Below, piece after piece: positions 1-64,000 of a stretch of 64,000 bases of DNA. The notes under the pieces are model-generated. The model was not told the origin of the DNA. It did not search any database and saw only the letters and a list, made by a program, of their open reading frames with translations. Positions within the stretch are counted from its first letter, which is position 1; each line of letters starts with the position of its first letter. The DNA is from Psychromonas ossibalaenae ATCC BAA-1528 (GTDB lineage Bacteria > Pseudomonadota > Gammaproteobacteria > Enterobacterales > Psychromonadaceae), in assembly GCF_000381745.1 (NCBI RefSeq), contig NZ_KB906993.1:1-64000 (forward strand), written 5' to 3'. The position numbers were made by a program, and so were the translations under genes.

Positions 1-188
1 GATTACCCGATAACAGTCGAAGCTTATCGCATTTGTTTAGTTATGTACTGCATACTCTGTATAAATGGCTGAACAGACGAAGTGGCCGGCAAAGTTATAA
101 CTGGAGTAATTTCAAGAAGATGTTAACGTATTTTCAAATTGAGGTACTGAAAGTCAACAAGCGAAATATTCTTGTCGACTGGTACTAG
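1..188 (+). CDS. Group II intron reverse transcriptase/maturase, C-terminal fragment
   Basis: The reading frame is open from the window edge (first full codon at position 3) and stops with TAG at 186-188, giving about 61 residues. It contains the stretch LYKWLNRRSGRQSYNW, the signature of the maturase-specific (GIIM) domain at the C-terminus of bacterial group II intron-encoded proteins, which help fold and splice the intron RNA. The catalytic reverse-transcriptase domain would lie upstream of the window. The stop codon is followed 34 nt later by intron domain V, the usual arrangement. Only the C-terminus is visible, so integrity of the full protein cannot be judged. Confidence 0.85.
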   Translation, partial: LPDNSRSLSHLFSYVLHTLYKWLNRRSGRQSYNWSNFKKMLTYFQIEVLKVNKRNILVDWY

Positions 189-292
189 GGTCGTGTTTTA
201 CACGAGCGAATATATAACTGAAGAGCCGGATGCGGTAGTTCCGCACGTCCGGATCTGTGTGGGGTCGGTCTGGTAACAGATCACTCTACCAC
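1..292 (+). mobile_element. Group II intron, 3' end (maturase tail, domains V and VI)
   Basis: Domain V is readable at 223-256: a 34-nt hairpin beginning GAGCCGGATGCGG and closing with CCGCACGTCCGGATCT, carrying the AGC catalytic triad near its base. Domain VI follows at about 257-292, with arms GTGTGGGG and TCTACCAC around an inner stem GGTCTG/CAGATC and an unpaired A as candidate branch point. The intron should end with AC at about 292, directly before codons that continue a DUF3626 reading frame. The element is a self-splicing ribozyme and retroelement; its 5' part is outside the window. Confidence 0.85.
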
Positions 293-1127
293 GATTTTCT
301 AGAACTAGGAGAGATTGTGGATACAAAGTTTGTAGAACAAGCAATTGAAAATGTACGATTGAAATCCCAAGGAGAGGTTGCGTCTACGAGTTATGCGGTC
401 ACGATTAACTTTCACCCAGATCGTTATACATCTAATAATAAGCCTCTACTTCTTGCTATCGCTAACGATGGTTTTTTGAAATCTCAGTTTGAGACAGGTA
501 CCAGTAATGGTGGTTTAACGGCTCATATTGGTGGTGAACGATGGTCATGGGAGCAAAAGGTTTTTGACGGAGCTTATGACAATGCACCAAATAAATTCAG
601 ACCTAAATATGGTGCTGTGAATTTTCGTTTCTATGAAATGGGCGCTTCGCCTCGCTTTGGTTCCGCTTATTTTCAGCTAAAACCACATGCTGCTGAACGC
701 ACGACTTTCTGTTATCCTGATAGTTATTTTGAACCAGAAGATTTCGCTGTATCTGATCGTTTGAATGCACTTATTAAAAAGGCATCTTCGTCAAGTCACG
801 ACTTACTTGACGATTATATCGAGGCTCATATACACGGAGTTATATCCTTAAAAGAAGATATCGAATGCTTGGTTTTAGATCCTATTTACCGTTCTAGTAT
901 TGTCGAAGCGTATGCGCTTAAATTAAATGTGCCGATTAAATGGCATAATGGCTATGAATTGAGTATCGAGCAAATGAGGCTTCATCCTGAGTATCGAGGA
1001 TTTAGCTGAAGGCGGTAAAATTAATGCTAAATTATTGGGTTTAGCTGTAACTGAACGAGGATATGATGAACAAGATATTAAAAAAGTTTGGCATTATTTA
1101 GCTAGGTTTGGATACTTGTCAGTGTAA
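293..1127 (+). pseudogene. DUF3626 family protein, 3' exon, frameshifted
   Basis: From 293 the frame reads DFLELGEIVDTKFVEQAIE and continues with the family hallmarks SQFETGTSNGGLTA, RPKYGAVNF, TTFCY and DYIEAHIHG, which I recognise as DUF3626 (function unknown). The 5' part of the gene lies beyond the group II intron. The frame stops at 1007-1009 just after HPEYRG. The +1-shifted frame then carries a plausible C-terminus, EDLAEGGKINAKLLGLAVTE and onward, ending with TAA at 1125-1127. The gene therefore has two lesions: the intron, which could in principle be spliced out, and a frameshift near 997, which could not. An ATG at 257 opens the same frame but lies inside intron domain VI and is not a sensible start. 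Confidence 0.75.
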
Positions 1128-1130
1128 GCA

Positions 1131-1235
1131 TAACTAATAAGGTTAGGTCCTGTGAGCATAGCGAAGCACGACTGGCTTTGTTCTTCATCACAAATTATAG
1201 CCAACTGCATTAGCCGTTTATTGCGGCGTTGGTAC
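1131..1235 (+). other. attC-like integron recombination site, degenerate
   Basis: The segment after the DUF3626 gene has the layout of a Vibrio-type attC: a left part with AACTAATAAGG, then ACTGGCT, then about 20 nt, then AGCCAACTGCATTAGCC and an end TTATTGCGGCGTTGG. AAC/GTT, AATAA/TTATT, GG/CC and GGCT/AGCC can pair in order across the site. The two halves differ in length, so the site is decayed or misassigned in detail. Covariance-model scoring would decide it. Confidence 0.45.
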
Positions 1236-1291
1236 CTATAATCGGATACTAAATTTAAGTATTAATTACCAATTAATTGAAGGAAATGTAA

Positions 1292-1456
1292 ATGGCAGTC
1301 TTAATAATTATAAATTTAATCAGTATTATTTTGTGTTATTACGTAGCGAAACATCGTAAAGCTAAAATCCTATTTTGGGTGTTAGTTTCATTAATTGTGG
1401 GGCCTTTAGCTATTCCATTCGTTTTCTTTTCGAAGCCGGTAGTTGCAGTTGAATAA
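1292..1456 (+). CDS. Small membrane protein, 54 aa
   Basis: An ATG at 1292, preceded by GAAGGAAATGTAA (Shine-Dalgarno AAGGA), opens a 54-codon frame ending in TAA. The product is very hydrophobic: a first membrane segment at about residues 2-18 (MAVLIIINLISIILCYYV), a basic hinge AKHRKAK, and a second segment at about residues 27-46 with GPLAIPFVFF. The predicted topology is two transmembrane helices in a hairpin. It sits between two attC-like stretches, as a one-gene integron cassette would. No function is recognised. Confidence comes from the good start signal and the protein-like composition. Confidence 0.6.
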   Translation: MAVLIIINLISIILCYYVAKHRKAKILFWVLVSLIVGPLAIPFVFFSKPVVAVE

Positions 1457-1534
1457 CTAAAACCAGAAAATTTATACAATGTACACATAACAAGAATTTT
1501 CAAGCAGACAAATTACAGCTAGGTATGAAACGAA

Positions 1535-1699
1535 ATGGCGAAATTCATTCATGCGTTCATAGCAATAGAAATTAATCCATTTTCACATAATGGATATTTT
1601 GAAAAGGCCTCGTTCATTGCTGTCGTTTCAGCAAAACCTCGTAAAGCCAAGCAATATTTTAATAAAGTAAGACGCATAAAAATCTATACCAGGCCTTAA
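1535..1699 (+). CDS. Possible small cassette protein, 54 aa
   Basis: An ATG at 1535 opens 54 codons (MAKFIHAFIAIEINPFSHNG...) rich in Lys, Ala and Phe with no membrane segment. It follows an attC-left-half-like stretch (TAACAAGAATTTTCAAGCAG near 1486) and runs into another (TTAAACGGAAC near 1696), so its position is that of a cassette gene. The ribosome binding site is weak (AGGT about 10 nt upstream). I do not recognise a family, and it may not be translated. Confidence 0.3.
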   Translation: MAKFIHAFIAIEINPFSHNGYFEKASFIAVVSAKPRKAKQYFNKVRRIKIYTRP

Positions 1700-1775
1700 A
1701 CGGAACTGAAAAAGTGGGATACGAACCCGCTATTTTAGTCCACGTAATGTGGGCGTTACTATTGAGGTGATAAGT

Positions 1776-2177
1776 ATGTCAGGAATTACAGAGCTAGATG
1801 AATTATTAAAGTCGATGGAACCAGAGTTATTAGAACCAGAATTTGTGTTTTGTACAGTTTCTGGCTCTTTAGTTGATTATGCCTCATTTAATCCAGTTGC
1901 AACCTTTTTCGAAGCTGAAGGATTAACTTTAGTTTTAGAAAAATGTGAAGCTCAAAATGCAGGGCTTCAATTTGAAGGTTCATTTCGTCAAATTACTTTA
2001 ACTGTTTATTCAAGCCTTGAAGCTGTTGGCTTAACTGCTTCAGTTTCAAGTAAGTTATCAGAAAAAGGCATCAGTGCTAACGTGATAGCAGCTTACTATC
2101 ACGATCATATTTTTGTACAATCGTCTAAAGCTGAAATGGCACTTTCGGCATTGAAGGAGTTTAATGTGCAAAATTAA
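1776..2177 (+). CDS. ACT domain-containing protein (COG3602 type)
   Basis: The product is 133 aa from the ATG at 1776, which has GAGG 8 nt upstream; a GTG at 1749 is also in frame but lies in attC-like sequence, so I reject it. The opening MSGITELDELLKSMEPELLEPEFVFCTV and the later SLEAVGLTASVSSKLSEKGISANVIAAYYHDHIFV match the small stand-alone ACT-domain proteins grouped as COG3602. ACT domains bind small ligands, usually amino acids, and dimerise. The ligand is unknown here. The gene is preceded by GGGCGTTAC (1750-1758), resembling the end of an attC, and this protein family is often carried on integron cassettes. It is presumably cytoplasmic. Confidence 0.8.
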   Translation: MSGITELDELLKSMEPELLEPEFVFCTVSGSLVDYASFNPVATFFEAEGLTLVLEKCEAQNAGLQFEGSFRQITLTVYSSLEAVGLTASVSSKLSEKGISANVIAAYYHDHIFVQSSKAEMALSALKEFNVQN

Positions 2178-2217
2178 AAGTATTGCTTACAAGAGCTTTA
2201 AACGGGAAAACAGTTGA

Positions 2218-2724
2218 ATGCACAAAGTCGAAGTTTCTGAATTGATTGAAAGTGATCGAAATTGCGTGTTCGACTTGCTCCAAGATGATCAAGCCATGAA
2301 ATATTTGGGGCCAAGACGCGCACTAACAGATGATGAATTTGAACAGTGGTTTTTTCACGAACTTGAAACACCTTCAAGGTTTGCATTCCGTCATATAGCA
2401 ACGAAAGAGTTTGTTGGATTTTGCGGATTAAAGGAAATTGATGGTGAGTTAGATTTTGGATACCTCATTCGTAGCAAATACTGGGGGAAGGGCTTAGCTA
2501 AAGTCATTTGTAACATGGCAATTGAAAAGCTGTCTCCTACAACAGACTTTAGTCAAGTTAAAGCATTTATAGCCTCAGATAACATAGTCAGTATTAAAGT
2601 AGCTCAAAGTTTAGGCTGGCAACTAAAATGCAAAACCTACAACGAGTTTGAAGCGGGATATTTGTATCAAATACGTGTATGCAGAAGTGTAAACGGACGG
2701 AAAACAGTGCTTAATGTGGTGTGA
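2218..2724 (+). CDS. GNAT family N-acetyltransferase (RimJ/RimL-like)
   Basis: A 168-aa protein of the Acetyltransf_3 kind, which transfers an acetyl group from acetyl-CoA to an amine. Visible are the N-terminal MKYLGPRRALTDDE segment, the beta strand FVGFCGLKEIDGELDFGYLI, and the acetyl-CoA-binding region YWGKGLAK (a Q/RxxGxG/A variant) at about residues 93-100, followed by ASDNIVSIKVAQSLGW. The last roughly 15 residues (RSVNGRKTVLNVV) come from translating attC-like DNA (GTAAACGGACGG) and look like read-through rather than a conserved end. The start lies about 12 nt after another attC-left-half motif (TTTAAACGGG, 2197-2206). The substrate cannot be inferred. Confidence 0.8.
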   Translation: MHKVEVSELIESDRNCVFDLLQDDQAMKYLGPRRALTDDEFEQWFFHELETPSRFAFRHIATKEFVGFCGLKEIDGELDFGYLIRSKYWGKGLAKVICNMAIEKLSPTTDFSQVKAFIASDNIVSIKVAQSLGWQLKCKTYNEFEAGYLYQIRVCRSVNGRKTVLNVV

Positions 2725-2749
2725 GTTTCCTAACAGTATGGAGGTATCA

Positions 2750-3175
2750 GTGAAAATTGATTTTATATCATCACCTTCCGAAAAAGAGATATCAGCCATT
2801 TATAATGGTTTAGTGGAATTTAATGGGCCTAACTTCCCTGATCTTGATGAAAAAAATTTTGGCTTATTTGTTCGCGACAAAACTGGAGAAACGGTAGGCG
2901 GACTTACAGGGCAAATGTTATTCACTTCATTACATGTCAAGTACCTTTGGCTTTCAGAGAGTATTCGCGGAAATGGTATCGGAAGTGAACTGATAAAACG
3001 AATAGAACAAGAGGCTGTAATTTGCGGCATTTCAAATGTTTATCTTGATACTTTTACTTTTCAAGCACCCAAATTTTATGAACAGTTAGGATATATTGAG
3101 GTCGGGAGATACACGGACTTCCCATTAAGCGGCGTGGATAAAGTGTTTTATCAAAAACACATCGGAGGCAATTAG
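2750..3175 (+). CDS. GNAT family N-acetyltransferase
   Basis: A 141-aa acetyltransferase. An upstream ATG at 2714 overlaps the previous gene, but a GTG at 2750 has a strong GGAGG (2740-2744) 5 nt before it and begins MKIDFISSPSEKEISAIYNGL, so I place the start there. The core GLFVRDKTGETVGGLTGQ, the acetyl-CoA motif SIRGNGIGSELIKRIEQEA (R-x-x-G-x-G/S) and APKFYEQLGYIEVG near the C-terminus are standard for the GNAT fold. It is presumably cytoplasmic. Together with the preceding acetyltransferase it looks like cassette cargo; GNAT genes are common cargo in integrons. Confidence 0.85.
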   Translation: MKIDFISSPSEKEISAIYNGLVEFNGPNFPDLDEKNFGLFVRDKTGETVGGLTGQMLFTSLHVKYLWLSESIRGNGIGSELIKRIEQEAVICGISNVYLDTFTFQAPKFYEQLGYIEVGRYTDFPLSGVDKVFYQKHIGGN

Positions 3176-3327
3176 CAAATCAGCCAGGTGTATAAGGCCT
3201 TTGCCGTTACTCAAGGAGCAGATGTTGACCTTGATATGATCGATAGACATCCCGCGAATGTGGAAAACCAAATGGGACGAAATGGTTTCTCTAAGTATCG
3301 TGTGCTACATAGTGCGGGCAGAATTAA

Positions 3328-3975
3328 GCCGGTTTTAGCACAGGCCTTTCCGTTACCTTCAATCGCTCAAGCGTAAACGAATCGGGTTTAGAAGTATTAG
3401 AGTTTATAGATCATATGTTTGCTAATAAATGGGCGAGCTATGACTTTGGAGCCACTGACCCGTTGACGACGGGGAAGCTAATCGGTGCGATACAAGGGCC
3501 TTGGAACATTTCTCGTTATGAGCTACAGTATCCTGAGATATTGAAAAAAATCAAGCTGGGTCCGATTCCGACTAAGAGCGCCACATCAGATCAGAAAGCC
3601 GCCACTTTTGCAGACAGTAAGGGGTTAGTTTTGTTTAAGTCGTCAGACTTGCAGGATGATGCATGGAAGTTTATTAACTGGGTTTATTCCAATCCTAAGT
3701 TCGATTTAGAGTGGTTAAAAGCAACTAGTCAGCCGCCGGCTCGCGGTGATTTGATCAGCAACCCGATCTTTAGTGACTATTTTGAAAATAACCCGTTAGC
3801 AAAAGGGTTTGCTGAATATGTTGATGTCGCGATCCCTTCTGCGGTTACCTCGGAGACGGTTGCAGTACAGCGCAGCATGACGCAGATGTTGGAACAGATT
3901 ATCTTTACTGACAAAGAAGTTAAAAGTTCAGTAGATAAATCAGTTCAAGAAGTTAACCATCTATTAGTTCAATAA
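3328..3975 (+). pseudogene. Extracellular solute-binding protein (family 1), C-terminal remnant
   Basis: From the first codon after an in-frame stop at 3325, the frame reads without interruption to TAA at 3975, about 215 residues. The part DFGATDPLTTGKLIGAIQGPWNISRYE, the PIPTKS segment, SKGLVLFKSSDLQDDAWKFINWVYSNP and the repeated helix end match the C-terminal lobe of family-1 sugar-binding proteins of ABC transporters. The signal peptide and N-terminal lobe, normally about 200 residues, are missing, and no permease or ATPase genes are nearby. An ATG at 3415 exists but would give only a half-domain. I read it as a truncated, non-functional remnant left by rearrangement beside the cassette region. 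Confidence 0.75.
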
Positions 3976-3991
3976 AAGGGCTGAATATAAG

Positions 3992-4020
3992 AAATCAGCA
4001 CAGGGAAGGCTGATTTTTTA
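3992..4020 (+). terminator. Rho-independent terminator
   Basis: AAATCAGC (3992-3999) and GCTGATTT (4009-4016) form an 8-bp stem around a 9-nt loop and run into TTTTTTA, 17 nt after the solute-binding-protein remnant. Confidence 0.8.
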
Positions 4021-4689
4021 TTAACTAACCTAGAAATTACCCTAAATCGGGAAAAGGTGAAACTAATGAACGTGCGTCAGATAAGGCAATATGAAAACAT
4101 CACAATTGTAGATGCCTAACATCGAGCTTTGTTATGAAAATTTTAGCCGCATCAACTGGAAATCTAACTAAATGATGGCATACAAGAGCGCCATGGGAAT
4201 TTAATTCACTGTCAGTTCCTGACAAAATACTTATAAAACCCTGATAAGCAAGCGTTGGTATTTACTCTATTATCAGCAGTATATTTAGAGGTGTAAGTGA
4301 TAAGGTTTCATTTTAAAAAAACGAAGGTGCTTTATATTTAGATATGAACAACAGCTCTTTTAAAATAGAAATGACCAGATTCTTGAGCTGGGTTTGAACG
4401 TGCAGGAGCATTATCTACACAAGACCCGCCGTTATAATTGAAGTTGCTATTTTAGACTTGCTCTACAGTCGACCAGATCCCCCGTTAGCATCTTGTCAGT
4501 TTCTTTCACCTGCGTTTTTTGCATCGACCGTATTCTTATTAACACCTGTTCAAAAAAGTTGTTGGAGATATACCTAACTGATTAATCGAGCTAAATATCT
4601 CATTTATGCAAAAAAAATGAGATATTAATGGACGAGATTATAATATTTGACCAACCTAAGAATAGGAGAATATTCTAAAGGAGGGAATC
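4021..4689. other. Gene-poor gap upstream of the ump operon
   Basis: About 670 bp without a convincing gene. It holds one 17-codon frame after an AAAAGGTG (ATG at 4066), a short inverted repeat TGTCAG/CTGACA near 4210-4225 and the 12-bp hairpin described separately. It presumably contains the ump promoter in its last 150 bp. I see no recognisable insertion sequence. Confidence 0.5.
4594..4626 (+). promoter_or_regulatory. 12-bp perfect inverted repeat upstream of umpA
   Basis: AATATCTCATTT (4594-4605) and AAATGAGATATT (4615-4626) are perfect complements separated by 9 nt, ending 63 nt before the umpA start. There is no T-run after it on the plus strand. It could be an operator for a dimeric regulator or a leader-RNA hairpin. 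Confidence 0.5.
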
Positions 4690-5424
4690 ATGAAAGCACT
4701 GAAGGCATTATTTAAAGCAATGCTGGGAAGCTTGGTTGATCTTCTACCTATAGTCTGCGTAATCGCTTTCTTTCAATTGGTTGTGTTACAAGAGCCTCTT
4801 CCAAATATATTATCCATTCTTTTCGGTCTGCTTTTTGTCGTGCTGGGGCTGACATTCTTTATTTTCGGTTTAAACATGGGATTATTTCCCATTGGAGAAA
4901 GCATGGCACAAGCTTTCGCCCGCAAAGGCAGTATTTCCTGGTTAATATTGTTCGCATTTTGTTTAGGTTTTGGAACCACTATAGCTGAACCTGCATTGAC
5001 CGCTGTGGCTTATGAAGCAGCAGAAGTTGCTGCTGAAGGCGGGGTGATCCCGCATACGCTTGAACAAATGGATGATTACGCCAATGGATTGAGAGTAACG
5101 GTAGCACTTTCTGTCGGTATTGCGATTGTATTAGGTGTGGTTCGTATTCTTAAAGGCTGGCCTATTCATGTAATGATTATTGGGGGGTATGTCGGCGTCG
5201 TGATACTTACCTGGTTTGCTCCTGAAACCATTATCGGTATTGCTTACGATTCCGGTGGAGTGACTACATCTACAATTACCGTTCCTCTGGTAACCGCTTT
5301 AGGCGTTGGGCTGGCATCATCAATTAAAGGCCGAAATCCTATGCTAGACGGATTTGGTTTAATTGCATTTGCCTCGCTGCTGCCGATGATGTTTGTGATG
5401 ATTTATGGGATGGTTTTATCATGA
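4690..5424 (+). CDS. umpA: DUF1538 family membrane protein, UmpA-like
   Basis: A 244-aa polytopic inner-membrane protein with an ideal start (AGGAGGG 5 nt before ATG). It carries the DUF1538 hallmarks [54 protein letters not shown] and [20 protein letters not shown], with about seven hydrophobic segments. It overlaps the next gene, a paralogue, by 4 nt. In Halomonas a pair of such proteins (UmpA/UmpB) has been reported, as I recall, as a two-component Na+(Li+,K+)/H+ antiporter needing both subunits; the same job is inferred here. Clustering with a P-II protein and a CBS protein suggests transport is tuned by nucleotide or metabolite state. Confidence 0.85.
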
Positions 5425-6215
5425 TAAGTCCATCGCAGTTCATCGATACGTTTCTCAGCACTGTGGTCGATGTTATTCCTATTGCAACCATCATTTTCGG
5501 ATTTCAACTGGTAGTGTTAAGAAAACCAATCGCAAACCTGACAACTGTTGTATTGGGTTTTTTCTATGTAATCCTAGGGCTGTCTCTGTTTTTATTAGGA
5601 TTAGAACTAGCACTTTTTCCATTGGGTGAAACCATGGCCGAACAGCTGACTGCACCCGAATTTCTTTACTCTTTTAAAGATGACATCACAGAGTCTCTGC
5701 ACTGGATTGATTATTATTGGGTTTATCTGTTCGCATTCGCCATTGGATTTAGTACAACTATTGCCGAGCCTGCTTTAATTGCTGTGGCTATTAAAGCCAA
5801 TCAGGTTTCTGCCGGTGCCATTAGTGTTACTGGTTTGCGGGTGGCTGTGGCATTAGGTGTCGCGATTGGAATTTCGTTAGGCAGTTACAGGATAGTTGTT
5901 GGTGATCCTATTCATTATTACATTATGGCAGGTTATGTTGTGGTTATTATTCAAACGTACTTTGCGCCAAAACAGATCATAGCGCTCGCGTATGATTCTG
6001 GTGGTGTTACAACATCTACGGTGACAGTTCCATTAGTGACGGCATTGGGGTTAGGCTTAGCCTCCACCGTTCCGGGACGAAATCCGGTTATTGACGGCTT
6101 TGGATTAATCGCATTTGCAAGCCTGTTCCCAATCATATCCGTAATGGCATACGCCCAAATTACGCAATGGCTAAACTCAAGATCAGGTTCTAAGGAGAAT
6201 GATAATGCGCTTTAA
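5421..6215 (+). CDS. umpB: DUF1538 family membrane protein, UmpB-like
   Basis: A 264-aa paralogue of the upstream gene, sharing [48 protein letters not shown] and [17 protein letters not shown]. It has an extra hydrophilic stretch of about 25 residues (around 75-100, [20 protein letters not shown]) before the conserved core. Seven or so membrane segments are apparent. ATGA overlap with umpA indicates translational coupling and a 1:1 hetero-complex. The conserved acidic residue in TIAEPAL and the SGGVTTST motif are candidate ion-handling sites, by inference. Its last 11 nt overlap the chosen start of the P-II gene. Confidence 0.85.
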
Positions 6216-6555
6216 ACTAATCATTGCCTTTGTAGAAGATACAAAGACAGATGCCGTTTTAGATGCTGCGCGCTCAGCAGGAGCGACCGGCGCAACTGTA
6301 ATTAATAATGCAAGAGGGGAAGGGTTAAATCAAAAAAAGACCTTTTTTGGTCTGACTTTGGATGTTCAAAAAGACGTTTTATTATTTGTGGTAGAAGAAC
6401 ACTTATCCCGGCACATATTAGAACGAATCGATAACGTTGGTGAGTTTGATCAGCAGTCCGGGCGAGGTATTGCCATTCAAATCGACATAGAAGATGCGGT
6501 CGGAGTTGCGCATCAGGTAGAAACATTAACGAAGATAGTAGAGGACGAGCTATGA
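6205..6555 (+). CDS. P-II family regulator linked to UmpAB
   Basis: About 116 aa. Two ATGs are possible (6199, 6205); the second sits 7 nt after AGGAG and begins [12 protein letters not shown], so I prefer it. The fold signature of P-II trimers is visible: a beta-alpha-beta start, a loop region NARGEGLNQKKTFFGLTLDVQKDVLLFVV, and GRGIAIQIDIEDAVGV at the C-terminal half, which corresponds to the nucleotide-binding clefts. The T-loop lacks the Tyr that GlnD uridylylates in GlnB/GlnK, so classical nitrogen control is unlikely. It overlaps umpB and runs by ATGA overlap into the CBS gene, implying it regulates the membrane pair. Confidence 0.8.
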   Translation: MRFKLIIAFVEDTKTDAVLDAARSAGATGATVINNARGEGLNQKKTFFGLTLDVQKDVLLFVVEEHLSRHILERIDNVGEFDQQSGRGIAIQIDIEDAVGVAHQVETLTKIVEDEL

Positions 6556-6956
6556 AGGTGCATAAAATTATTAGAGTGAAAGATGTCATGGCCAACACCT
6601 ATGTGATGGTAGATGGAGTGACTACTGTTGAAGAAGGTATTCGATTAGCACGGTTGAATACTGTTAAAGCATTAATTGTGAATAAGCGTCATGATGATGA
6701 TGAATATGGTATTGTGTTGATGAATGATATTGCCAAGAAAGTTCTAGCACAGAACCGCTCTGTTGAGCGTACTAATATCTATGAAATAATGACTAAACCC
6801 GCTCTGTCTGTTTCACCAGATATGAAAGTGAAACATTGTGCTCGATTGTTTGAACGCTTTAGGGTTAGTCGTGCCCCAGTTATTGAAGACGGCAAAATTA
6901 TTGGAATGGTGAGTTACAACAATATCGTGTTAAACGGTATGGCGCTGGATGCTTAA
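6552..6956 (+). CDS. CBS-domain pair protein of the ump operon
   Basis: A 134-aa protein made of two CBS motifs: KDVMANTYVMVDGVTTVEEGIRLARLNTVKALIV (about residues 9-45) and YEIMTKPALSVSPDMKVKHCARLFERFRVSRAPVIEDGKIIGMVSYNNIV (about 77-130). CBS pairs (Bateman modules) bind adenine nucleotides or S-adenosylmethionine. It starts by ATGA overlap with the P-II gene and closes the four-gene operon. With the P-II trimer it forms a likely sensory unit for the UmpAB membrane complex; that link is inferred from gene order. No membrane segment is present. Confidence 0.85.
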   Translation: MKVHKIIRVKDVMANTYVMVDGVTTVEEGIRLARLNTVKALIVNKRHDDDEYGIVLMNDIAKKVLAQNRSVERTNIYEIMTKPALSVSPDMKVKHCARLFERFRVSRAPVIEDGKIIGMVSYNNIVLNGMALDA

Positions 6957-6996
6957 GACTGTAAAATGGGACTATAATTTTTAGGAGACTACCCAT

Positions 6997-7542
6997 ATGA
7001 AACTGTTTTTTGCCTCGGACCTGCATGGTTCATTACCCGCGACTGAACTCGTGCTGGAAAAGTACAAAGCGTCAGGTGCTGACTATCTGGTGATTTTAGG
7101 TGATCTATTAAATCATGGACCCCGAAACCCGATTCCGCAAGGATACCAGCCAGCGGCCGCTGCAGAGCTTCTAAATAATTATAGTGAGCAAATACTGGCT
7201 GTACGCGGTAATTGTGATAGCGAAGTTGATCAGATGCTGCTTAACTTCCCTATGCTTGAAACCTACTCATGGATTTTGCTGGAAAGCGGTACTCGTATTT
7301 TCTTGACCCATGGCCATATCTACAACAGTGAACATCGGCCGCCGCTAAAAGCGGGTGACGTGATTGCACATGGCCATACGCATATCCCCGTGGCGGAGCA
7401 CAACGGAGATCAGTTTATCTTCAATCCAGGTTCGATTACTTTTCCTAAACAAGGTTATGCCGCCAGCTACGGCTTGTATGAAGAAGGCACGTTTACTGTG
7501 CTCTCATTTTCAGATGAAGTTTTGAAGCAAGTAAGTATCTAA
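6997..7542 (+). CDS. yfcE: YfcE-type metallophosphodiesterase
   Basis: A 181-aa calcineurin-like phosphoesterase of the E. coli YfcE family, which hydrolyses phosphodiester model substrates with Mn2+. The metal-binding motifs are all present: D-L-H in FFASDLHGSL (residues 5-13), GD in VILGDLLNHGPRNP, GNCDSE (the GNC/H box), and THGHIY and AHGHTHIPV near the C-terminus, ending with NPGSITFPKQG. AGGAG lies 9 nt before the ATG. It stands alone, 40 nt after the CBS gene, and is followed by a terminator. The physiological substrate is unknown. Confidence 0.9.
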   Translation: MKLFFASDLHGSLPATELVLEKYKASGADYLVILGDLLNHGPRNPIPQGYQPAAAAELLNNYSEQILAVRGNCDSEVDQMLLNFPMLETYSWILLESGTRIFLTHGHIYNSEHRPPLKAGDVIAHGHTHIPVAEHNGDQFIFNPGSITFPKQGYAASYGLYEEGTFTVLSFSDEVLKQVSI

Positions 7543-7543
7543 C

Positions 7544-7605
7544 AGCAATCCGGTTAATATAAGTAGTGAAGCTTCAGCCTCGCCTTTGTATTACGCGGTT
7601 AGTAC
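7544..7605 (+). repeat. Dispersed repeat, copy A
   Basis: An AGCAATCCGGTTAAT start, a GAAGCTTCAGCCTCGCCTT centre and a TATTACGCGGTTAG end. Two other copies in the window (10438-10510, and 23887-23961 on the minus strand) share this order of blocks. Confidence 0.5.
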
Positions 7606-7620
7606 AGCAGTCGAAAGTGA

Positions 7621-7651
7621 AAAATCCATCTCCTAAGAAGGTGGATTTTTA
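7621..7651 (+). terminator. Rho-independent terminator after yfcE
   Basis: AAAATCCATC (7621-7630) pairs with GGTGGATTTT (7640-7649), including G-T pairs, and is followed by T and A residues. The remaining bases to 7946 hold only an unconvincing 64-codon frame. Confidence 0.65.
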
Positions 7652-7946
7652 TCTGAACTGTTTGAATTGCATCCAATGGATACCAATATGTTTTTGGCGT
7701 TTCTGATTTACGCTCGCTTTGATCCTGAAGCGGGTGCAAAACTTCTCCATTCCTTGTGCATAACATTAATATTTCGGCTCAAAATTTACAAGCTTGAAAA
7801 TATAATGATTTCCGTAGCTCTGATATTTAAATCGACTCTGATGCCGTTTTCTGCTGAATAATAACTTTTAACTGAGGTCATACTGACCGCTGCACTAACT
7901 GACGAAATAAAAATTAATATTAGCGCAGCAAAGAAAATATGTCTGA

Positions 7947-8507
7947 TTATTTACAGTCACGCGCAATAATGGGAATTAACGTTGTATTTTGCGCTGATGA
8001 GAATTCAATCAGCTCAACCATTTTGTCTTGAATCACAACAAGGCTTCTAGACTGCACAGCATCCTCTAATGGTTCATTGATAGACATACCATAACTACGA
8101 AATCCTTTTCGAGTAGGAATGGACATAGACATTGGAATACCTTGTGCTACTCCTCCTGCAATTAACTCGATTGCGCGCTCATTGGTTAAGACGACTTTAG
8201 GGTCACGTATTGGTTGAAAAATAATGCCGTTTTCGTCTGAACGTACCAAGATCCCAGAGCGATCCGGCCTCCAGCTTTCGTCTAGTTGTGCCATGAAACG
8301 CCATGCGCAATACCAGTCTTGACATACAGAAGGCCTGTTACAGTAGATCTTACAGCCGCCTTTTTCCATCAAATTTGCACAAACTTGATCGGCAGGCTTT
8401 TTAAAATGTTCATCATCAATTAGAAGCACAACACAGCAGGCTGTACATTCTCCACATTCTCGTCCGGGTACTAAATGTGACTCTTTGTTTTCACTCAATC
8501 CTTTCAC
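7947..8507 (-). CDS. YkgJ-like CxxCxxCC cysteine-cluster protein
   Basis: A 186-aa protein with the N-terminal motif CGECTACCVVL (CxxCxxCC) at residues 18-25 and further cysteines in VCANLMEKGGCKIYCNRPSVCQDWYC. Proteins with this pattern are thought to bind zinc or an iron-sulfur cluster; no reaction is established. The C-terminal half (SMSIPTRKGFRSYGMS and on) has no motif I can name. The start used is GTG at 8507; a TTG four codons in (MSENKESH) follows AAAGGA closely and is an alternative. It stands alone, and the gap downstream has no clear terminator on its strand. Confidence 0.75.
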   Translation of the reverse strand: MKGLSENKESHLVPGRECGECTACCVVLLIDDEHFKKPADQVCANLMEKGGCKIYCNRPSVCQDWYCAWRFMAQLDESWRPDRSGILVRSDENGIIFQPIRDPKVVLTNERAIELIAGGVAQGIPMSMSIPTRKGFRSYGMSINEPLEDAVQSRSLVVIQDKMVELIEFSSAQNTTLIPIIARDCK

Positions 8508-8582
8508 CTACACACGTCAATTATTAAAATGATAGATATATATATTAGCTGCTTTCAGAAAACAAGCATTATCACTGAACAC

Positions 8583-8746
8583 TAAATAATTCTTCGACCG
8601 CTATACAAAAACCATAGGTTCATCGAAGCAGTGCGTAACTGATGTAGCTAAGTAAAATTGACTATAAATAATTCTTCGACCGCTATACAAAAACCATAGG
8701 TTCATCGAAGCAGTGCGTAACTGATGTAGCTAAGTAAAATTGACTA
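8583..8746. repeat. Perfect 82-bp tandem duplication with internal hairpin
   Basis: Copy 1 (8583-8664) and copy 2 (8665-8746) appear identical over 82 bp. Each contains CTTCGACC...CTAT and ATAG...TCGAAG, which fold into an interrupted stem-loop of about 35 nt, so the locus has two identical hairpins. No open frame crosses both units. It lies upstream of the YkgJ-like gene. Confidence 0.85.
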
Positions 8747-8775
8747 TAATTTTGTAGAATCTGGAGGGGCAGGTG

Positions 8776-8852
8776 TTATACCAATCCGCCTAAGTATCTG
8801 GTCATTTTTCCTACGCAAACTCTGATCACTTTATTAAGCGAAATGGTATTAA
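8776..8852. mobile_element. MITE-like element, short
   Basis: A 77-bp segment bounded by TTATACCAATCCGC and GCGAAATGGTATTAA, imperfect terminal inverted repeats. The outer TTATACCAA also ends the larger element at 49303-49468, suggesting one family of non-autonomous elements. It lies in a gene-free stretch (8508-9172), in which I see no gene. Confidence 0.5.
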
Positions 8853-9172
8853 TTTTGAGTTTGAATAAATTAGAGAAAAGCCAAAGGTTCAAGTAAGGAA
8901 TCAGAGCGGGTTATATCTATTAAAATTTACAAAGTCAGGTGTATGGTTAGACTTGACCAGTATAACCCAGAGGTTTAAAATCTTAACTTATTGATTTAGT
9001 TTAAATAAACCAGTGGGTATGTTCAGTTTTTGTGACTGAAAAAAGTTTGGATACAGAGGGCGCTCTGTCGCGCAGCTGCTTCGTCCAGTAAATGAGTCAA
9101 TACGATGCATCACTCTACGCATCGTTTGTATGCCAGTGTTTACGTTTAAGGAAATGCAATAGAGAGGTATCA

Positions 9173-10009
9173 ATGATTGATCCAAAATTGAAAGGGAAAG
9201 TTGTTCTGATCACAGGCGCAAACAACTTCTATGGCATCGGAGCAGCAGTTGCTAAGGCTTTTGCCCGTCAGGGGGCAAAGGTTCTGTTAACGTATCTCCG
9301 GCTTTCCCCTGAAGAATTCGGTATTGCTCAACTAGACGCTGCGCAGGCTGCTGAAGCAGGTCTGCACTTTTATCATGCCAGACGCGCTGAGGGGGGGGCA
9401 GATATAGTGAATAGTATCAAAGACGAAGGAGGTTGGGTGGAAGCATTTGAAGCTGACTTAACTGATCCGGAGCAATTATTGCAACTGTTCGATTGGGGTG
9501 AAAGAAATGCCGGCCCCATCGATATTTTGATCAACAATGCTGCAGCATACCAGGAGCTGGATACTATCTTCACCGCTTCTTTATCGACCTATCGCAAGAC
9601 GTTTGATGTTAATGTCGGTGGTACGTTGTCAATGATGGTTGAATTTGTACGGCGTTTCGAAGAACAAGGGCGCAAAGGAGGCTGCATTATTAATTTGAGT
9701 ACGGATTCGGCCCAGGCTTTTTCAGGCCAAATCAACTACGGAGCAAGTAAGGCTGCTATTGAAGCATTTACGCGCAGTGTAGCCATTGAGACTGGGCCGT
9801 TGGGTATTAGAGTGAACGCAATTGCTCCTGGACCAACACAGTCGGGATATATTTCGGCAGAATCAGAGCAGGAACTTAGTGAGAGAATACCATTGCAGCG
9901 GATTGGGGAACCGGAAGATATTGCAGATGCAGCGGTATTTTTTGCCTCCGATCAGGCTCGGTGGATCACAGGAGAAGTTATCAAGGTATCAGGAGGGCAC
10001 ACGTTGTAG
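9173..10009 (+). CDS. Short-chain dehydrogenase/reductase (SDR)
   Basis: 278 aa from the ATG at 9173, which has GAGG 6 nt upstream; an earlier in-frame ATG (9092) lacks a ribosome site. The NAD(P)-binding motif is TGANNFYGIGAAVA (residues 15-27), NNAA follows DILI, and the catalytic Ser and YxxxK are in IINLSTDSAQAFSGQINYGASKAA. The end, DQARWITGEVIKVSGG, is typical of classical SDRs such as 3-oxoacyl-ACP reductases. Most SDRs have TGxxxGIG; the longer TGANNFYGIG spacing resembles a minor subgroup. The gene is monocistronic, so the substrate is not indicated. Confidence 0.85.
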   Translation: MIDPKLKGKVVLITGANNFYGIGAAVAKAFARQGAKVLLTYLRLSPEEFGIAQLDAAQAAEAGLHFYHARRAEGGADIVNSIKDEGGWVEAFEADLTDPEQLLQLFDWGERNAGPIDILINNAAAYQELDTIFTASLSTYRKTFDVNVGGTLSMMVEFVRRFEEQGRKGGCIINLSTDSAQAFSGQINYGASKAAIEAFTRSVAIETGPLGIRVNAIAPGPTQSGYISAESEQELSERIPLQRIGEPEDIADAAVFFASDQARWITGEVIKVSGGHTL

Positions 10010-10182
10010 GTATATTTCATTGAGGTGACTGCAAAGCCATAGCCAAACATCTACAAATACGCGAAGCTCTTGCCAAAGGATAGCTGGCAATAAATCGTGG
10101 TTTTTTGATTACAGTGTGCATTTGTTTTACCTAAAATCGGGAGTAAAACACTGATACTGCTGAATTCAATAAGTGGTAGTTT

Positions 10183-10377
10183 TTAATTAGAGCGGTTATT
10201 TTTATCTGCGGTTTTCTGGTGTTCAGTTTCATGCGCCTGCTGATTATTCTTTTTTTCAGTATCGCTTTTAACATCTCGGGACATTTTCATTTTTGCAGTG
10301 TATTTCAGCACCATCAGATTACTGAATATAACGCCTAACACTACACTGATTATTAAAATGACTGTCCATCCGCTCAT
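10183..10377 (-). CDS. DUF2897 small membrane protein
   Basis: A 64-aa protein with one N-terminal membrane helix (residues 4-26, WTVILIISVVLGVIFSNLMVLKY) and a Lys/Glu/Gln-rich hydrophilic tail. The NLMVLKYTAKMKM transition matches the DUF2897 family of small gammaproteobacterial membrane proteins; no function is known. It lies downstream of purC on the same strand but beyond a strong terminator, so it is probably transcribed separately. Confidence 0.75.
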   Translation of the reverse strand: MSGWTVILIISVVLGVIFSNLMVLKYTAKMKMSRDVKSDTEKKNNQQAHETEHQKTADKNNRSN

Positions 10378-10398
10378 ATAATGCCCCTTAGAATAAAA

Positions 10399-10424
10399 AA
10401 GCAGGAGATAACTCCTGCTTAGCT
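10399..10424 (-). terminator. Rho-independent terminator of purC
   Basis: AAGCAGGAG (10399-10407) and CTCCTGCTT (10412-10420) form a 9-bp stem with a 4-nt loop. Read on the minus strand it is followed by a T-run, as expected for the end of the purC transcript. Confidence 0.85.
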
Positions 10425-10437
10425 GCTGTTTAAATAT

Positions 10438-10510
10438 AGCAATCCGCTTAATTTTACGTTTTTTTTGGAAGTGTGCCTTCAGCTTTACCGCTTGTATTGC
10501 GCGGCTAAAA
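10438..10510 (+). repeat. Dispersed repeat, copy B
   Basis: Begins AGCAATCCGCTTAAT, contains GGAAGTGTGCCTTCAGC and ends TATTGCGCGGCTAAAA. It matches copies A and C block by block and lies between the purC stop and its terminator. Confidence 0.55.
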
Positions 10511-10556
10511 TCTCACATCCAGTTAAAAACAGACCAATTAATTTGGCTAATTGATA

Positions 10557-11660
10557 TTAATCTATCAGGTTATATTCATTACGCAGAATTTCAATTATTT
10601 CGGCTTTCGGATTAGCAGAAAGTTCGATTTTTTTACCAATTATTCTCTCTGCGATACCCGTATAGGTTGCTGATATTTTCATTAACACTTCGGCCGGCAG
10701 GGCATTGTCTCGTGCTAAAGCAGAGCGTTCATCCATACGGTCTTTGTTAAGCAGAATATCGGGATCCGGGAAATGATTTAATAATAACTGGCGGAAATCT
10801 TCTTTCGAGTTTTCAACAATTTTACCTTCAGCATAAGCTGCACCATCCCAGATACGAGATGAATCCGGCGTGCCTACTTCATCCATATAGATAAGTTTTT
10901 CATTACCTGCTTTGTCGTTTACATAACCAAACTCAAACTTAGTATCAACAAAAATTTGATTAATATTAGCAAGTTCATCACTGATAACATCAAAACCTTC
11001 TTTTAGCAGTTTTTCATAAAAGCAGATGTCATCAGCAGTTGTAAAGTTAAATGCTTCGAAATTATCTTCGATGTTTTTGCGGGTGATATTAACATCATCA
11101 ACAGCAGGAACACCTGGAATACCCTCAAGTATACCTTTAGTTGAAGGAGTAATTAATAATTCAGGCAGTTTTTGATCTTTACTTAAGCCTTCAGCAATAT
11201 TGATACCGCAGAATTCACGTTCACCTTTTTCATATGAACGCCACATAGAGCCGGTAATGTATTGACGGCAGATAGCTTCAATCATAACAGGCTTAGCTTT
11301 CTGAACGATCCATACAAAGGGATGAGGGATATCGAGAATATGACTGTCAGCAAGACCTTGTTCTTTAAACAGTTTAAACCAATGGTTCGAAATCGCGTTA
11401 AGTGCGGCACCTTTACCAGGAACACCGTTCATACCGTCTTCACCATGCCAGATGCAGTCGAATGCTGAGATGCGGTCACTGATAACCATAATTGCCAGTG
11501 GTGCATCGGGAGCAACATCATAACCTTTCTCTATGATTAAACGTTTGCTGTCTTCTTCGGTCAGCCAGTAGACTGAACGCACTTTACCGCTGTGGACTGG
11601 TTTGTCAGAACGAATTGGAAGATCATTATTAACAGCTAATACTTTGTCGGCAAGACTCAT
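10557..11660 (-). CDS. purC: SAICAR synthase (phosphoribosylaminoimidazole-succinocarboxamide synthase)
   Basis: 367 aa from the ATG at 11660 ([18 protein letters not shown]), which has AGGA upstream; an in-frame ATG at 11687 adds nine residues without a better site. The enzyme joins aspartate to CAIR using ATP in purine synthesis. Motifs: SGKVRSVYW (nucleotide-binding start), [10 protein letters not shown], the signature region [11 protein letters not shown], and [13 protein letters not shown] near the C-terminus. The length fits the long Vibrio-type PurC rather than the 237-aa E. coli form. It is monocistronic with its own terminator. I did not find a clear PurR operator upstream. Confidence 0.93.
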
Positions 11661-11913
11661 AAAACAATATCCTATAAATAAAATCACATAAAACAGACAA
11701 TATCTGTAATGAAATACTTGGGATGGCGATAATAGCAGAATATATAACGTATAGCTGGTGCAATTTACAGTTGATAATCCATAGAGTTATATAAAAGAAT
11801 TAAATAACAATATGTTATACAATTATATTATAATTATTGTGTATCTTGTTAATACTAAGTAGTGACGAAAAATATGGCTTGTACTGCTTCAGTTTCTATA
11901 TTCAACTTAACCA

Positions 11914-13455
11914 ATGGACGGGTTTACTTTGCATCTACCTAATACAGTCAGAAAACTCAGCAGTGCCATGGTCCTGGTCCTGGCGGTGAGCAGCGCGGCA
12001 AATGCCGATCAACTACTTTTTCGTTTTTCCGGCGATTACCTGACTGATCAGACAACTACCTTACACGGCAATGTAGGTACGTCACTGCTTTACCGTTTTG
12101 ACAGCGGTTTGTCATTCGGCGGCACTATCTACTCGGCGGCATTTGGAGATGCAGGCGGCTTATTCATCGGCGGCTATGAAGTCGGACAGCAGTTTGAATT
12201 TGCAGATGATCTGTTTATTGAAGGCTCTGTATTTTTCGGCGGCGGCGGCGGTGCGACGATTGTTCCCGGTGATGGAATGTTAATTCGACCACGTCTTATG
12301 TTCGGCAAAAAAGTAGGGCTTTATGAGTTGTCACTGGGTGCTTCCTATATGCACGTTACCGGTTCTGATATCGCATCGCCGGTTATTGAGTTTGCTGTCA
12401 GTCATCCTCTGGATCTTTTATTTAATCAGGGACATTCGTCAAGTTGTGCAGGCTGTATAAAAACTATGTCTTCCGATTATGTTTCGCTGCATGCAGTTAA
12501 AGCGGTTTATAAAAACTATATTCCGCTGACCGACAAGGCGCCTGGTAATAGGGACGGTTCAGTTATTCAGACCATGCAGCTTGCTGGTGCGCAGTTTGAA
12601 TTTGATATGAAAGCAGTATGGGGAGAGGGCTGGTACAGCTATCTGGCAGCAGCTGGCTCTATGGGGGGAGACGGTGAAGGTTATGCAGAGTTTTTCGCCG
12701 GAGGTAAATATTTAACCGCTGAAAACCTTTTGCCCAGCAAGAATGTCCGGCTGTTTGCTGAAGCCGGTTTAGGTTTTGCCGGTGGCGGTGATGTTGATAC
12801 CGGCGGCGGCTCAATGGCTGCCGCACACACCGGAATTCAATGGGGGCTGTTCAACGGCCTGACACTAGATACCGGTATTGGCTATGTTGGTGCGCTGGAA
12901 GGCGGCTACCATGCATGGGTACCGTCTATGAAACTGGGAATGGATCTGGGGTATTCTCACTCTGAAATGAACATAAATTATTCACGAACAGCAGATTTAA
13001 ACCCGACTCATTGGACAGTTTCAACGGGATACAGTGTGATTGCGGATCACGATACGCTGCGTTATGCCTCTGAAACCGGCACTGGAAACATCGGTATGGT
13101 TGATGTTAAGGCAGATATAATGTTCAGTGAAAATTATTATGTGACTGGTCAGGCGTATACGGTTACCTCTGGAGGTGCAGGTGGTTTTGCTATGGGCTTA
13201 CTAGGTTTAGGTGCTGCTGTTGATCTTAACAAGAACTGGCGCCTCTCTGCAGAAGGTTTAGCCGGAGCGGCTGCTGGTGGAGCTGTTGATGTAGAAGGCG
13301 GGCTGGTTGTTTCAGGACAAATGGATCTGGATTATCGTTTAACTGATAATTTAAGTTTATCGACAAATGCCGGCTGGATAAAAGCGGTGAAAGGCGGTTT
13401 AAACGGGCCTATGGTCGGACTCGGTTTGAAATTTGATTTCACTACTTACGATTAA
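11914..13455 (+). CDS. Predicted outer-membrane beta-barrel protein
   Basis: 513 aa. The N-terminus carries a signal peptide ending AVSSAANA (cleavage about residue 31). The mature part is Gly/aromatic-rich with alternating hydrophobic strands (for example LLYRFDSGLSFGGTIY, YELSLGASYMHV, MVGLGLKFDF) and ends in a strand with a penultimate-region aromatic, as barrel proteins do. Glycine runs such as FFGGGGGAT and GFAGGGDVDTGGGS recur. A short Cys pair (SSCAGC, about residues 178-181) is unusual. I do not recognise the family. It is monocistronic with a strong terminator. The 5' region (11661-11913) is AT-rich with no other feature. Confidence 0.65.
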   Translation: MDGFTLHLPNTVRKLSSAMVLVLAVSSAANADQLLFRFSGDYLTDQTTTLHGNVGTSLLYRFDSGLSFGGTIYSAAFGDAGGLFIGGYEVGQQFEFADDLFIEGSVFFGGGGGATIVPGDGMLIRPRLMFGKKVGLYELSLGASYMHVTGSDIASPVIEFAVSHPLDLLFNQGHSSSCAGCIKTMSSDYVSLHAVKAVYKNYIPLTDKAPGNRDGSVIQTMQLAGAQFEFDMKAVWGEGWYSYLAAAGSMGGDGEGYAEFFAGGKYLTAENLLPSKNVRLFAEAGLGFAGGGDVDTGGGSMAAAHTGIQWGLFNGLTLDTGIGYVGALEGGYHAWVPSMKLGMDLGYSHSEMNINYSRTADLNPTHWTVSTGYSVIADHDTLRYASETGTGNIGMVDVKADIMFSENYYVTGQAYTVTSGGAGGFAMGLLGLGAAVDLNKNWRLSAEGLAGAAAGGAVDVEGGLVVSGQMDLDYRLTDNLSLSTNAGWIKAVKGGLNGPMVGLGLKFDFTTYD

Positions 13456-13513
13456 TGAATACTAAATCCACTAATTTTCTATTCATTTAAGCTTGTTAAA
13501 ATGGACGCTAGTT

Positions 13514-13538
13514 AAACACAAATAAGATTTGTGTTTTG
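13514..13538 (+). terminator. Rho-independent terminator
   Basis: AAACACAAAT (13514-13523) and ATTTGTGTTT (13527-13536) form a 10-bp stem with a 3-nt loop, 59 nt after the barrel-protein stop. Confidence 0.75.
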
Positions 13539-13649
13539 GTTATTTATTTTGTAATTAAAATAACTAATTACTGTAATCAACGCCTTGCTTTCGTCCATTT
13601 TTTCTACGCCTAAACAGAGCATCTAATTAATGGAATTGCTATAAACATA

Positions 13650-13681
13650 TTCCTTCTGTGCTGAATAACGTACAGAAGGAA
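13650..13681 (-). terminator. Hairpin downstream of the ynj operon
   Basis: TTCCTTCTGT (13650-13659) and ACAGAAGGAA (13672-13681) are perfect 10-bp complements, 12 nt past the last stop of the minus-strand operon. The T-run after it is weak. Confidence 0.55.
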
Positions 13682-13692
13682 GAGTCACAGTG

Positions 13693-14307
13693 TTAAATAC
13701 GTACTTTTAAAGTTTGATAGCCAGCCCAGATGCGTGTAAATGTAGTGATCCAGCAGAGTAGTGCAAAACTATAAGCGATGATCGAAAAGTGCTCCGGCAA
13801 CAGGCATAACAGTATAAAACAGGCGATCGTTTCCGTACCTTCAGTTAAGCCTCCTATATAATACAGTGACTTATGTTTATAGACCGGGTTTTCTATATTT
13901 CTTTTACCTGCCATTACCGCAAAGGCGAGAAAGCTGGAGCCGGTTCCTAAGAAGGAAAAAATAAGAAATGCACCGGCAACTGCATTCATATCCGGCGCTG
14001 CTAATATAAACCCGAATGGTATTAATGAGTAAAACAAAAAATCCAGGGTGATATCGAGAAAGCCGCCGCTGTCGGTAATTCCCTGAATCCGGGCAACTGC
14101 ACCATCAAGGCCGTCAAACACTCTGTTTATCAGGATAAACAACAGTGCGAGCTGATATTGTGCAAAGATCAGTGCAGGAAAAGCCAGCAGGCCGAGAATA
14201 AAACCGGTCAACGTTACCTGATCTGCTTTTATTCCCGCTTTATGTACACCTGCCGCCAGGATATTAAGCGGAGTACTGATTACCTTAATACTAAATCTGT
14301 CAAGCAT
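13693..14307 (-). CDS. ynjF: CDP-alcohol phosphatidyltransferase family protein (YnjF-like)
   Basis: 204 aa from the ATG at 14307 (MLDRFSIKVISTPLN), preceded by AAGGAA; a longer frame reaches 14388 but lies inside ynjD. The CDP-alcohol phosphotransferase motif D-G-x2-A-R-x8-G-x3-D-x3-D is complete in FDGLDGAVARIQGITDSGGF and the following LDITLDF. About six membrane helices follow. Such enzymes move a phosphatidyl or phospho-alcohol group from a CDP-linked donor. It overlaps ynjD by 8 nt. In E. coli ynjF ends the ydjXYZ-ynjABCDEF cluster, and the order is kept here without ynjE. The substrate is unknown. Confidence 0.85.
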   Translation of the reverse strand: MLDRFSIKVISTPLNILAAGVHKAGIKADQVTLTGFILGLLAFPALIFAQYQLALLFILINRVFDGLDGAVARIQGITDSGGFLDITLDFLFYSLIPFGFILAAPDMNAVAGAFLIFSFLGTGSSFLAFAVMAGKRNIENPVYKHKSLYYIGGLTEGTETIACFILLCLLPEHFSIIAYSFALLCWITTFTRIWAGYQTLKVRI

Positions 14308-14968
14308 GTTCACTTTCCTTACAGTTGTTATTTTCATGCCAAGGCCATAGCAGGCTGCGACCATTTTCGGGAAGATCATCCTGATCATGAGTGACCATCA
14401 AAGCAGGGAGTTTTCTGTCGCTAAGCAGTGCAAAGACCCAGCTGCGAAATTCAGCACGTAGGGATTTATCTAATTTATTAAATGGTTCATCGAGTAATAC
14501 CGCGTCGGGTTCAGCGAGTAACAACCGCATCATGCTGACTCTTGCCCGTTGTCCGCCGGATATCTGAGCAGGCGAACTGCAGGCTAGAAATTCAAGGTTT
14601 AAGTTCGCCAAGGTAGACATTGCCAGCTCTTTACGCTGCTGTTTTTTTACCGTATCCGGTATTGCCAGTGCGAGGTTCTCCCATATGTTGAGGTGCGGGA
14701 AAAGCAGATCGTCCTGAAATAATATACCGATTCTTCTCTTTTCAGGTGACAGGTGATTAAGCGTTTGTTCATGCAGATAGCACTGACCGCTGTAGTTGAA
14801 ATCAGCACTCAGATGGCCTGCGATAACACTTAACAGTGTTGACTTACCACAGCCGCTGGGGCCCATCAAAGTTAATATCTCTCCCGGATTAATAGAGAAT
14901 GAAACCGGGGGGAAAAGAACAAGCTTCTGCTTGTTAATAACGGATAGGTTTTTTACAACTAATGACAT
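14300..14968 (-). CDS. ynjD: ABC transporter ATP-binding protein (YnjD-like)
   Basis: A 222-aa ATPase. Walker A is GPSGCGKST (about residues 36-44), the Q-loop is in ILFQDDLLF, the signature is ISGGQRARV, Walker B is AVLLDEPF and the switch His is in VTHD. The start overlaps the 3' end of the permease gene, and the stop overlaps ynjF. With YnjB (periplasmic) and YnjC (double permease) it forms an importer of the same class as thiamine or iron(III) systems; the E. coli YnjBCD substrate is not known to me. The short C-terminus (LLWPWHENNNCKESEHA) lacks a regulatory domain. Confidence 0.9.
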   Translation of the reverse strand: MSLVVKNLSVINKQKLVLFPPVSFSINPGEILTLMGPSGCGKSTLLSVIAGHLSADFNYSGQCYLHEQTLNHLSPEKRRIGILFQDDLLFPHLNIWENLALAIPDTVKKQQRKELAMSTLANLNLEFLACSSPAQISGGQRARVSMMRLLLAEPDAVLLDEPFNKLDKSLRAEFRSWVFALLSDRKLPALMVTHDQDDLPENGRSLLWPWHENNNCKESEHA

Positions 14969-16658
14969 TTCTAGTAGTACTCTTAATTTGGTTATCCAGC
15001 GGGCCTGTTCTGCGGCTGACGATAATAGCAGTAATATAAAAGAAAAAAGGGACTAATGACTGCAGCAGTGCATAAATAGCACTGATCCGGCGATCCTGTC
15101 CGCTTGATAATGCGACAGCTTCTGTTGTTAAGGTCACTATTCGTCCGCCTCCCAGCATCAAAGTAGGTAGATATTGAGCCAGGCTGACACTGATACCAAC
15201 TGCCCAGGCGATACACACTGCCGGCATCAACACAGGCAGCTTTATTTTCCACCACACTTGTAAGGGAGACAAACCCAGGCTGAGGGCTGCTTTATCCAGT
15301 CTGCTGTCGTAACTACGCCACGGACCGTCCAGCGCTAAATAAATATAGGGAAAAACAAAGAAGATATGCGCCCATATAACCCACAGGTAATAACTTTGTC
15401 CGGGTAGTAAATGCACTGCAACCTGCATGCCGGATAAAATAGATAGCTGCGGTGCTAATATCGGCACTGCAATCAGCAGATGCGGTATCAAGCGCTTTGT
15501 GCTTGTTGTTCTACTGTTATGTTCATGAATGAAAAATACCAGTACCAGTGCCGCGGTTGCACTGAGCAGCGCAATACTAATACTGCTGATGGTGATTTCC
15601 AGCAGATAACTCCATTCCTGATGCCAGAAACGCAGTGTCCAGCTGGAAGGTAAAATATCTGGAAATGACCAGCGCTTAGCAAAAGACCATAAAACAAGTA
15701 TCGGCACCGTTGCTAAGGTTATTAAATAGGTGAGCAGCAGAATAGTTAAGCCTGGCAGCGGCAGTGAACATCGGCCACTGTACTGCCAGGTGCGCCACTT
15801 CTGCAGCATTAACCACTCGCTTAAACGCAGTAGATAGATTAACGCGATACATAAGAGCAGCAGCAGTGCTGCGCCTGCCGAAGCTTTCTGCAGGGTAAAC
15901 AGATCGGCATCGTTTAACCACTGCCAGACAAGTATTGGCAGTGTTGCCGGTCTGGTTGGTCCGATTACCAGTGCCACATCCACAACCGATAAACTGTAAG
16001 CTAAAACAACAAACAGCGGGAAACGAATTTTAGCAAGCCATTGCGGAAAGATGATTTTCTGCCAGGCTTGCCTGCTGGAGTAACCTAAACTCTGTGCTGT
16101 TTTTAAGGTAGTACTGACATTCAGTTGTTTTAGTAATGCCAGGCTCATAAAAACAATAAACGGGATCTCTTTTAAGGTTAAGCCGAAGATCAATCCCAGG
16201 CCGTACTGATTGTTGATTAAATTCCAGTTAGTTATATAGCTGTCGTTTATAAACAGATTGCTGATACGAGCGATAAAACCGCTTGAGGTAAATAAAAATG
16301 CCAGCCCGACTGCAAACGCCACATGCGGAAGTGCTAATACCGGGGCGAGCAGATTTTCCAGTTTGCACCACCAGGGTTTATTCCAGCAGGATTGTAAAAT
16401 GGCAAAAGCCAGGAGTGCTGAAAGAAAAGTACTGCTTAGACTGATAAACACAGTGAGCAGCAGCGATGCAGTTAATCCCGGCCATGCGGCCAGCTGAACA
16501 AAACCGGCTAGTGAAAACTGATACTGGTTAACTGCTGGAATATAACCGAAAGCTGTGAATATCAAGCCGGCTAATCCCGGCAGCAGCGGTATAAAGCAGA
16601 TCACCAGGCTGCACAGAAGAGCTCCTTGAAATAAACGCCTTGCTGTAGAACTTTTCAT
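14934..16658 (-). CDS. ynjC: ABC transporter permease, fused double-domain (YnjC-like)
   Basis: About 574 aa. The ATG at 16658 lies 8 nt after the ynjB stop; an in-frame GTG at 16691 inside ynjB, with a weak GGA, is the alternative. The protein has two binding-protein-dependent permease halves of about six helices each. EAA-type loops are visible as TLKTAQSLGYSSRQAWQKIIFPQWLAKIR (first half, ~residues 195-225) and LDKAALSLGLSPLQVWWKIKLPVLMPA (second half, ~470-500). Such a fused permease pairs with a single ATPase species, as in ThiP or FbpB. Its 3' end overlaps ynjD. Confidence 0.88.
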   Translation of the reverse strand: MKSSTARRLFQGALLCSLVICFIPLLPGLAGLIFTAFGYIPAVNQYQFSLAGFVQLAAWPGLTASLLLTVFISLSSTFLSALLAFAILQSCWNKPWWCKLENLLAPVLALPHVAFAVGLAFLFTSSGFIARISNLFINDSYITNWNLINNQYGLGLIFGLTLKEIPFIVFMSLALLKQLNVSTTLKTAQSLGYSSRQAWQKIIFPQWLAKIRFPLFVVLAYSLSVVDVALVIGPTRPATLPILVWQWLNDADLFTLQKASAGAALLLLLCIALIYLLRLSEWLMLQKWRTWQYSGRCSLPLPGLTILLLTYLITLATVPILVLWSFAKRWSFPDILPSSWTLRFWHQEWSYLLEITISSISIALLSATAALVLVFFIHEHNSRTTSTKRLIPHLLIAVPILAPQLSILSGMQVAVHLLPGQSYYLWVIWAHIFFVFPYIYLALDGPWRSYDSRLDKAALSLGLSPLQVWWKIKLPVLMPAVCIAWAVGISVSLAQYLPTLMLGGGRIVTLTTEAVALSSGQDRRISAIYALLQSLVPFFFYITAIIVSRRTGPLDNQIKSTTRNVISCKKPIRY

Positions 16659-16666
16659 AATAACGT

Positions 16667-17809
16667 TTAGTGTCCGTACCGTTTCTGCCACTCTGTTTCC
16701 AGCGCAGTCTGCCAGCTTGGATGAGGCTCCGGAAGAGATTTAAACAGTGTTGTATCTTTAGCTGAGCCGCGGATATAGTGAGGGTACAGAACAGCTGGAT
16801 CCCCCCATACCTGCAGATCTCCTTTATGCGACTGCGCTTCTGGACTAAGCAGGAAATTAATCGCTACCAGGGCGCCTTCTTTAGCTGCGGCATTCCATGG
16901 AATTGCTAGAAAATGAATATTTGACAGCGCACCGGCTTTAAGCGCATACGCCTTGGTTGATTCAGACAGTGTGCCGTTTTCCTGCGCGCTGAGAACCTCA
17001 TTAGGATTAAATGTAACAGCAAGGTCTAGCTGACCATCATCAAGTAACTGCAGTGTTTCGCTGCTGCTTGCCGGAAACAGCTTGCCCTGACGCCATGCAG
17101 ACTTATGAAATTCATCTAAGTAATCCCATAAAGGTGCGCTGATTTCCTGAAAGTTGTTTTCATTAACCGGGCTGTATAACAGATTACTGTCTGCGCTTAA
17201 CTCGAGTAGTGCTGCTTTAAGAAAACTTGTGCCGTGAAATGACGGCGGTTTTGGATAACTTAAACGCTGCGGATTCGCTTTTGCGTAATTAAGCATGGCG
17301 TTAAAACTGTCCGGCGGTGTGCTTAGACGTTTTGTATCATATATAAATACCAGCTGACCAACTCCCCAGGGGGCTTCTAGACCTAATGTCGGCTCTGCAA
17401 AATCACTGCTGACCGGAAGACTCTGATCGACGAATTTCCAGTTAGGCAGCCGCGTGGTAAACGCCTCGCTAAGCAGCTGATGCTGTTTCATGGATTTGAA
17501 ATTTTCACCGTTGATCCACACCATATCAATACTGCCCGCGCTGTTTTTTTGTGCCGTTTTTTCAACTGCCAGACGGGATACGGCTTCGGAAATATCCGTA
17601 ACTTTGACATGTTTTAATGTGACCCCATATTCCGACTGCAGACGCTTTCCAGCCCAGCGCAGGTAGTTGTTTATCTCCTGGCTGCCGCCCCAGGCATTAA
17701 AGTAAACGGTTTGGCCGGCGGCTTTTTTTTCTACTTCCTGCCAGTCAACCGCTGCCTGAGAAAACAGACTGCACAGTAATAAACTGCTTAAGAAAACTAA
17801 TTTGCTCAT
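16667..17809 (-). CDS. ynjB: ABC transporter substrate-binding protein (YnjB-like)
   Basis: 380 aa with a signal peptide (MSKLVFLSSLLLCSLFSQA, cleavage about residue 19) and the mature start AVDWQEVEKKAAGQTVYFNAWGGSQEINNYL, characteristic of the YnjB subfamily of family-1 binding proteins. The segments TISDIS..SIDMVWINGENFKSM and APWGVGQLVFIYDT fit the hinge and ligand region. It lies 8 nt downstream of the reductase fusion gene and directly upstream of the permease, so the five genes from 19947 to 13693 probably form one transcript. The ligand is unknown. Confidence 0.88.
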   Translation of the reverse strand: MSKLVFLSSLLLCSLFSQAAVDWQEVEKKAAGQTVYFNAWGGSQEINNYLRWAGKRLQSEYGVTLKHVKVTDISEAVSRLAVEKTAQKNSAGSIDMVWINGENFKSMKQHQLLSEAFTTRLPNWKFVDQSLPVSSDFAEPTLGLEAPWGVGQLVFIYDTKRLSTPPDSFNAMLNYAKANPQRLSYPKPPSFHGTSFLKAALLELSADSNLLYSPVNENNFQEISAPLWDYLDEFHKSAWRQGKLFPASSSETLQLLDDGQLDLAVTFNPNEVLSAQENGTLSESTKAYALKAGALSNIHFLAIPWNAAAKEGALVAINFLLSPEAQSHKGDLQVWGDPAVLYPHYIRGSAKDTTLFKSLPEPHPSWQTALETEWQKRYGH

Positions 17810-17817
17810 AAAACTTC

Positions 17818-19947
17818 CTATTTTCGAGTCCAGTTATGGTATTTTTCAACAAAATTTAACAGCGTCTGCGGGGCATGATTTTTTTTCCAGATGCCGGCTG
17901 TATATTTAGCGGCTTCGCTCATTGTCGGATAAGGGTGAATGGTGCTAAGTATCTTATTTAAACCAAGATTATAGCGCATTGCTAAAGTAAACTCAGCTAA
18001 CAGATCACCTGCGTGAGATCCTACAATTGTGACACCTAATATTCTGTCACTGCCTTTAGCGGTTAACACTTTTACAAAGCCGCTGTCATGTCCGTCAGCA
18101 ATCGCCCGGTCTAAATCGTTCAGTTCATATTTACTGATTTCATAGCTGATATGCAGCTCAGCAGCTTCTTTCTCATTAATTCCTACACGTGCAAGTTCTG
18201 GATAGGTGTAGGTAGCTGCCGGCAAAACTGAATATTCAGTTTTGAATTTTTTAAAGGAGCCGAATAATCCGTTTACTGCCGCATACCAGGCTTGATGAGC
18301 GGCTGCATGGGTTAGCTGGAAAGGGCCGGTCACATCACCTACCGCATAAATATTAGTATATTTTGTCTGCAGATAATCATTCACCGCAATAGTTTTTCTA
18401 TCGGTCAGCTCTATACCCAGCTCTTCTAAACCAAAGCCGCTTACATTTGCCTGTCGTCCAATGGCTACCAGTACAACGTCAAACTCTCGGCTGATTAATT
18501 CACCTTTATGCTGTAACTCAACCTTTTGTTGTTGCCCTGTACAGGTGAAAGCGCTGACATTGTGGTTAAGCAGCAGTTCTACACCATCGTTGATAAGCTG
18601 CTGACTGAGCAGATCCGCTGCGTCCGGATCTTCTCGCATCATAATCTGCGGCAGACGTTCAACAATGGTAACTTCACTACCCAGGTGCTTAAAACATTGT
18701 GCGAGTTCGCAGCCGATAGGCCCGCCGCCAAGCACTAAAAAACGTTTTGGTAATTCAGACAACGACCAGACTGTATCTGAGGTAACGTAGTTAACCTCCT
18801 GTAAACCGGGAATAGCTGGAATAAAGGGTTTTGCCCCGGTTGCAATAACAATATTTTGTGTAGTAATTACCTGACCGTTTAACTCAACCTGCCAGGGGGA
18901 AATGATTTTTGCATGCCCCTGCAGGCATTCAACACCGAGTTCTGAGTAACGCTCAACAGAGTCATGGGGCTCAATTTTGCGGATAACTGTTTGAATGCGG
19001 TTCATCACTTTTTTGAAATCAATACTGTTAATTTGAGCATCTACGCCGAAATCCTCTGCCTGCAGGATCTCTTTAATATTATGACTGGTGCGGATTAAGG
19101 CTTTAGAGGGAACGCATCCGGTATTTAAACAATCTCCGCCCATTTTATGTTTTTCGATTAGAGTGACCTTAGCTTTTACTGCCGCTGCAATATAAGCACT
19201 AACCAGTCCGCCGGAGCCTGCACCTATTACGACCATATTACGATCAAAAGAATCAGGTTTACTCCAAGGTGCATAGACTTTTTTTTGTTTTACGCGGTTG
19301 ATAACAAATTTCGCTGTTAACGGGAACATGCCGAGAATAACTAAGGAAATTAACACTGAAGGCGAAAGCAGACCGGATAAAGAATCAATTTGTGCCAGCT
19401 GCGTACCGGCATTAAGGTAAACCAGAGTCGCAGGGAACATACCAATCTGACTGTAAAGGTAAAACCTTTTGACAGACATAGTTGATAAACCCATTAACAG
19501 ATTAATCAGAAAAAACGGGAAAATAGGTATTAAACGCAGCGTAAGCAGATAAAGATTACCGTCTTTGTCTATACCTTTATTAACAGCAGAGAGTTTATTA
19601 CCGAACCGGTTCTGCACCCAGTCTCTAAGCAGATAACGACTGACCAAAAAGGCTAACGTCGCACCGATTGAACTGGCGAATGATACCAGTAGTACGCTCC
19701 ACCAGAATCCGAATAATGCTGCCCCCAGCAGAGTAAAAACAGCTGCGCCGGGAACAGAAAGGGCAGTAGCTATAATGTACAAAGAGAAATACACAATACT
19801 AGCCTGCAGGAAGTTTTGAGTAATATACTGATCCAGTTGTGCCTGCTGGCTTTTGGCATTTTCGAGTGTCAACAGGTGGTTCAAATCAAAAATAAACCAC
19901 AGTGCTAACGCCGCGACTATCAGCAGTGCCAGTTTTTTTTTGTCCAT
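17818..19947 (-). CDS. TVP38/TMEM64 (YdjX/YdjZ-like) membrane domain fused to a MerA-type flavoprotein reductase
   Basis: 709 aa; the start ATG has GGAG 7 nt upstream. Residues 1-210 form a TVP38/TMEM64 membrane domain (PGAAVFTLLGAALFGFWWSVLL, FGNKLSAVNKGIDKDGNLYLLTLRLIPIFPFFLINLLMG). Residues 237-709 are a pyridine-nucleotide disulfide oxidoreductase: the FAD site VVIGAGSGGLVSAYIAA, the redox pair GGDCLNTGCVPSKAL, the NAD(P) site LVLGGGPIGCELAQ, a second FAD motif YAVGDV, and the C-terminal HPYPTMSEA. It lacks the paired C-terminal cysteines of mercuric reductase. E. coli keeps separate TVP38 proteins (YdjX, YdjZ) upstream of ynjABCDEF, so the fusion keeps a known neighbourhood. The electron acceptor is unknown. 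Confidence 0.88.
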   Translation of the reverse strand: MDKKKLALLIVAALALWFIFDLNHLLTLENAKSQQAQLDQYITQNFLQASIVYFSLYIIATALSVPGAAVFTLLGAALFGFWWSVLLVSFASSIGATLAFLVSRYLLRDWVQNRFGNKLSAVNKGIDKDGNLYLLTLRLIPIFPFFLINLLMGLSTMSVKRFYLYSQIGMFPATLVYLNAGTQLAQIDSLSGLLSPSVLISLVILGMFPLTAKFVINRVKQKKVYAPWSKPDSFDRNMVVIGAGSGGLVSAYIAAAVKAKVTLIEKHKMGGDCLNTGCVPSKALIRTSHNIKEILQAEDFGVDAQINSIDFKKVMNRIQTVIRKIEPHDSVERYSELGVECLQGHAKIISPWQVELNGQVITTQNIVIATGAKPFIPAIPGLQEVNYVTSDTVWSLSELPKRFLVLGGGPIGCELAQCFKHLGSEVTIVERLPQIMMREDPDAADLLSQQLINDGVELLLNHNVSAFTCTGQQQKVELQHKGELISREFDVVLVAIGRQANVSGFGLEELGIELTDRKTIAVNDYLQTKYTNIYAVGDVTGPFQLTHAAAHQAWYAAVNGLFGSFKKFKTEYSVLPAATYTYPELARVGINEKEAAELHISYEISKYELNDLDRAIADGHDSGFVKVLTAKGSDRILGVTIVGSHAGDLLAEFTLAMRYNLGLNKILSTIHPYPTMSEAAKYTAGIWKKNHAPQTLLNFVEKYHNWTRK

Positions 19948-20193
19948 AAAATACTCCCGATAGGATTTTTAATTAATAATAGTTAACAGACCTTCATATC
20001 CATAGAAAAATTTCATTTTTAATCAATTATTTAGAAGCGGACAACGTAATATCCTGACGTTTAGAGTTGCAGTCTGTTTTTTACTAAGTGGGAACAGTTT
20101 GAGCTGTGATGATTATTTCTCTCCGACTCTTTACTTTAAACAGGTGCAAACTATTGTTTAAAAGGGGCACTAAATAAAAAAACAGGAGGGTGT

Positions 20194-21003
20194 ATGATAA
20201 GAAAACTAATTACTGCTGTTTTATTTGTGAATCTATTTACTGCTGTAAGTCTGTCAGCCGAGAACATTGAAGTTACTGTCTATGCCGATGATAATTACCC
20301 GCCTTATTCGTATATGGAAGAAGGCAAGCTTAAGGGTATTTATAGTGATATTTTTAGAGCTGCTTTTGCCAAAATGCAGGGATACCAGGTGAATATTGAA
20401 GCAGTGCCTTGGAAACGCGGCTTGAAGCTTCTTGAAAATGGCAAAGGCTTTGCGCTTTATCCGCCTTATTTTTATGCATTAAAACGCCCTTACATCTGGC
20501 CTTACTCGCTGCCGGTTTTAGATGAAAGGGTAGTTGTATTTTGCTCGGAAGAGGTACTGACCCATTCTATACGTAATAAATGGCCTGAAGATTACTATGG
20601 ATTGACTATCGGCAACAATGCAGGCTTTCATCTTGGCGGTGATAAGTTCTGGCAGGCTGTTGCAGATAAAAAGATTAATGTCTACGAAGCTAAAGGCAAT
20701 CGAGAAAATATTCTTATGCTCGCACTTGGGCGGACGGATTGCTATATGAACGACCGCTTGTCGATATTATGGGGCCTTAAAAAACTAAAAAAACAGAAAC
20801 GCTATGATGAAGGCCGTGTACACAGTAGTCTGCTGCAGGGGACGACTATTACTATTGAGCAGGGGTTTTTAGGTTATACCAACCGCGATAACGGTAAATT
20901 CTCATATAAAAATGATTTCAAAATGAAACTTGATATCATTATTTATGAGATGCGTAAAACAGGTGAGATGCAGGAAATCGTTGACGCTTTTATGAGAAGA
21001 TAA
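20194..21003 (+). CDS. Periplasmic solute-binding protein, family 3
   Basis: 269 aa. An AGGAGGG lies 8 nt before the ATG. The signal peptide ends SLSAEN (about residue 23). The mature protein opens IEVTVYADDNYPPYSYMEEGKLKGIYSDIF, the usual opening of family-3 amino-acid binding domains, followed by PWKRGLKLLENGKG and GNRENILMLALGRTDCYMND. No ABC permease or ATPase is adjacent, so it is an orphan; such proteins may feed a distant transporter or a sensor. It lies divergent to the reductase-ynj operon. Two further orphans of this class are in the window (27264, 62279). Confidence 0.85.
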   Translation: MIRKLITAVLFVNLFTAVSLSAENIEVTVYADDNYPPYSYMEEGKLKGIYSDIFRAAFAKMQGYQVNIEAVPWKRGLKLLENGKGFALYPPYFYALKRPYIWPYSLPVLDERVVVFCSEEVLTHSIRNKWPEDYYGLTIGNNAGFHLGGDKFWQAVADKKINVYEAKGNRENILMLALGRTDCYMNDRLSILWGLKKLKKQKRYDEGRVHSSLLQGTTITIEQGFLGYTNRDNGKFSYKNDFKMKLDIIIYEMRKTGEMQEIVDAFMRR

Positions 21004-21185
21004 GCGGATATTGTACAAATTTTCAATTTGCCCGCATTCTACTGGAAAGCCATATAACCCATTTTTACATCCCAAGCATATTTAAAATCCAATTCACACT
21101 GTTGCATAAATAATCGTTAAGCATGTAACGTACTATTTTTAAAGGAAATGTAATGGACAGTTGATCTTCCTCAAACTACAATTAT

Positions 21186-21201
21186 ATGTATATATATACA
21201 T
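21186..21201. promoter_or_regulatory. 16-bp perfect palindrome before the Tus-like gene
   Basis: ATGTATATATATACAT is a perfect palindrome, 22 nt before the start of the Tus-like gene and overlapping where its ribosome-binding leader begins. It could be an operator; its AT-alternating composition makes chance more likely than for a mixed sequence. Confidence 0.35.
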
Positions 21202-21223
21202 GTGAAATTGGGAGGGGGATTTA

Positions 21224-21955
21224 ATGAATTCTGAATATTATTATATTAAACACAGTGGACAGTTAAAAAGTGACTTACTTCAGTCGGTAGCAGAGGTAAG
21301 GCAGGCTTTATCTGATTTTTCACAAACCGTTCTGCTGCAGGATAAATACAAACAGAAGCAGTCGGTGGTTTTTTCATTGATTGATATTGAAGAAGATAAA
21401 GTAGAGCGGCAGGCTGTTATTTTTTTTAATGATGCAGCGGTGCAGGAAGCATTAAGGTTTATTTTCAGTTTTGAGCTGCAGACAAACTCCATTCAAGATA
21501 CTAAAAAGTTAGCTGGTTTTGTGCAGACAGGGTTACCTAGCGAGCTTCTTGATCTGCATATTACTCGTATTAACAGTGCCAAAAACCGCTGCAAAAAAAT
21601 AATCACTTCTATTAAAGATGCAGACCCGAGGAAACAGGCCGACCTGCGTTTCTACTTTGTGCATAATATCTGCGGGCTGACCTATCTGGTAACCAACGAG
21701 CTGTATCGAAATTTAGTGCAGATAAGCGAACCGGTCGATTCTATCTATTTTGGTTTAGAAAAACATAACAAAGACAGTGATATTTTATTCCCTAAAGCAA
21801 AAGCCACACTGCGTAATAGCGACGAATCCGCAAAAGTAACGGTAAGAAAAAAACATAATTCATTACCCGTCTTCTTGGCAGAGAATAGTGAGTTACTTGC
21901 TTTAAATAAGAACGGCAAAAAAAATGCGATAAGATATAGTTATAAACCAGTTTAA
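21224..21955 (+). CDS. Probable Tus-family replication terminus site-binding protein
   Basis: 243 aa; GGAGGGGG lies 8 nt before the ATG. Compared from memory with E. coli Tus (309 aa), blocks occur in the same order: VVFSL, ALRFIFSFELQ, LLDLHITRINSAKNRCKKIITSI, RFYFVHNICGLTYLVTNELYRNL, FGLEKHNK and a C-terminal RYSYKP (Tus: ...HRYKP). The aromatic-x3-His-x-Gly-Leu arrangement (F143, H147, G151 here) matches the Tus residues F140, H144 and G149 that surround the flipped C6 of a locked Ter site. It would bind Ter DNA and block replication forks in one direction. The protein is shorter and divergent; no convincing Ter site was found next to it. Confidence 0.6.
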   Translation: MNSEYYYIKHSGQLKSDLLQSVAEVRQALSDFSQTVLLQDKYKQKQSVVFSLIDIEEDKVERQAVIFFNDAAVQEALRFIFSFELQTNSIQDTKKLAGFVQTGLPSELLDLHITRINSAKNRCKKIITSIKDADPRKQADLRFYFVHNICGLTYLVTNELYRNLVQISEPVDSIYFGLEKHNKDSDILFPKAKATLRNSDESAKVTVRKKHNSLPVFLAENSELLALNKNGKKNAIRYSYKPV

Positions 21956-22273
21956 CCGGCACTGAGCATTTTCAATACTAGAGTTTTCTGTCTTTATTAT
22001 TCAACAAACAGACCCAACCTCCAAATTAAATAACAATTTTTAGCAACGTTCCTCATTAAACAAAAAACTTAATAAAAATCACCGCCGGCATGGATAGCCA
22101 GCCCAGTCTGCTGTGCAAAATGAACAGATAATCTTCACCTGTACCATAATCAGCTTTTCTGGGCATAGTAATGATTGAACATTGGGCCTGTTAAGTATTA
22201 TTATCTGCGCCACAGTCTCACAGAGACCTTGGGTTTAGAACAAAGAATAAATAGACAAAATATTGGAGTTTAT

Positions 22274-23842
22274 GTGGCACCTGATTATATCGGCATTGAT
22301 TTTGGAACTTGTAACTGTTCCGTTGCAGCATGGGTAAATAACCAGGCAGAACTGATCCCTGTTGATAACAATAGTGATATGCCTTTTAAAATCCGCTCTT
22401 CAATCTACCTTAAAGCTGGTGACAGGCCTTTGCCTAAGCCTAATATGCACAGCATAAGCAAGTATGAAAGCGAGATAACTAAAGACTTAAACAGACAGCT
22501 GAAGGAAACCCGGAATGAGATAACCAGGCTCAACGCTCAAATCCAGGCGGCAGCTGAAGGTCAGCCGCAGAGCAAAGTCGACGGGCTGCAGTTTCTTTTA
22601 CAAAGCACCCGGCGAAAAGAGCAGAGGTTTATTGATGAATTAAGTAAAAGTGCTTTTATCAAAGCTAAAGCTGCTCGTCTGGCAATGGCTGACAGTGTTT
22701 CCAAGGAAGACAGCCTGAACGATATGCTTGTTTCCGGTAGTATTCTATTTGGAGAGGCTGGTTTTAACGAGTTTTTACTCAGTCCCGATGAAGGCCGGTA
22801 TATCAACAGTCCGAAAAACTTTCTCGGCGCTAAAATACCTAAAGTACTGCTGGATGATTTTGAAACCATAGTTGCAAGGTTTCTTTCCTATCTGCGTATT
22901 CGTGCAGAAAAACATTTAGACAGGCAGATAAAAAGAGCGGTGATTGCGCGTCCGGTAAATTACCATTCCACAATGGGAGAGTTAGGTAATAAACAGGCGG
23001 AAGCGTTAATGGCGAGGGCGTCTGCGAAAGCGGGCTTTGATGAAGTCCACTTTATTCATGAACCGCTGGCGGCTGCTTATCATTTTGAACAGAAAATAAA
23101 TACAGAAGCCGAAGCCATGGTGGTCGATTTAGGCGGCGGTACATCTGATATTACTTTCTGCCGTCTCAGTGCTGAAAATGCCGATAAGTTAAACCGTGAT
23201 GACGATATTCTTTCTACTCAGGGAATCAGACAAGGCGGTATCGCCTGTGATAAACACCTGGCAAACGGTGTCATCTCGCCGTTATTCGGCCGCGGCGGCA
23301 GGACCGCAGACGGACGGGCAATCCCAAATGTTCTTTTTTCCGGCACATTTTCTATTGATAATATGCCGGAAATCACCGATTTTTATTCGAATAACCGTGC
23401 GGCATCGATTCGCCAGTATATTATTGACTCTGAAGAACCGTTAAAACTGTTACGTCTGCAGCGGGTACAAAAAAACCGTTTAACCCATCAACTGATGCAT
23501 TCAGTTGAAAGAGCGAAAATTAAACTTAGTGACAGTGAAAAGATCCGCTTACCGCTTGATTTTGTCGAGAATAAACTTGACGTCAAGATCACCCGCTCGG
23601 ACACTTCGGACACCATGAAGATATGGCTGGACAAGCTTTTTGCAATTATAGAAACTTCGATAAAGGAAGTTGGTTATGCACCTGAGATAATCTACTTAAC
23701 CGGCGGCATGGGATTGTCTCCCATCGTTCAGAAAGCCATTAAAGCTGAATACCCAAAGATTAGCATTGAAGTTGCAGATGCATTTAGTTCGGTTGTTATG
23801 GGCGCTGCGATTAAAGCCAGAAGGGTGTTTGCGTCGTTGTAG
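22274..23842 (+). CDS. Hsp70-family protein, YegD-like, with coiled-coil insertion
   Basis: 522 aa from the GTG at 22274, which has GGAG 5 nt upstream and begins MAPDYIGIDFGTCNCSVAAW; an upstream in-frame TTG (22175) would add 33 unconserved residues. The actin-fold nucleotide motifs are phosphate-1 IGIDFGTCNCSVA, phosphate-2 MVVDLGGGTSDITF and the adenosine motif YLTGGMGLSP. Overall order follows E. coli YegD (450 aa): SPKNFLGA, RPVNYHS, HEPLAAAYHFE. An insertion of about 70 charged residues (DLNRQLKETRNEITRLNAQI and on, about 62-130) looks like a coiled coil. There is no DnaJ/GrpE neighbour and no classical substrate-binding domain. Confidence 0.85.
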   Translation: MAPDYIGIDFGTCNCSVAAWVNNQAELIPVDNNSDMPFKIRSSIYLKAGDRPLPKPNMHSISKYESEITKDLNRQLKETRNEITRLNAQIQAAAEGQPQSKVDGLQFLLQSTRRKEQRFIDELSKSAFIKAKAARLAMADSVSKEDSLNDMLVSGSILFGEAGFNEFLLSPDEGRYINSPKNFLGAKIPKVLLDDFETIVARFLSYLRIRAEKHLDRQIKRAVIARPVNYHSTMGELGNKQAEALMARASAKAGFDEVHFIHEPLAAAYHFEQKINTEAEAMVVDLGGGTSDITFCRLSAENADKLNRDDDILSTQGIRQGGIACDKHLANGVISPLFGRGGRTADGRAIPNVLFSGTFSIDNMPEITDFYSNNRAASIRQYIIDSEEPLKLLRLQRVQKNRLTHQLMHSVERAKIKLSDSEKIRLPLDFVENKLDVKITRSDTSDTMKIWLDKLFAIIETSIKEVGYAPEIIYLTGGMGLSPIVQKAIKAEYPKISIEVADAFSSVVMGAAIKARRVFASL

Positions 23843-23886
23843 TACTATTTCGCCAAACGAATTGGTCTAATTTATATTTGGAAATA

Positions 23887-23961
23887 CGGTTTAAACCGCG
23901 CAATAGAATAGGCGAGGCTAAAGCCTTACTTCCTAAACTGATCATAATATTAAGCGAATTA
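23887..23961 (-). repeat. Dispersed repeat, copy C
   Basis: Read on the minus strand it runs AATTCGCTTAAT, GGAAGTAAGGCTTTAGCC, TATTGCGCGGTTTAAA, the same block order as copies A and B on the plus strand. Confidence 0.55.
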
Positions 23962-23963
23962 CT

Positions 23964-23995
23964 CCGGCTGAGCTTGTATAACTCAGCCGGGTTTT
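23964..23995 (+). terminator. Rho-independent terminator after the Hsp70 gene
   Basis: CCGGCTGAG (23964-23972) and CTCAGCCGG (23982-23990) form a 9-bp GC-rich stem, followed by GTTTTAG. Confidence 0.8.
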
Positions 23996-24406
23996 AGTTC
24001 TTAAGGGATAACTACTTTCTGGATATGCGGCTGCTAACAACTGTGCATTAATTGAGATGACGCCCTTTAGCCACTGGCGCCGGTGATAAACTCAATCTAT
24101 TACAAACGTTCGTGTTGTCCATTATTAGAGTTCTGGCCCACAACTCATTAGAAATGTCTGCACGTCCATAGAAATAGTGCGGCAAGTATGGCAATCATCG
24201 CCACTTAAAGGCAGTCATACTATTTCAATGAAAGCTGTTGGTTTCTTGCCCCGACAACTCCCCGGCGGCTTGTACTGTAATAAATAAGAGAGTGATTATT
24301 CGCCCAGTTAAACTTCCTTTGTGTAAAGAGGATTTTTCAGAAGCAGTCTTTATTATAAACTGTTTGCCTTTGAACGATCTGAAACTCACAGCAGGAAGGA
24401 GATACC
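23996..24406. other. Gap of about 410 bp without a gene
   Basis: After the terminator I see no coding frame with a plausible start on either strand. The end of the gap carries AGGAAGGAGATACC, the ribosome binding site of the next gene. No repeat or mobile-element end was recognised. Confidence 0.5.
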
Positions 24407-24784
24407 ATGCGTCAACAATATCATTTTCGTCAGTCTGAACAAGGTCTACAGGCATGGGATGTATTTCGCCTGCTGGAACTGTCGCACAGCCTGGCAGTAA
24501 AAAAAGTACCTCTGCAGGAGATAAAAGAACTTAATGAAACTTTCTGGTACGGACTCGACGGCGATCTTCCTACATGCCGCAGTATTGCACAACATGCATT
24601 ATTGATTGAGAAGGCAGATTTAGCTTATCCAATCATACTCTGTTTTGAAGGACGCGTGATGGATGGTATGCACAGGGTTTGTAAAGCGCTGAAGAATGGT
24701 CAGGATTATATCAATGCAGTGCAGTTTGAACATCCAGTTCAACCCGATTATATCGGTGTACAGCCGGATGATTTACCCTATTAA
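24407..24784 (+). CDS. Conserved hypothetical protein, ParB/Srx-fold-like
   Basis: 125 aa with a very strong ribosome binding site (AAGGAGAT). The centre reads YPIILCFEGRVMDGMHRVCKALKNGQDYINAVQFE. The G-x-V-x-D-G-x-H-R pattern resembles the core of ParB/sulfiredoxin-fold nuclease-like domains (usually DGHHR), with V in place of the first H. The C-terminus PDYIGVQPDDLPY looks conserved. The N-terminal third is charged and predicted helical. Function is not known. It lies 33 nt upstream of a GNAT gene on the same strand, probably co-transcribed. Confidence 0.6.
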   Translation: MRQQYHFRQSEQGLQAWDVFRLLELSHSLAVKKVPLQEIKELNETFWYGLDGDLPTCRSIAQHALLIEKADLAYPIILCFEGRVMDGMHRVCKALKNGQDYINAVQFEHPVQPDYIGVQPDDLPY

Positions 24785-24817
24785 GCAGCAGTTAACCTTC
24801 TCTTAGGAGACTAATAA

Positions 24818-25264
24818 ATGAATTACGATTTCCATATCGGCACAATCGCTGATGTATTAAAGGTAGATAGTCAAATTCCAGAATTTGACGGTAGAAATAC
24901 GGCAGAAAAAATCATGAAAAAACTAGCTGATAAAAATGCTCTAATGCTTATTGCCAGTTTTAACAAGAAGCCGGTTGCTTATAAAATAGGTTATGAACTT
25001 TCGCAGACAGAATTTTACAGCTGGTTAGGCGGCGTGAGCTCCGACCATAGAAAGCAGGGGATTGCAACGCAGTTACGCAAAAAGCAGGAAAGATGGGCTG
25101 CTGATAAGGGCTATGAGTCGATCAGTGTAAAGTCAATGAACCGCTTTCCGGCTATGCTGCAGATGCTGATTGGCAGCGGTTATCAAATTTCCGGTTACCA
25201 GGATAACGGCAGTGCCGCGAATAGTAAAATATGCTTTATTAAACATTTAAAAGAGGCGCTGTAA
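24818..25264 (+). CDS. GNAT family N-acetyltransferase
   Basis: 148 aa; AGGAG 9 nt upstream of the ATG. The fold is recognisable from MLIASFNKKPVAYKIGYEL, the strand FYSWLGGVSSDHRKQGIATQLRKKQERWAADKGY (acetyl-CoA motif R-K-Q-G-I-A) and MNRFPAMLQMLIGSGYQISGYQ. It is cytoplasmic; the acceptor is unknown. It follows the ParB-like gene closely. Confidence 0.85.
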   Translation: MNYDFHIGTIADVLKVDSQIPEFDGRNTAEKIMKKLADKNALMLIASFNKKPVAYKIGYELSQTEFYSWLGGVSSDHRKQGIATQLRKKQERWAADKGYESISVKSMNRFPAMLQMLIGSGYQISGYQDNGSAANSKICFIKHLKEAL

Positions 25265-25458
25265 TAGATATATGGTGCTGCGAATAATATCGGCAGATAA
25301 TCATCAACAATCAGCGTTATTTGATCGCATGAAAAGCTAGATATTAAAAAGCATACAGTGAACAGTATTCTTTTTAATTCTTTACATTAGCAGCAGATAC
25401 AAGCCTTACAAAAGGAGTTATAGTGCTTATTTAATGCCTGTTTACCTTTCGGAATATC

Positions 25459-26343
25459 ATGATAGCAAACCGTAAAGCTGATCTTCTTCTTGTTTTGACT
25501 ACTGTATTAGCGGCCGCCGGATGGATTTTTTCTAAAGAATCTATTCAGGGGTTACCGCCTTTCGGCTTTATCGGCCTGCGCTTCTTTTTGGCATCGTTAT
25601 GTCTGTTACCCTTTTGTTACGGCGCATTAAGCAAGGCTAAAACAACAGATATAGGCAAAGCGATGGGAGTCGGTATATTGCTCGGCTGTGCATTATTATT
25701 ATGGGTTTATGCAGTTTCGGTCAGTGATACGCTGGCAGAAGGGGCATTTATTATGAGTTTATCTATGCTTCTAGCTCCTTTAATAGCATGGCCGTTGTTT
25801 AAGATGCGTCCTGCTGCCGTCTTCTGGTTGTCAATTCCCTTTGCCCTTGCCGGTTTGTTTTTATTAGCGCGGCAGGGACAGTGGCAGCAGTCATCAAGCC
25901 AGTTGTGGTTTGGTGCCGCAGCGGTTGTTTTAGCTGTGCATTTTAATTTTAACGGGAAATATGCGCAGCGTATCCCAACATTACTGCTTGCCTGTCTTCA
26001 GCTGTTCGTAACCGGCTTAATGGGGCTGCTGGCTTCACTGTTTTTCGAGTCCGTTCCGGCAGCAGTCGACAGTCCTGTTTGGATCTGGTTTATAATGAGC
26101 GTTTTGTTTGCCACCAGCCTGCGTTACGTAATGCAGACCGCAGGTCAGAAACACAGCTCGCCGGCAATGGCTGCCATTGTAATGATTCTAGAGCCGCTAT
26201 GGATTATGCTGTTGAGCATACTCTGGTACGATGAGGCTATGCCTGTCAGTAAAGTATTCGGTTGTATTCTGATAGTATTTTCATTATTACTCTACCGGAT
26301 CGGCGGGAATTTATCCGCCCGCAGGAAAAGGGCGCTTGTGTAA
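25459..26343 (+). CDS. EamA/DMT-superfamily transporter
   Basis: 294 aa with about ten hydrophobic helices in two five-helix EamA repeats: WIFSKESIQGLPPFGFIGLRFFLASLCLLPF in the first and HSSPAMAAIVMILEPLWIMLLSILWYDEAM in the second. Drug/metabolite transporters of this family export amino acids or other metabolites. The GFIGLRF and ILEPLW elements are family-typical. The gene is monocistronic. The start ATG has no strong Shine-Dalgarno (CGGAATATC). Confidence 0.85.
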   Translation: MIANRKADLLLVLTTVLAAAGWIFSKESIQGLPPFGFIGLRFFLASLCLLPFCYGALSKAKTTDIGKAMGVGILLGCALLLWVYAVSVSDTLAEGAFIMSLSMLLAPLIAWPLFKMRPAAVFWLSIPFALAGLFLLARQGQWQQSSSQLWFGAAAVVLAVHFNFNGKYAQRIPTLLLACLQLFVTGLMGLLASLFFESVPAAVDSPVWIWFIMSVLFATSLRYVMQTAGQKHSSPAMAAIVMILEPLWIMLLSILWYDEAMPVSKVFGCILIVFSLLLYRIGGNLSARRKRALV

Positions 26344-26424
26344 ACCTCTTTTTCGAACAGTTATTTTTAACTATAATGAACTATGTTCTAATTAATGATC
26401 AATAACCAATAAGTTGAACTACCG

Positions 26425-26856
26425 ATGGCAAAACAGAAGCCGATTATTAAAATGCTGACCTACGGCATTCATTCACAATGGCAGTCAAAATCAAAAGAAC
26501 TTCCGCAGGTAAAAGAGTTTACTACGGATATTCCTGCGCAAATCGATATTGAATTCGGCTTTATTGTTAATATAAAAAAAGCGCGCGGCTGTAAAATTCG
26601 TTACTGTATTGATCACCCCGGGATTCTTGATGATGCTGGAAATTTACGTGCCCCGTTTGACGGCGTGGTGCATGTAACTAACAATGACTGGAGCTTTTAT
26701 CTTGGAGATACTATCTGGGCGCCAATTACAGATAAGTGCGGACAGTGGCGTATGACCATTGAACTCAATGATCGTATTGTTGCTGACAAAACCTTCCATA
26801 TTTCCCAGCCTGCGAAGCACAACGAAGCTGACTTTTGGAAACGAGTTGGTTATTAA
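26425..26856 (+). CDS. DUF3859 domain-containing protein
   Basis: 143 aa, soluble, without signal peptide. The sequence TYGIHSQWQSKSKELPQVKEFTTDIPAQIDIEFGFIVNIKKARGCKIRYCIDHPGILDDAG, followed by FYLGDTIWAPITDKCGQWRMTIELN and KTFHIS, matches the DUF3859 family as I know it. It has an Ig-like beta pattern; the function is unknown. The next small gene starts 27 nt downstream and may be co-transcribed. Confidence 0.75.
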   Translation: MAKQKPIIKMLTYGIHSQWQSKSKELPQVKEFTTDIPAQIDIEFGFIVNIKKARGCKIRYCIDHPGILDDAGNLRAPFDGVVHVTNNDWSFYLGDTIWAPITDKCGQWRMTIELNDRIVADKTFHISQPAKHNEADFWKRVGY

Positions 26857-26883
26857 ATTTTAAGGTTTACTAAAAGGAATAAG

Positions 26884-27207
26884 ATGAAAAATAATATAAA
26901 GGAATTACTTAACACGGCTGTACAGGCGAATGACCTGTTTATGAAACGTTATAAAGAGAGTGCTACAACAATAGGTTTAATGGATCAGGCTTTACGAAAC
27001 CTTGGTAATAACTCAGAAGCAGTAACAATTGACAGCGCATCACTAAATAAAAAACTTGTCTTTATTATTCTAGATTCACAACCAGATATTGTCGGTGTCG
27101 GCATCGGGATAAACGGCGGGGAAGATTTGTCGCTGCTCGGACAATATGAGCTTAATCAATTAACAACAGCTAAAGTAGTTAATTTACTTGAAGAAAACCT
27201 TCTTTAA
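26884..27207 (+). CDS. Hypothetical protein, 107 aa
   Basis: AAAAGGAATAAG precedes the ATG. The protein is soluble, with a helical N-terminal half (IKELLNTAVQANDLFMKRYKESATT) and a more beta-like second half (KLVFIILDSQPDIVGVGIGINGGEDLSLLG). I do not recognise a family. It lies behind the DUF3859 gene. The good ribosome site and even codon content make it a likely real gene. Confidence 0.6.
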   Translation: MKNNIKELLNTAVQANDLFMKRYKESATTIGLMDQALRNLGNNSEAVTIDSASLNKKLVFIILDSQPDIVGVGIGINGGEDLSLLGQYELNQLTTAKVVNLLEENLL

Positions 27208-27263
27208 AAAACTTCTGAATTTTTAATTCTACCTGTTCCTGTGTTTTCTTTGCTTAATTTATT

Positions 27264-27998
27264 TTAATAAAGCAGTTCTTGAAAAATTTTATCCACTTCA
27301 CCAGCTGCTTTGAGCTTTCTAAGCTCACGATTAAATTCTATATTCAGGGTAAAGTTTTCAGGCTGTTTTTTTGTCCACAATATATATAGATTCTTAAAAG
27401 TTAACGCATTTTCTGCGGTAACAATCTGTTTTTTGTCCTGAGGGAAGTCCTGATTAAGCAGCTGCAGGCCAACAACTTCATTCGCTATAACCATATCAAC
27501 CCTCTGTGCAATTAACCTTTCAAAACAATGCTTTAAACTGTTTGATTTGATTTTAATAATTAACGGATTATTAGTGAATTGATCGCTGTAAAAGTAACCG
27601 TTGATAACACAGACATCCAGATAATTAAGATCCGTTATCTCTTTATATTTATGTCTATTATTTTTATGCATAAATAATACAAGGTTACTTGTGGCAATGG
27701 GATCTGAATACCAGAAATAGTCAGCACGCTGCTTATTATAATAACCGCCAAGTACGGCCTGGTATTTCCCTTTTTTGCTATGCTCTACGGCGCGCTTCCA
27801 GGGAATAAAAGCGACCGATAATTCGTAACCAATGTTTTTAAGTGTTCGCCTGGTAATCTCAACCAGCGGTCCATTTTTTTCAAGAGCTGCACCATAATAG
27901 GGCGGCCATGTGTCTGTCGCCATCTCAACCACCTGCTCACCTGAAGCCGCAGATAATGTACTGTAGAATAGGAAAAATAAAACCGCATATATTTTCAT
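27264..27998 (-). CDS. Periplasmic solute-binding protein, family 3
   Basis: 244 aa from the ATG at 27998 (MKIYAVLFFLFYSTLSAASG), with AAAGGA upstream; the frame is open to 28103 but the added residues would bury the signal peptide. Cleavage is expected about residue 18. The mature protein starts EQVVEMATDTWPPYYGAALEKNGPLVEITRRTLKNIGYELSVAFIPWKRAVEHSKKGKY, typical of family-3 amino-acid-binding domains. No transporter genes are adjacent. It lies 108 nt downstream of umuC on the same strand. Confidence 0.85.
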   Translation of the reverse strand: MKIYAVLFFLFYSTLSAASGEQVVEMATDTWPPYYGAALEKNGPLVEITRRTLKNIGYELSVAFIPWKRAVEHSKKGKYQAVLGGYYNKQRADYFWYSDPIATSNLVLFMHKNNRHKYKEITDLNYLDVCVINGYFYSDQFTNNPLIIKIKSNSLKHCFERLIAQRVDMVIANEVVGLQLLNQDFPQDKKQIVTAENALTFKNLYILWTKKQPENFTLNIEFNRELRKLKAAGEVDKIFQELLY

Positions 27999-28106
27999 AT
28001 AAAATCCTTTGCATATAAATATATACCTAAACCTTTTGAAGATACAATGACGCTGTAAAAACGATTTTTCTATGAGTGACTTAAGAGCTGCCAGGTTATG
28101 CATTAT

Positions 28107-29363
28107 TCAGCAGGAAATATTAGGAATGTCCGGCCACTTTGTGGTGTACTGCGGAGTTAAAAACCGGCGCCGCATTGCCCATTTTTCATTAATGCCCTGC
28201 GCTGCAAAAAATGTCTTGTCACTGCCATAGCGCTGGTTAATTTTATCGACTACCTGCATCAGGGCGCTGTTCTCCTGTGCTGCTGAAAATAGATCCCACT
28301 GCTGATGTTGTTCGCTGCTTAGGTTTAATAAGCCGACTCCAACCTTGTAATATGCTGCTCCAGATTGAAACAACTGCTCGATACTCTCACTAACTGCTTT
28401 TATTAATTGTGTGCTGTTATTGGTGGGCGGGTTAAAGTGCTTAATAATTTTAAAGCTGCGCGGTTGAATATCAAAAGGGCTGCCGGCTGCAAATGCTGTT
28501 AATGTTCCACACAGTGACTGCTGCTGCCGTGCTTTAGCCGCTGCAATACAGGTATGTTTTACAAGTGCCTGGTTAAGATTCTCGATATTAGTTATGCGCT
28601 GCCCCATACTGCGGGTGGAAAATATCTGCAGCTTGTCTGACCTGGCGCTATCCCATGTTTGACATGCTTCACCGTTTAATTCACGAATAGTTCGCTGCAG
28701 TTCAACACTAAAGCCGGCCGGTAAGTGGTTAACTGGCAGTGCAGTTAGTTTTTTCACGGTATCAATGCCGAACTCCTGCAGTTTTGCACTGGTTTTTCGG
28801 CCGATCCCCCAAACATCTACAGGTGCCAGCTTCTCAAATACCTGCTCTTTAAATGCACCGCTCTCCAGCAGACAGGTGCCATGAAAACCAGGCCACTTTT
28901 TAGCGACATGGTTAGCGGTTTTAGCTAAGGTGAGGGTTTTTCCTAAACCGACACATACCGGTAAACGTGTTTCTTTCCAGACTGTTTTACGTAACAGCTG
29001 CACATGCTCAAGAAGATCGGGAATACTTTTCCGACAGTCTGCAAAGTCTAAAAAACATTCATCGATGGAATAAATATGCTGTACGGGAGCAAACCCAGCA
29101 ATCACCTGCATCATTTTGTGAGAGAGGTCAGCGTACAGTTCATAATTTGATGAGCATACAATTATTTCTGCTTTTTCACATAATGCCTGTGCTTTGAAAA
29201 AAGGCTGAAATTTTTGAATGCCAAGTGCTGTGGCCTGTTTATTAGCTGCTACAATACAGCCGTCATTATTGGATAATACAATTAATGGTTTACCGCGCCA
29301 TTCAGGTCGAAAGACCTGTTCAGCACTGCAGTAAAATGAATTGGCATCAACGAGTGCAAACAT
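28107..29363 (-). CDS. umuC: UmuC, translesion DNA polymerase V catalytic subunit
   Basis: A 418-aa Y-family polymerase. The palm motifs FALVDANSFYCSAEQVFRP (first catalytic Asp), YSIDECFLDFADC (the SIDE box with the other carboxylates) and the helix-hairpin-helix VWGIGRKTSAKLQEFGI are intact, so it is probably active. It works with UmuD'2 and RecA to copy damaged DNA. The ATG at 29363 overlaps the stop codon of a short chimeric frame (TAATG), and that frame overlaps umuD (TGATG), so translation may still be coupled to umuD through the chimera. Expression should be SOS-controlled through the LexA box at 29925. Confidence 0.95.
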   Translation of the reverse strand: MFALVDANSFYCSAEQVFRPEWRGKPLIVLSNNDGCIVAANKQATALGIQKFQPFFKAQALCEKAEIIVCSSNYELYADLSHKMMQVIAGFAPVQHIYSIDECFLDFADCRKSIPDLLEHVQLLRKTVWKETRLPVCVGLGKTLTLAKTANHVAKKWPGFHGTCLLESGAFKEQVFEKLAPVDVWGIGRKTSAKLQEFGIDTVKKLTALPVNHLPAGFSVELQRTIRELNGEACQTWDSARSDKLQIFSTRSMGQRITNIENLNQALVKHTCIAAAKARQQQSLCGTLTAFAAGSPFDIQPRSFKIIKHFNPPTNNSTQLIKAVSESIEQLFQSGAAYYKVGVGLLNLSSEQHQQWDLFSAAQENSALMQVVDKINQRYGSDKTFFAAQGINEKWAMRRRFLTPQYTTKWPDIPNISC

Positions 29364-29506
29364 TAAAAAGTACTTTCTAATAGAGGGCTGGCATGATGAC
29401 AGCCGCCATTATTGGATAGCACAATGAATGGTTTACTGTGCCACTCAGGCCGAAAGACCTGTTCAGTACTGCAGTAAAATGAGTTGGCATCAACGAGTGC
29501 AAACAT
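29363..29506 (-). pseudogene. Chimeric duplicate of the umuD-umuC junction, 47 aa
   Basis: Between umuD and umuC a second, diverged copy of the umuC 5' end (MFALVDANSFYCSTEQVFRPEW... about 34 residues) runs in frame into a second copy of the last residues of umuD (CHHASPLLESTF) and stops with TAA. The join coincides with GCTGT, present in both parents (umuC GACGGCTGT, umuD GCTGTCATC), which points to a microhomology-mediated tandem duplication of about 143 bp. Several substitutions against both parents (for example S-T for S-A before EQ, WHSKPF for WRGKPL) show it is not recent. The frame has stayed open and is start-stop coupled on both sides. Confidence 0.85.
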
Positions 29507-29916
29507 CAGAAAGTACTTTCTAATAGGCGGCTGGCACGATGACAGCGTATTGAACGGATAACCACGCCTTCAATGGTGAATTGATCATGCGGGCCTATGC
29601 TTTGACTTTGATAACGGGGATTAGCCGAGATAAGTAAACGCCTATGAGTATCAATAATTTTACATACAAACTCACCATTATAGTTAGCAACAATAATATC
29701 ACGGTCTTTAACCTGTATATGCCGGTCGACAATTAATATATCGCCGTTAAAGATACCAGCATCCTGCATAGAGTGGCCGTCTGCTTTACCGATAAAAGTA
29801 GCGCTGGGGTGCTCGATTAATAATGCATCAAGACTTAATGGAAGCTGCAGGTAGTCACCAGCAGGGCTTTCAAAACCTGTGATACCTGCGCTGGCTGTAA
29901 TAGGGATAATTTTCAT
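29506..29916 (-). CDS. umuD: UmuD, SOS mutagenesis protease subunit
   Basis: 136 aa of the LexA/UmuD S24 family. A self-cleavage candidate Ala-Gly is at residues 10-11 (ITASAGITGF), the catalytic Ser is in GKADGHSMQDAGI and the catalytic Lys in YNGEFVCKII. RecA-stimulated cleavage yields UmuD', the partner of UmuC in polymerase V. The TGA stop overlaps the ATG of the chimeric frame. A perfect LexA consensus lies 9 nt before the start. Confidence 0.93.
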   Translation of the reverse strand: MKIIPITASAGITGFESPAGDYLQLPLSLDALLIEHPSATFIGKADGHSMQDAGIFNGDILIVDRHIQVKDRDIIVANYNGEFVCKIIDTHRRLLISANPRYQSQSIGPHDQFTIEGVVIRSIRCHRASRLLESTF

Positions 29917-29924
29917 AATAACAA

Positions 29925-29940
29925 CTGTATATAAACACAG
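29925..29940 (-). promoter_or_regulatory. LexA (SOS) box of umuDC
   Basis: CTGTATATAAACACAG fits CTGT-N8-ACAG perfectly and lies just upstream of umuD, so the operon should be repressed by LexA and induced by DNA damage. Confidence 0.92.
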
Positions 29941-30077
29941 CTTTAATTATAAAGGGCAAATGTATTAACGCAAGTTATCTATTTTTGTTAAGATAAAAAT
30001 ATCCGTGTGCGTTTCCCGAAAACGTATAAACAGTTTAGATTTTATGGAATTTTCTTGTTTTCAAAGAGGTGAGCATT

Positions 30078-30215
30078 ATGGGAGCAGTCATAGGGTTATT
30101 GGTCTTGGCAGGCATCGCGTATTTGCTAAAGAAGAACACAGGGCTTCCCTTACATCAGTGGATTGCTAAGAAATATCAAGCGCACTTAAATGCGCGGCAT
30201 AAGCATAAAAAGTAG
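30078..30215 (+). CDS. Small single-helix membrane protein, 45 aa
   Basis: AGAGGTGA 6 nt before the ATG. The product has one hydrophobic segment (residues 3-18, AVIGLLVLAGIAYLLK) and a basic tail ending in HKHKK. It lies divergent to umuDC, 137 nt from the LexA box. A small peptide next to an SOS promoter recalls toxic or division-inhibiting SOS peptides, but nothing in its sequence proves such a role. It could also be a chance frame. Confidence 0.45.
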   Translation: MGAVIGLLVLAGIAYLLKKNTGLPLHQWIAKKYQAHLNARHKHKK

Positions 30216-30262
30216 AATAATCCGTGTTGAAAATACGCCGTTCATAAACGTCTGTACAGGGC

Positions 30263-31102
30263 TTAGCGGTATTTTTTCATCACCAGCACAGTTAATACAT
30301 CACGTATTCTGAAATATCGACGCTGCTTAAAATAGGACTCAAAATCTTTATCACCGGGCATAGGGTAGTACATATCTTTCTCATTACTGCTGTGGATTAG
30401 ATGCAGCTTAGGATCTTTTCCGTCGATCAACCGTTTTACCACCCGTCCAAGCAGTTTTGCTCCAATCACCGCGGTGTACATTAATACACTCTCCTGGGTG
30501 GCATTCGCTTTTAATGTAAAGGATCTGCGGGCTAATACTTCACCAGTGTCAAGACCTTCGTCTATCCAGTGAACTGTCACACCGCCTCTGTCACTGCCGT
30601 TGTTTAAAACCCAAAAATATGCCATCGCCCCTTTATAGGAGGGAAGCCAGCCGGGGTGAATATTTAATACGCCGGTTTTAGGAAGAGAGATTATCTCTTT
30701 TTTTTATATTTGTGAAAAATAGGCTGAAATCAGCAGATCAGGATGCAGTTGTTTAATAAATTTCCGGCAGGATTCATCATTAATATTTCCACAATGAAAA
30801 ACTGGGATATTATGATCAGCGGCAATCTTCCATGCCGGCTTTAAACGTTTTCGTAAAAATGGAAAAGTCAGTGTGACTAGATAACCCAGCACTTGAATGC
30901 CGCGCTGCCAAAGCAGCAGCCAGGCGAATTTCCATCCTACTTTTTTAAGATGACTGATGATACGGGTGCGCCCGCGAAGTGACAACTTGAGCGGCTGGGC
31001 TTTTACAACACCGACAATATTAATCTCAGGCATATTAAGTAACTTATTCATGATCACTGCGCTGCCAAGGTGGCCGGCTGTGTACAGAACTATCACATCC
31101 AT
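30263..31102 (-). pseudogene. Formyltransferase-family protein interrupted by one in-frame stop
   Basis: The two halves lie in the same frame: residues 1-132 (MDVIVLYTAGHLGSAVIMNKLL to LLISAYFSQI), then TAA at 30706-30704, then KKEIISLPKTGVLNIHPGWLPSYKGAMAYFWVLNNGSDRGGVTVHWIDEGLDTGEVLA to the end. The second half has the formyltransferase catalytic region (N-x-H-P-G-x-L-P ... G-x-T-V-H-x-I-D-E-G-x-D-T-G), with Asn, His and Asp present. Family members have Leu-Lys after the SQI, so TTA to TAA is the likely lesion. N-10-formyl-THF dependent formylation of a sugar amine or similar would have been the job. No start signal favours independent translation of the second half. Confidence 0.8.
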
Positions 31103-31689
31103 TTGTAAAAATTCCCTGTTGTTATATGAACTTAATTAAAGACAATTATATATTATAAAGCGTCATATAAGGAACCAGCAGCCTGCGCGGTGAGGATAAT
31201 CGCTAATAATACATGGATGGCAAAATCAACTGATGTTAGGAAAAGCATTGCTTTTGTTCGTCAACTAGATTGATGTTTTGTGAGCTGCATCCAGCCGCAT
31301 GGAGAGGTGGTCTTGTTGTTAAATAGCAGCAACAAGTCAATCATCAATTAAGCTTTTGCTATTTAATTGATAAAATTTGTTTTAGCTGAGTCATCTGAAA
31401 TAATAAAAGCCATTATAAAGCGATGCATAAGTTCAATAACCCTCCTGTCCCATCCCTTTTTGTGCTTAAACATTGAGTATGTTTTTAGTTGATTTCTCTA
31501 GAATAAAAACCACTTGTATAAAAAGTAAGTATAATTTCAACGAAATATTGTGGTTGCTTTTTTGTTAATAAATTCAGTGGGTTAAATTTTTTACCTGTGG
31601 GTTTGCTTATTGAAATAAAATAATAATAAATCAATGTATATGTGATACTGTGGTTAATTCGCGGTAGATAAAAAGACGGAGGTTTATAG
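31103..31689. promoter_or_regulatory. 587-bp leader/promoter region of the NRPS operon
   Basis: This AT-rich gap holds no gene I can support. Two inverted repeats stand out: CTTGTTG/CAACAAG around 31312-31336 and ATCAATTAA (31343-31351) with TTAATTGAT (31363-31371). They partly compete, because AAATAGC at 31321 can also pair with GCTATTT at 31358. A long structured leader is possible. The end carries GGAGGTTTATAG before the HAD gene. Confidence 0.45.
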
Positions 31690-32511
31690 ATGCAAGAGAC
31701 TAAAAATGAAATAAAAGCAGTTATTTCTGATTTGGATGGAACCCTGCTGAATCCTCAAGGAAAGATAACCAAAAGTACTCGGAATGTACTGAATCAGCTT
31801 AATTGTGACGGTGTAGAAGTTATTTTTGCTTCTGGGCGTCACCCAAAAGATATAAGCAGTTTAATTACCGGCTTAGACTTTGTTCCAACTATTATCGGCT
31901 GTAATGGCGCACTTGAAGTGTGCAGAGTACAGGGGAAATATAAAAAAAATATAGTGTTTAACAGCAGCATATATAAACAGCTTATTCAGTGTGCCGCGAG
32001 CTTAAATTTACATATTAGTGTTTTTGATTCTGCAGGCTGGAATGTTACTGAAGTTAATCACATGGTTACATCTTACTCAAGGCAGTTTAGGTTTCCATAT
32101 CAGGTAGTTGCTGGAAATGAACTCTTAGATTTAAGCGCAAACAAAATTCTAGTGTGGTCAGAAAGTAATATCGATTCCATTGAACAGACGTTAGTTAAGT
32201 TATTTTCACAAAGCTGTGAAATTAGCCGATCATCCGTTAATTCCCTTGAAATTTCCCCTTTGAATGTCACTAAAGCAAACACAATTGCAGAATGTCTTGC
32301 AGATCAAGGTATTAACTTTGAGAGAGAAGCCATTGCCTTTGGAGACGGTATGAATGATGAAGCAATGCTGGAGCAGGCTGCGATAGGTGTTGTTATGAAA
32401 AATGCGATGCCGGAATTATCAAATAGATTAACAAAGCCTATTTATACGAATAGTAATGCAGACGACGGCGTAGCTGATTATTTAATTGGTTATTTTGGTT
32501 TAGCACTTTGA
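31690..32511 (+). CDS. Cof-type HAD-IIB phosphatase
   Basis: 273 aa with a strong GGAGG 8 nt before the ATG. The HAD motifs are motif I ISDLDGTLLNPQGKIT (nucleophile Asp), motif II FASGRHPKDI, a type-IIB cap with NGALEV, the conserved Lys in LNVTKANTIAECL, and motif IV FGDGMNDEAMLEQAAIGVVM. Relatives dephosphorylate sugar phosphates, pyridoxal phosphate or thiamine-pathway intermediates. The NRPS gene starts 10 nt later, so the two are co-transcribed; it may remove phosphate from a precursor or product of the pathway, by inference only. Confidence 0.88.
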   Translation: MQETKNEIKAVISDLDGTLLNPQGKITKSTRNVLNQLNCDGVEVIFASGRHPKDISSLITGLDFVPTIIGCNGALEVCRVQGKYKKNIVFNSSIYKQLIQCAASLNLHISVFDSAGWNVTEVNHMVTSYSRQFRFPYQVVAGNELLDLSANKILVWSESNIDSIEQTLVKLFSQSCEISRSSVNSLEISPLNVTKANTIAECLADQGINFEREAIAFGDGMNDEAMLEQAAIGVVMKNAMPELSNRLTKPIYTNSNADDGVADYLIGYFGLAL

Positions 32512-32520
32512 GGAAAGAAA

Positions 32521-35500
32521 ATGAAAATATCAGCATCACCTTATGAAATGAATTTTTATGTTGAATCACTTCATGAAAATACAAATATGATTTCAAATTC
32601 ATACGTAACACTGAATATTTCCGGCAGTATTGATGAGAATGCTTTTACTGAGTCGCTAAAGGAGGCGTTTAGCTCAGACTGCTTCCATTACCAGTATACA
32701 TTTGAAAATGGCTCTCTCTATAAAGAATTAAATAAGCAGGATGTTGATGTCACGCAGCATGATTTTAGCTTATCAAAAGATAAAGAGAAGAACACTGCAC
32801 AAGTTTTAGAAGAGTGTTATTCGCAAAAAATAACGATTAATTCAAATCGCTTATTCCGCTTATGCATCTGTAAACTAAGTTCCGGAAATTTAAAAGTTAT
32901 TATTATGGTACATCATATAACATTAGATGGAAGCGGGTTTGTTATATTGCTGGATCGAATAAAATCTAAATATAAAAGCCTGGTATATGCTGATCAATAC
33001 GATCATGAAGTATCGAGCAGTAATCACTGTGTATCCTGGCCTTCTTATTCTCTGGAAAAAATTAAACAGGCAGCTGAAGTCTGGCGCAGTCATATATCGG
33101 AACAATCGCTTCCGGTAACTTTTTCCAGTGCCCAGCCTGCTGTAAAACGACATACTTCTACTTCATTTTTATCTCTGACAACAGAGCAAAGTGCAGAGGT
33201 GAAAAAATATTGCAGAAAGCATAAATTAACCCCAAATATATTTTTTAAAAGCGTCTATGCACTTTTGGCGGGCCGTCTTTCAAATCAGGTATTAGTCGGT
33301 GTTATATCGCCGATGGATATGAGAGAAAAAAACTCTAGAAATACGATGGGCTGTTTTGTTAATACTTGTTTAGATGTTTATGACTTGTCTCCCCAGCATT
33401 CCATTAACGAATATTTTTCAAAAATAAGGACATTTCATAGTGAAACTAAAGCATATAAAGGACTGGCGTATAGAGATTTAATTAATGAACTAAATAAAAC
33501 CGCTGAAGACAGTATGTCACAAGTAGCCAACATAAGCTTTGGTTCAACAATTGGTATCAATGATACCTATAACCTTGATGAAGATATCACATTTAAATTT
33601 AACTATGAGCTGATGGAACTGAATGCAGATCTGCAGCTTTTATTCTGTATGTCATCGGATCGTTGTTTTAATTTCAGACTGGACTACGTTGAGTCAATGT
33701 TTACCAGCGGTGTGCTGGATGCATTTCTCGAGCGCTTTGAGAAGATCCTGACTCATTTGACAAGTACTGACACTAATTCCTGTCCGCTTAAGTCGCTCCC
33801 TATTTTACTGGAAAATGAACTTTCATTTTACAACAGCATCAATCAAACAGAGCTGCCCGCTGCAAACCTGTCACTTGCTCAGATTTTTCATCAATGGGTA
33901 GAAACTAAGCCTGATTCAGCCGCACTTATTGATGCTGCCAATAAACGCGAACTAACCTACTACGAGCTGTATCAAAATGTGGTGCAGTATATTGAATATC
34001 TTAAAACATTAAAAATAACAGAGGCTGATAAAAGCTGTACGGTTGCCATTAATCTGGATTGTTTGACAGAAACGGTCACTGCAGTTTTAGCAACGCAGTA
34101 TATGGGGATCGCATTTACCTGTATCGATACAGCAGCATCTTTACAGAGAAAAAAAGAGATATTAGCTCAGGTATCTCCCGCTGCGGTACTTGAAAACAGT
34201 CTTGATACGCAGAAACTGCAGGATAAAACAGATAACCTGTATTGTCCTTGTCAGGTAACAGACACTACGATCAGTCAATTGATCTTTACCTCCGGTACAA
34301 CGGGAAAACCTAAAGGGGTCGCACTTTCTCATAGAGCTTTAGTCAGCACTATTTTTAAAGGAACCCGCATCCCTTCTGGTAAGAGAGTGCTGTATTCTGC
34401 CAACGAAGCATTCGATGCGGCAAGTCTGCAGCTGTGGACTGCTTTTGTTAATGGCGAAACATTAGTGGTACCGAAGCGCGGCGTTATTGCGAACCCAGAT
34501 GAGTTAAAAGGGATTATTCAAGAGTATAATATTGATCATCTGTTTTTGACTACCGGTTTATTTGAAACTTACTTTAGTTCAAATAAGGCTGAAATATTTA
34601 CCGGCGTAGAAACATTAGTTTTTGGAGGAGACAGCGTTTCGAATAAGGCAGTAGCTAACGCGCTGAAGACAGGCATTACTAATGTAATTAATATTTACGG
34701 CCCGACAGAAACATCTATTTATGCAGCGTCATTAAAATGCCGACCGGAACACCTTACTCTTGCACAAATCCCGATCGGCACTCCTAGTGACAACGCACAA
34801 ATTTATCTTGTTGATGAAGCTGGAAAGATTGTCCCCCATGGCGCCGCGGGCCAGGTACTGATCGGAGGGCCGGGGTTAGCAAACGGTTATTATGGACAAC
34901 AGGAGTTAACTGAAGAAAAGTTTATCAGATGCACTATAAAAGAGCTCGGTTTAAAAGATATTCGGCTATATCAGACTGGTGACTATGCATACTGGGGGCG
35001 CGATAGAAACTTGTATTTTAACGGCAGAAAAGATGAACAGATCAAGTTAAGAGGATACCGCATTGAACTGGGGGATATACGTAATGCTATGGAACGGCTC
35101 GACGGTATTGATATCGCGACAGTGATGTTAAATAAAAAATCGGGAACAAAAGCACTCATAGGATATTACGTATCTGCGAAAGATATTAGTCCGGAGACCG
35201 TGAAAGCACACCTTATCAAGCAGCTTCCGTCATACATGGTTCCAACTTATATTATTCCACTGGAAGTGATGCCGTTAAACTGCAATGGAAAAATTGATCG
35301 GCGCGCACTGCCGCTGCCGGCCGCAGATCTGCAGAGCTGTGATCAGGAGTTGACCGATATTCAGAAACAGCTGCTTGCTAAAGCATGTGTTGTACTTGAA
35401 CTGCCAAGTTTATCGATTAATGATAACTTTTTGGAAATGGGAGGAGACTCTATTTCGACAATATCATTATCAGTCGAGATGGAGTCTATCGGACTGCGCT

Positions 35501-38259
35501 TAAGCACATCTGATATAATGAAACATAAAGTTTTCTCTACAATGTCACAATATATACAGCAGGATAAGCAAAGAGAAATTATTCGCGGAGAGAGCACGGG
35601 AAGCTTTGATCTGCTGCCTGCACAAAAATGGTTCTTTGAGCAGAAATTTGCTCATCCACATCACTTCAATCAGGCGGTAACACTTAAATTTAATCACAGT
35701 GTGTCCCTGGCTAAACTTAGAAATGCGCTTAAACAACTCACCGATCACCATGATATATTCCGAGTCAGCTATCACAACAGCAGCTCAACAGATAAACAGG
35801 TTTTTAGTGATTCTAATACAGAGAACTTTACCTTTGAACAGAAAACTTTTGATGATACATCTCAATTAGATACTCACCTTGCATCTATCAATCAAAGCTT
35901 TAATTTTGATTCAGGCGAAATGTTTAAAGTGATGCTGTATAGCTGTGGTAAAGATAAGTCACAGTATCTTTACCTTTGCGCCCATCATCTGATTGTTGAC
36001 GGGGTTTCATGGCGGATCATTATCAATGACCTGCGTATACTGTATAACGATAATCCAGATACCAGACTGAGCGAATTTTCGAATACAAAGGTCTATGCTG
36101 AAGGGTTGAAAACGACCTTAAGTGACGTGAGCTTATCGGAAACAAATTACTGGTTAAAAGAGACAGATGCAGTTGACCGCTATCAGCCGTCTGCACCAGC
36201 ATCTATGGAATCAGTAACACTTGATGAAACAGTTAGCAGACAGTTATTAAGTTCAGCAAACGAAAAATATAGAACTTCGGTTAATGAATTGTTAGTTGCC
36301 GCATTAGTAAAGGTCATTCCTGTTATAGATCCCTTTGTAAATATCCTGTTAGAAGGGCACGGACGGCAGAATATTAACCCGGAAATTGTAATTGATTCAA
36401 CGGTAGGGTGGTTCACCAGTATATTTCCGTTACGTATCGCCAGCAATATGGAGTCTATGAATCAAAATATAAAACGTATTAAAGAGCAGATCAGGATGCT
36501 GCCTCAGAAAGGTGAAAATTACTTAAATTTAGCTTACGGCCATTCTGATACAGACATAAGAAAGCAGTTACAGAACCGTTTAATGTACCCAGTTAGTTTT
36601 AATTATTTAGGCCGTTTTGAAAGTAAAGGTCGTGATGATGACTTGTGGACCATGGTACAAAATAACAATGCACATTTAGTGAGTGCGGAAAATAAAGTAC
36701 TGCGGGAGATTGATGTAAACTGCTGGGTTAGTGATGAGCGTTTAACTGTGCAGATCGAAGTGACCAATAAAAATATTGATCCAAAAAAACTGCTGAAGAA
36801 CTTTGCAGATGAAATTCGAGCAGTTGTATCTCACTGCACTAATACAAATACTATTAGTGCCCTGACTCCTTCGGATGTTGCAAATGTAGAGATAACACAG
36901 CCGCAGATAGAAGAGCTGGAAAGTCAAATAGGAGTCCTTGATACAATATATCCTGCAACAGACTTTCAGCGCGAGCTCATGTACTTTAACCGTATGAATC
37001 GTGATTATCAGATAGATCAGTTGTACTTCAAATTAGAAGGTGATTTAAATATTGAGTGCTTTCAGCAGGCATGGGATACAGCTTTGAATCGTCACGATAT
37101 TTTAAGAGCTGCATTTTGGGATAAAGGACGGCTTGGAAAACCGTTAGTGGTTGTACCTCGTCAAGTAAGCATGCTTATTCAGCTTGAAGACTGGCGTGAA
37201 ACAAGCTCTGCAAACTGGCCAGAAAAAATATTGGAGCGTTTAATCTCTGAGCGTAAAAAAGGATTTGATCTGCTGTCTCCACCATTGATGAAGTTATGTT
37301 TAGCCGAACTTGGTGAGCAGCAGTACTACATGATATTTACATTCAACCATATATTATTTGACGGCTGGTCAATGCAGATATTCCTGTCGGAGATAATGCG
37401 GGATTACGAGGTCTTGATACGAAAGGATAAGCTGGATGTTAAGTCATTTACTTTTAGTGCTTTTTCTCAATACCTTAAAGAATCTCAACTTGAACCGCAA
37501 GCTGAGGTATTCTGGCAGAATTACCTTTATGGAGCCCCTAAAAACTTACGTGTTCCCCTGGACTTTCCTAAAATTGAGCATAATAAATTACGTATTCAGG
37601 GTGAGACTGTTCACCTTAGCCGGGCACAAACTGAGAAAATTTCAGCAAGAGCAAAAGAGCTTGAGGTAACGGTTAATCAATATTGTCAACTTTGCTGGGG
37701 CCATGCGTTAAGTAATATGACAGGTAGCAGAGATGTGGTCTTTGGGACAACATTAACCAAACGGCCAGCTGAAATCGACTCAGTTACTGACCTTGTTGGA
37801 CTTTTTGTGGCAACACCGCCTTTACGGGTTAAAGTAACAGGAAGTACAAAATCTGCATTAGCACAGATTGTCGACTCAAGCTCAGAGAGAATGGAATATG
37901 CGTTTTATGATCTCAATGATTATGATCATAAATGGCAGCCTACCGCACCATTCGGCACGCTGTTTGTATTTGAAAACTATCCAGAGCAGGAAACAAATAG
38001 TGAAAACAGAAGTTTACATATAGATCACATAGGAACAACGAGTGGTACTAACCATCAGATAGTTGTGTGTGTGTTTCCTGGAGAGAAAATGGGTTTTAAC
38101 CTTTTCTATGACTGTACTGAGCTTAGCCAGAACAAAGCAGTTGAAACTGCGAATCAATTTCAATTGTCACTGATGACTTTGTGTACTGATAATGAACTTG
38201 ATCAGGAGACGACGCTAGTAAAAAAACGTCAATCTGCTTTTAGTTCTGCAGTAAATTAA
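32521..38259 (+). CDS. Non-ribosomal peptide synthetase, C-A-PCP-E-C
   Basis: 1912 aa, preceded by GAGGAAAG. Domains in order: condensation 1 (~1-430; HHITLDG at 131); adenylation (~450-950; FTSGTTGKPKG at 589, YGPTE at 726, TGD at 819, NGKIDRRALP); carrier (FLEMGGDSI, phosphopantetheine Ser 977); epimerization (~1025-1460; HHLIVDG at 1155, EGHGR, VGWFTSIFPL, NYLGRF); condensation 2 (~1480-1900; NHILFDG at 1609, the second catalytic His kept, the first replaced by Asn). There is no thioesterase and no second A-PCP. Reading the binding-pocket positions by eye gives about D-A-L-F-V-G-I-I-Y, suggesting a hydrophobic amino acid, made D by the E domain. The last C domain may pass it to a free amine. 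Confidence 0.92.
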   Translation: MKISASPYEMNFYVESLHENTNMISNSYVTLNISGSIDENAFTESLKEAFSSDCFHYQYTFENGSLYKELNKQDVDVTQHDFSLSKDKEKNTAQVLEECYSQKITINSNRLFRLCICKLSSGNLKVIIMVHHITLDGSGFVILLDRIKSKYKSLVYADQYDHEVSSSNHCVSWPSYSLEKIKQAAEVWRSHISEQSLPVTFSSAQPAVKRHTSTSFLSLTTEQSAEVKKYCRKHKLTPNIFFKSVYALLAGRLSNQVLVGVISPMDMREKNSRNTMGCFVNTCLDVYDLSPQHSINEYFSKIRTFHSETKAYKGLAYRDLINELNKTAEDSMSQVANISFGSTIGINDTYNLDEDITFKFNYELMELNADLQLLFCMSSDRCFNFRLDYVESMFTSGVLDAFLERFEKILTHLTSTDTNSCPLKSLPILLENELSFYNSINQTELPAANLSLAQIFHQWVETKPDSAALIDAANKRELTYYELYQNVVQYIEYLKTLKITEADKSCTVAINLDCLTETVTAVLATQYMGIAFTCIDTAASLQRKKEILAQVSPAAVLENSLDTQKLQDKTDNLYCPCQVTDTTISQLIFTSGTTGKPKGVALSHRALVSTIFKGTRIPSGKRVLYSANEAFDAASLQLWTAFVNGETLVVPKRGVIANPDELKGIIQEYNIDHLFLTTGLFETYFSSNKAEIFTGVETLVFGGDSVSNKAVANALKTGITNVINIYGPTETSIYAASLKCRPEHLTLAQIPIGTPSDNAQIYLVDEAGKIVPHGAAGQVLIGGPGLANGYYGQQELTEEKFIRCTIKELGLKDIRLYQTGDYAYWGRDRNLYFNGRKDEQIKLRGYRIELGDIRNAMERLDGIDIATVMLNKKSGTKALIGYYVSAKDISPETVKAHLIKQLPSYMVPTYIIPLEVMPLNCNGKIDRRALPLPAADLQSCDQELTDIQKQLLAKACVVLELPSLSINDNFLEMGGDSISTISLSVEMESIGLRLSTSDIMKHKVFSTMSQYIQQDKQREIIRGESTGSFDLLPAQKWFFEQKFAHPHHFNQAVTLKFNHSVSLAKLRNALKQLTDHHDIFRVSYHNSSSTDKQVFSDSNTENFTFEQKTFDDTSQLDTHLASINQSFNFDSGEMFKVMLYSCGKDKSQYLYLCAHHLIVDGVSWRIIINDLRILYNDNPDTRLSEFSNTKVYAEGLKTTLSDVSLSETNYWLKETDAVDRYQPSAPASMESVTLDETVSRQLLSSANEKYRTSVNELLVAALVKVIPVIDPFVNILLEGHGRQNINPEIVIDSTVGWFTSIFPLRIASNMESMNQNIKRIKEQIRMLPQKGENYLNLAYGHSDTDIRKQLQNRLMYPVSFNYLGRFESKGRDDDLWTMVQNNNAHLVSAENKVLREIDVNCWVSDERLTVQIEVTNKNIDPKKLLKNFADEIRAVVSHCTNTNTISALTPSDVANVEITQPQIEELESQIGVLDTIYPATDFQRELMYFNRMNRDYQIDQLYFKLEGDLNIECFQQAWDTALNRHDILRAAFWDKGRLGKPLVVVPRQVSMLIQLEDWRETSSANWPEKILERLISERKKGFDLLSPPLMKLCLAELGEQQYYMIFTFNHILFDGWSMQIFLSEIMRDYEVLIRKDKLDVKSFTFSAFSQYLKESQLEPQAEVFWQNYLYGAPKNLRVPLDFPKIEHNKLRIQGETVHLSRAQTEKISARAKELEVTVNQYCQLCWGHALSNMTGSRDVVFGTTLTKRPAEIDSVTDLVGLFVATPPLRVKVTGSTKSALAQIVDSSSERMEYAFYDLNDYDHKWQPTAPFGTLFVFENYPEQETNSENRSLHIDHIGTTSGTNHQIVVCVFPGEKMGFNLFYDCTELSQNKAVETANQFQLSLMTLCTDNELDQETTLVKKRQSAFSSAVN

Positions 38260-38275
38260 TATGTAAGTAAAATAG

Positions 38276-38322
38276 GGCCAGTTTTTGTCTTCAGCCATTA
38301 GAGCAGAAGACAATAACTGGCC
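38276..38322 (+). other. Hairpin between the NRPS and methyltransferase genes
   Basis: GGCCAGT (38276-38282) pairs with ACTGGCC (38316-38322), and GTCTTC with GAAGAC inside, making a two-part stem. No T-run follows, so it may attenuate or protect the transcript rather than end it. Confidence 0.5.
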
Positions 38323-38365
38323 TTCGTATTATTATGATAATCTCCCTTAGGAAAAGTAAATAAAT

Positions 38366-39070
38366 ATGAAATCACTTATGTATTCAGAGCATGCGGAAAA
38401 ATATGATTCTGCCGTACAAGATAATATTTATAATGCCTGTCTAGAAAGGCCTTCATTACAGGCTATGCTGAATGATCTTGCCGGATTGAATGTATTAGAT
38501 TTAGGCTGCGGATCCGGCGTTTATACACAGTTATTAATTGAACAGGGGGCTGCTGAGATAACCTGTATCGATGTCTCTGAGAAAATGATTCAGATAGTGG
38601 ACAGTAAATTTGGCAGCAGAGTGTCATCTTACTCACAAGACTTATCTATTGGTCTTCCACAAGAGGAGCCAAATAGTAAAGACGTTATTATTTGCCCGCT
38701 GGTGATTCATTACATTGAAGATCTGTGTGTTTTGTTCCAAGCAGTAAACCGCGTTCTGAAAGCCGGAGGATACATGGTCTTTTCTACTCATCATCCATTA
38801 GCCGATTTTGAATGTTCGCGTTCAGGTAATTACTTTGAACGTGAATTAATTACTGATGTATGGGATACGGTTGGTGAGCCCGTTGAAGTCGTATTTTACC
38901 GCCGTTCTTTAACAGAAATCATGGATGCAGTGACAAAAAATGGGCTGGCGGTAACTCAATTGTCTGAAGGTAAAGTTGCAGATAAAGTGAAAGAAATCTC
39001 AATGGAACGCTACAATTATTTATCTAAGAACCCGAATTTTATCTTTATAAAATGTCAGAAACTTTGTTAA
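38366..39070 (+). CDS. Class I SAM-dependent methyltransferase of the NRPS operon
   Basis: 234 aa. The SAM-binding motif I is NVLDLGCGSGVYTQLL (about residues 39-54), motif II ITCIDVSEKMIQIV, and later VIICPLVIHYIEDL and FSTHHPLADFECS. It belongs to the ubiquinone/small-molecule methyltransferase fold group (Methyltransf_11/25). CCCTTAGGAAAAG precedes the ATG. It lies 106 nt behind the NRPS gene on the same strand with only a non-terminator-like hairpin between, so a tailoring role on the NRPS product is the natural inference. N- versus O-methylation cannot be told. Confidence 0.88.
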   Translation: MKSLMYSEHAEKYDSAVQDNIYNACLERPSLQAMLNDLAGLNVLDLGCGSGVYTQLLIEQGAAEITCIDVSEKMIQIVDSKFGSRVSSYSQDLSIGLPQEEPNSKDVIICPLVIHYIEDLCVLFQAVNRVLKAGGYMVFSTHHPLADFECSRSGNYFERELITDVWDTVGEPVEVVFYRRSLTEIMDAVTKNGLAVTQLSEGKVADKVKEISMERYNYLSKNPNFIFIKCQKLC

Positions 39071-39124
39071 CAAATCGAGTGCATAAAGCCGCTATATTTA
39101 GGGCAGTGTACTGGTTTGATAAAT

Positions 39125-39145
39125 CAGCGGGTGTATTACCCGCTG
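39125..39145. terminator. Hairpin between convergent genes
   Basis: CAGCGGGT (39125-39132) and ACCCGCTG (39138-39145) form an 8-bp GC-rich stem in the convergent gap between the methyltransferase and the MarR gene. T-runs are absent on both sides, so termination is only suggested. Confidence 0.45.
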
Positions 39146-39163
39146 CATAAGTAGACGGCTTAA

Positions 39164-39646
39164 TTACAAAGACTCATCGGCTTGAATTTGTCCTACCAGT
39201 AATACTGGTGCAGCATCTAGTTCGTCGGCATCCATCATGGATGCAATTCGCTCTACGGCGGAGAGCAGCTGGCTTTGTTCCCACTCTTCAAGATTTTGAT
39301 AGCGCTTGATAAAATGCTCTTGAAGTGGTTTCGGCGAGTCGCTTAATAAGGTTTGGCCTGCTTCACTTAATGATAAATGCACTTTGCGTTTGTCAGTTTT
39401 ACTGCGCGTTCTAATGACTAAATTACGGCTTTCAAGTCTATCGAGAATCGTTGTTACGGTTGCCGCGCTTAAAGTAATTTCTTGCGCAATCTGTTTTGCC
39501 AGCGGTGCATCAAGCTGCGCTATTTTGCGCATTACCATCAGCTGCGGCCCGGTTAATCCCGAGTCTTTATTTAGCTGTCGAGAATGTATACTGATAGCTC
39601 GGATCACACGGCGCAGTGAAATTAATAGTTGTTCGTACTTTTCCAT
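39164..39646 (-). CDS. MarR-family transcriptional regulator
   Basis: 160 aa. The winged-helix core is visible: LTGPQLMVMRKIAQLDAPLAKQIAQEITLSAATVTTILDRLESRNLVIRTRSKTDKRKVHLSLSEAGQTLL, including the D-x-R-x4-L-T-x-x-G wing (KTDKRKVHLSLSEAG). A typical MarR dimer represses a nearby gene until a phenolic or other ligand binds. It lies between the NRPS operon (convergent) and the BCCT gene (same strand, upstream), so its target could be either or elsewhere. GAGGGAAT lies before the ATG. Confidence 0.9.
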   Translation of the reverse strand: MEKYEQLLISLRRVIRAISIHSRQLNKDSGLTGPQLMVMRKIAQLDAPLAKQIAQEITLSAATVTTILDRLESRNLVIRTRSKTDKRKVHLSLSEAGQTLLSDSPKPLQEHFIKRYQNLEEWEQSQLLSAVERIASMMDADELDAAPVLLVGQIQADESL

Positions 39647-39705
39647 AATTCCCTCATTATTTTTTTGCGTACCATAACAGAAATATTCATAAGACTCATG
39701 CGCAA

Positions 39706-39745
39706 AATAAAAAAAAAACAGAATAACGCCGGGCGATATTCTGTT
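39706..39745 (-). terminator. Rho-independent terminator after the BCCT gene
   Basis: On the minus strand AACAGAATA (from 39745) pairs with TATTCTGTT (ending 39717) around a GC-rich loop and is followed by a run of about ten T. It ends the bet/BCCT transcript before marR. Confidence 0.9.
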
Positions 39746-39818
39746 TTCTGGTTTATGTGCAAAATTAAAGGTTTGTGAGACAGAAAGTACTGCTCACTGT
39801 TCCTTTGTTAATTGAATA

Positions 39819-41036
39819 TCAGTTTGCTAATTCAATCTTAGTGAAGTCGATTTTGTTCGCTTTTGGTGAACGTTCAATATCAGCTACTTTACGATAATGA
39901 GTCAGTAGAATGTAAGCAAAGCATCCTAAAATTAATCCTATCGCTAATGCGCCAACCCACTGAATTTGTAAAAAGTCTAATTTGAACAGCAGTGTTAGTC
40001 CGCTTAACAGAACAATATTACCGATAACATAACGTGCTTTGCCGAAACGCTGCACCGTCAGATTTAAATTATCGGTATACAGGCGAACCAGTGAATCAAG
40101 TGAATTGATAACAAATGTAACACCAACGATCACCATCGCCAGGTTATAAAATCCTGCTGTCGGGATGGCATTAGCGCTGTAGTAATAAAGTACGCTGAAC
40201 CAGACTGCGATCGGAATAGACGGGAATACCATCATTGCCGCTAATACTTGATAGGTTCTCATGCCGCCTACAAAACGTGCGGTAAATTGACCTATCATAA
40301 TGCTCCAGGCAAACCACCAGAACAGGTAAAACTCATGGTAGTCATTAAGCGGTAATACAAAGCGGTGCAGATTGGTGAAGTAATCACCTAATAAAGCGAA
40401 AGTCGTAAAGAACTCTCCAACACTTGAGTTATCAGTTAAAAATGCACCTGCCCACATTATTGCTATTAAGGCTAAAAATAACCAGCTGCTGCCCAGGCTT
40501 AAAATTTTGACGTAACGGATATTGGTACTTGAATACACGGCGGTGGCAATAACCAGAAATACAATTAAGTAAAAACTGCCGACCAGGGTTTCACCGTCAC
40601 CTAAGCCGGGTAAATACCAGGGCAGGTTAGTTAGCAGCAGGTAGGCAGTAAAGGCACAGGTACCGATAATAACTAAGTTATTAATAAACTTAATTATTGA
40701 AATTTCAAAAAACTTAACTCTTGGTTCAATAACACAAAAGTAGAAACAGGTTAAAAAGTAAAATGCCCAGATAAAGAAAGCCCAGAAACCAAACTCAATG
40801 GCTAAAGGATTACTAAAACCATATTCAGGGCTGCTGGCAATATCAGCGTAACCGGCAAATTCGGTTAGCGGGAACATGATTAAACCGACATCTAAACCTG
40901 AGGTAAAGAGAATAGCGATAAAGGTAAAGTTACGTACAGGCGTGACACCAATACACTTCATGTTACCCCAACGATAAATAACAAACGCAATTGCGGCAAA
41001 AGTAAATAAAATGCCGATTGACAGCCAAATAGTCAT
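39819..41036 (-). CDS. Short BCCT-family choline/betaine transporter
   Basis: 405 aa from the ATG at 41036 (MTIWLSIGILFTFAAIAF), with GGAGG 8 nt upstream; the frame opens 11 codons earlier without a better signal. About eleven to twelve membrane helices. The BCCT signature region FYLFWWFAWSIMIGQFTARFVGGMRTYQV (Trp-rich TM8, then the amphipathic helix) is present, along with PEYGFSNPLAIEFGFWAFFIWAFYF. Typical BCCT proteins are 500-670 aa; this one is a short form without the long termini that sense osmolarity. Position downstream of betIBA makes choline the likely substrate, entering to be oxidised to betaine. Confidence 0.85.
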   Translation of the reverse strand: MTIWLSIGILFTFAAIAFVIYRWGNMKCIGVTPVRNFTFIAILFTSGLDVGLIMFPLTEFAGYADIASSPEYGFSNPLAIEFGFWAFFIWAFYFLTCFYFCVIEPRVKFFEISIIKFINNLVIIGTCAFTAYLLLTNLPWYLPGLGDGETLVGSFYLIVFLVIATAVYSSTNIRYVKILSLGSSWLFLALIAIMWAGAFLTDNSSVGEFFTTFALLGDYFTNLHRFVLPLNDYHEFYLFWWFAWSIMIGQFTARFVGGMRTYQVLAAMMVFPSIPIAVWFSVLYYYSANAIPTAGFYNLAMVIVGVTFVINSLDSLVRLYTDNLNLTVQRFGKARYVIGNIVLLSGLTLLFKLDFLQIQWVGALAIGLILGCFAYILLTHYRKVADIERSPKANKIDFTKIELAN

Positions 41037-41221
41037 TATTTGGCCTCCAGGTGGATATTGTTGACACACATAATTAAAATTCCTTGTGTTGTTTTATAAA
41101 ACGCTGCTGGGCAGTTTTTAAAGGCTTAAGTATCGTGCTGACGATAGTTAAACCCTGAAAAAATGAACGCAGCAATATAGGCCATTTGCGTATTCCGCTT
41201 AGGCTGGCCCTGACCTCTTTG

Positions 41222-41252
41222 CTGTTATTGACAGATTTACAGTCAATAACAG
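41222..41252 (-). terminator. Hairpin after betA
   Basis: CTGTTATTGAC (41222-41232) and GTCAATAACAG (41242-41252) are perfect 11-bp complements, 21 nt past the betA stop. There is no long T-run, so read-through into the BCCT gene is possible. Confidence 0.55.
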
Positions 41253-41273
41253 TAAATTGATGCCCTGTATAAA

Positions 41274-42965
41274 CTAGCCGGCTTGGCGTTTAGGGGCTTG
41301 TAAGCGTTGACTGGTCTGCCAGTCATCCGCCACAGTCACTTCAGCCGTGCTGGGTGCAAGAGGTGTTTTACCTAAAATAATATCGGCGGCACGCTCTGCT
41401 GTCATAATGGTCGGTGAATTCAGATTGCCGTTAGGAATTGTCGGGAATATTGATGAATCAACAACTCGAAGACCTTCGATACCATGAACTTTAGTTTCAG
41501 AGTTCACTACCGACATTGCGTCTTCGCCCATTCTGCATGAGCATGAAGGGTGATAGGCACTTTCAACGGAACTTCTGACAAAGCTGTCGATTTCCTGATC
41601 AGTTTGTACCGCGAGTCCCGGCTGAATCTCTTCGCCGCGATATTCATCTAAGCCGGGCTGGTTGATAATTTCCCGGGTTAATCGCACACAGGCACGAAAA
41701 CCTTCAATGTCATCCTGGTGTGATAAATAGTTAAATTGAATTTGCGGTGCCGTACGGGCATTGCTTGATACAACTTTAACCCTGCCGCGGCTTTTAGGTT
41801 TGTTATGACCAATATGAACTTGGAAACCATGACCTGCAAATGCTTCTTTACCATCGTAACGCATGGCCGCAGGTAGAAAGTGATACTGAAGATCCGGCCA
41901 TTCTAAACCCGCTTTAGAACGAATAAAGCCGCATGACTCAAAATGATTAGTAGCACCTAAACCGGATTTATTTAATATCCAGCGTGTACCAATAAATAAT
42001 TTGTTTAACGGGTCAATTTTGCCGTTAAGCGATATCGGTTTTAAACATTTAAACTGAAAGTAAAACTCAAGGTGGTCCTGCAGGTTTTCACCGACACCGG
42101 GTAATTCATGGACCTGCTCTATACCGGCTTGTGCTAATGTGTCTGCAGCGCCGATACCCGACAGCTGCAGAATATGCGGGGAGCCGATAGAGCCTGCAGA
42201 CAGCAGGACTTCTTTATTACAGCGCAGCTCCGTTAACTGACCTTTAGACTCGTAAGAAACACCGACAGCTGTTTTACCTTCCAGCAGCACTTTGTGAACC
42301 AGTGCGTGAGTGATTACGGTGAGATTGTCGCGTTTCATGGCCGGTCTCAAGTAGGCATTCGCAGTAGACCAGCGCACACCGTTTTTGACAGTCATATGCA
42401 TCGGGCCGAAACCTTCCTGCTGCCCGGCATTGTAATCTGCTGTTGCTAAATAACCGGCATCAACACCGGCATTAACAAAGGCTTGATATAACGGGTTTTT
42501 CATATTGTTGCCGTTATTGACAGCAAGAGGACCAGACTCTCCGCGGTAGTCATTACCGCCAAATGACCAGGTTTCGGCTTTTTTGAAGTAGGGTAAACAG
42601 TGTGCATAATCCCAGTTTTGTGCCCCGGCCTGCTGCCATTCATCAAAATCACGTGCATGGCCTCGTACATAGACCATACCGTTAATAGATGATGAACCGC
42701 CTAACACTTTACCGCGCGGACAATGCATACGGCGGTTATCTAAAAACGGCTCAGCTTCAGTTTCAAACTGCCAGGCGTATTTTTTTGTATTCATCGGTAT
42801 TGATAATGCGGTCGGCATTTGAATAAAAATACTCTTATCGCTGCCGCCGGTTTCCAGCAGCAGTACCTTATTGCCGGAATCAGCTGACAAGCGGTTTGCC
42901 AGTACACAGCCCGCACTTCCTGCGCCTACAATGATGTAGTCATATTGTGCTTTAGTCATGTTCAT
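41274..42965 (-). CDS. betA: Choline dehydrogenase (GMC oxidoreductase)
   Basis: 563 aa, the usual BetA length. The FAD-binding motif is [20 protein letters not shown], followed by the GMC signatures [19 protein letters not shown] and [17 protein letters not shown]. The active-site His region is [13 protein letters not shown], and the C-terminal [21 protein letters not shown] is family-typical. The enzyme oxidises choline to betaine aldehyde at the membrane and can carry the aldehyde on to betaine. The start is 4 nt after the betB stop, in the operon betI-betB-betA. Confidence 0.94.
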
Positions 42966-42968
42966 TCC

Positions 42969-44435
42969 TTAAAAGGGACTTTCAAGCGGCATCATGCCGA
43001 CATATACCGCTTTAATCTGGGTATAGGCTTTTAATGTTTCACTGCCGTTTTCGCGGCCGATACCGGACATTTTATAGCCGCCGACCGGCATTTCAGCAGG
43101 TGATGCGCCAAAGGCATTAATCCAGCAGATGCCGGCCTGAAGCTGATGTATCACCCGGTGAGCACGGGTAATGTCTTGAGTAAACACAGCTGCTGCTAAT
43201 CCTAAGCGGCTGTCATTTGCGCGGCGGATAACTTCCTCTTCATCGCTGAAAGTCAGTACCGACATAACCGGGCCGAATATTTCTTCTTTAGCTATGGTCA
43301 TTTGGTCAGTGCAGCCGGTGAAAATAGTCGGCGCAACAAAGAAACCATGTGGTGAATTTTCAGGCTGCAGTGCTTTACCGCCTGTGAGTAGAGTTGCGCC
43401 TTGTGCTTTCCCAATCTCGATGTAGTCGAGCACTTTCTGCTGATGAGACTTTGAAATCAAAGCCCCAAAATTAGTGTCCGTATTCATCGGATCGCCGCAG
43501 ATAATATTCTGCTCGGTACGCTCAACTAGACGTTTAATAAAACGAGGATAAATATCCTTCTGAACAAACACACGAGTACCGTTTGTACAGACTTCGCCCT
43601 GGGTATAGAAATTACCTAACATGGCCGCAGATACCGCATTTTCTATATCGGCATCATTAAAAATAATCAACGGTGACTTACCGCCTAGTTCCATGGTGAC
43701 TTCTTTTAATGAACCGGCAGCCGCCGCCATCACTTTTTGGCCGGTTGTTACTTCACCGGTAAAAGAGATTTTGGCAATATCTTCATGGCCGGTTAACCAG
43801 GCGCCGACTCTGCCGTCGCCTTGGACCACGTTAAACACACCGTTTGGCACACCAGCCAGAGTGAAAATTTCTGCTAAACGCATTGCGCCGCTCGGCGTTT
43901 CCTCTGACGGCTTAAAAATCATCACATTGCCGCAGGCAAGAGCCGGGGCCGCTTTCCAGCAGGCAATCTGTAGTGGATAATTCCATGCTCCAATGCCTGC
44001 ACAAATACCTAATGGTTCGCGGCGGGTGTAATAAAAATCATCACCGACCTGCTGCTGATTACCTTCAATACTCGGGGCAAGTCCTGCAAAAAACTCAATT
44101 GAATCGGCGCCCGTTACAACATCAACCACTGATGCTTCCTGCCATGGTTTACCGGTATCAAGCACTTCGCCAGCGGCAAGTTCATCATTGTGCTCACGCA
44201 GTAATGAAGCAGCCTTGAGCAGAATGCGGCTGCGTTCAATGGCAGTCATTTTTGACCATGTGGCAAAACCAGATTTTGCACTGTTGATCGCAGCCTGCTG
44301 AACTGCTTCATCTGCTCTTTCAACTAAGTAGCTGACTTGACCTGTTGCCGGGTTAATGACTTCAAATGTTTCGCCCGTGCCGTTAGGCATATATTGACCG
44401 TGAACATAATTTTGATAAACGACTAATGTCGGCAT
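42969..44435 (-). CDS. betB: Betaine aldehyde dehydrogenase
   Basis: A 488-aa NAD(P)-dependent aldehyde dehydrogenase. The nucleotide site [12 protein letters not shown], the catalytic Glu motif [12 protein letters not shown] and the catalytic Cys in [12 protein letters not shown] are in place, and the sequence ends in the BetB-like [28 protein letters not shown]. It converts betaine aldehyde to glycine betaine, the osmo- and cryoprotectant. Its start overlaps the betI end by 13 nt, implying translational coupling. Confidence 0.95.
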
Positions 44436-45031
44436 TGATTTTCTCCATACTGCAGAATAACTGTTTCAATAAAGGCTTTAGACAACATTTGTGCCTGTTT
44501 AAAATCCTGCTCTGGTGTTGAACTAAGCGCACTGCGAAGCCAGAAACCGTCAATCACAGCGGCGGTTTGTTTAGCTGCATTAACCGCTTCAGTATCCGGC
44601 AGCAGCTGTTTAAAAGAAAAAAGCAGGTTGCTGTACAAGCGTTGACTATTGATATATTGAAGTCTTGCCAGTCCCGGATCATGCATCGCCTGGGACCAGA
44701 AACTTAACCATGTCTTAGTGACTGCATTTGAACGCTGCAGTTCGGTAAAATTTGCTTCAACAATCATAGACAGCCTTGCAATAGGAGACAGTGTTTTACC
44801 TGACGTCCTTATTAATAAGGCCTGCTTTAATTCATCAAGAAGATATTTAAGTGTAGCTTCAATTAAGCCTTGTTTGCCGCCAAAGTAGTGGCTGATGATC
44901 CCCGATGACATACCCGCCATACCACTAATCGTATTAATTGTGGTGTGCTGTAATCCATGGCGTTCGACTGATATCAGCGTGGCATCAATGAGCTGCTGTT
45001 GTCGGACATGTTTCATCGCCGGTCTAGGCAT
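44423..45031 (-). CDS. betI: BetI, TetR-family choline-responsive repressor
   Basis: 202 aa from the ATG at 45031 ([27 protein letters not shown]), preceded by AAGGAAG; the frame extends to 45079, but that would place the start inside the operator. The TetR helix-turn-helix is [32 protein letters not shown] (about residues 27-58). BetI represses the bet operon until choline is present. It is the first gene of betIBA and lies directly behind the palindromic operator. Confidence 0.93.
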
Positions 45032-45059
45032 AAATAACTTCCTTTTATTCTTGAATAAC

Positions 45060-45087
45060 GTTATTAATTGAACGCTCAATTAATAAC
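45060..45087. promoter_or_regulatory. BetI operator
   Basis: GTTATTAATTGA (45060-45071) and TCAATTAATAAC (45076-45087) are perfect 12-bp arms around ACGC. The core ATTGAACG-x-TCAAT matches the BetI-binding palindrome known from E. coli and Vibrio bet promoters. It lies 28 nt before betI. Confidence 0.88.
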
Positions 45088-45134
45088 AATCCTAATGATT
45101 AGTGCTCTAACTATCAAGTGTTAATTATATTGCT

Positions 45135-45146
45135 CTCAATATTGAG
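45135..45146. promoter_or_regulatory. Second palindrome in the bet promoter region
   Basis: CTCAATATTGAG is a perfect 12-bp palindrome 48 nt beyond the main BetI operator. It keeps the TCAAT/ATTGA half-sites without the spacer, so it could be a second, weaker regulatory site. Confidence 0.4.
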
Positions 45147-45254
45147 TAGTAATCAACTTGCTTGGAAGTGGAGTAAATAAAGAGTAATATACTGCTGAAA
45201 ACGCACTGATTCATAGGGTTTGGGTGGTTTCTGTAGAAGTGGGAATAACGTAAC

Positions 45255-45285
45255 AGTTACAGCTAAAATTATTTTAGCTGTAACT
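45255..45285. other. 14-bp perfect hairpin in the betI-acyltransferase gap
   Basis: AGTTACAGCTAAAA (45255-45268) and TTTTAGCTGTAACT (45272-45285) form a perfect 14-bp stem with a 3-nt loop. It lies inside a 77-codon open frame (45220-45453) that I do not support as a gene. Apart from this hairpin I see nothing named in 45150-45571. Confidence 0.55.
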
Positions 45286-45571
45286 ATCTTCTCACTGGTA
45301 GGTAAGCATACGATATCAACAATAGCCTTTGTTTCAGGAAAACTGCTTGAGGGCGCTTTGGAAAAGAGAGAAGAAAGGCAGAAAAACTCACCTTATCCTC
45401 GGAGGCAGGCCATACAGATTCGACACCGCATTGAACCAATGGCAGTGCCTTAAATTCAATGAATCACTTCCAGTAATTCGACTATCACAGCAGCATAAAC
45501 TACTGTGAATTTATTAGGCTTAACTGTGAAACAGCGCAAGAAAATATTTATTATGTACGAAGGAGTTAGGA

Positions 45572-47359
45572 TTGATAGGGAACACATTTAGTTGTCAAAA
45601 AGAGTTACCGATAATGCCGGTACCAGACTTGAATATAACATGCGGTAAACTTATTGAATGGGCAGAGCCACTATTAACGGAAGAAGAGTCAATTAAGACC
45701 AGAGAAGTAATTGAGCTGTTTTTGCAGCCTGGTGGTGAAGGAGAAAAATTACAAAACGAGCTGATTGAATGGGCTCAGCCTCCCGCAGTTTTGAACTGGT
45801 TTGCGCCCGTTTGGCGCGATTTCTATTTGTCATGCCCCAAATCACTGGTGATTAACAGTAACGTATTTTATTACCTAAAAAGCAAGCTTGATGAAAATAC
45901 CCGCTCACAGGCAAGTATCGCAGCTGCACTTATCAGTAGTGTTTATGATTTTATTGCTTTGATTGATACAAAAGAACTGACGCCTGATATGCAGAAAGAC
46001 GTACCGCTATGTATGAATCAGTATCGGAGCCTTTTTTCCTCAACAAGAATACCGCGCCAAGGGACAGATGACTTCAAAGTTTCATCAAACAGAAAGCATA
46101 TAGTGGTTATGCATAATCAACGTATCTACAAACTCACTATTATTGATGAAAATGGCGCTATTCGCTCTTATTCTGCCATTGAATTTGAGTTAAATTGTAT
46201 TCTTTCTCCCTCAGAAAAAGGACAGAATTTAGGCCTGCTTAGTACTATGCCTCGAGACCAATGGGCAAAGAGTCGGGCTGATCTGCTTGAGATCTCGACA
46301 AATAATATACAGGCAATTCGCACGCTGGAAGATGCATCTTTTGTGTTATGCCTCGACGAAAAAAGCCCTGTAGAAATTACCGATGTCTCAAAACAGCTAC
46401 TTCACGGGTCGGGTCAGGATCGATTTTTTGATAAGTCGCTGCAGTTTATCGTTTTTAAAAACGGCAAGACCGGCATCAATTTTGAGCATACCGGCGTAGA
46501 CGGCTCAGTTATGCTGCGCATGGTTGGTCATATATATGACACCATTGATCAAGTTTCTTTTGCTGAAAGGAACGTTTCTACTGAGACAAAGCAGGGACTT
46601 TCCCTAAGTCTCGAAGAAATTGAATTTGACTTAGATGAAACGCTGAAGCAGACAGTTCATACAGCAAAAGATTCGTTTAAGCAGCATACTGAAAATACCC
46701 AGACCAGGGTTTTAAATTTCACCGCCTTTGGTAAAAACCAGATCAAGCAGTTTGGGGTCAGCCCTGATGCCTTTGTTCAGTTAGCCCTGCAGCTGGCTGA
46801 GCATAAGCTTTATGGAAAGTGCTACAGTGCCTATGAAGCAGTGATGACCCGAACGTTTGTTGACGGGCGTATCGATGCATTACATACCGTTTCCCCCGAG
46901 TCGATCCGTTTTATTGAGAATATAGGCGACGCAAGCTGCAGTACTCAGGCTAAAATTGATTCACTTATTAGTGCCTCTCAAAAACATGTCGAAAGGGCCG
47001 GGGAGTGCAGGTCTGGAGCAGGTATTTATGCGCATTTTCTTGCACTGAAATATCGTCATCAGGTTGCGGGAGATAAGATAGGCATTAGTACGCTCCCTGA
47101 AATATTTACAGATAAAGGATACCAGGCTCTCAGTCACAGTGTTGTTTGTACCAGTACCACGTCAGACTACGGCGTAGAGCTGGCAGGTTACGGGCCGATT
47201 GTTGATGACGGCTACGGGATCCGCTACTTTGTACGTAATGACTCGATCTGTTTTAATATGACCAGCCGAAGTATTATGCAGGACAAACTTGAGCAGATGC
47301 ACAGTTATATCGAACAGTCGCTGCTGGAAATGGCAGATTTGATGCGCCTGCGTAAATAA
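45572..47359 (+). CDS. Choline/carnitine O-acyltransferase family protein
   Basis: 595 aa from a TTG at 45572 that has AAGGAG 6 nt upstream; an ATG at 45614 is the alternative. The family signatures are ordered correctly: N-terminal LPIMPVPDLNITCGKLIEWAEPLLTEEE (the xLPxLPVPxL start), the catalytic-His motif INFEHTGVDG, CoA/carnitine-site YEAVMTRTFVDGRIDALHTVSPES, and SDYGVELAGYGPIVDDGYGIRYFV. There is no signal or organelle peptide. These enzymes move acyl groups between CoA and carnitine or choline and are rare in bacteria. It is transcribed away from betI, which suggests a link to choline or carnitine use, by inference. Confidence 0.85.
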   Translation: MIGNTFSCQKELPIMPVPDLNITCGKLIEWAEPLLTEEESIKTREVIELFLQPGGEGEKLQNELIEWAQPPAVLNWFAPVWRDFYLSCPKSLVINSNVFYYLKSKLDENTRSQASIAAALISSVYDFIALIDTKELTPDMQKDVPLCMNQYRSLFSSTRIPRQGTDDFKVSSNRKHIVVMHNQRIYKLTIIDENGAIRSYSAIEFELNCILSPSEKGQNLGLLSTMPRDQWAKSRADLLEISTNNIQAIRTLEDASFVLCLDEKSPVEITDVSKQLLHGSGQDRFFDKSLQFIVFKNGKTGINFEHTGVDGSVMLRMVGHIYDTIDQVSFAERNVSTETKQGLSLSLEEIEFDLDETLKQTVHTAKDSFKQHTENTQTRVLNFTAFGKNQIKQFGVSPDAFVQLALQLAEHKLYGKCYSAYEAVMTRTFVDGRIDALHTVSPESIRFIENIGDASCSTQAKIDSLISASQKHVERAGECRSGAGIYAHFLALKYRHQVAGDKIGISTLPEIFTDKGYQALSHSVVCTSTTSDYGVELAGYGPIVDDGYGIRYFVRNDSICFNMTSRSIMQDKLEQMHSYIEQSLLEMADLMRLRK

Positions 47360-47368
47360 CGCAACTAC

Positions 47369-47403
47369 CAGCACACTCTACTAGAACAAGGGTGTGCTGT
47401 TTT
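47369..47403 (+). terminator. Rho-independent terminator after the acyltransferase
   Basis: CAGCACAC (47369-47376) and GTGTGCTG (47392-47399) form an 8-bp stem, followed by TTTTATTT. Confidence 0.8.
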
Positions 47404-47405
47404 AT

Positions 47406-48722
47406 TTATATATCCAGTCTTAAGTTGTTATGCACTTCATCTATTAGCGATTTCGGCACTTCATTTTCTATTGCCAGTGCTTTCCATTTAGAAACCATCT
47501 CGATGGTTTGATCAATGATCTCGTTTATTTTTGATCTGCTGAAAATGGGACTTAGTCTTTCGAAACCGTAGAAGTCTTTACGGACAAAGCTGTCTCTTTT
47601 TCCTGCCAGCGTCATCCAATGACTATTTACCCACTTGCTGCCGGCTTTATAGCTATAGGCGAGATCATAGGCTGGAGATAACTGCCATTTTTCCTCACTG
47701 TTTAACATGAAGGCAAAGTTCTTGGAGTGATCATCGTGGTTTCTGGCTATAACGTTAAACACCATGCGTTTAAATATCTGCATTGCTTCCGCCGGGCTTA
47801 ATTTTAACTGCCGTGCAACACTTATCAGTTCTTCATAGGAAAATGATCCGGGTTGTTTGTAGCTGATGTGCGCGATACCGTTGAGCGTCTGAACATGTAC
47901 CTTGTGATTTCCTATTCTGTCAAACCGCTGAGTAATGAAATGTCTTCTTGAGCCTTCTTCAAGCAGGCGGCAGTCAGTCATGGTCACACCGCAGCTTTGA
48001 GCCATTAGGTGATAAGTATACTCCATGGCACCGAACCCCATGGGATCGCCGAAAGTTTCCTGGCTTTTGCTGTGCTCGCTTACCCCGTCAAATTTCATTA
48101 AGTAGTGTTTATACCCTGCAGGAACGTTTGTTTGTCCAGATTTTACCTGAGTGAAATCCTCGTTGAATGCCAGTACCGCTTTAGGCCTCGCTCCACCAGC
48201 ACTCATTCCTACGGACATCAGAGCTAACATCGCCTGTTTGTCCTGCTGTCCGTTATCGTTCAGCTCGACATTAAAGCTGTCTCTTTCATTTAATATCTCT
48301 TGAGCGACAGAAACTAATGACTGAACTTCAATATTCTTTGAAGAATTGAACTGTTTGACTCTTGTTGCTGGTGCGTAGTTTAACGCTCCCATACCGCGTT
48401 TACCGATATACTGCAGCCTCTCAAGTGGTGATATGCTCCCTGGAGACCGACCTTGACCTGCAACCCAGGCATTTAACACCGCATTACCGAAATCATCCGG
48501 CAATGAGTCTGCAATTAGGCCGGGCAGTCCTTTAAAGGTTTGTTTATCGATTCCAGGAAAGGTGAAAATTTTCTTTGATGCCGGCATTTTCAAGGGTGAC
48601 AGCTCTATACCTTTATTGATGAAGCTTGGTTCGTACTCAAATGCACCGATACCGGTATCCGCATTAAAGCTTACTGCACCAACATCATGATCTTTATATT
48701 TTACACTAACAGCTTCTACCAT
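47406..48722 (-). CDS. hipA: HipA-type serine/threonine kinase toxin
   Basis: 438 aa. HipA features: the N-terminal VGAVSFNADTGIGAFEYEPSFINKGIELSPLKMP, then ISPLERLQYIGKRGMGALNYAP, the regulatory/ATP loop region MSVGMSAGGARPKAVLAF, HYLMKFDG, ITQRFDRIG, and the catalytic NVIARNHDDHSKNFAFMLN followed by the metal-binding SPAYDLAYS. HipA toxins phosphorylate glutamyl-tRNA synthetase and cause growth arrest unless bound by HipB. The gene overlaps hipB by 7 nt. It appears intact. Confidence 0.92.
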   Translation of the reverse strand: MVEAVSVKYKDHDVGAVSFNADTGIGAFEYEPSFINKGIELSPLKMPASKKIFTFPGIDKQTFKGLPGLIADSLPDDFGNAVLNAWVAGQGRSPGSISPLERLQYIGKRGMGALNYAPATRVKQFNSSKNIEVQSLVSVAQEILNERDSFNVELNDNGQQDKQAMLALMSVGMSAGGARPKAVLAFNEDFTQVKSGQTNVPAGYKHYLMKFDGVSEHSKSQETFGDPMGFGAMEYTYHLMAQSCGVTMTDCRLLEEGSRRHFITQRFDRIGNHKVHVQTLNGIAHISYKQPGSFSYEELISVARQLKLSPAEAMQIFKRMVFNVIARNHDDHSKNFAFMLNSEEKWQLSPAYDLAYSYKAGSKWVNSHWMTLAGKRDSFVRKDFYGFERLSPIFSRSKINEIIDQTIEMVSKWKALAIENEVPKSLIDEVHNNLRLDI

Positions 48723-49054
48723 TCGGGTGTACTCTCATCATTATTATTGTTTTGAACAGCTTTGCTCTTAGATGCTCGCTTACGCTGTGCGCCTTTCAGC
48801 TTGGCCAGCTGTATAGGAGAAATAGGCTGTTCAGCTAAGAAAAGGGAAAGCTGATCCAACAGGTCGAGTCCCTGCATTACCGCAATCATAGTTTCTAACT
48901 TTGTCCTTCCTGCCTCAACATTAACTATGGTGTTCTTGGATAGACCTACCTTTAATGCAAGGGTTTCCTGAGAAAGGTTGGCATTTAATCGCGCCTGTTT
49001 TAGGCGCAGCCCCAATGTTTCCGCTATCATTTTCGGACTGTCGTTAATTTCCAT
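48716..49054 (-). CDS. hipB: HipB-type antitoxin, XRE helix-turn-helix
   Basis: 112 aa. The XRE domain is GLRLKQARLNANLSQETLALKVGLSKNTIVNVEAGRTKLETMIAVMQGL (about residues 14-62). The C-terminal tail is basic (KGAQRKRASKSKAVQ) and then Asn/Asp-rich (NNNNDES), longer than in E. coli HipB (88 aa). It would bind HipA and autorepress the operon. GGAG lies before the ATG. Confidence 0.9.
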   Translation of the reverse strand: MEINDSPKMIAETLGLRLKQARLNANLSQETLALKVGLSKNTIVNVEAGRTKLETMIAVMQGLDLLDQLSLFLAEQPISPIQLAKLKGAQRKRASKSKAVQNNNNDESTPEW

Positions 49055-49076
49055 AGACTTCTCCTTTTATTGAAGT

Positions 49077-49120
49077 GTACTACAATTACCCAACAACTCA
49101 AGCGGGGCACTACAATGACC
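49077..49120. promoter_or_regulatory. Repeated boxes upstream of hipB, candidate operators
   Basis: GTACTACAATTACC (49077-49090) and GCACTACAATGACC (49107-49120) are direct repeats with 30-bp spacing, close to three helical turns, 23 nt upstream of hipB. A weaker third copy, GTGCTATAATGATC, lies near 49240. This fits cooperative HipB binding, although the sequence is not the E. coli TATCC-N8-GGATA box. Confidence 0.45.
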
Positions 49121-49302
49121 GTGAAAGTGGTTGTTGAGGTCTTTTATGGCAATAATAACCTGATTTATGGGTGTTACCTCCATTCTTTATTTGGTTGTGT
49201 GTGAGCATAATCACCACTAAAGCGGGTGTTGCTTACTTATGGTGCTATAATGATCAGTTTTTTGGTTGTTGAGTTGCTATTAAAAACCTTACAACTGAAA
49301 GG

Positions 49303-49468
49303 TTATACCAAACTGATTATGTAAATGGTCAGTTTTAGGCGCAGAAAAAATCGATACTAGCAAGGCATTAATTGATGTGACTAGTTATTCTAATTACGAA
49401 ATTAATAACGAAGATAGGATTGATTTTAACCAGCATAAAAGATTAGATACTTATTCAGATTGGTATTA
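49303..49468. mobile_element. MITE-like element, 166 bp
   Basis: The ends TTATACCAAACTGA (49303-49316) and TCAGATTGGTATTA (49455-49468) are near-perfect inverted repeats. The interior (AAAATCGATACTAGCAAGGC, then GATTTTAACCAGC) looks like a dispersed element I associate with marine gammaproteobacteria. There is no transposase. The outer TTATACCAA is shared with the element at 8776. Confidence 0.65.
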
Positions 49469-49487
49469 TCAGGGAGCTCCCTGATAA
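49466..49487. repeat. 22-bp perfect palindrome
   Basis: An 11-bp arm TTATCAGGGAG is followed immediately by its exact complement CTCCCTGATAA, overlapping the right end of the MITE-like element by 3 bp. The rest of 49488-49690 shows no gene. Confidence 0.7.
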
Positions 49488-49690
49488 GATGTAATTTCTA
49501 ATTAGTGATCTGTGGCTTAGAAACAAAGAAGCGGCTAAAAAAAATAACACTGCTCTACAAGCTGAGCATTTTGCAATAATGTTTGTAGAGCAAAATTTAT
49601 CTGAGCAAGACACTACAGCGCACCTTAATACCTAGACAACAATACTATTTGCCTTTAAATTATACTTTTAAATAACGAAAAGGCGAGTGC

Positions 49691-49798
49691 ATGTTTAGCC
49701 ATATGATGATTGGTACGAATGACGTAGTTCGTTCTAAAGTTTTTTATGATGAATTAATGAAAGTACTTGGTTACAGCGAAGGTGTAATCTATGGATAG
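49691..49798 (+). pseudogene. VOC/glyoxalase-family N-terminal fragment, 35 aa
   Basis: MFSHMMIGTNDVVRSKVFYDELMKVLGYSEG matches the first beta-alpha unit of vicinal-oxygen-chelate proteins of about 125 aa, then ends YG-stop, with the stop inside the start region of the next gene (ATGGATAG). The other 90 residues are absent. The break coincides with the beginning of a cassette-like gene, so a cassette insertion or deletion probably cut it. Confidence 0.7.
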
Positions 49799-50159
49799 TC
49801 ACGGATATTTAGACTTTAAATGGTTTAATGATATTTTGTATGTAAAGGCTTTTGGACCTTTCAATGATGAAGGTTCGATTGAAGCAGCCAAAGCATATAT
49901 TGATGTCATTAGTAATCGAAGTTGCGTTAACTATTCTGTCGTTGAAATATTAACGCATGAGAGTTTAGGCTCACCAAATACAATGAAAGAAGTTACTAAA
50001 GTTTGGACATTTTTAGGTGACAATGGCTGTACATCATTAGCTATTATTCATTCTAATGCTATTCAATCTACGCTTGCTGAAAAATTCATCCCTAAATTTG
50101 GTAAAGTATTTAATAAATTAGAAAGTGCAGAAAGGTGGATCGGAAGTCGTAGCGCCTAA
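49791..50159 (+). CDS. STAS-like hypothetical protein, integron-cassette type
   Basis: 122 aa: MDSHGYLDFKWFNDILYVKAFGPFNDEGSIEAAKAYIDVI and later TKVWTFLGDNGCTSLAIIHSNAIQSTLAEKFIPKFGKVFNKLESAERWI. The beta-strand, acidic turn and helix order resembles the SpoIIAA/STAS-like proteins often found as integron cargo; no catalytic residues are visible. Its stop codon TAA forms part of the CTAAC that begins the attC, which is standard for cassette genes. The ribosome site is weak. The start overlaps the VOC fragment. Confidence 0.65.
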   Translation: MDSHGYLDFKWFNDILYVKAFGPFNDEGSIEAAKAYIDVISNRSCVNYSVVEILTHESLGSPNTMKEVTKVWTFLGDNGCTSLAIIHSNAIQSTLAEKFIPKFGKVFNKLESAERWIGSRSA

Positions 50160-50254
50160 CAATCACTTTAAACGAAACAGAAATAGTAAGCTAGGTTTTG
50201 CTCCGCCGCACAATTTTAGCCAACTACTTTTGTCCGCTTTGGTCATAAAGTTAA
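50155..50254 (+). other. attC-like integron recombination site
   Basis: The layout is CCTAACAATCACTTTAAACG, AATAGTAAGCTAGG, then TTTTGCTCCGCCGCAC (the central spacer), then GCCAACTACTTTTGTCCGC and an end AAAGTTAAC. Left and right arms pair imperfectly in the attC manner with AAC/GTT at the outer ends. It separates two small genes in one orientation. Confidence 0.6.
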
Positions 50255-50270
50255 CTTTTGGATAAATATC

Positions 50271-50429
50271 ATGAAAAAACTATTGAACATCATTATTTGT
50301 ATCTTGTTACCACCTTTAGCCGTATTTCTTAAAAATGGTGTCGGTAAAGACCTATTTCTTAATATCGTTCTTAGTATTTTCTTTTTTGTGCCTGGCGTTA
50401 TACACGCCCTATGGGCTACCACAAAATAG
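50271..50429 (+). CDS. Pmp3/YqaE family small membrane protein (UPF0057)
   Basis: 52 aa: MKKLLNIIICILLPPLAVFLKNGVGKDLFLNIVLSIFFFVPGVIHALWATTK. The ILLPPLAVFLK, NI-L and VPGVIHALW elements define the Pmp3/YqaE family of two-helix proteins linked to membrane potential and salt or cold stress. It begins 17 nt after the attC and is followed by another attC-left-half motif (TTTAAACGGGA, 50458-50468), so it is a one-gene cassette. No strong Shine-Dalgarno is present. Confidence 0.85.
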   Translation: MKKLLNIIICILLPPLAVFLKNGVGKDLFLNIVLSIFFFVPGVIHALWATTK

Positions 50430-50472
50430 GACAGTGAAAGTACATTGTTGCTCAGCGTTTAAACGGGATCCC

Positions 50473-50658
50473 CTAATTCCAGGGTAATGCCCAGCCGGCA
50501 TTTGCACAATGTTTCTCTAAAAAGTCCATGAAAACTCTTACCTTGGGCGGCAAATGCTCACGATGAGGGTAGAGTGCATAGACACCTCTCGGCGCTAATT
50601 CATACTCCTGCAGCACGGGAATAAGTTTACCTGTGCGTAACTCTTCATGAACGATGGT
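50473..50658 (-). pseudogene. LysR-family regulator, C-terminal remnant
   Basis: About 60 residues on the minus strand, ELRTGKLIPVLQEYELAPRGVYALYPHREHLPPKVRVFMDFLEKHC, match the extreme C-terminus of LysR effector-binding domains (LVPVL..y......yalyP..r.lp.KvRaFidFL). The helix-turn-helix and most of the effector domain are missing. Upstream of it the DNA turns into an EthD gene on the other strand. Confidence 0.8.
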
Positions 50659-50902
50659 TTTTAAGTACATTCAGTCTCACACAACTGCTTCTCCGATTAA
50701 TGAGGGAATTCGTGAATCAAGGGGAATGCAGGAGGGATACGACGATGTTGTAGAAGCCTGGTTTGAATCGGAACAAAATCTCATGGAAGCAATGAGCTCT
50801 TCGGAAGGGCTGGAAATAAGTGCAATATTGCTGAAAAATGAAGGTAATTTCATCGATCATGTTAAATCAACGGCATTTATTGCTCAGGAGTATGCTCTGT
50901 AA
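50656..50902 (+). pseudogene. EthD-domain protein, N-terminally truncated
   Basis: The frame gives about 80 residues: KYIQSHTTASPINEGIRESRG, then YDDVVEAWFESEQNLMEAMSSSEG and NEGNFIDHVKSTAFIAQEYAL. This matches the second two thirds of the EthD dimeric alpha-beta barrel (Y.Q.H........D.v.E.WFd......a..S.eg....DE..FiD......f..eE). The first strand and helix are lost, and the nominal ATG at 50654 lies in the LysR remnant, so it is unlikely to be functional. Confidence 0.75.
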
Positions 50903-51102
50903 AGCTGTGACAAATCATGCTCACCAGTCAGAGGTATCCAACACCTAATCCATTATTGTCACTGTTTAAGCATTACCTTGAAACGTACTAATTAGTTTTC
51001 TAACTTATTAATAAAGGCTGTATCACAGTGACTTTACAAAACCTGGTTATAAGAGTAAAAGGAACTTTACTATTTGGGTTCACTTTTTTCAAGGAGAAAT
51101 CA

Positions 51103-51633
51103 TTGTTTAGTTCAACAGTTGATAACGAAATCAAACTGGCACTGATTGAAAAGTCTTTTGCGCCGCTGTATGTCGAACTGGCTAAAGAAAATTACACCGC
51201 CCTTGAACGGTGGCTGGCATGGCCGCCTCACTGTAAAAGTGAGCAGGACTTTGTTTCGTTTATTCAAAAATCGCTTCATGATTATGCAGACAACAAATCA
51301 ATGGTCTGTGCAGTATGGTTCAATGAAAAACTCGTTGGGAATGTAAGTTTTAATACAATTAATCATGACTTGAAAAAAGTCGATATTGGTTATTGGCTGG
51401 CTGAGTCAGCTCAAGGAAAAGGTATCATGACTCGGGTATGTAAAAAACTCATAAACATTGCGTTCAGTGAATTAAATATGCATAAGATTGAAATATCAGC
51501 GGCTAGCGGAAACCTGGCTAGCCGAGCTGTCTGTGAACGCTTAGGAATGACGCTGGAGGGTATTGTCACAAATTCAGAAAACCTCAATGGACGTATTGTT
51601 GATCATGCGGTTTATGGTCTTCATCGCACATAA
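51103..51633 (+). CDS. RimL-like ribosomal-protein/amine N-acetyltransferase
   Basis: 176 aa from the TTG at 51103, which has AAGGAG 6 nt upstream; the frame opens at 51028 but the extra 25 residues are not family-like. It is an Acetyltransf_3 protein: IKLALIEKSFAPLYVELAKENYTALERWLAWPPHCKSEQDFVSFIQ, VDIGYWLAESAQGKGIMTRVCKKLINIAF (acetyl-CoA loop Q-G-K-G) and NLASRAVCERLGMTLEGI. This is the RimJ/RimL/YdaF group, which acetylates protein N-termini or small amines. Confidence 0.88.
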   Translation: MFSSTVDNEIKLALIEKSFAPLYVELAKENYTALERWLAWPPHCKSEQDFVSFIQKSLHDYADNKSMVCAVWFNEKLVGNVSFNTINHDLKKVDIGYWLAESAQGKGIMTRVCKKLINIAFSELNMHKIEISAASGNLASRAVCERLGMTLEGIVTNSENLNGRIVDHAVYGLHRT

Positions 51634-51687
51634 ACTCAGTGACAGCATAACAACGGTTGTTAACGCCGTAATACAAAGGAACAGTAT

Positions 51688-52290
51688 ATGACAATTGATC
51701 ACTTCCAGCATAAAGCAGAAAATTATGAGCAAGATAGGAATAAAGTTAATACAGTAGGGCATATTGCCAACGCGGTTTTGAAATACCTTAAACTTGATAA
51801 AACGATGCAGATAATGGATTTTGGATCTGGTACAGGCTTGTTGTTAGAAAAGATAGCCCCGTTCGTAGGTAGAATCACAGCCGTAGATATATCGAGCTCC
51901 ATGAACAAAATACTGGAGGACAAAAGCGATAATTTAGGCTGTGAGCTTGAAATACTAGAAATTGATTTATCGAAAAGCAGCCTTGATAAGAAATTTGATA
52001 GAATCATCTCATCAATGACAATGCATCATATTGAAGACATACAAAAAATGTTTAAGAACTTTTATTCTATGTTGAGTGATAATGGTGTTATAGCAATTGC
52101 CGATTTAGATATCGAGGATGGAAGCTTTCATACACAAAATACAGGGGTTTACCATTTTGGGTTTGATCGCGAAACATTTTTAAACGCAGCAAAGCAAGCC
52201 GGATTTAAGAACCTTAATATAGTATCTGCAGCATCTGCGGTAAGGCCGAATGGTGAATATAACATATTCATACTTACCGGGAATAAGTGA
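51688..52290 (+). CDS. Class I SAM-dependent methyltransferase
   Basis: 200 aa, AAAGGAACAG before the ATG. Motif I is MDFGSGTGLLLEKIAP (about residues 43-58), motif II ITAVDISSSMNKIL, followed by FDRIISSMTMHHIEDIQKMF and a C-terminal DFIEDGSF-like DLDIEDGSFH. It belongs to the Methyltransf_11/25 group, small-molecule type. It lies 54 nt downstream of the acetyltransferase on the same strand. The intergene contains AACAAC-G-GTTGTT. The substrate is unknown. Confidence 0.85.
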   Translation: MTIDHFQHKAENYEQDRNKVNTVGHIANAVLKYLKLDKTMQIMDFGSGTGLLLEKIAPFVGRITAVDISSSMNKILEDKSDNLGCELEILEIDLSKSSLDKKFDRIISSMTMHHIEDIQKMFKNFYSMLSDNGVIAIADLDIEDGSFHTQNTGVYHFGFDRETFLNAAKQAGFKNLNIVSAASAVRPNGEYNIFILTGNK

Positions 52291-52393
52291 TATCGCTGTA
52301 ACAACGAGACAGCAGTCTTTTGGGGTTATATATCAATGAGTTTAAAATATATAAGATGTCAACTTTTCGCATGCATTTGTCGCAAGTAGCAAG

Positions 52394-52606
52394 ATGCATA
52401 ATGATATAAACAAGCAAATTGAGTCTATTAATGAACAAGTAAATCTGATAAATGAAGAGTTAATTTTACAAAACGAAAAAAGTGCTGATATGGAAACTCT
52501 TAAACAGTTAAAAGATAATTTAATAGAAGAGGAGCTAATGGAGCTTTATCGAAAGCTAGAGAATAAAGGATTCATACTCTACTCTCAGCCTGCAGCCATA
52601 AAATAA
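52394..52606 (+). CDS. Small coiled-coil protein, SlyX-like in size, 70 aa
   Basis: The sequence is almost wholly heptad-like: INKQIESINEQVNLINEELILQNEKSADMETLKQLKDNLIEEELMELYRKLENKGF, which predicts a coiled coil. I do not recognise a family; the size is that of SlyX but the P-rich C-terminus of SlyX is absent. The ribosome binding site (AGCAAG) is weak. It stands between a methyltransferase and phzF on the same strand. Confidence 0.5.
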   Translation: MHNDINKQIESINEQVNLINEELILQNEKSADMETLKQLKDNLIEEELMELYRKLENKGFILYSQPAAIK

Positions 52607-52682
52607 AAGCTAATAGAGCCCATGCTAATTAAGTCGATATTAATACTGCATTTACTATTTCAGCATTAAAAAAGAGAGTCTT

Positions 52683-53483
52683 TTGGAATTAGAGATATAT
52701 CAGGTCGATTCATTTACCACAGAGCCCTTTAAAGGTAATCCTGCTGGGGTTTGCATAACAGAACAAGCTCTTGATCAGGATATTATGTTTTCTATCGCTG
52801 AAGAAATGGCGGTTTCGGAAACGGCCTTCTTATCATTAAGTGATATGAGGTTAAGATGGTTTACCCCCAAGGTAGAAGTCTGTCTGTGTGGCCATGGCAC
52901 ATTGGCGATGGCACATGTGTTAAAGGAAAAGGGGATGACTTCAGCCGGTGATACATTAGTTTTCAATACGGTGTCGGGGGCTTTATTGGTCACGATACAA
53001 GAGCAGACTATCGAAATGGATTTTCCATCACCGATTCTCAATATTTGTACGCCTCCCAATAAGAAGCTATTAAATTTCCTAGGGATTGATTCAGAGCGAG
53101 TGATTTCCTTTGCTGAGTTTGATTCGAAGAATTTAATTGAAATTGACTCTGAACAAGCATTGTTGGATTTAACCCCTAACTTTGCTGCTTTAAAGGAATT
53201 AAACGGCCGTGGGGTCGTTGTTACTGTAAAATCGGCTGCAAGTGAATTAGACTTTATTTCTCGATACTTTGCTCCCTGGGTTGGTGTAAATGAAGATCCA
53301 GTTACTGGTTCTGCGCATTGCGCTTTAGCCGTTTACTGGGAGGAAAAGCTTCAAAAATCTAAACTTAAAGGTTACCAAGCATCGGAACGAGGTGGTTTCG
53401 TCGATGTTGAGTTGTTACCAGATAATCGAGTGCAAATAACCGGGACTGCAGTAACCACACTGCGAGGAACATTATACGTTTGA
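52683..53483 (+). CDS. PhzF-family isomerase
   Basis: 266 aa, starting at a TTG at 52683 (MELEIYQVDSFTTEPFKGNPAGVCIT). PhzF-fold hallmarks: FTTEPFKGNPAGV, MAVSETAFL (with the conserved catalytic Glu), RWFTPKVEVCLCGHGTLAMAHVL, and VGVNEDPVTGSAHCALAVYW with the G-S-A-H motif, then RGGFVDVEL. The N-terminal Asp-to-Glu-type pocket is kept. Members isomerise small molecules; only a few make phenazines, and no other phz genes are here. It is presumably a cytosolic dimer. Confidence 0.9.
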   Translation: MELEIYQVDSFTTEPFKGNPAGVCITEQALDQDIMFSIAEEMAVSETAFLSLSDMRLRWFTPKVEVCLCGHGTLAMAHVLKEKGMTSAGDTLVFNTVSGALLVTIQEQTIEMDFPSPILNICTPPNKKLLNFLGIDSERVISFAEFDSKNLIEIDSEQALLDLTPNFAALKELNGRGVVVTVKSAASELDFISRYFAPWVGVNEDPVTGSAHCALAVYWEEKLQKSKLKGYQASERGGFVDVELLPDNRVQITGTAVTTLRGTLYV

Positions 53484-53514
53484 TTTATAATGACGGGTTA
53501 TTACAGCAAATAGA

Positions 53515-53540
53515 TTCCGTGCTCCATCGGCACGGAAAAT
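53515..53540 (+). terminator. Hairpin terminator after the phzF-like gene
   Basis: TTCCGTGC (53515-53522) and GCACGGAA (53530-53537) form an 8-bp stem with a 7-nt loop, 31 nt after the stop; the tail is A-rich rather than T-rich, so it may serve the other strand. Confidence 0.5.
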
Positions 53541-53724
53541 GAAGCAGCTAATAATATTTCTGTTGGTGACTTATAATGATTAGTGGTCATCGACACGAGC
53601 TAAGCTGGTTTTCTGCATAAGCAAAAGTACATGATGTACTGCACTTACAAGTTCTGAAATGGATGAATTTAGAGACTAATTCATTGCTGGTGTAAAATTC
53701 AAATTAAATAGCGGGCATGTAACA

Positions 53725-53758
53725 GTGTCAGAACTTAACACAAGTGTCAGAACTTAAC
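53725..53758. repeat. Two 15-bp direct repeats before a methyltransferase gene
   Basis: GTGTCAGAACTTAAC occurs at 53725-53739 and again at 53744-53758 (19-bp period), ending 22 nt before the start codon. It could be a duplicated operator or a simple slippage product. Confidence 0.55.
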
Positions 53759-53780
53759 GCTTCTTACAGGAGTAATAGTA

Positions 53781-54365
53781 TTGAACAATGAATGGGACGA
53801 ATTTGCTGAAGGATGGGATATCGATGCCTCAGTACAAGAGTATGCTGTTAAGGCATTCGAAAAGCTAACAGATGTCATCGCTCTTGATGGTCTATCTGTC
53901 TTTGACTTTGGTTGTGGTACCGGCAGCCTTACTCAGCTCCTTAGCCCCAATGTAAAAGAAATTGTTGCCCTTGATGGTTCATCTGAAATGATCAAACGTC
54001 TGGATAAAAAAAATCTGAGTAATGTTTCAACTATCTCAGGCTTTTTGACTCAAGGTGTGATTGACAGTGATCCGCAACTGAGCAATCAGTTTGATTTAAT
54101 AGTGGCTTCATCGGTTTGTGGTTTTTTACCTGATTATGAAATGACACTTGGCCTGTTAAAGGGCCTTTTAAAAACCGGCGGTGTATTTGTGCAGTGGGAC
54201 TGGCTGTCAAAAGATGAGTCCTCTGGAACAGGGTTATCTGAAGATAGGGTGTTAGATACTCTCAACGCAAATGGATTCATTGATATTCGAATGAATAAAG
54301 CATTCGAAATGAGTAATTCAAAAGGCACAATGACGGTATTGATGGCGATTGGAAAAAATAGCTAA
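53781..54365 (+). CDS. Class I SAM-dependent methyltransferase
   Basis: 194 aa from a TTG at 53781 with AGGAG 8 nt upstream. It begins MNNEWDEFAEGWDIDASVQEYAVKAFEKL; motif I is LSVFDFGCGTGSLTQLL, motif II EIVALDGSSEMIKRL, and later FDLIVASSVCGFLPDY and GGVFVQWDWL. A small-molecule Methyltransf_11/25 type. The N-terminal WDEFAEGWD is typical of a subgroup widespread in marine gammaproteobacteria. It is monocistronic and may be controlled through the 19-bp repeats directly upstream. Confidence 0.85.
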   Translation: MNNEWDEFAEGWDIDASVQEYAVKAFEKLTDVIALDGLSVFDFGCGTGSLTQLLSPNVKEIVALDGSSEMIKRLDKKNLSNVSTISGFLTQGVIDSDPQLSNQFDLIVASSVCGFLPDYEMTLGLLKGLLKTGGVFVQWDWLSKDESSGTGLSEDRVLDTLNANGFIDIRMNKAFEMSNSKGTMTVLMAIGKNS

Positions 54366-54573
54366 AGATTCTGAACATTGCGTCTTTAGCTGCATGCTTT
54401 CATTAGTTAAATAAACGCCGAACGGAATGTACGTTGAGACATGTGGCTTAGAAAACGGAAGGCCGGGAAGCGTATTTCTTTCAGTATGTTGATACAGCTT
54501 ACTCCAAAAGGCAATAGGCATTCCCGTAGGGCCGTAGGGACGAGATATTCCCCATTTTCAGAAGCAGGACGAT

Positions 54574-55116
54574 ATGTCATTAGCGGTATTAAAACGAGAA
54601 GACTTCCTTTATCAGCCTTGTTATTGCGAGGAAAATATCTGGCACCTTTGTCAACATAAGCAGTTTAAAAATAGCTGTATCATATTTATCGCCAGCAAAG
54701 GGGGCTCTTTTCCGATGCTGAATCAGCGCGCTATGGACAACCCGTCAATGCCTGTTTATTGGGATTATCATGTTATTTTACTGGTTTTATCTGAAAAGAA
54801 TACAGTTCTAGACTTTGACACAAGCCTGCCGTTTAGTATTGATGTAGACACTTATTTTAGTCGTTCCTTTTTAGATAATAAGTTACTTAGCATTAAAGAA
54901 ATGCCATTGTTTAGAGTTGTCCCTGCCAGTGAATTCATTACAGTATTTTCATCAGATCGCAGCCATATGAAAACAGACTCTGGCTGGTACGCACCACCAC
55001 CAGATTGGCCGCTCATTAGAGAAAATGAAACTAACTTATCTGATTTCATTGATATGACCAACAATGAAATAGGAGAAGTGCTTACTTATGATGATGTGTT
55101 AGAGCGTTTTTCATAG
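54574..55116 (+). CDS. Protein N-terminal glutamine amidohydrolase (NTAQ1-like)
   Basis: 180 aa; AGGACGAT precedes the ATG. The family motifs are clear: YQPCYCEENIWHL with the catalytic Cys (residues 16-18), PVYWDYHVILLV with the catalytic His (66), VLDFDTSLPF with the catalytic Asp (82), FRVVPASEF, FSSDRSHM, and WYAPPPDWPLI. The enzyme turns an N-terminal Gln of a protein into Glu, and in eukaryotes this feeds the Arg/N-degron pathway. Bacterial members are uncommon. In bacteria an N-terminal Glu can be tagged by Aat/Bpt transferases, so an N-degron function is conceivable but unproven. Confidence 0.85.
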   Translation: MSLAVLKREDFLYQPCYCEENIWHLCQHKQFKNSCIIFIASKGGSFPMLNQRAMDNPSMPVYWDYHVILLVLSEKNTVLDFDTSLPFSIDVDTYFSRSFLDNKLLSIKEMPLFRVVPASEFITVFSSDRSHMKTDSGWYAPPPDWPLIRENETNLSDFIDMTNNEIGEVLTYDDVLERFS

Positions 55117-55262
55117 CAGTACTTATCTTCTATTATCGTGCAGAGGAGTAGATACAGTTAGCGTTAGTGCCAAATCTAATGTACATAAAGTACGAATGTA
55201 GACTTACTAAATAAAAACATTAAGCTGTAGTTATTACATAAACCATGGGATCCACAGTTCAT

Positions 55263-55886
55263 ATGACAAGACCTATTTTATATTACGTTTATGATCCTAT
55301 GTGCAGCTGGTGCTGGGGGTATCGACCAACCTGGCTAGCACTACAAGAACAACTGAAAACGACACTGGAAATACGATACCGTGTTGGTGGGTTGGCACCC
55401 GATTCAGACGAATTGATGCCGGTTGAGATGCAGACCTTCTTACAGCAGACATGGCAGAAAATTTCATCCGAGTTAGGCACACAGTTTAACTTTGATTTCT
55501 GGCGGCAGTGCCAGCCGAGACGTTCAACCTATCCGGCATGTCGCGCCGTTTTGATTGCGCGTGAGGCCGGATTAGAACAAGCCATGTATTGTGCAGTGCA
55601 GCAAGCCTATTATCTGCACGCAAAGAATCCTTCAGACAGCGATTTGTTAGTGGAGCTCGCCGTTTCTGTGGGGATCAATGGTCAGCTGTTTGAGCAGAAA
55701 CTTAACAGTGTTGAAATAAATCAGCAGCTGTTGACTGAAATTGAACAGGCCAGAAAGTTGCCCATTCAAGGTTTTCCATCATTGGTTTTAGCCGTTAACA
55801 ATCAGCTTTTTCCTATTCCGGTAGATTACAAGCATTGGCAAAGCAGTTATGAGGCTATTACCAGCCGTTTATTGATCGCAGATTAA
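55263..55886 (+). CDS. DsbA-family thioredoxin-fold protein (COG3531 type)
   Basis: 207 aa from the ATG at 55263 (MTRPILYYVYDPMCSWCWGYRPTW); an in-frame ATG at 55245 adds six residues. The redox motif is CSWCWG (residues 14-19) and the cis-Pro region QGFPSLVLAV. It has no signal peptide, so it works in the cytoplasm, like FrnE-type or 2-hydroxychromene-isomerase-fold proteins rather than periplasmic DsbA. The helical insertion (about 60-140) contains RSTYPACRAVLIAREAGLE, a conserved family block. It converges with the anti-sigma gene 5 nt away. Confidence 0.85.
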   Translation: MTRPILYYVYDPMCSWCWGYRPTWLALQEQLKTTLEIRYRVGGLAPDSDELMPVEMQTFLQQTWQKISSELGTQFNFDFWRQCQPRRSTYPACRAVLIAREAGLEQAMYCAVQQAYYLHAKNPSDSDLLVELAVSVGINGQLFEQKLNSVEINQQLLTEIEQARKLPIQGFPSLVLAVNNQLFPIPVDYKHWQSSYEAITSRLLIAD

Positions 55887-55890
55887 CTTT

Positions 55891-56982
55891 TCATTTTTCT
55901 GCAATATAAGTTATCTCTGCAAAGGGCTGTCTTTTATCTTGGCGGCTTTTGTTGAGCTCGAAACTGTTTTTATTTAAACGATATAAAACCGGTATTTGCT
56001 CGTTGCTGAACAGTTCAATCACATAACTGCTGTGGTTTTCCTGCAGCAGCCGCCAATATAAAGTATTTTGCTTAGACTGCACCTGCAGTGCTTTATATTT
56101 TTCATGCGACAAAACAATCGGGGGTAAAGGCGTATTTAACGTTTGTTTACTTAGTTGTCTGTCTTTAACCGAAGCCTTTTGTTTAGCCTTAGCCGCCAGA
56201 CGGTGCTTTTGCTGAGCTTGTTCAGCAAACATTTGTTCCTGCGCAGCTGTTGTTAAATCATTACTGGCCAGCATGTCTGCTTTTGTTTCTTTTTCAGCTG
56301 CTATAACAAACTCGGCTTCTGCGCTCTGTGGCGAAGCTCCTGCTGAAGGTTCACTGGCTATTTCATCTTTAGACTGCTGAACAGCACTGCTTTTAATACC
56401 TTTTTTATGGGGGGAAGCAGGCACTTCTACGGATGCAGTCAGCGACGGTTCATTTTCTACAAAAACATCATCAAACTCTTCAACAAGCATTTCTTCTTTA
56501 AATGCTTGTTTTGCAACTAAAGGGCGAACTGTTTCATCACTGAGAGTGCGTACCCCCATTTCTGCTGGAGCAGCTAACGACTCACTTTGCTTAGCTTTAG
56601 TGACATGCTCCATCGATACTAACGGGGCTTTATATTCAGGGTTAATCGGGCCGTTTAGCTGATGGTTAACAATTAGCCCGACTAACAGAAAAGAAGCCGC
56701 CGTTGCCGCCGGGTAGTACCAGGCCATTTTTTTACGTTTTTCAGCAGGGCGGTTCAGCGCTTGTTTTTTATCGTCAGTTTGTCCGTCTGCTGTTTTTTCA
56801 CTATGCAGTGTCGGTTTAGCCTTCACCGCTTTATGTGCCGCAGCGAGAATAGACTGGTCTAGCTGTTCACTAGGCTGCTCGGCTGTATAATCTCCATTAT
56901 GATCAGACAAATCATCATAAAGTGACTGTATAAAGGCCTGGTCTTCTGCCAGTGCTTTATCATCCTGCTTGTTAGTTGCCAT
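55891..56982 (-). CDS. Predicted membrane anti-sigma factor
   Basis: 363 aa. A cytoplasmic N-terminus (about 1-85, acidic then basic) is followed by one membrane helix (about 86-105, AWYYPAATAASFLLVGLIV), a long Ala/Glu/Lys-rich low-complexity periplasmic stretch and a small C-terminal domain (LSHEKYKALQVQSKQNTLYWRLLQENHSSYVIELF). No zinc-binding HxxxCxxC motif is seen. Placement directly after an ECF sigma gene, with 11 nt overlap, is the main reason for the call. The sigma-binding region should be the N-terminal 85 residues. Confidence 0.65.
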   Translation of the reverse strand: MATNKQDDKALAEDQAFIQSLYDDLSDHNGDYTAEQPSEQLDQSILAAAHKAVKAKPTLHSEKTADGQTDDKKQALNRPAEKRKKMAWYYPAATAASFLLVGLIVNHQLNGPINPEYKAPLVSMEHVTKAKQSESLAAPAEMGVRTLSDETVRPLVAKQAFKEEMLVEEFDDVFVENEPSLTASVEVPASPHKKGIKSSAVQQSKDEIASEPSAGASPQSAEAEFVIAAEKETKADMLASNDLTTAAQEQMFAEQAQQKHRLAAKAKQKASVKDRQLSKQTLNTPLPPIVLSHEKYKALQVQSKQNTLYWRLLQENHSSYVIELFSNEQIPVLYRLNKNSFELNKSRQDKRQPFAEITYIAEK

Positions 56983-57580
56983 AAAAACTTAACCCCTTAC
57001 GCATTTTCTGTAACGCATAGCGCCAGCAGCTTTTCACTTTTTCTTTGTTCTGAAAGGTTATCTCGGCAATATCATCAATGCTGAACCCCGCTTCTTGTTT
57101 TAATAAAAAGACTTCCCGCTGCTCATAAGGTAAAGCCGCTATCTGCTGCTTTAACGCGGCTGCTAATGTTTGATTGTCCGCCACATCAAGCTGCGAGTCA
57201 TGATTACTTTCCGTTACTTGCTGCGTTATATTGCTCTCTTGATTTTCTAAGTTTTCTTCGTTCTGCTGTTGTTCAAGTAACACACTTTTCTTTTGTGCGT
57301 GATCAATCGCGATACGCCGGGCAATGGTAAATAGGTAAGTAGTGAATAATGCATTAGCCTGATAACCTGCCCGGTTATTAATAAGTTTAAGCCAGGTATC
57401 GTGGCACAGATCTTCGGCCACGGCAGTGGTCAAATTCTGCCGGATAAAAAAGCGGTAAACAGCCGTTTTATGCCTGCTATAAAGCCGATCAAACGCCGCC
57501 GCATCTCCCTCTGCATAGGCAAGCATCAGTGTTTGATCGAGTTGTTGGCGGCTTTTATTTCCCTGAGCCTTCGCGTCCAA
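56972..57580 (-). CDS. ECF-type sigma-70 family sigma factor
   Basis: 202 aa. Region 2 is AYAEGDAAAFDRLYSRHKTAVYRFFIRQNLTTAVAEDLCHDTWLKLI, continuing TYLFTIARRIAIDHAQKK (region 2.4). A Gln/Glu/Asn-rich linker follows, then region 4 IAALPYEQREVFLLKQEAGFSIDDIAEITFQNKEKVKSCWRYALQKMRKGL. It directs RNA polymerase to a stress regulon, probably including its own operon. The gene lies 56 nt downstream of the VWA gene and overlaps the anti-sigma gene. The linker is longer than usual for ECF factors. Confidence 0.9.
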   Translation of the reverse strand: MDAKAQGNKSRQQLDQTLMLAYAEGDAAAFDRLYSRHKTAVYRFFIRQNLTTAVAEDLCHDTWLKLINNRAGYQANALFTTYLFTIARRIAIDHAQKKSVLLEQQQNEENLENQESNITQQVTESNHDSQLDVADNQTLAAALKQQIAALPYEQREVFLLKQEAGFSIDDIAEITFQNKEKVKSCWRYALQKMRKGLSFYGN

Positions 57581-57636
57581 TCCCTTACCCTTATATTGAT
57601 AACTACTCTCTGTTACTGCTCACTCTATCACTAAAC

Positions 57637-59523
57637 TTACTGTTTTAAACTCGGTTTTTCAGCAAGCTGCGGCGTTAAGGCATCAGCGAGTTTAACTATA
57701 TTAATAAATTCACCACGGTAGCCGTGTTTATCCAGCCCCTTACTTTGTTGTGCAAGCTTAATGACTTTGGTGATGTCCATGCTGGAAAGGTGCTCTCCGC
57801 CGCGTAACAGCTGGCCGAAACCGGCAACAGCAGCAGAAAATTGAAAGGTCTCACTGGTATCCTGCAAAGATGTCTTAATATCAGCAGAGTTAATGGGAAT
57901 TTCAATCAATTTACTGCTGTTCTGCTGTGGTAATTTATAACGTAATTTCAAAAAAGCCAGCTCGTTAAGTACATCTGCGTTTTCATTTAGCGCAGTAGTC
58001 TGTTGTTTTTTGTTATGTGCAGACTGGTAGCGCAGCGGATCGACACTTTGATTTGCCGAACCCCGTAAACTGATTTCATAAATTGCAGTCACCGTATGAC
58101 CCGCACCAATATCACCCGCATCAATTTTATCGTTGTTAAAATCTTCACGTTTTAAAGCGCGAGTTTCATAACCTATCAGGCGATATTCACTGACAATACT
58201 AGGATTAAATTCAACCTGAATTTTTACATCTTTAGCAATAGTGACCAGGGTAGACGAAAGCTCTTCTACTAACACTTTACGTGCCTCGTTAAGGTTATCA
58301 ATGTAAAACGCATTGCCGTTACCATTTTGTGCCAGTTCCTGCATCAATGCATCATTATAATTGCCGCGCCCGAAACCTAAAATACTTAAGGAAACACCGG
58401 ATTTTCTCTGCTGCTCAACTCTATTTTTTAAGGCCTGCTGATTGACCATGCCGACATTAAAGTCGCCGTCGGTGGCTAAAATAACGCGGTTAATGCCGTC
58501 TTTAATAAATGACTGTTTAGCAAGGCTATAAGCCAGTTCGATACCTGCACCACCGTTAGTTGAACCGCCGGCCGATAACCGTGTTAAGGCATCGGCAATG
58601 GCAGCATTGTTGTCCCCCTTAGTTGGTTCAAGTACCGTGCCCGCAGCGCCGGCATAAACGACAATAGCAACGCTGTCGTTCTCGGTAAGTTGTCTGCTTA
58701 ACATTTTCAGTGCATTTTTTAATAAACCCAGTTTATTCGCACTGTTCATCGAGCCTGACACATCCACCAGAAACACTAAATTTGCAGCCGGTCTTGCTGA
58801 GTCCTGCATTTTGTCACCTTGAATTCCAATATGTATTAAGTGTTTTTGTGCATTAAAGGGGCTGGGGCCGATTTCGCTGTAAACTGAAAAAGGCCCGGTC
58901 TCCGGCTGCGCATAATTATAGGAAAAATAGTTGATCATCTCTTCTACTCGTACCGCATCAGAAGGGGGCAGGGTTCCTTGATTCAGAATACGACGTACGT
59001 TGGAATAGGACGCTGTATCTACATCAATAGAAAAGGTAGATACAGGCTGTTCTGCTGTTAAATTGAACGGATTATCTGCATTGTGCGAGTAGTTTTCACG
59101 ATTGCTAAACGGCATGACCGGTGCTGATGTATTATGAGAAAGATGATGGCGAACAGAAGACTGCCCAGCGGCCATTTTAACCTTTGCACTTTCCATATAG
59201 GCAGCTTTTCTTTGAGCATGTATTTTTTCTTCTAACTTAACCACCTGCTGCCGTGCTTTCTCGGCATGCTGAATAACCTGATCATCACTTTTTACTGAAC
59301 GTAAGCTTTGATCTGCTAGTTGTTCACTTTCTAGCGCATCAACTTCTCTTACATCTGCCGATGCTGTACCTGTTTCCTTATCTTTGTTTAACAACTGTTC
59401 TTTCTGTTCGCCATTGTTCGTGGTGTTAGGGCTGCCCACTTGTGGACTTGGGCCGCAAGCTGCAACTAACAATACACTGGAAAGCGCGGCTGCTATTGCT
59501 GATTTCTGCATCGAATATTTCAT
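57637..59523 (-). CDS. YfbK-like von Willebrand factor A lipoprotein
   Basis: 628 aa from the ATG at 59523, with GGAG 8 nt upstream. The signal peptide ends in the lipobox LLVAACG (Cys about residue 23), so it is a lipoprotein. The order matches E. coli YfbK: an N-terminal segment with NPFNLTAEQPVSTFSIDVDTASYSNVRRILNQG, then a VWA domain with the MIDAS motif DVSGSMNSANK, T and ATDGDFNVG, and the YfbK C-terminal domain FAAAVAGFGQLLRGG. VWA domains bind Mg2+ and protein ligands. Being first in the operon with sigma and anti-sigma, it may sense or act at the envelope. Confidence 0.88.
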   Translation of the reverse strand: MKYSMQKSAIAAALSSVLLVAACGPSPQVGSPNTTNNGEQKEQLLNKDKETGTASADVREVDALESEQLADQSLRSVKSDDQVIQHAEKARQQVVKLEEKIHAQRKAAYMESAKVKMAAGQSSVRHHLSHNTSAPVMPFSNRENYSHNADNPFNLTAEQPVSTFSIDVDTASYSNVRRILNQGTLPPSDAVRVEEMINYFSYNYAQPETGPFSVYSEIGPSPFNAQKHLIHIGIQGDKMQDSARPAANLVFLVDVSGSMNSANKLGLLKNALKMLSRQLTENDSVAIVVYAGAAGTVLEPTKGDNNAAIADALTRLSAGGSTNGGAGIELAYSLAKQSFIKDGINRVILATDGDFNVGMVNQQALKNRVEQQRKSGVSLSILGFGRGNYNDALMQELAQNGNGNAFYIDNLNEARKVLVEELSSTLVTIAKDVKIQVEFNPSIVSEYRLIGYETRALKREDFNNDKIDAGDIGAGHTVTAIYEISLRGSANQSVDPLRYQSAHNKKQQTTALNENADVLNELAFLKLRYKLPQQNSSKLIEIPINSADIKTSLQDTSETFQFSAAVAGFGQLLRGGEHLSSMDITKVIKLAQQSKGLDKHGYRGEFINIVKLADALTPQLAEKPSLKQ

Positions 59524-59811
59524 TGTTATTCTCCGTATATGACTCATTGCTGTTGTTTGTTGTAATACAGTTACTAGCTATAAACGGATGAAGTTTAAAA
59601 AGGGGTTAATTAATTTTGAGATTATTTGTAAAAACAAGAAACGGAGTTTCAAATCCTTTTTAAGCTGCTCGATTAATTTGATCATTCATATATTGATGAC
59701 TTCGACTTTCCCATTATTAAACAGCGGCCTGTTAGCGGTTTTACAAGCTATAAATACCGCGTTTAAGCCCCGATTTACGTAACTTATTCTATAATTATCT
59801 TGAGGAAAAAA

Positions 59812-59916
59812 ATGATGTGTATGACCAATGCTGCGGGACCAATAAATCATTTTCGTAGTGCATTTAAAGACCACGTTTTAACCGCAGTTAAACAGTATTA
59901 TTTACAGGTCAAATAA
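59812..59916 (+). CDS. Possible 34-aa leader peptide before the chemoreceptor
   Basis: TTGAGGAAAAAA precedes the ATG, a fair ribosome site. The product MMCMTNAAGPINHFRSAFKDHVLTAVKQ... is amphipathic and ends 12 nt before the chemoreceptor start. I recognise no family. It may simply be an upstream frame that couples translation. Confidence 0.35.
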   Translation: MMCMTNAAGPINHFRSAFKDHVLTAVKQYYLQVK

Positions 59917-59928
59917 AAGGATATTGAC

Positions 59929-62070
59929 ATGTTTAGGAATTTAAAGTTTAAAAGTAAATTACTCGCCGGCTATGGATTAATATTGTCTCTGATGTTTATG
60001 ATCACCTTAGTGGTTTATTTCAGCATAAAATCGTTAGCAACAAATTTTTCCATGGTAGATCATACCCACAAAGTACTGGCGACGGCTTCAAGTATTGAAG
60101 CGGCAGGTGTGGATATGGAAACCGGCATGAGAGGTTACCTTCTTGCCGGTAAAAGTGAGTTTTTGACCCCCTACAAAAATGGTCACAATACCTTCACCGC
60201 GTTGATTAACTCTCTTTCTACGACAGTTTCGGATAATCCCGCACAAGTTACCTTATTGAAAGAGATATCAGCAACTATCAGTGACTGGCAGAATAATGTA
60301 ACAGAGCCGGTTATTAAATTAAGGACGGAAATTGGTGATTCTAAAACCATGAATGATTTGGCGGAGGTGGTTAAACAGGCAAAAGGGAAACAGTATTTCG
60401 ACAAATTTAGAGGGCAGCTAGCCACTTTTATCGAGCGAGAAAGAGTGCTGATGGAAAAACGTCAGGCACAAGCGAAAACTAGTATTGATATTATCGAACT
60501 TAAACAGCTAAACAGCTGGGTTGAACATACTTATCAGGTGATTTCGATGGCCGATGGCTTGGTTGCTTCTGCTGTGGATATGGAAACCGGTATGCGCGGT
60601 TTTCTACTTGCCGGACAAGATCAGTTTCTTACACCTTATAACAACGGTAAAAAGAGTTTTTATCAACTGATTGATGAATTATCACAAATGGTTGCAGATA
60701 ATCCCGCTCAGGTTGCATTATTAACTGAAAGCAAGGAAACAATTGATAACTGGATTCAACTGGTTGTTGAACATCAAATTGCCCTGCGCCGCGAAATTGG
60801 TGATGCAAAAACAATGGATGACGTGGCCGATTTGGTTGGTCAGGCTAGAGGCAAGGTTTACTTTGATAAATTCCGTGAGCAGATAAAAACCTTTAAAGAT
60901 CGCGAAAGCAGTTTAATGGCAGCGAGAAATGAATCATTAATCAATACAGAATCCATGGTTGTCAATACCACTATATTCGGTACGCTGACTGCAATTATCA
61001 TTGGGATTGCTGTTGCACTTTGGTTAACGCGTTACGTTATGAATTTATTAGGTGGTGAACCTACCTATATTGCTGAAATTGCTAAAAAAGTTTCCGACGG
61101 TGATCTCACCATGGTTTTACAAAGTGAAGGAACGCCAAAAGGGATATTCCTGGAAATGAAGAATATGATGGCGACACTGCAGGAGAAAGAGAATCTGGCG
61201 CATAAAATTGCGCAAGGTGAACTTGATCAATCGATCAAACTAGCTTCTGAGAAAGACTCATTAGGTCAGGCCTTACAGGCAATGACAGATAACCTAAACG
61301 AGGTATTAGGACAAACCCAGTTGGCCAGTCATGAAATTTCCCAGGGCAGCGAAAGCGTTTCCTTAAGCAGCACGGCGCTTTCTGACGGGGCATCGCAGCA
61401 GGCTACAAGTTTAGAAAACATTTCTTCTTCACTAAACGAATTGACTACACAAATCACTGTCAATGCAGAAAACGCTGACCGGGCGCGTGAACTTGCCTCT
61501 CAAGCTCAATCAGCAGCACAAGACGGCAGTGGTAAAATGGAAATGATGATGCTGGCAATGTCTGAAATTTCCGAGGCAACGAAAAGCATCGGCACTTTTA
61601 TTACCACCATAGATGAAATTGCCGCGCAGACTAATTTACTCGCTTTAAATGCAGCTATTGAAGCTGCACGAGCAGGAGAACAAGGGCGAGGTTTTGCGGT
61701 GGTTGCCGATGAAGTCCGCAGCTTAGCAAGCAGAAGTACACAGGCGGCCGAAGAGACTTCGAAACTGATCTCCGGATCCATTTCGAAAACTCAAAACGGC
61801 AGCGAAATTGCCAGTGAAACAGCTGAAAGCCTGAACATGATATTTGACAGTATTAGCCAGACATCTCAACTTGTTGATGAAATTGCTAATGCGAGTAATG
61901 AGCAGGCAACGGGAGCCGATACTATTAATCAAGGAGTCGGCGAAATCGATAATGTCACTCAACAAAATAACGCAACGGCTCAAGAAAGTGCGGCGGCTGC
62001 CGAACAGTTGTCTTCACAGGCTGAGCAGCTGCAGCGTATGCTGGCACGCTTCAAACTGGCAGGCCTCTAA
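59929..62070 (+). CDS. Methyl-accepting chemotaxis protein with two CHASE3 domains
   Basis: 713 aa. One membrane helix at about 13-33; two periplasmic CHASE3-like repeats (about 45-180 and 200-335), each with VDMETGMRG[Y/F]LLAG and a KTM-D--A--V-QA-GK-YFDKFR segment; a second helix at about 345-367; HAMP-type linker ([20 protein letters not shown]); and the signalling domain with the hairpin tip [40 protein letters not shown]. It ends without a CheR-docking pentapeptide. It controls CheA through CheW. The ligand is unknown. AAAGG lies 6-10 nt upstream of the ATG. Confidence 0.92.
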
Positions 62071-62074
62071 CCTT

Positions 62075-62135
62075 CAGTAAGTCTCAATTAAACAGTGCTG
62101 ATAAATAGCATTGATTTAATTGAGCCTTACTGTTT
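62075..62135 (+). terminator. Rho-independent terminator after the chemoreceptor
   Basis: CAGTAAGTCTCAATTAAA (62075-62092) pairs with TTTAATTGAGCCTTACTG (62115-62132), 17 of 18 positions, then TTTC. Confidence 0.8.
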
Positions 62136-62278
62136 CTGCCGAATTAAATAATTAATACATTGAAGGAGGCTGCTCAATTCCATTGATTATCAAACAACTT
62201 ATAAGTTTGTAAACTTAACCAGTAAAGGCAGTTTGAGCTAATCTGATAATATAAAAAAGTATTACGGCGGTAGTTTCA

Positions 62279-63091
62279 ATGACCAGATCAATTGAACTAA
62301 AACGACATTTTCGAGTTTCCTATATAGCCTTACCTGTCTTGTTCTCACTAGTACTGCCGAGTAATTCGCTTGCGGAACCGAGATTCGTGACCTCATCGGA
62401 ACCACCCACCAATTATAGCTATGCAGGTAGTTTCACCGGGACAACAACGGAAATAGTAAAAGCCATTCGTGATCATCTAGGCTGGAACAATCCGATAGAG
62501 GTATATCCCTGGAGCCGTGCTTATAGAATCGCATTGCATACACCCGATATAGTTATATTTACAGCAGGCAAAACTGCAGAACGGGAAGCATTAGGTTTCA
62601 GCTTCGTCGGCCCGGTTTCTACGCGAAAACATGGTGTTTTTTCACGGGCTGATCACCAGGCTCCAGCGGCGGAGATCATCAAGTCATCACAAACTTACAT
62701 TGCGGCAATGCGCAGTGACTGGCGGTCATTACTTTTAGAAAAGCAAGGACATAATGTACTTAAGCTTGCTGACCACTCACAAGGTCTGCAGATGTTGATG
62801 AGAGGGCGCGTTGATTATTGGGTAAGTTCAGATCTTGAAGCTTATGTAATTGCAAAATCTCTTGGTTATAAGATCGCCGATATTAAAATGGTTTGGCTGA
62901 TAAAAGACTCTACAAGCTATATGGCATTCAGCCCTGACTCCAGCGCTGATCTTATTAAAAACTGGCAGCGTGCATTTCAATATTTACAGGGCAGTGATTT
63001 TTTTGATCAAGAGGTCAAACGGTGGAGTAATATTCTTGGCATAGAGGTCAAATACTCCCAGGATGCAGGTTATTTCATCGTACAGAAATAA
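62279..63091 (+). CDS. Periplasmic solute-binding protein, family 3
   Basis: 270 aa. The signal peptide (SYIALPVLFSLVLPSNSLAEP) ends about residue 33 after a charged N-terminus of unusual length (MTRSIELKRHFRV). The mature protein has TSSEPPTNYSYAGSFTGTTTEIVKAIRDHLGWNNPIEVYPWSRAYRIALHTPDIVIFTAGKTAER, typical of the orphan family-3 binding proteins of marine gammaproteobacteria. No transporter partner is nearby. A shorter start is possible. Confidence 0.85.
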   Translation: MTRSIELKRHFRVSYIALPVLFSLVLPSNSLAEPRFVTSSEPPTNYSYAGSFTGTTTEIVKAIRDHLGWNNPIEVYPWSRAYRIALHTPDIVIFTAGKTAEREALGFSFVGPVSTRKHGVFSRADHQAPAAEIIKSSQTYIAAMRSDWRSLLLEKQGHNVLKLADHSQGLQMLMRGRVDYWVSSDLEAYVIAKSLGYKIADIKMVWLIKDSTSYMAFSPDSSADLIKNWQRAFQYLQGSDFFDQEVKRWSNILGIEVKYSQDAGYFIVQK

Positions 63092-63332
63092 CAAAAAAAT
63101 TTAATCGCGTTTTTCATTGACCAAAAATCTACACCGCTTAAAAACAGAATCACGGTGGGTAAACTACCTGAACCTGCTCAAGTCAGAAAACGGATCCTAT
63201 TACTCCTTAACTGTTATAACCCCAGCGGTTGTTTTTACTGTCTATCAGCATCGCTATTTCTGCTGTTTAGCAGGCATTCTGGTTGTCATAAAACCAGCAG
63301 AACACAGGGAAAGTCCTCGAATTTGTTAATTT

Positions 63333-64000
63333 CTAGTTTGCCATGCCGGATTTTTGTAACTGTTCCACTAAGAAATCAATAAAAACACGAATATGCGGTT
63401 TGGGATAGTGGCTTGCTTTATAAATTGCAAAGATCTCCATATGGCGGTGACGGGCGTAATTAACCTGCCAGTTCGGTAATACTTTGATCAGCAGCTACTT
63501 ATCAATATAAGGGTTAACCATCCAGTCCGATAACAATAATAGCCCGCCATCCTGCAGGGCCATATTTAATAAAGCCGAGCCGCCTCTTGAAGTGAAGTTT
63601 CCCGTGACACTGACTACCTGCTGCTGTTTTTTCTGCTGAAAGGCCCACTGCGTAGTTTGTCGTTCATGGCTGATTGATAAGCAGTTATGGAAAGCCGTAT
63701 CCTGCGGTTTTGTTATGTTTTGATGTTGTTGTAAATAAGCGGGTGTCGCTACTAGTGAAGTGTAATTAGTGAGTAAACGACGTGCTTTTAAATTACTGTC
63801 CTACGGCTGCCCAATACGTATCGCAATATCAATATTTTCACTGTTAAGATCGACCACTTTATTATCCAGGTCTAACTCTACTTTAATGGCGGGATAACGT
63901 TTTAAAAACTCTGCTAACAATGGGGCGATAATTATATTGCCAAAGCTTTCAAACACGGAAATTCGCAGCAGACCTTCAGGGGCCTGGTGAGTACCTCGCA
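63333..64000 (-). pseudogene. LysR-family regulator with two amber stops, running off the window
   Basis: Read on the minus strand, one frame gives RGTHQAPEGLLRISVFESFG, then ENIDIAIRIGQP, TAG (63803-63801), DSNLKARRLLTNYTSLVATPAYL, and NYARHRHMEIFAIYKASHYPKPHIRVFIDFLVEQL to the final TAG at 63335-63333. A second in-frame TAG is at 63497-63495 after NPYIDK. The frame is otherwise continuous, so the gene died by point mutations. It matches the LysR effector-binding domain. The DNA-binding part lies beyond 64000. The gap 63092-63332 holds nothing I can support. Confidence 0.85.

Follow-up and report, generated by a model that had tools for sequence, protein, structure and literature searches.

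Stand-alone amide synthases such as VibH of vibriobactin biosynthesis use a condensation (C) domain with a soluble amine as acceptor, which is the role that we propose for C2, the terminal C domain of the nonribosomal peptide synthetase (NRPS) described here. VibH itself is a free-standing protein, and its donor is bound to an aryl carrier. The rhabdopeptide/xenortide proteins Kj12A/B/C, as outlined in PMC6195595, likewise use single modules for a hydrophobic residue, and the stand-alone terminal C domain Kj12C hands the chain to a free amine. Unlike in the protein described here, Kj12C is separate and several modules cooperate; Kj12B includes a methyltransferase domain, and the portion of PMC6195595 drawn on describes no epimerisation (E) domain for the Kj12 proteins. 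In glidonin biosynthesis, the C13 domain of GdnB frees the chain onto a free diamine by condensing putrescine, according to the sections of PMC10587159 used here. In contrast to C2, C13 precedes a partial adenylation (A) domain, a carrier (T) domain and thioesterase (TE) domains, which stabilise it, and it ends a 12-residue line. Release by C2 would thus have precedents in Kj12C and glidonin C13. The same domain order, C-A-T-E-C with no A-T or TE behind the last C, is described for a nocobactin-like Nocardia protein (PMC7413640), and the likeness is one of description. According to the same account, this protein is one of several NRPSs in a siderophore cluster, whereas the Psychromonas ossibalaenae NRPS is the only one of its genome.

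The window, a 64,000-nucleotide stretch of P. ossibalaenae DNA, contains three open reading frames (ORFs) on the plus strand, whose positions in the ORF list agree with the initial annotation (Table 1). The stop codon of the HAD phosphatase and the start of the NRPS are 9 bp apart, and inspection by eye places a purine-rich ribosome-binding stretch before each of them. These two genes form the likely unit. A promoter scan performed at chance level (21 sites against 24.9 expected), and a narrow literature query returned no report that pairs a HAD phosphatase with an NRPS. Nine papers mention both Psychromonas and NRPSs, and none of them names the two together in its title.

Table 1. Positions of the genes, NRPS domains and other features within the window.
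Feature	Position	Strand	Evidence and remarks
HAD-IIB (Cof-type) phosphatase	31690..32511	+	First gene of the two-gene unit; PF08282 (Hydrolase_3) 171 bits; TIGR00099 147 bits, above cut-off
NRPS	32521..38259	+	1912 aa; C1-A-T-E-C2; without TE
C1, first condensation domain (N-terminal, starter-like), highly divergent	32557..33768	+	PF00668 110.8 bits; HHITLDG intact
A domain	33955..35124	+	TIGR01733 280.5 bits, under the 317.4 cut-off; code DALFVGIIYK
T (PCP) domain	35368..35556	+	PF00550 39.4 bits; GGDS phosphopantetheine site
E domain	35596..36930	+	Custom E profile 430.9 bits (seeds included window sequences), residues 1026-1470; HHLIVDG
C2, terminal condensation domain, DCL type	36943..38202	+	PF00668 203 bits; NHILFDG
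Stem-loop, candidate transcription-unit end, no T tail	38275..38323	+	NRPS-methyltransferase gap
Class-I SAM methyltransferase	38366..39070	+	Pfam class-I methyltransferase models; neighbour, probably outside the pathway
Stretch missing from the sister-species locus	31161..39125		7,965 bp, where the sister species (G002) has 391 bp of unrelated DNA

In the NRPS, Pfam identifies a single AMP-binding and a single PP-binding domain besides three Condensation stretches; A, T and C domains with their core motifs thus share one ORF. The second of the condensation-type stretches proves to be an E domain: it carries the HHxxxDG motif, scores 83.6 bits with TIGR01720 (cut-off 74.2) and falls into the E clade, which comprises all E rows with a support of 100 in a tree of 96 domains. 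The C-A-PCP-E-C order read in the initial annotation is therefore borne out by Pfam, TIGR01720 and the trees. Custom profiles re-derived C1-A-T-E-C2 from seeds that included window sequences; the independent support comes from the Pfam, NCBIfam and genome Condensation matches. The lack of a thioesterase, also claimed at the outset, stands as well, as no TE model matched the ORF and the protein stops 18-20 residues past C2. C2 is thus the last domain, with neither a TE nor an A-T pair behind it, which is the layout of a terminal-release C domain. In contrast to the rhabdopeptide synthetases, Pfam detects no methyltransferase domain inside the ORF, and the NRPS stands alone in its genome. The A-domain code, read by alignment to the GrsA ruler, is wholly hydrophobic between D235 and K517. 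In the set compared, the closest codes (6 of 10 positions) are that of a bacillomycin module and DAFFLGVTYK, and with low confidence we predict an aliphatic or aromatic residue as the substrate.

The genome is a draft of 5,204,311 bases in 107 contigs with a stated completeness of 100, and the locus lies in the middle of contig C27. The NRPS is real and the sole one found in this genome, in which all three Condensation matches fall within its ORF and no further NRPS proteins were found that could form a nocobactin-like set. Eleven PP-binding matches were found, one in the NRPS, one on C4, two on C46 and seven in one frame on C36. By eye, the C36 frame is 2762 aa long and has its seven carrier domains in tandem, and C46 looks like an aryl-polyene-type cluster. 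Among the ten AA-adenyl matches the NRPS ranks first at 280.5 bits, followed at 166.5 bits by a 1150-aa frame on C65 that reads as an Aas-like transporter-acyltransferase-ligase fusion; the remaining matches score lower and have the shape of acyl-CoA/acyl-ACP ligases. A missing module elsewhere in trans, which the initial annotation had named as a finding that would speak against its model, was rejected: Condensation, PP-binding, AA-adenyl and MbtH searches of the genome gave no completing A-T partner, either adjacent or in trans. The absence of MbtH noted for the locus extends to the entire genome (0 matches). The absence of a phosphopantetheinyl transferase holds at the locus, but the genome encodes one of Sfp type, a 272-aa frame on contig C9.

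These searches bear on the chief rival to a self-contained NRPS, namely that the protein belongs to a split or decayed assembly line, in which C2 has lost a downstream A-T(-TE) subunit or this subunit lies in an assembly gap. The protein would then be a relic or require an unseen partner. Such splits occur: among our references, subunits are known whose last domain is a C and whose following A-T belongs to a different protein, as with bacillomycin A and B, which end in a C domain in our parse, and the C-A-T-E-C proteins of Nocardia are described in clusters with further NRPS genes (PMC7413640). The 107 contigs of the draft leave room for a gap, but the stated completeness, the failure to find any further C or NRPS-type A domain in the genome, the position in mid-contig and the conserved synteny that resumes behind the cassette all speak against this rival. 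On balance, we consider a split or decayed line rather unlikely.

No ortholog of the NRPS was found in the genus, order and class samples, and none of the HAD phosphatase in the order sample. At 1e-100, the NRPS is absent from all 23 other genomes of the genus, its own genome being the sole match among 24. In the order and class samples, which share some genomes and were scored with two candidates per genome at a reporting limit of 1e-150, matches occurred in 12 of 394 genomes (best other 549.8 bits, 28% identity) and 9 of 369 genomes (best other 621.7 bits, 30%), respectively, both counts including P. ossibalaenae itself. These matches sit in frames of 1,370 to 12,077 aa, mostly large NRPSs. 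A scan of genome contigs with the NRPS yielded five generic NRPS loci at 24-30% identity, and 1986 plasmid records matched, with 26-28% among the matches listed. The HAD phosphatase has matches in 16 of 384 genomes of the order sample at 1e-30, its own included, and its best relatives are only 31-34% identical. Within these searches, where relatives of the NRPS reach about 30% at best, the earlier statement that the cluster resembles no known pathway holds.

In the sister species G002, the flanks of the locus align with the window at 87% (30269-31160) and 89% (39126-45999), and the cassette between them is missing. Such an empty site was seen in one of nine congeners examined; the other eight conserve the MarR side within the stretch examined but do not have the formyltransferase beside it. 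The empty site alone does not separate an insertion in P. ossibalaenae from a loss in the sister species. Gain is favoured, because the NRPS is absent from the other 22 congeners. We infer that the HAD phosphatase and NRPS genes form a laterally acquired two-gene cassette. A repeat scan gave no convincing flanking repeats around it. The GC3 values of the two genes (HAD 0.296, NRPS 0.355) lie below the mean of 0.395 (sd 0.05) for the remaining 31 ORFs of the window, yet within their range.

The condensation-domain phylogeny that the initial annotation had called for gave a clearer answer for C2 than for C1. The main tree comprises 96 domains with labels taken from their context; in it, C2 belongs to a set that otherwise holds 18 DCL, 11 N-terminal and two last-domain rows (support 97), and in a careful 37-row tree it groups with 14 DCL rows and one LCL row (97/98); the trees contain no Cterm sequence. 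A constrained placement of C2 as LCL was rejected (p-AU 0.0003), and one as DCL is compatible with the data (p-AU 0.211). This supports C2 as a DCL-type domain, predicted to fit a D-aminoacyl donor. In line with this, C2 directly follows the E domain in cis, an order that fits because DCL domains are always found downstream of E domains, as stated in the consulted part of a review (PMC11546977). An A-T partner that would supply the acceptor was found behind C2 neither in the ORF nor in the cassette or genome searches.

C1 is the first domain of the line. It clusters with eight N-terminal domains in the 96-domain tree (support 95) and with three of these in the careful tree (99/98). With these nearest ones removed, it joined other N-terminal domains that we call starter-like (the term is ours, for domains at the N terminus whose profile scores are low), with a support of 90, and 78 for the wider group, in a quick tree. 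In two of the builds, large NRPSs contribute the N-terminal C domains with which it groups. The branch that leads to C1 is long, all three tree builds gave long-branch warnings, and its fit to a starter subtype is weak. Its best non-self relative scores 63.7 bits (23%), and 102 plasmid records matched it, at 19-23% among the matches listed. Against the VibH structure 1l5a, C1 matched at E 0.012 only, and comparison with solved structures did not separate the C subtypes. AlphaFold gives a C-domain fold for both C1 (pLDDT 81) and C2. For both models, the Foldseek neighbours come from several kinds of C domain, and the subtype can therefore not be read from the fold. Behind C2, AlphaFold places a low-confidence helix (residues 436-451 of the segment modelled, with a pLDDT of about 45), possibly a docking tail that a missing partner would use. 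Starter domains are described as first in the line and of low similarity to the remaining C domains (Rausch et al., PMC1894796, in the part consulted).

In alignments of the HHxxxDG motif, the second His and the Asp are invariant. C2 keeps the second His and has an Asn in place of the first, which counts against a working self-contained NRPS. Of the strongly conserved positions, C2 retains 32 of 47, where every reference keeps at least 80%, and A retains 64 of 98, where every reference keeps at least 82%; C1 retains 16 of 48, scored against LCL. A, C1 and C2 each fall below every reference, and E falls below 55 of 56. This unusual divergence could reflect decay and adds weight to the split or decayed line; against it, the ORF is intact across 1912 codons and the catalytic motifs are kept.

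Our leading reading, which we rate at just short of an even chance, is that the HAD phosphatase acts with a self-contained one-module NRPS through acylation, epimerisation and condensation-based release of an N-acyl-D-aminoacyl product. Here, the A domain would load a hydrophobic amino acid, aliphatic or other, onto T, C1 would N-acylate it, and E would epimerise the bound residue to the D form. C2 would then take over the N-acyl-D-aminoacyl group carried by T and pass it on to an amine, or an alcohol, in solution; this condensation would itself free the product. As a guess, dephosphorylation by the HAD phosphatase may make or unmask either this nucleophile or the donor of the acyl group. The product may be a small amide derived from one D-amino acid. 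Points for this model are the lack of an A-T partner, the position of C2 behind E, the grouping of C1 with N-terminal domains, the C folds, the empty site and the lack of a HAD ortholog in the order sample. DCL domains normally use an aminoacyl-PCP acceptor, which counts against a soluble one, as does the lack of a transporter or amine-making gene in the cassette against a self-contained system. A bolder version, a minimal two-protein pathway in which a DCL domain has turned off-loader for a HAD-unmasked nucleophile and yields a new class of N-acyl-D-aminoacyl amide or ester, appears doubtful to us.

One carrier and two condensation domains per protein would also permit C2, or C1, to join the D-aminoacyl group to the aminoacyl-T of a second copy; the resulting dipeptide or diketopiperazine would be released through cyclisation. 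Single-module subunits are indeed used iteratively in rhabdopeptides, as outlined in PMC6195595. However, such a trans-dimer would call for docking, because the acceptor of a DCL domain would have to come in trans, and C1 clusters with starter-like rather than elongating domains; we regard this arrangement as very unlikely. If instead C2 self-releases, as in our leading reading, the system would be among the smallest NRPS pathways with epimerisation. It would also offer a natural test of whether a D-selective C domain accepts a free nucleophile, which would be useful for engineering amide-terminated products. A relic would be an ordinary broken-up assembly line.

The initial annotation had read all three genes as a compact operon whose product is later methylated. 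The operon stands for the HAD phosphatase and NRPS genes with their 9 bp spacing, but is doubtful for the methyltransferase, which follows after a 106 bp gap with a hairpin and has a different evolutionary history. A three-gene pathway could appeal to the adjacency of the genes on one strand, and to the methyltransferase lying inside the stretch missing from the sister-species locus. The sister species, however, has an 82% identical methyltransferase on another contig (C4) and no NRPS of this kind, and the DNA alignment there covers exactly the methyltransferase gene (window 38352-39073, 82.6%). At 1e-50, the order sample has matches in 17 of its 383 further genomes, the sister species among them (18 of 384 with P. 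ossibalaenae), and none of the 14 loci inspected has a condensation domain nearby; these comprise four plasmid records (of 619 matching) and 10 of the 17 other order genomes, and two of the 14 loci extend no further than 2.0 and 0.6 kb to one side. The gap (38256-38370) folds with an MFE z-score of -5.96, and 0 of 200 shuffles were as low. The stem-loop is absent from the list of a terminator scan, which ran at chance level (5 against 5.8 expected). Because of the sister-species copy, the loci free of C domains and the gap hairpin, we read the methyltransferase as a bystander that is probably not part of the NRPS pathway; the three-gene pathway has a slim chance, and later methylation with it. 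Among the inspected loci, one (L131) carries a HAD-type frame of 55 bits at a distance of about 3 kb, and another (L106) has an AMP-ligase-like frame at its far edge.

A search of the whole genome returned one PPTase, on contig C9 of the same assembly (stretches L036 and L074), and this single enzyme is thus probably shared by fatty-acid, polyketide-type and NRPS carriers.

Within the window, a single in-frame stop interrupts a formyltransferase-type gene, of which the sister species has an unbroken version. Adjoining this gene is a short-ORF block. Its second copy, in the sister species (79% identity), sits immediately upstream of the unlinked methyltransferase, a placement which suggests that the neighbourhood around the formyltransferase gene and the block may be rearrangement-prone.

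Further along, an HTH gene (HTH_3) adjoins a HipA-like kinase, and by sequence the layout of the two is that of a predicted hipBA-type toxin-antitoxin pair. Betaine genes lie near the choline/carnitine O-acyltransferase.

Features in the window and the sister-species locus (L126)
Feature	Position	Strand	Match
555-aa protein	22175-23842	+	partial Hsp70-type match alone, 68.5 bits
Short-ORF block	30040-30244		
Short-ORF block, sister species	L126 1787-1991		
Formyltransferase-type gene	30263-31102	-	
Choline/carnitine O-acyltransferase	45572-47359	+	PF00755, 551 bits
HipA-like kinase with adjoining HTH gene	47406-49054	-	PF07804, 166 bits; HTH_3
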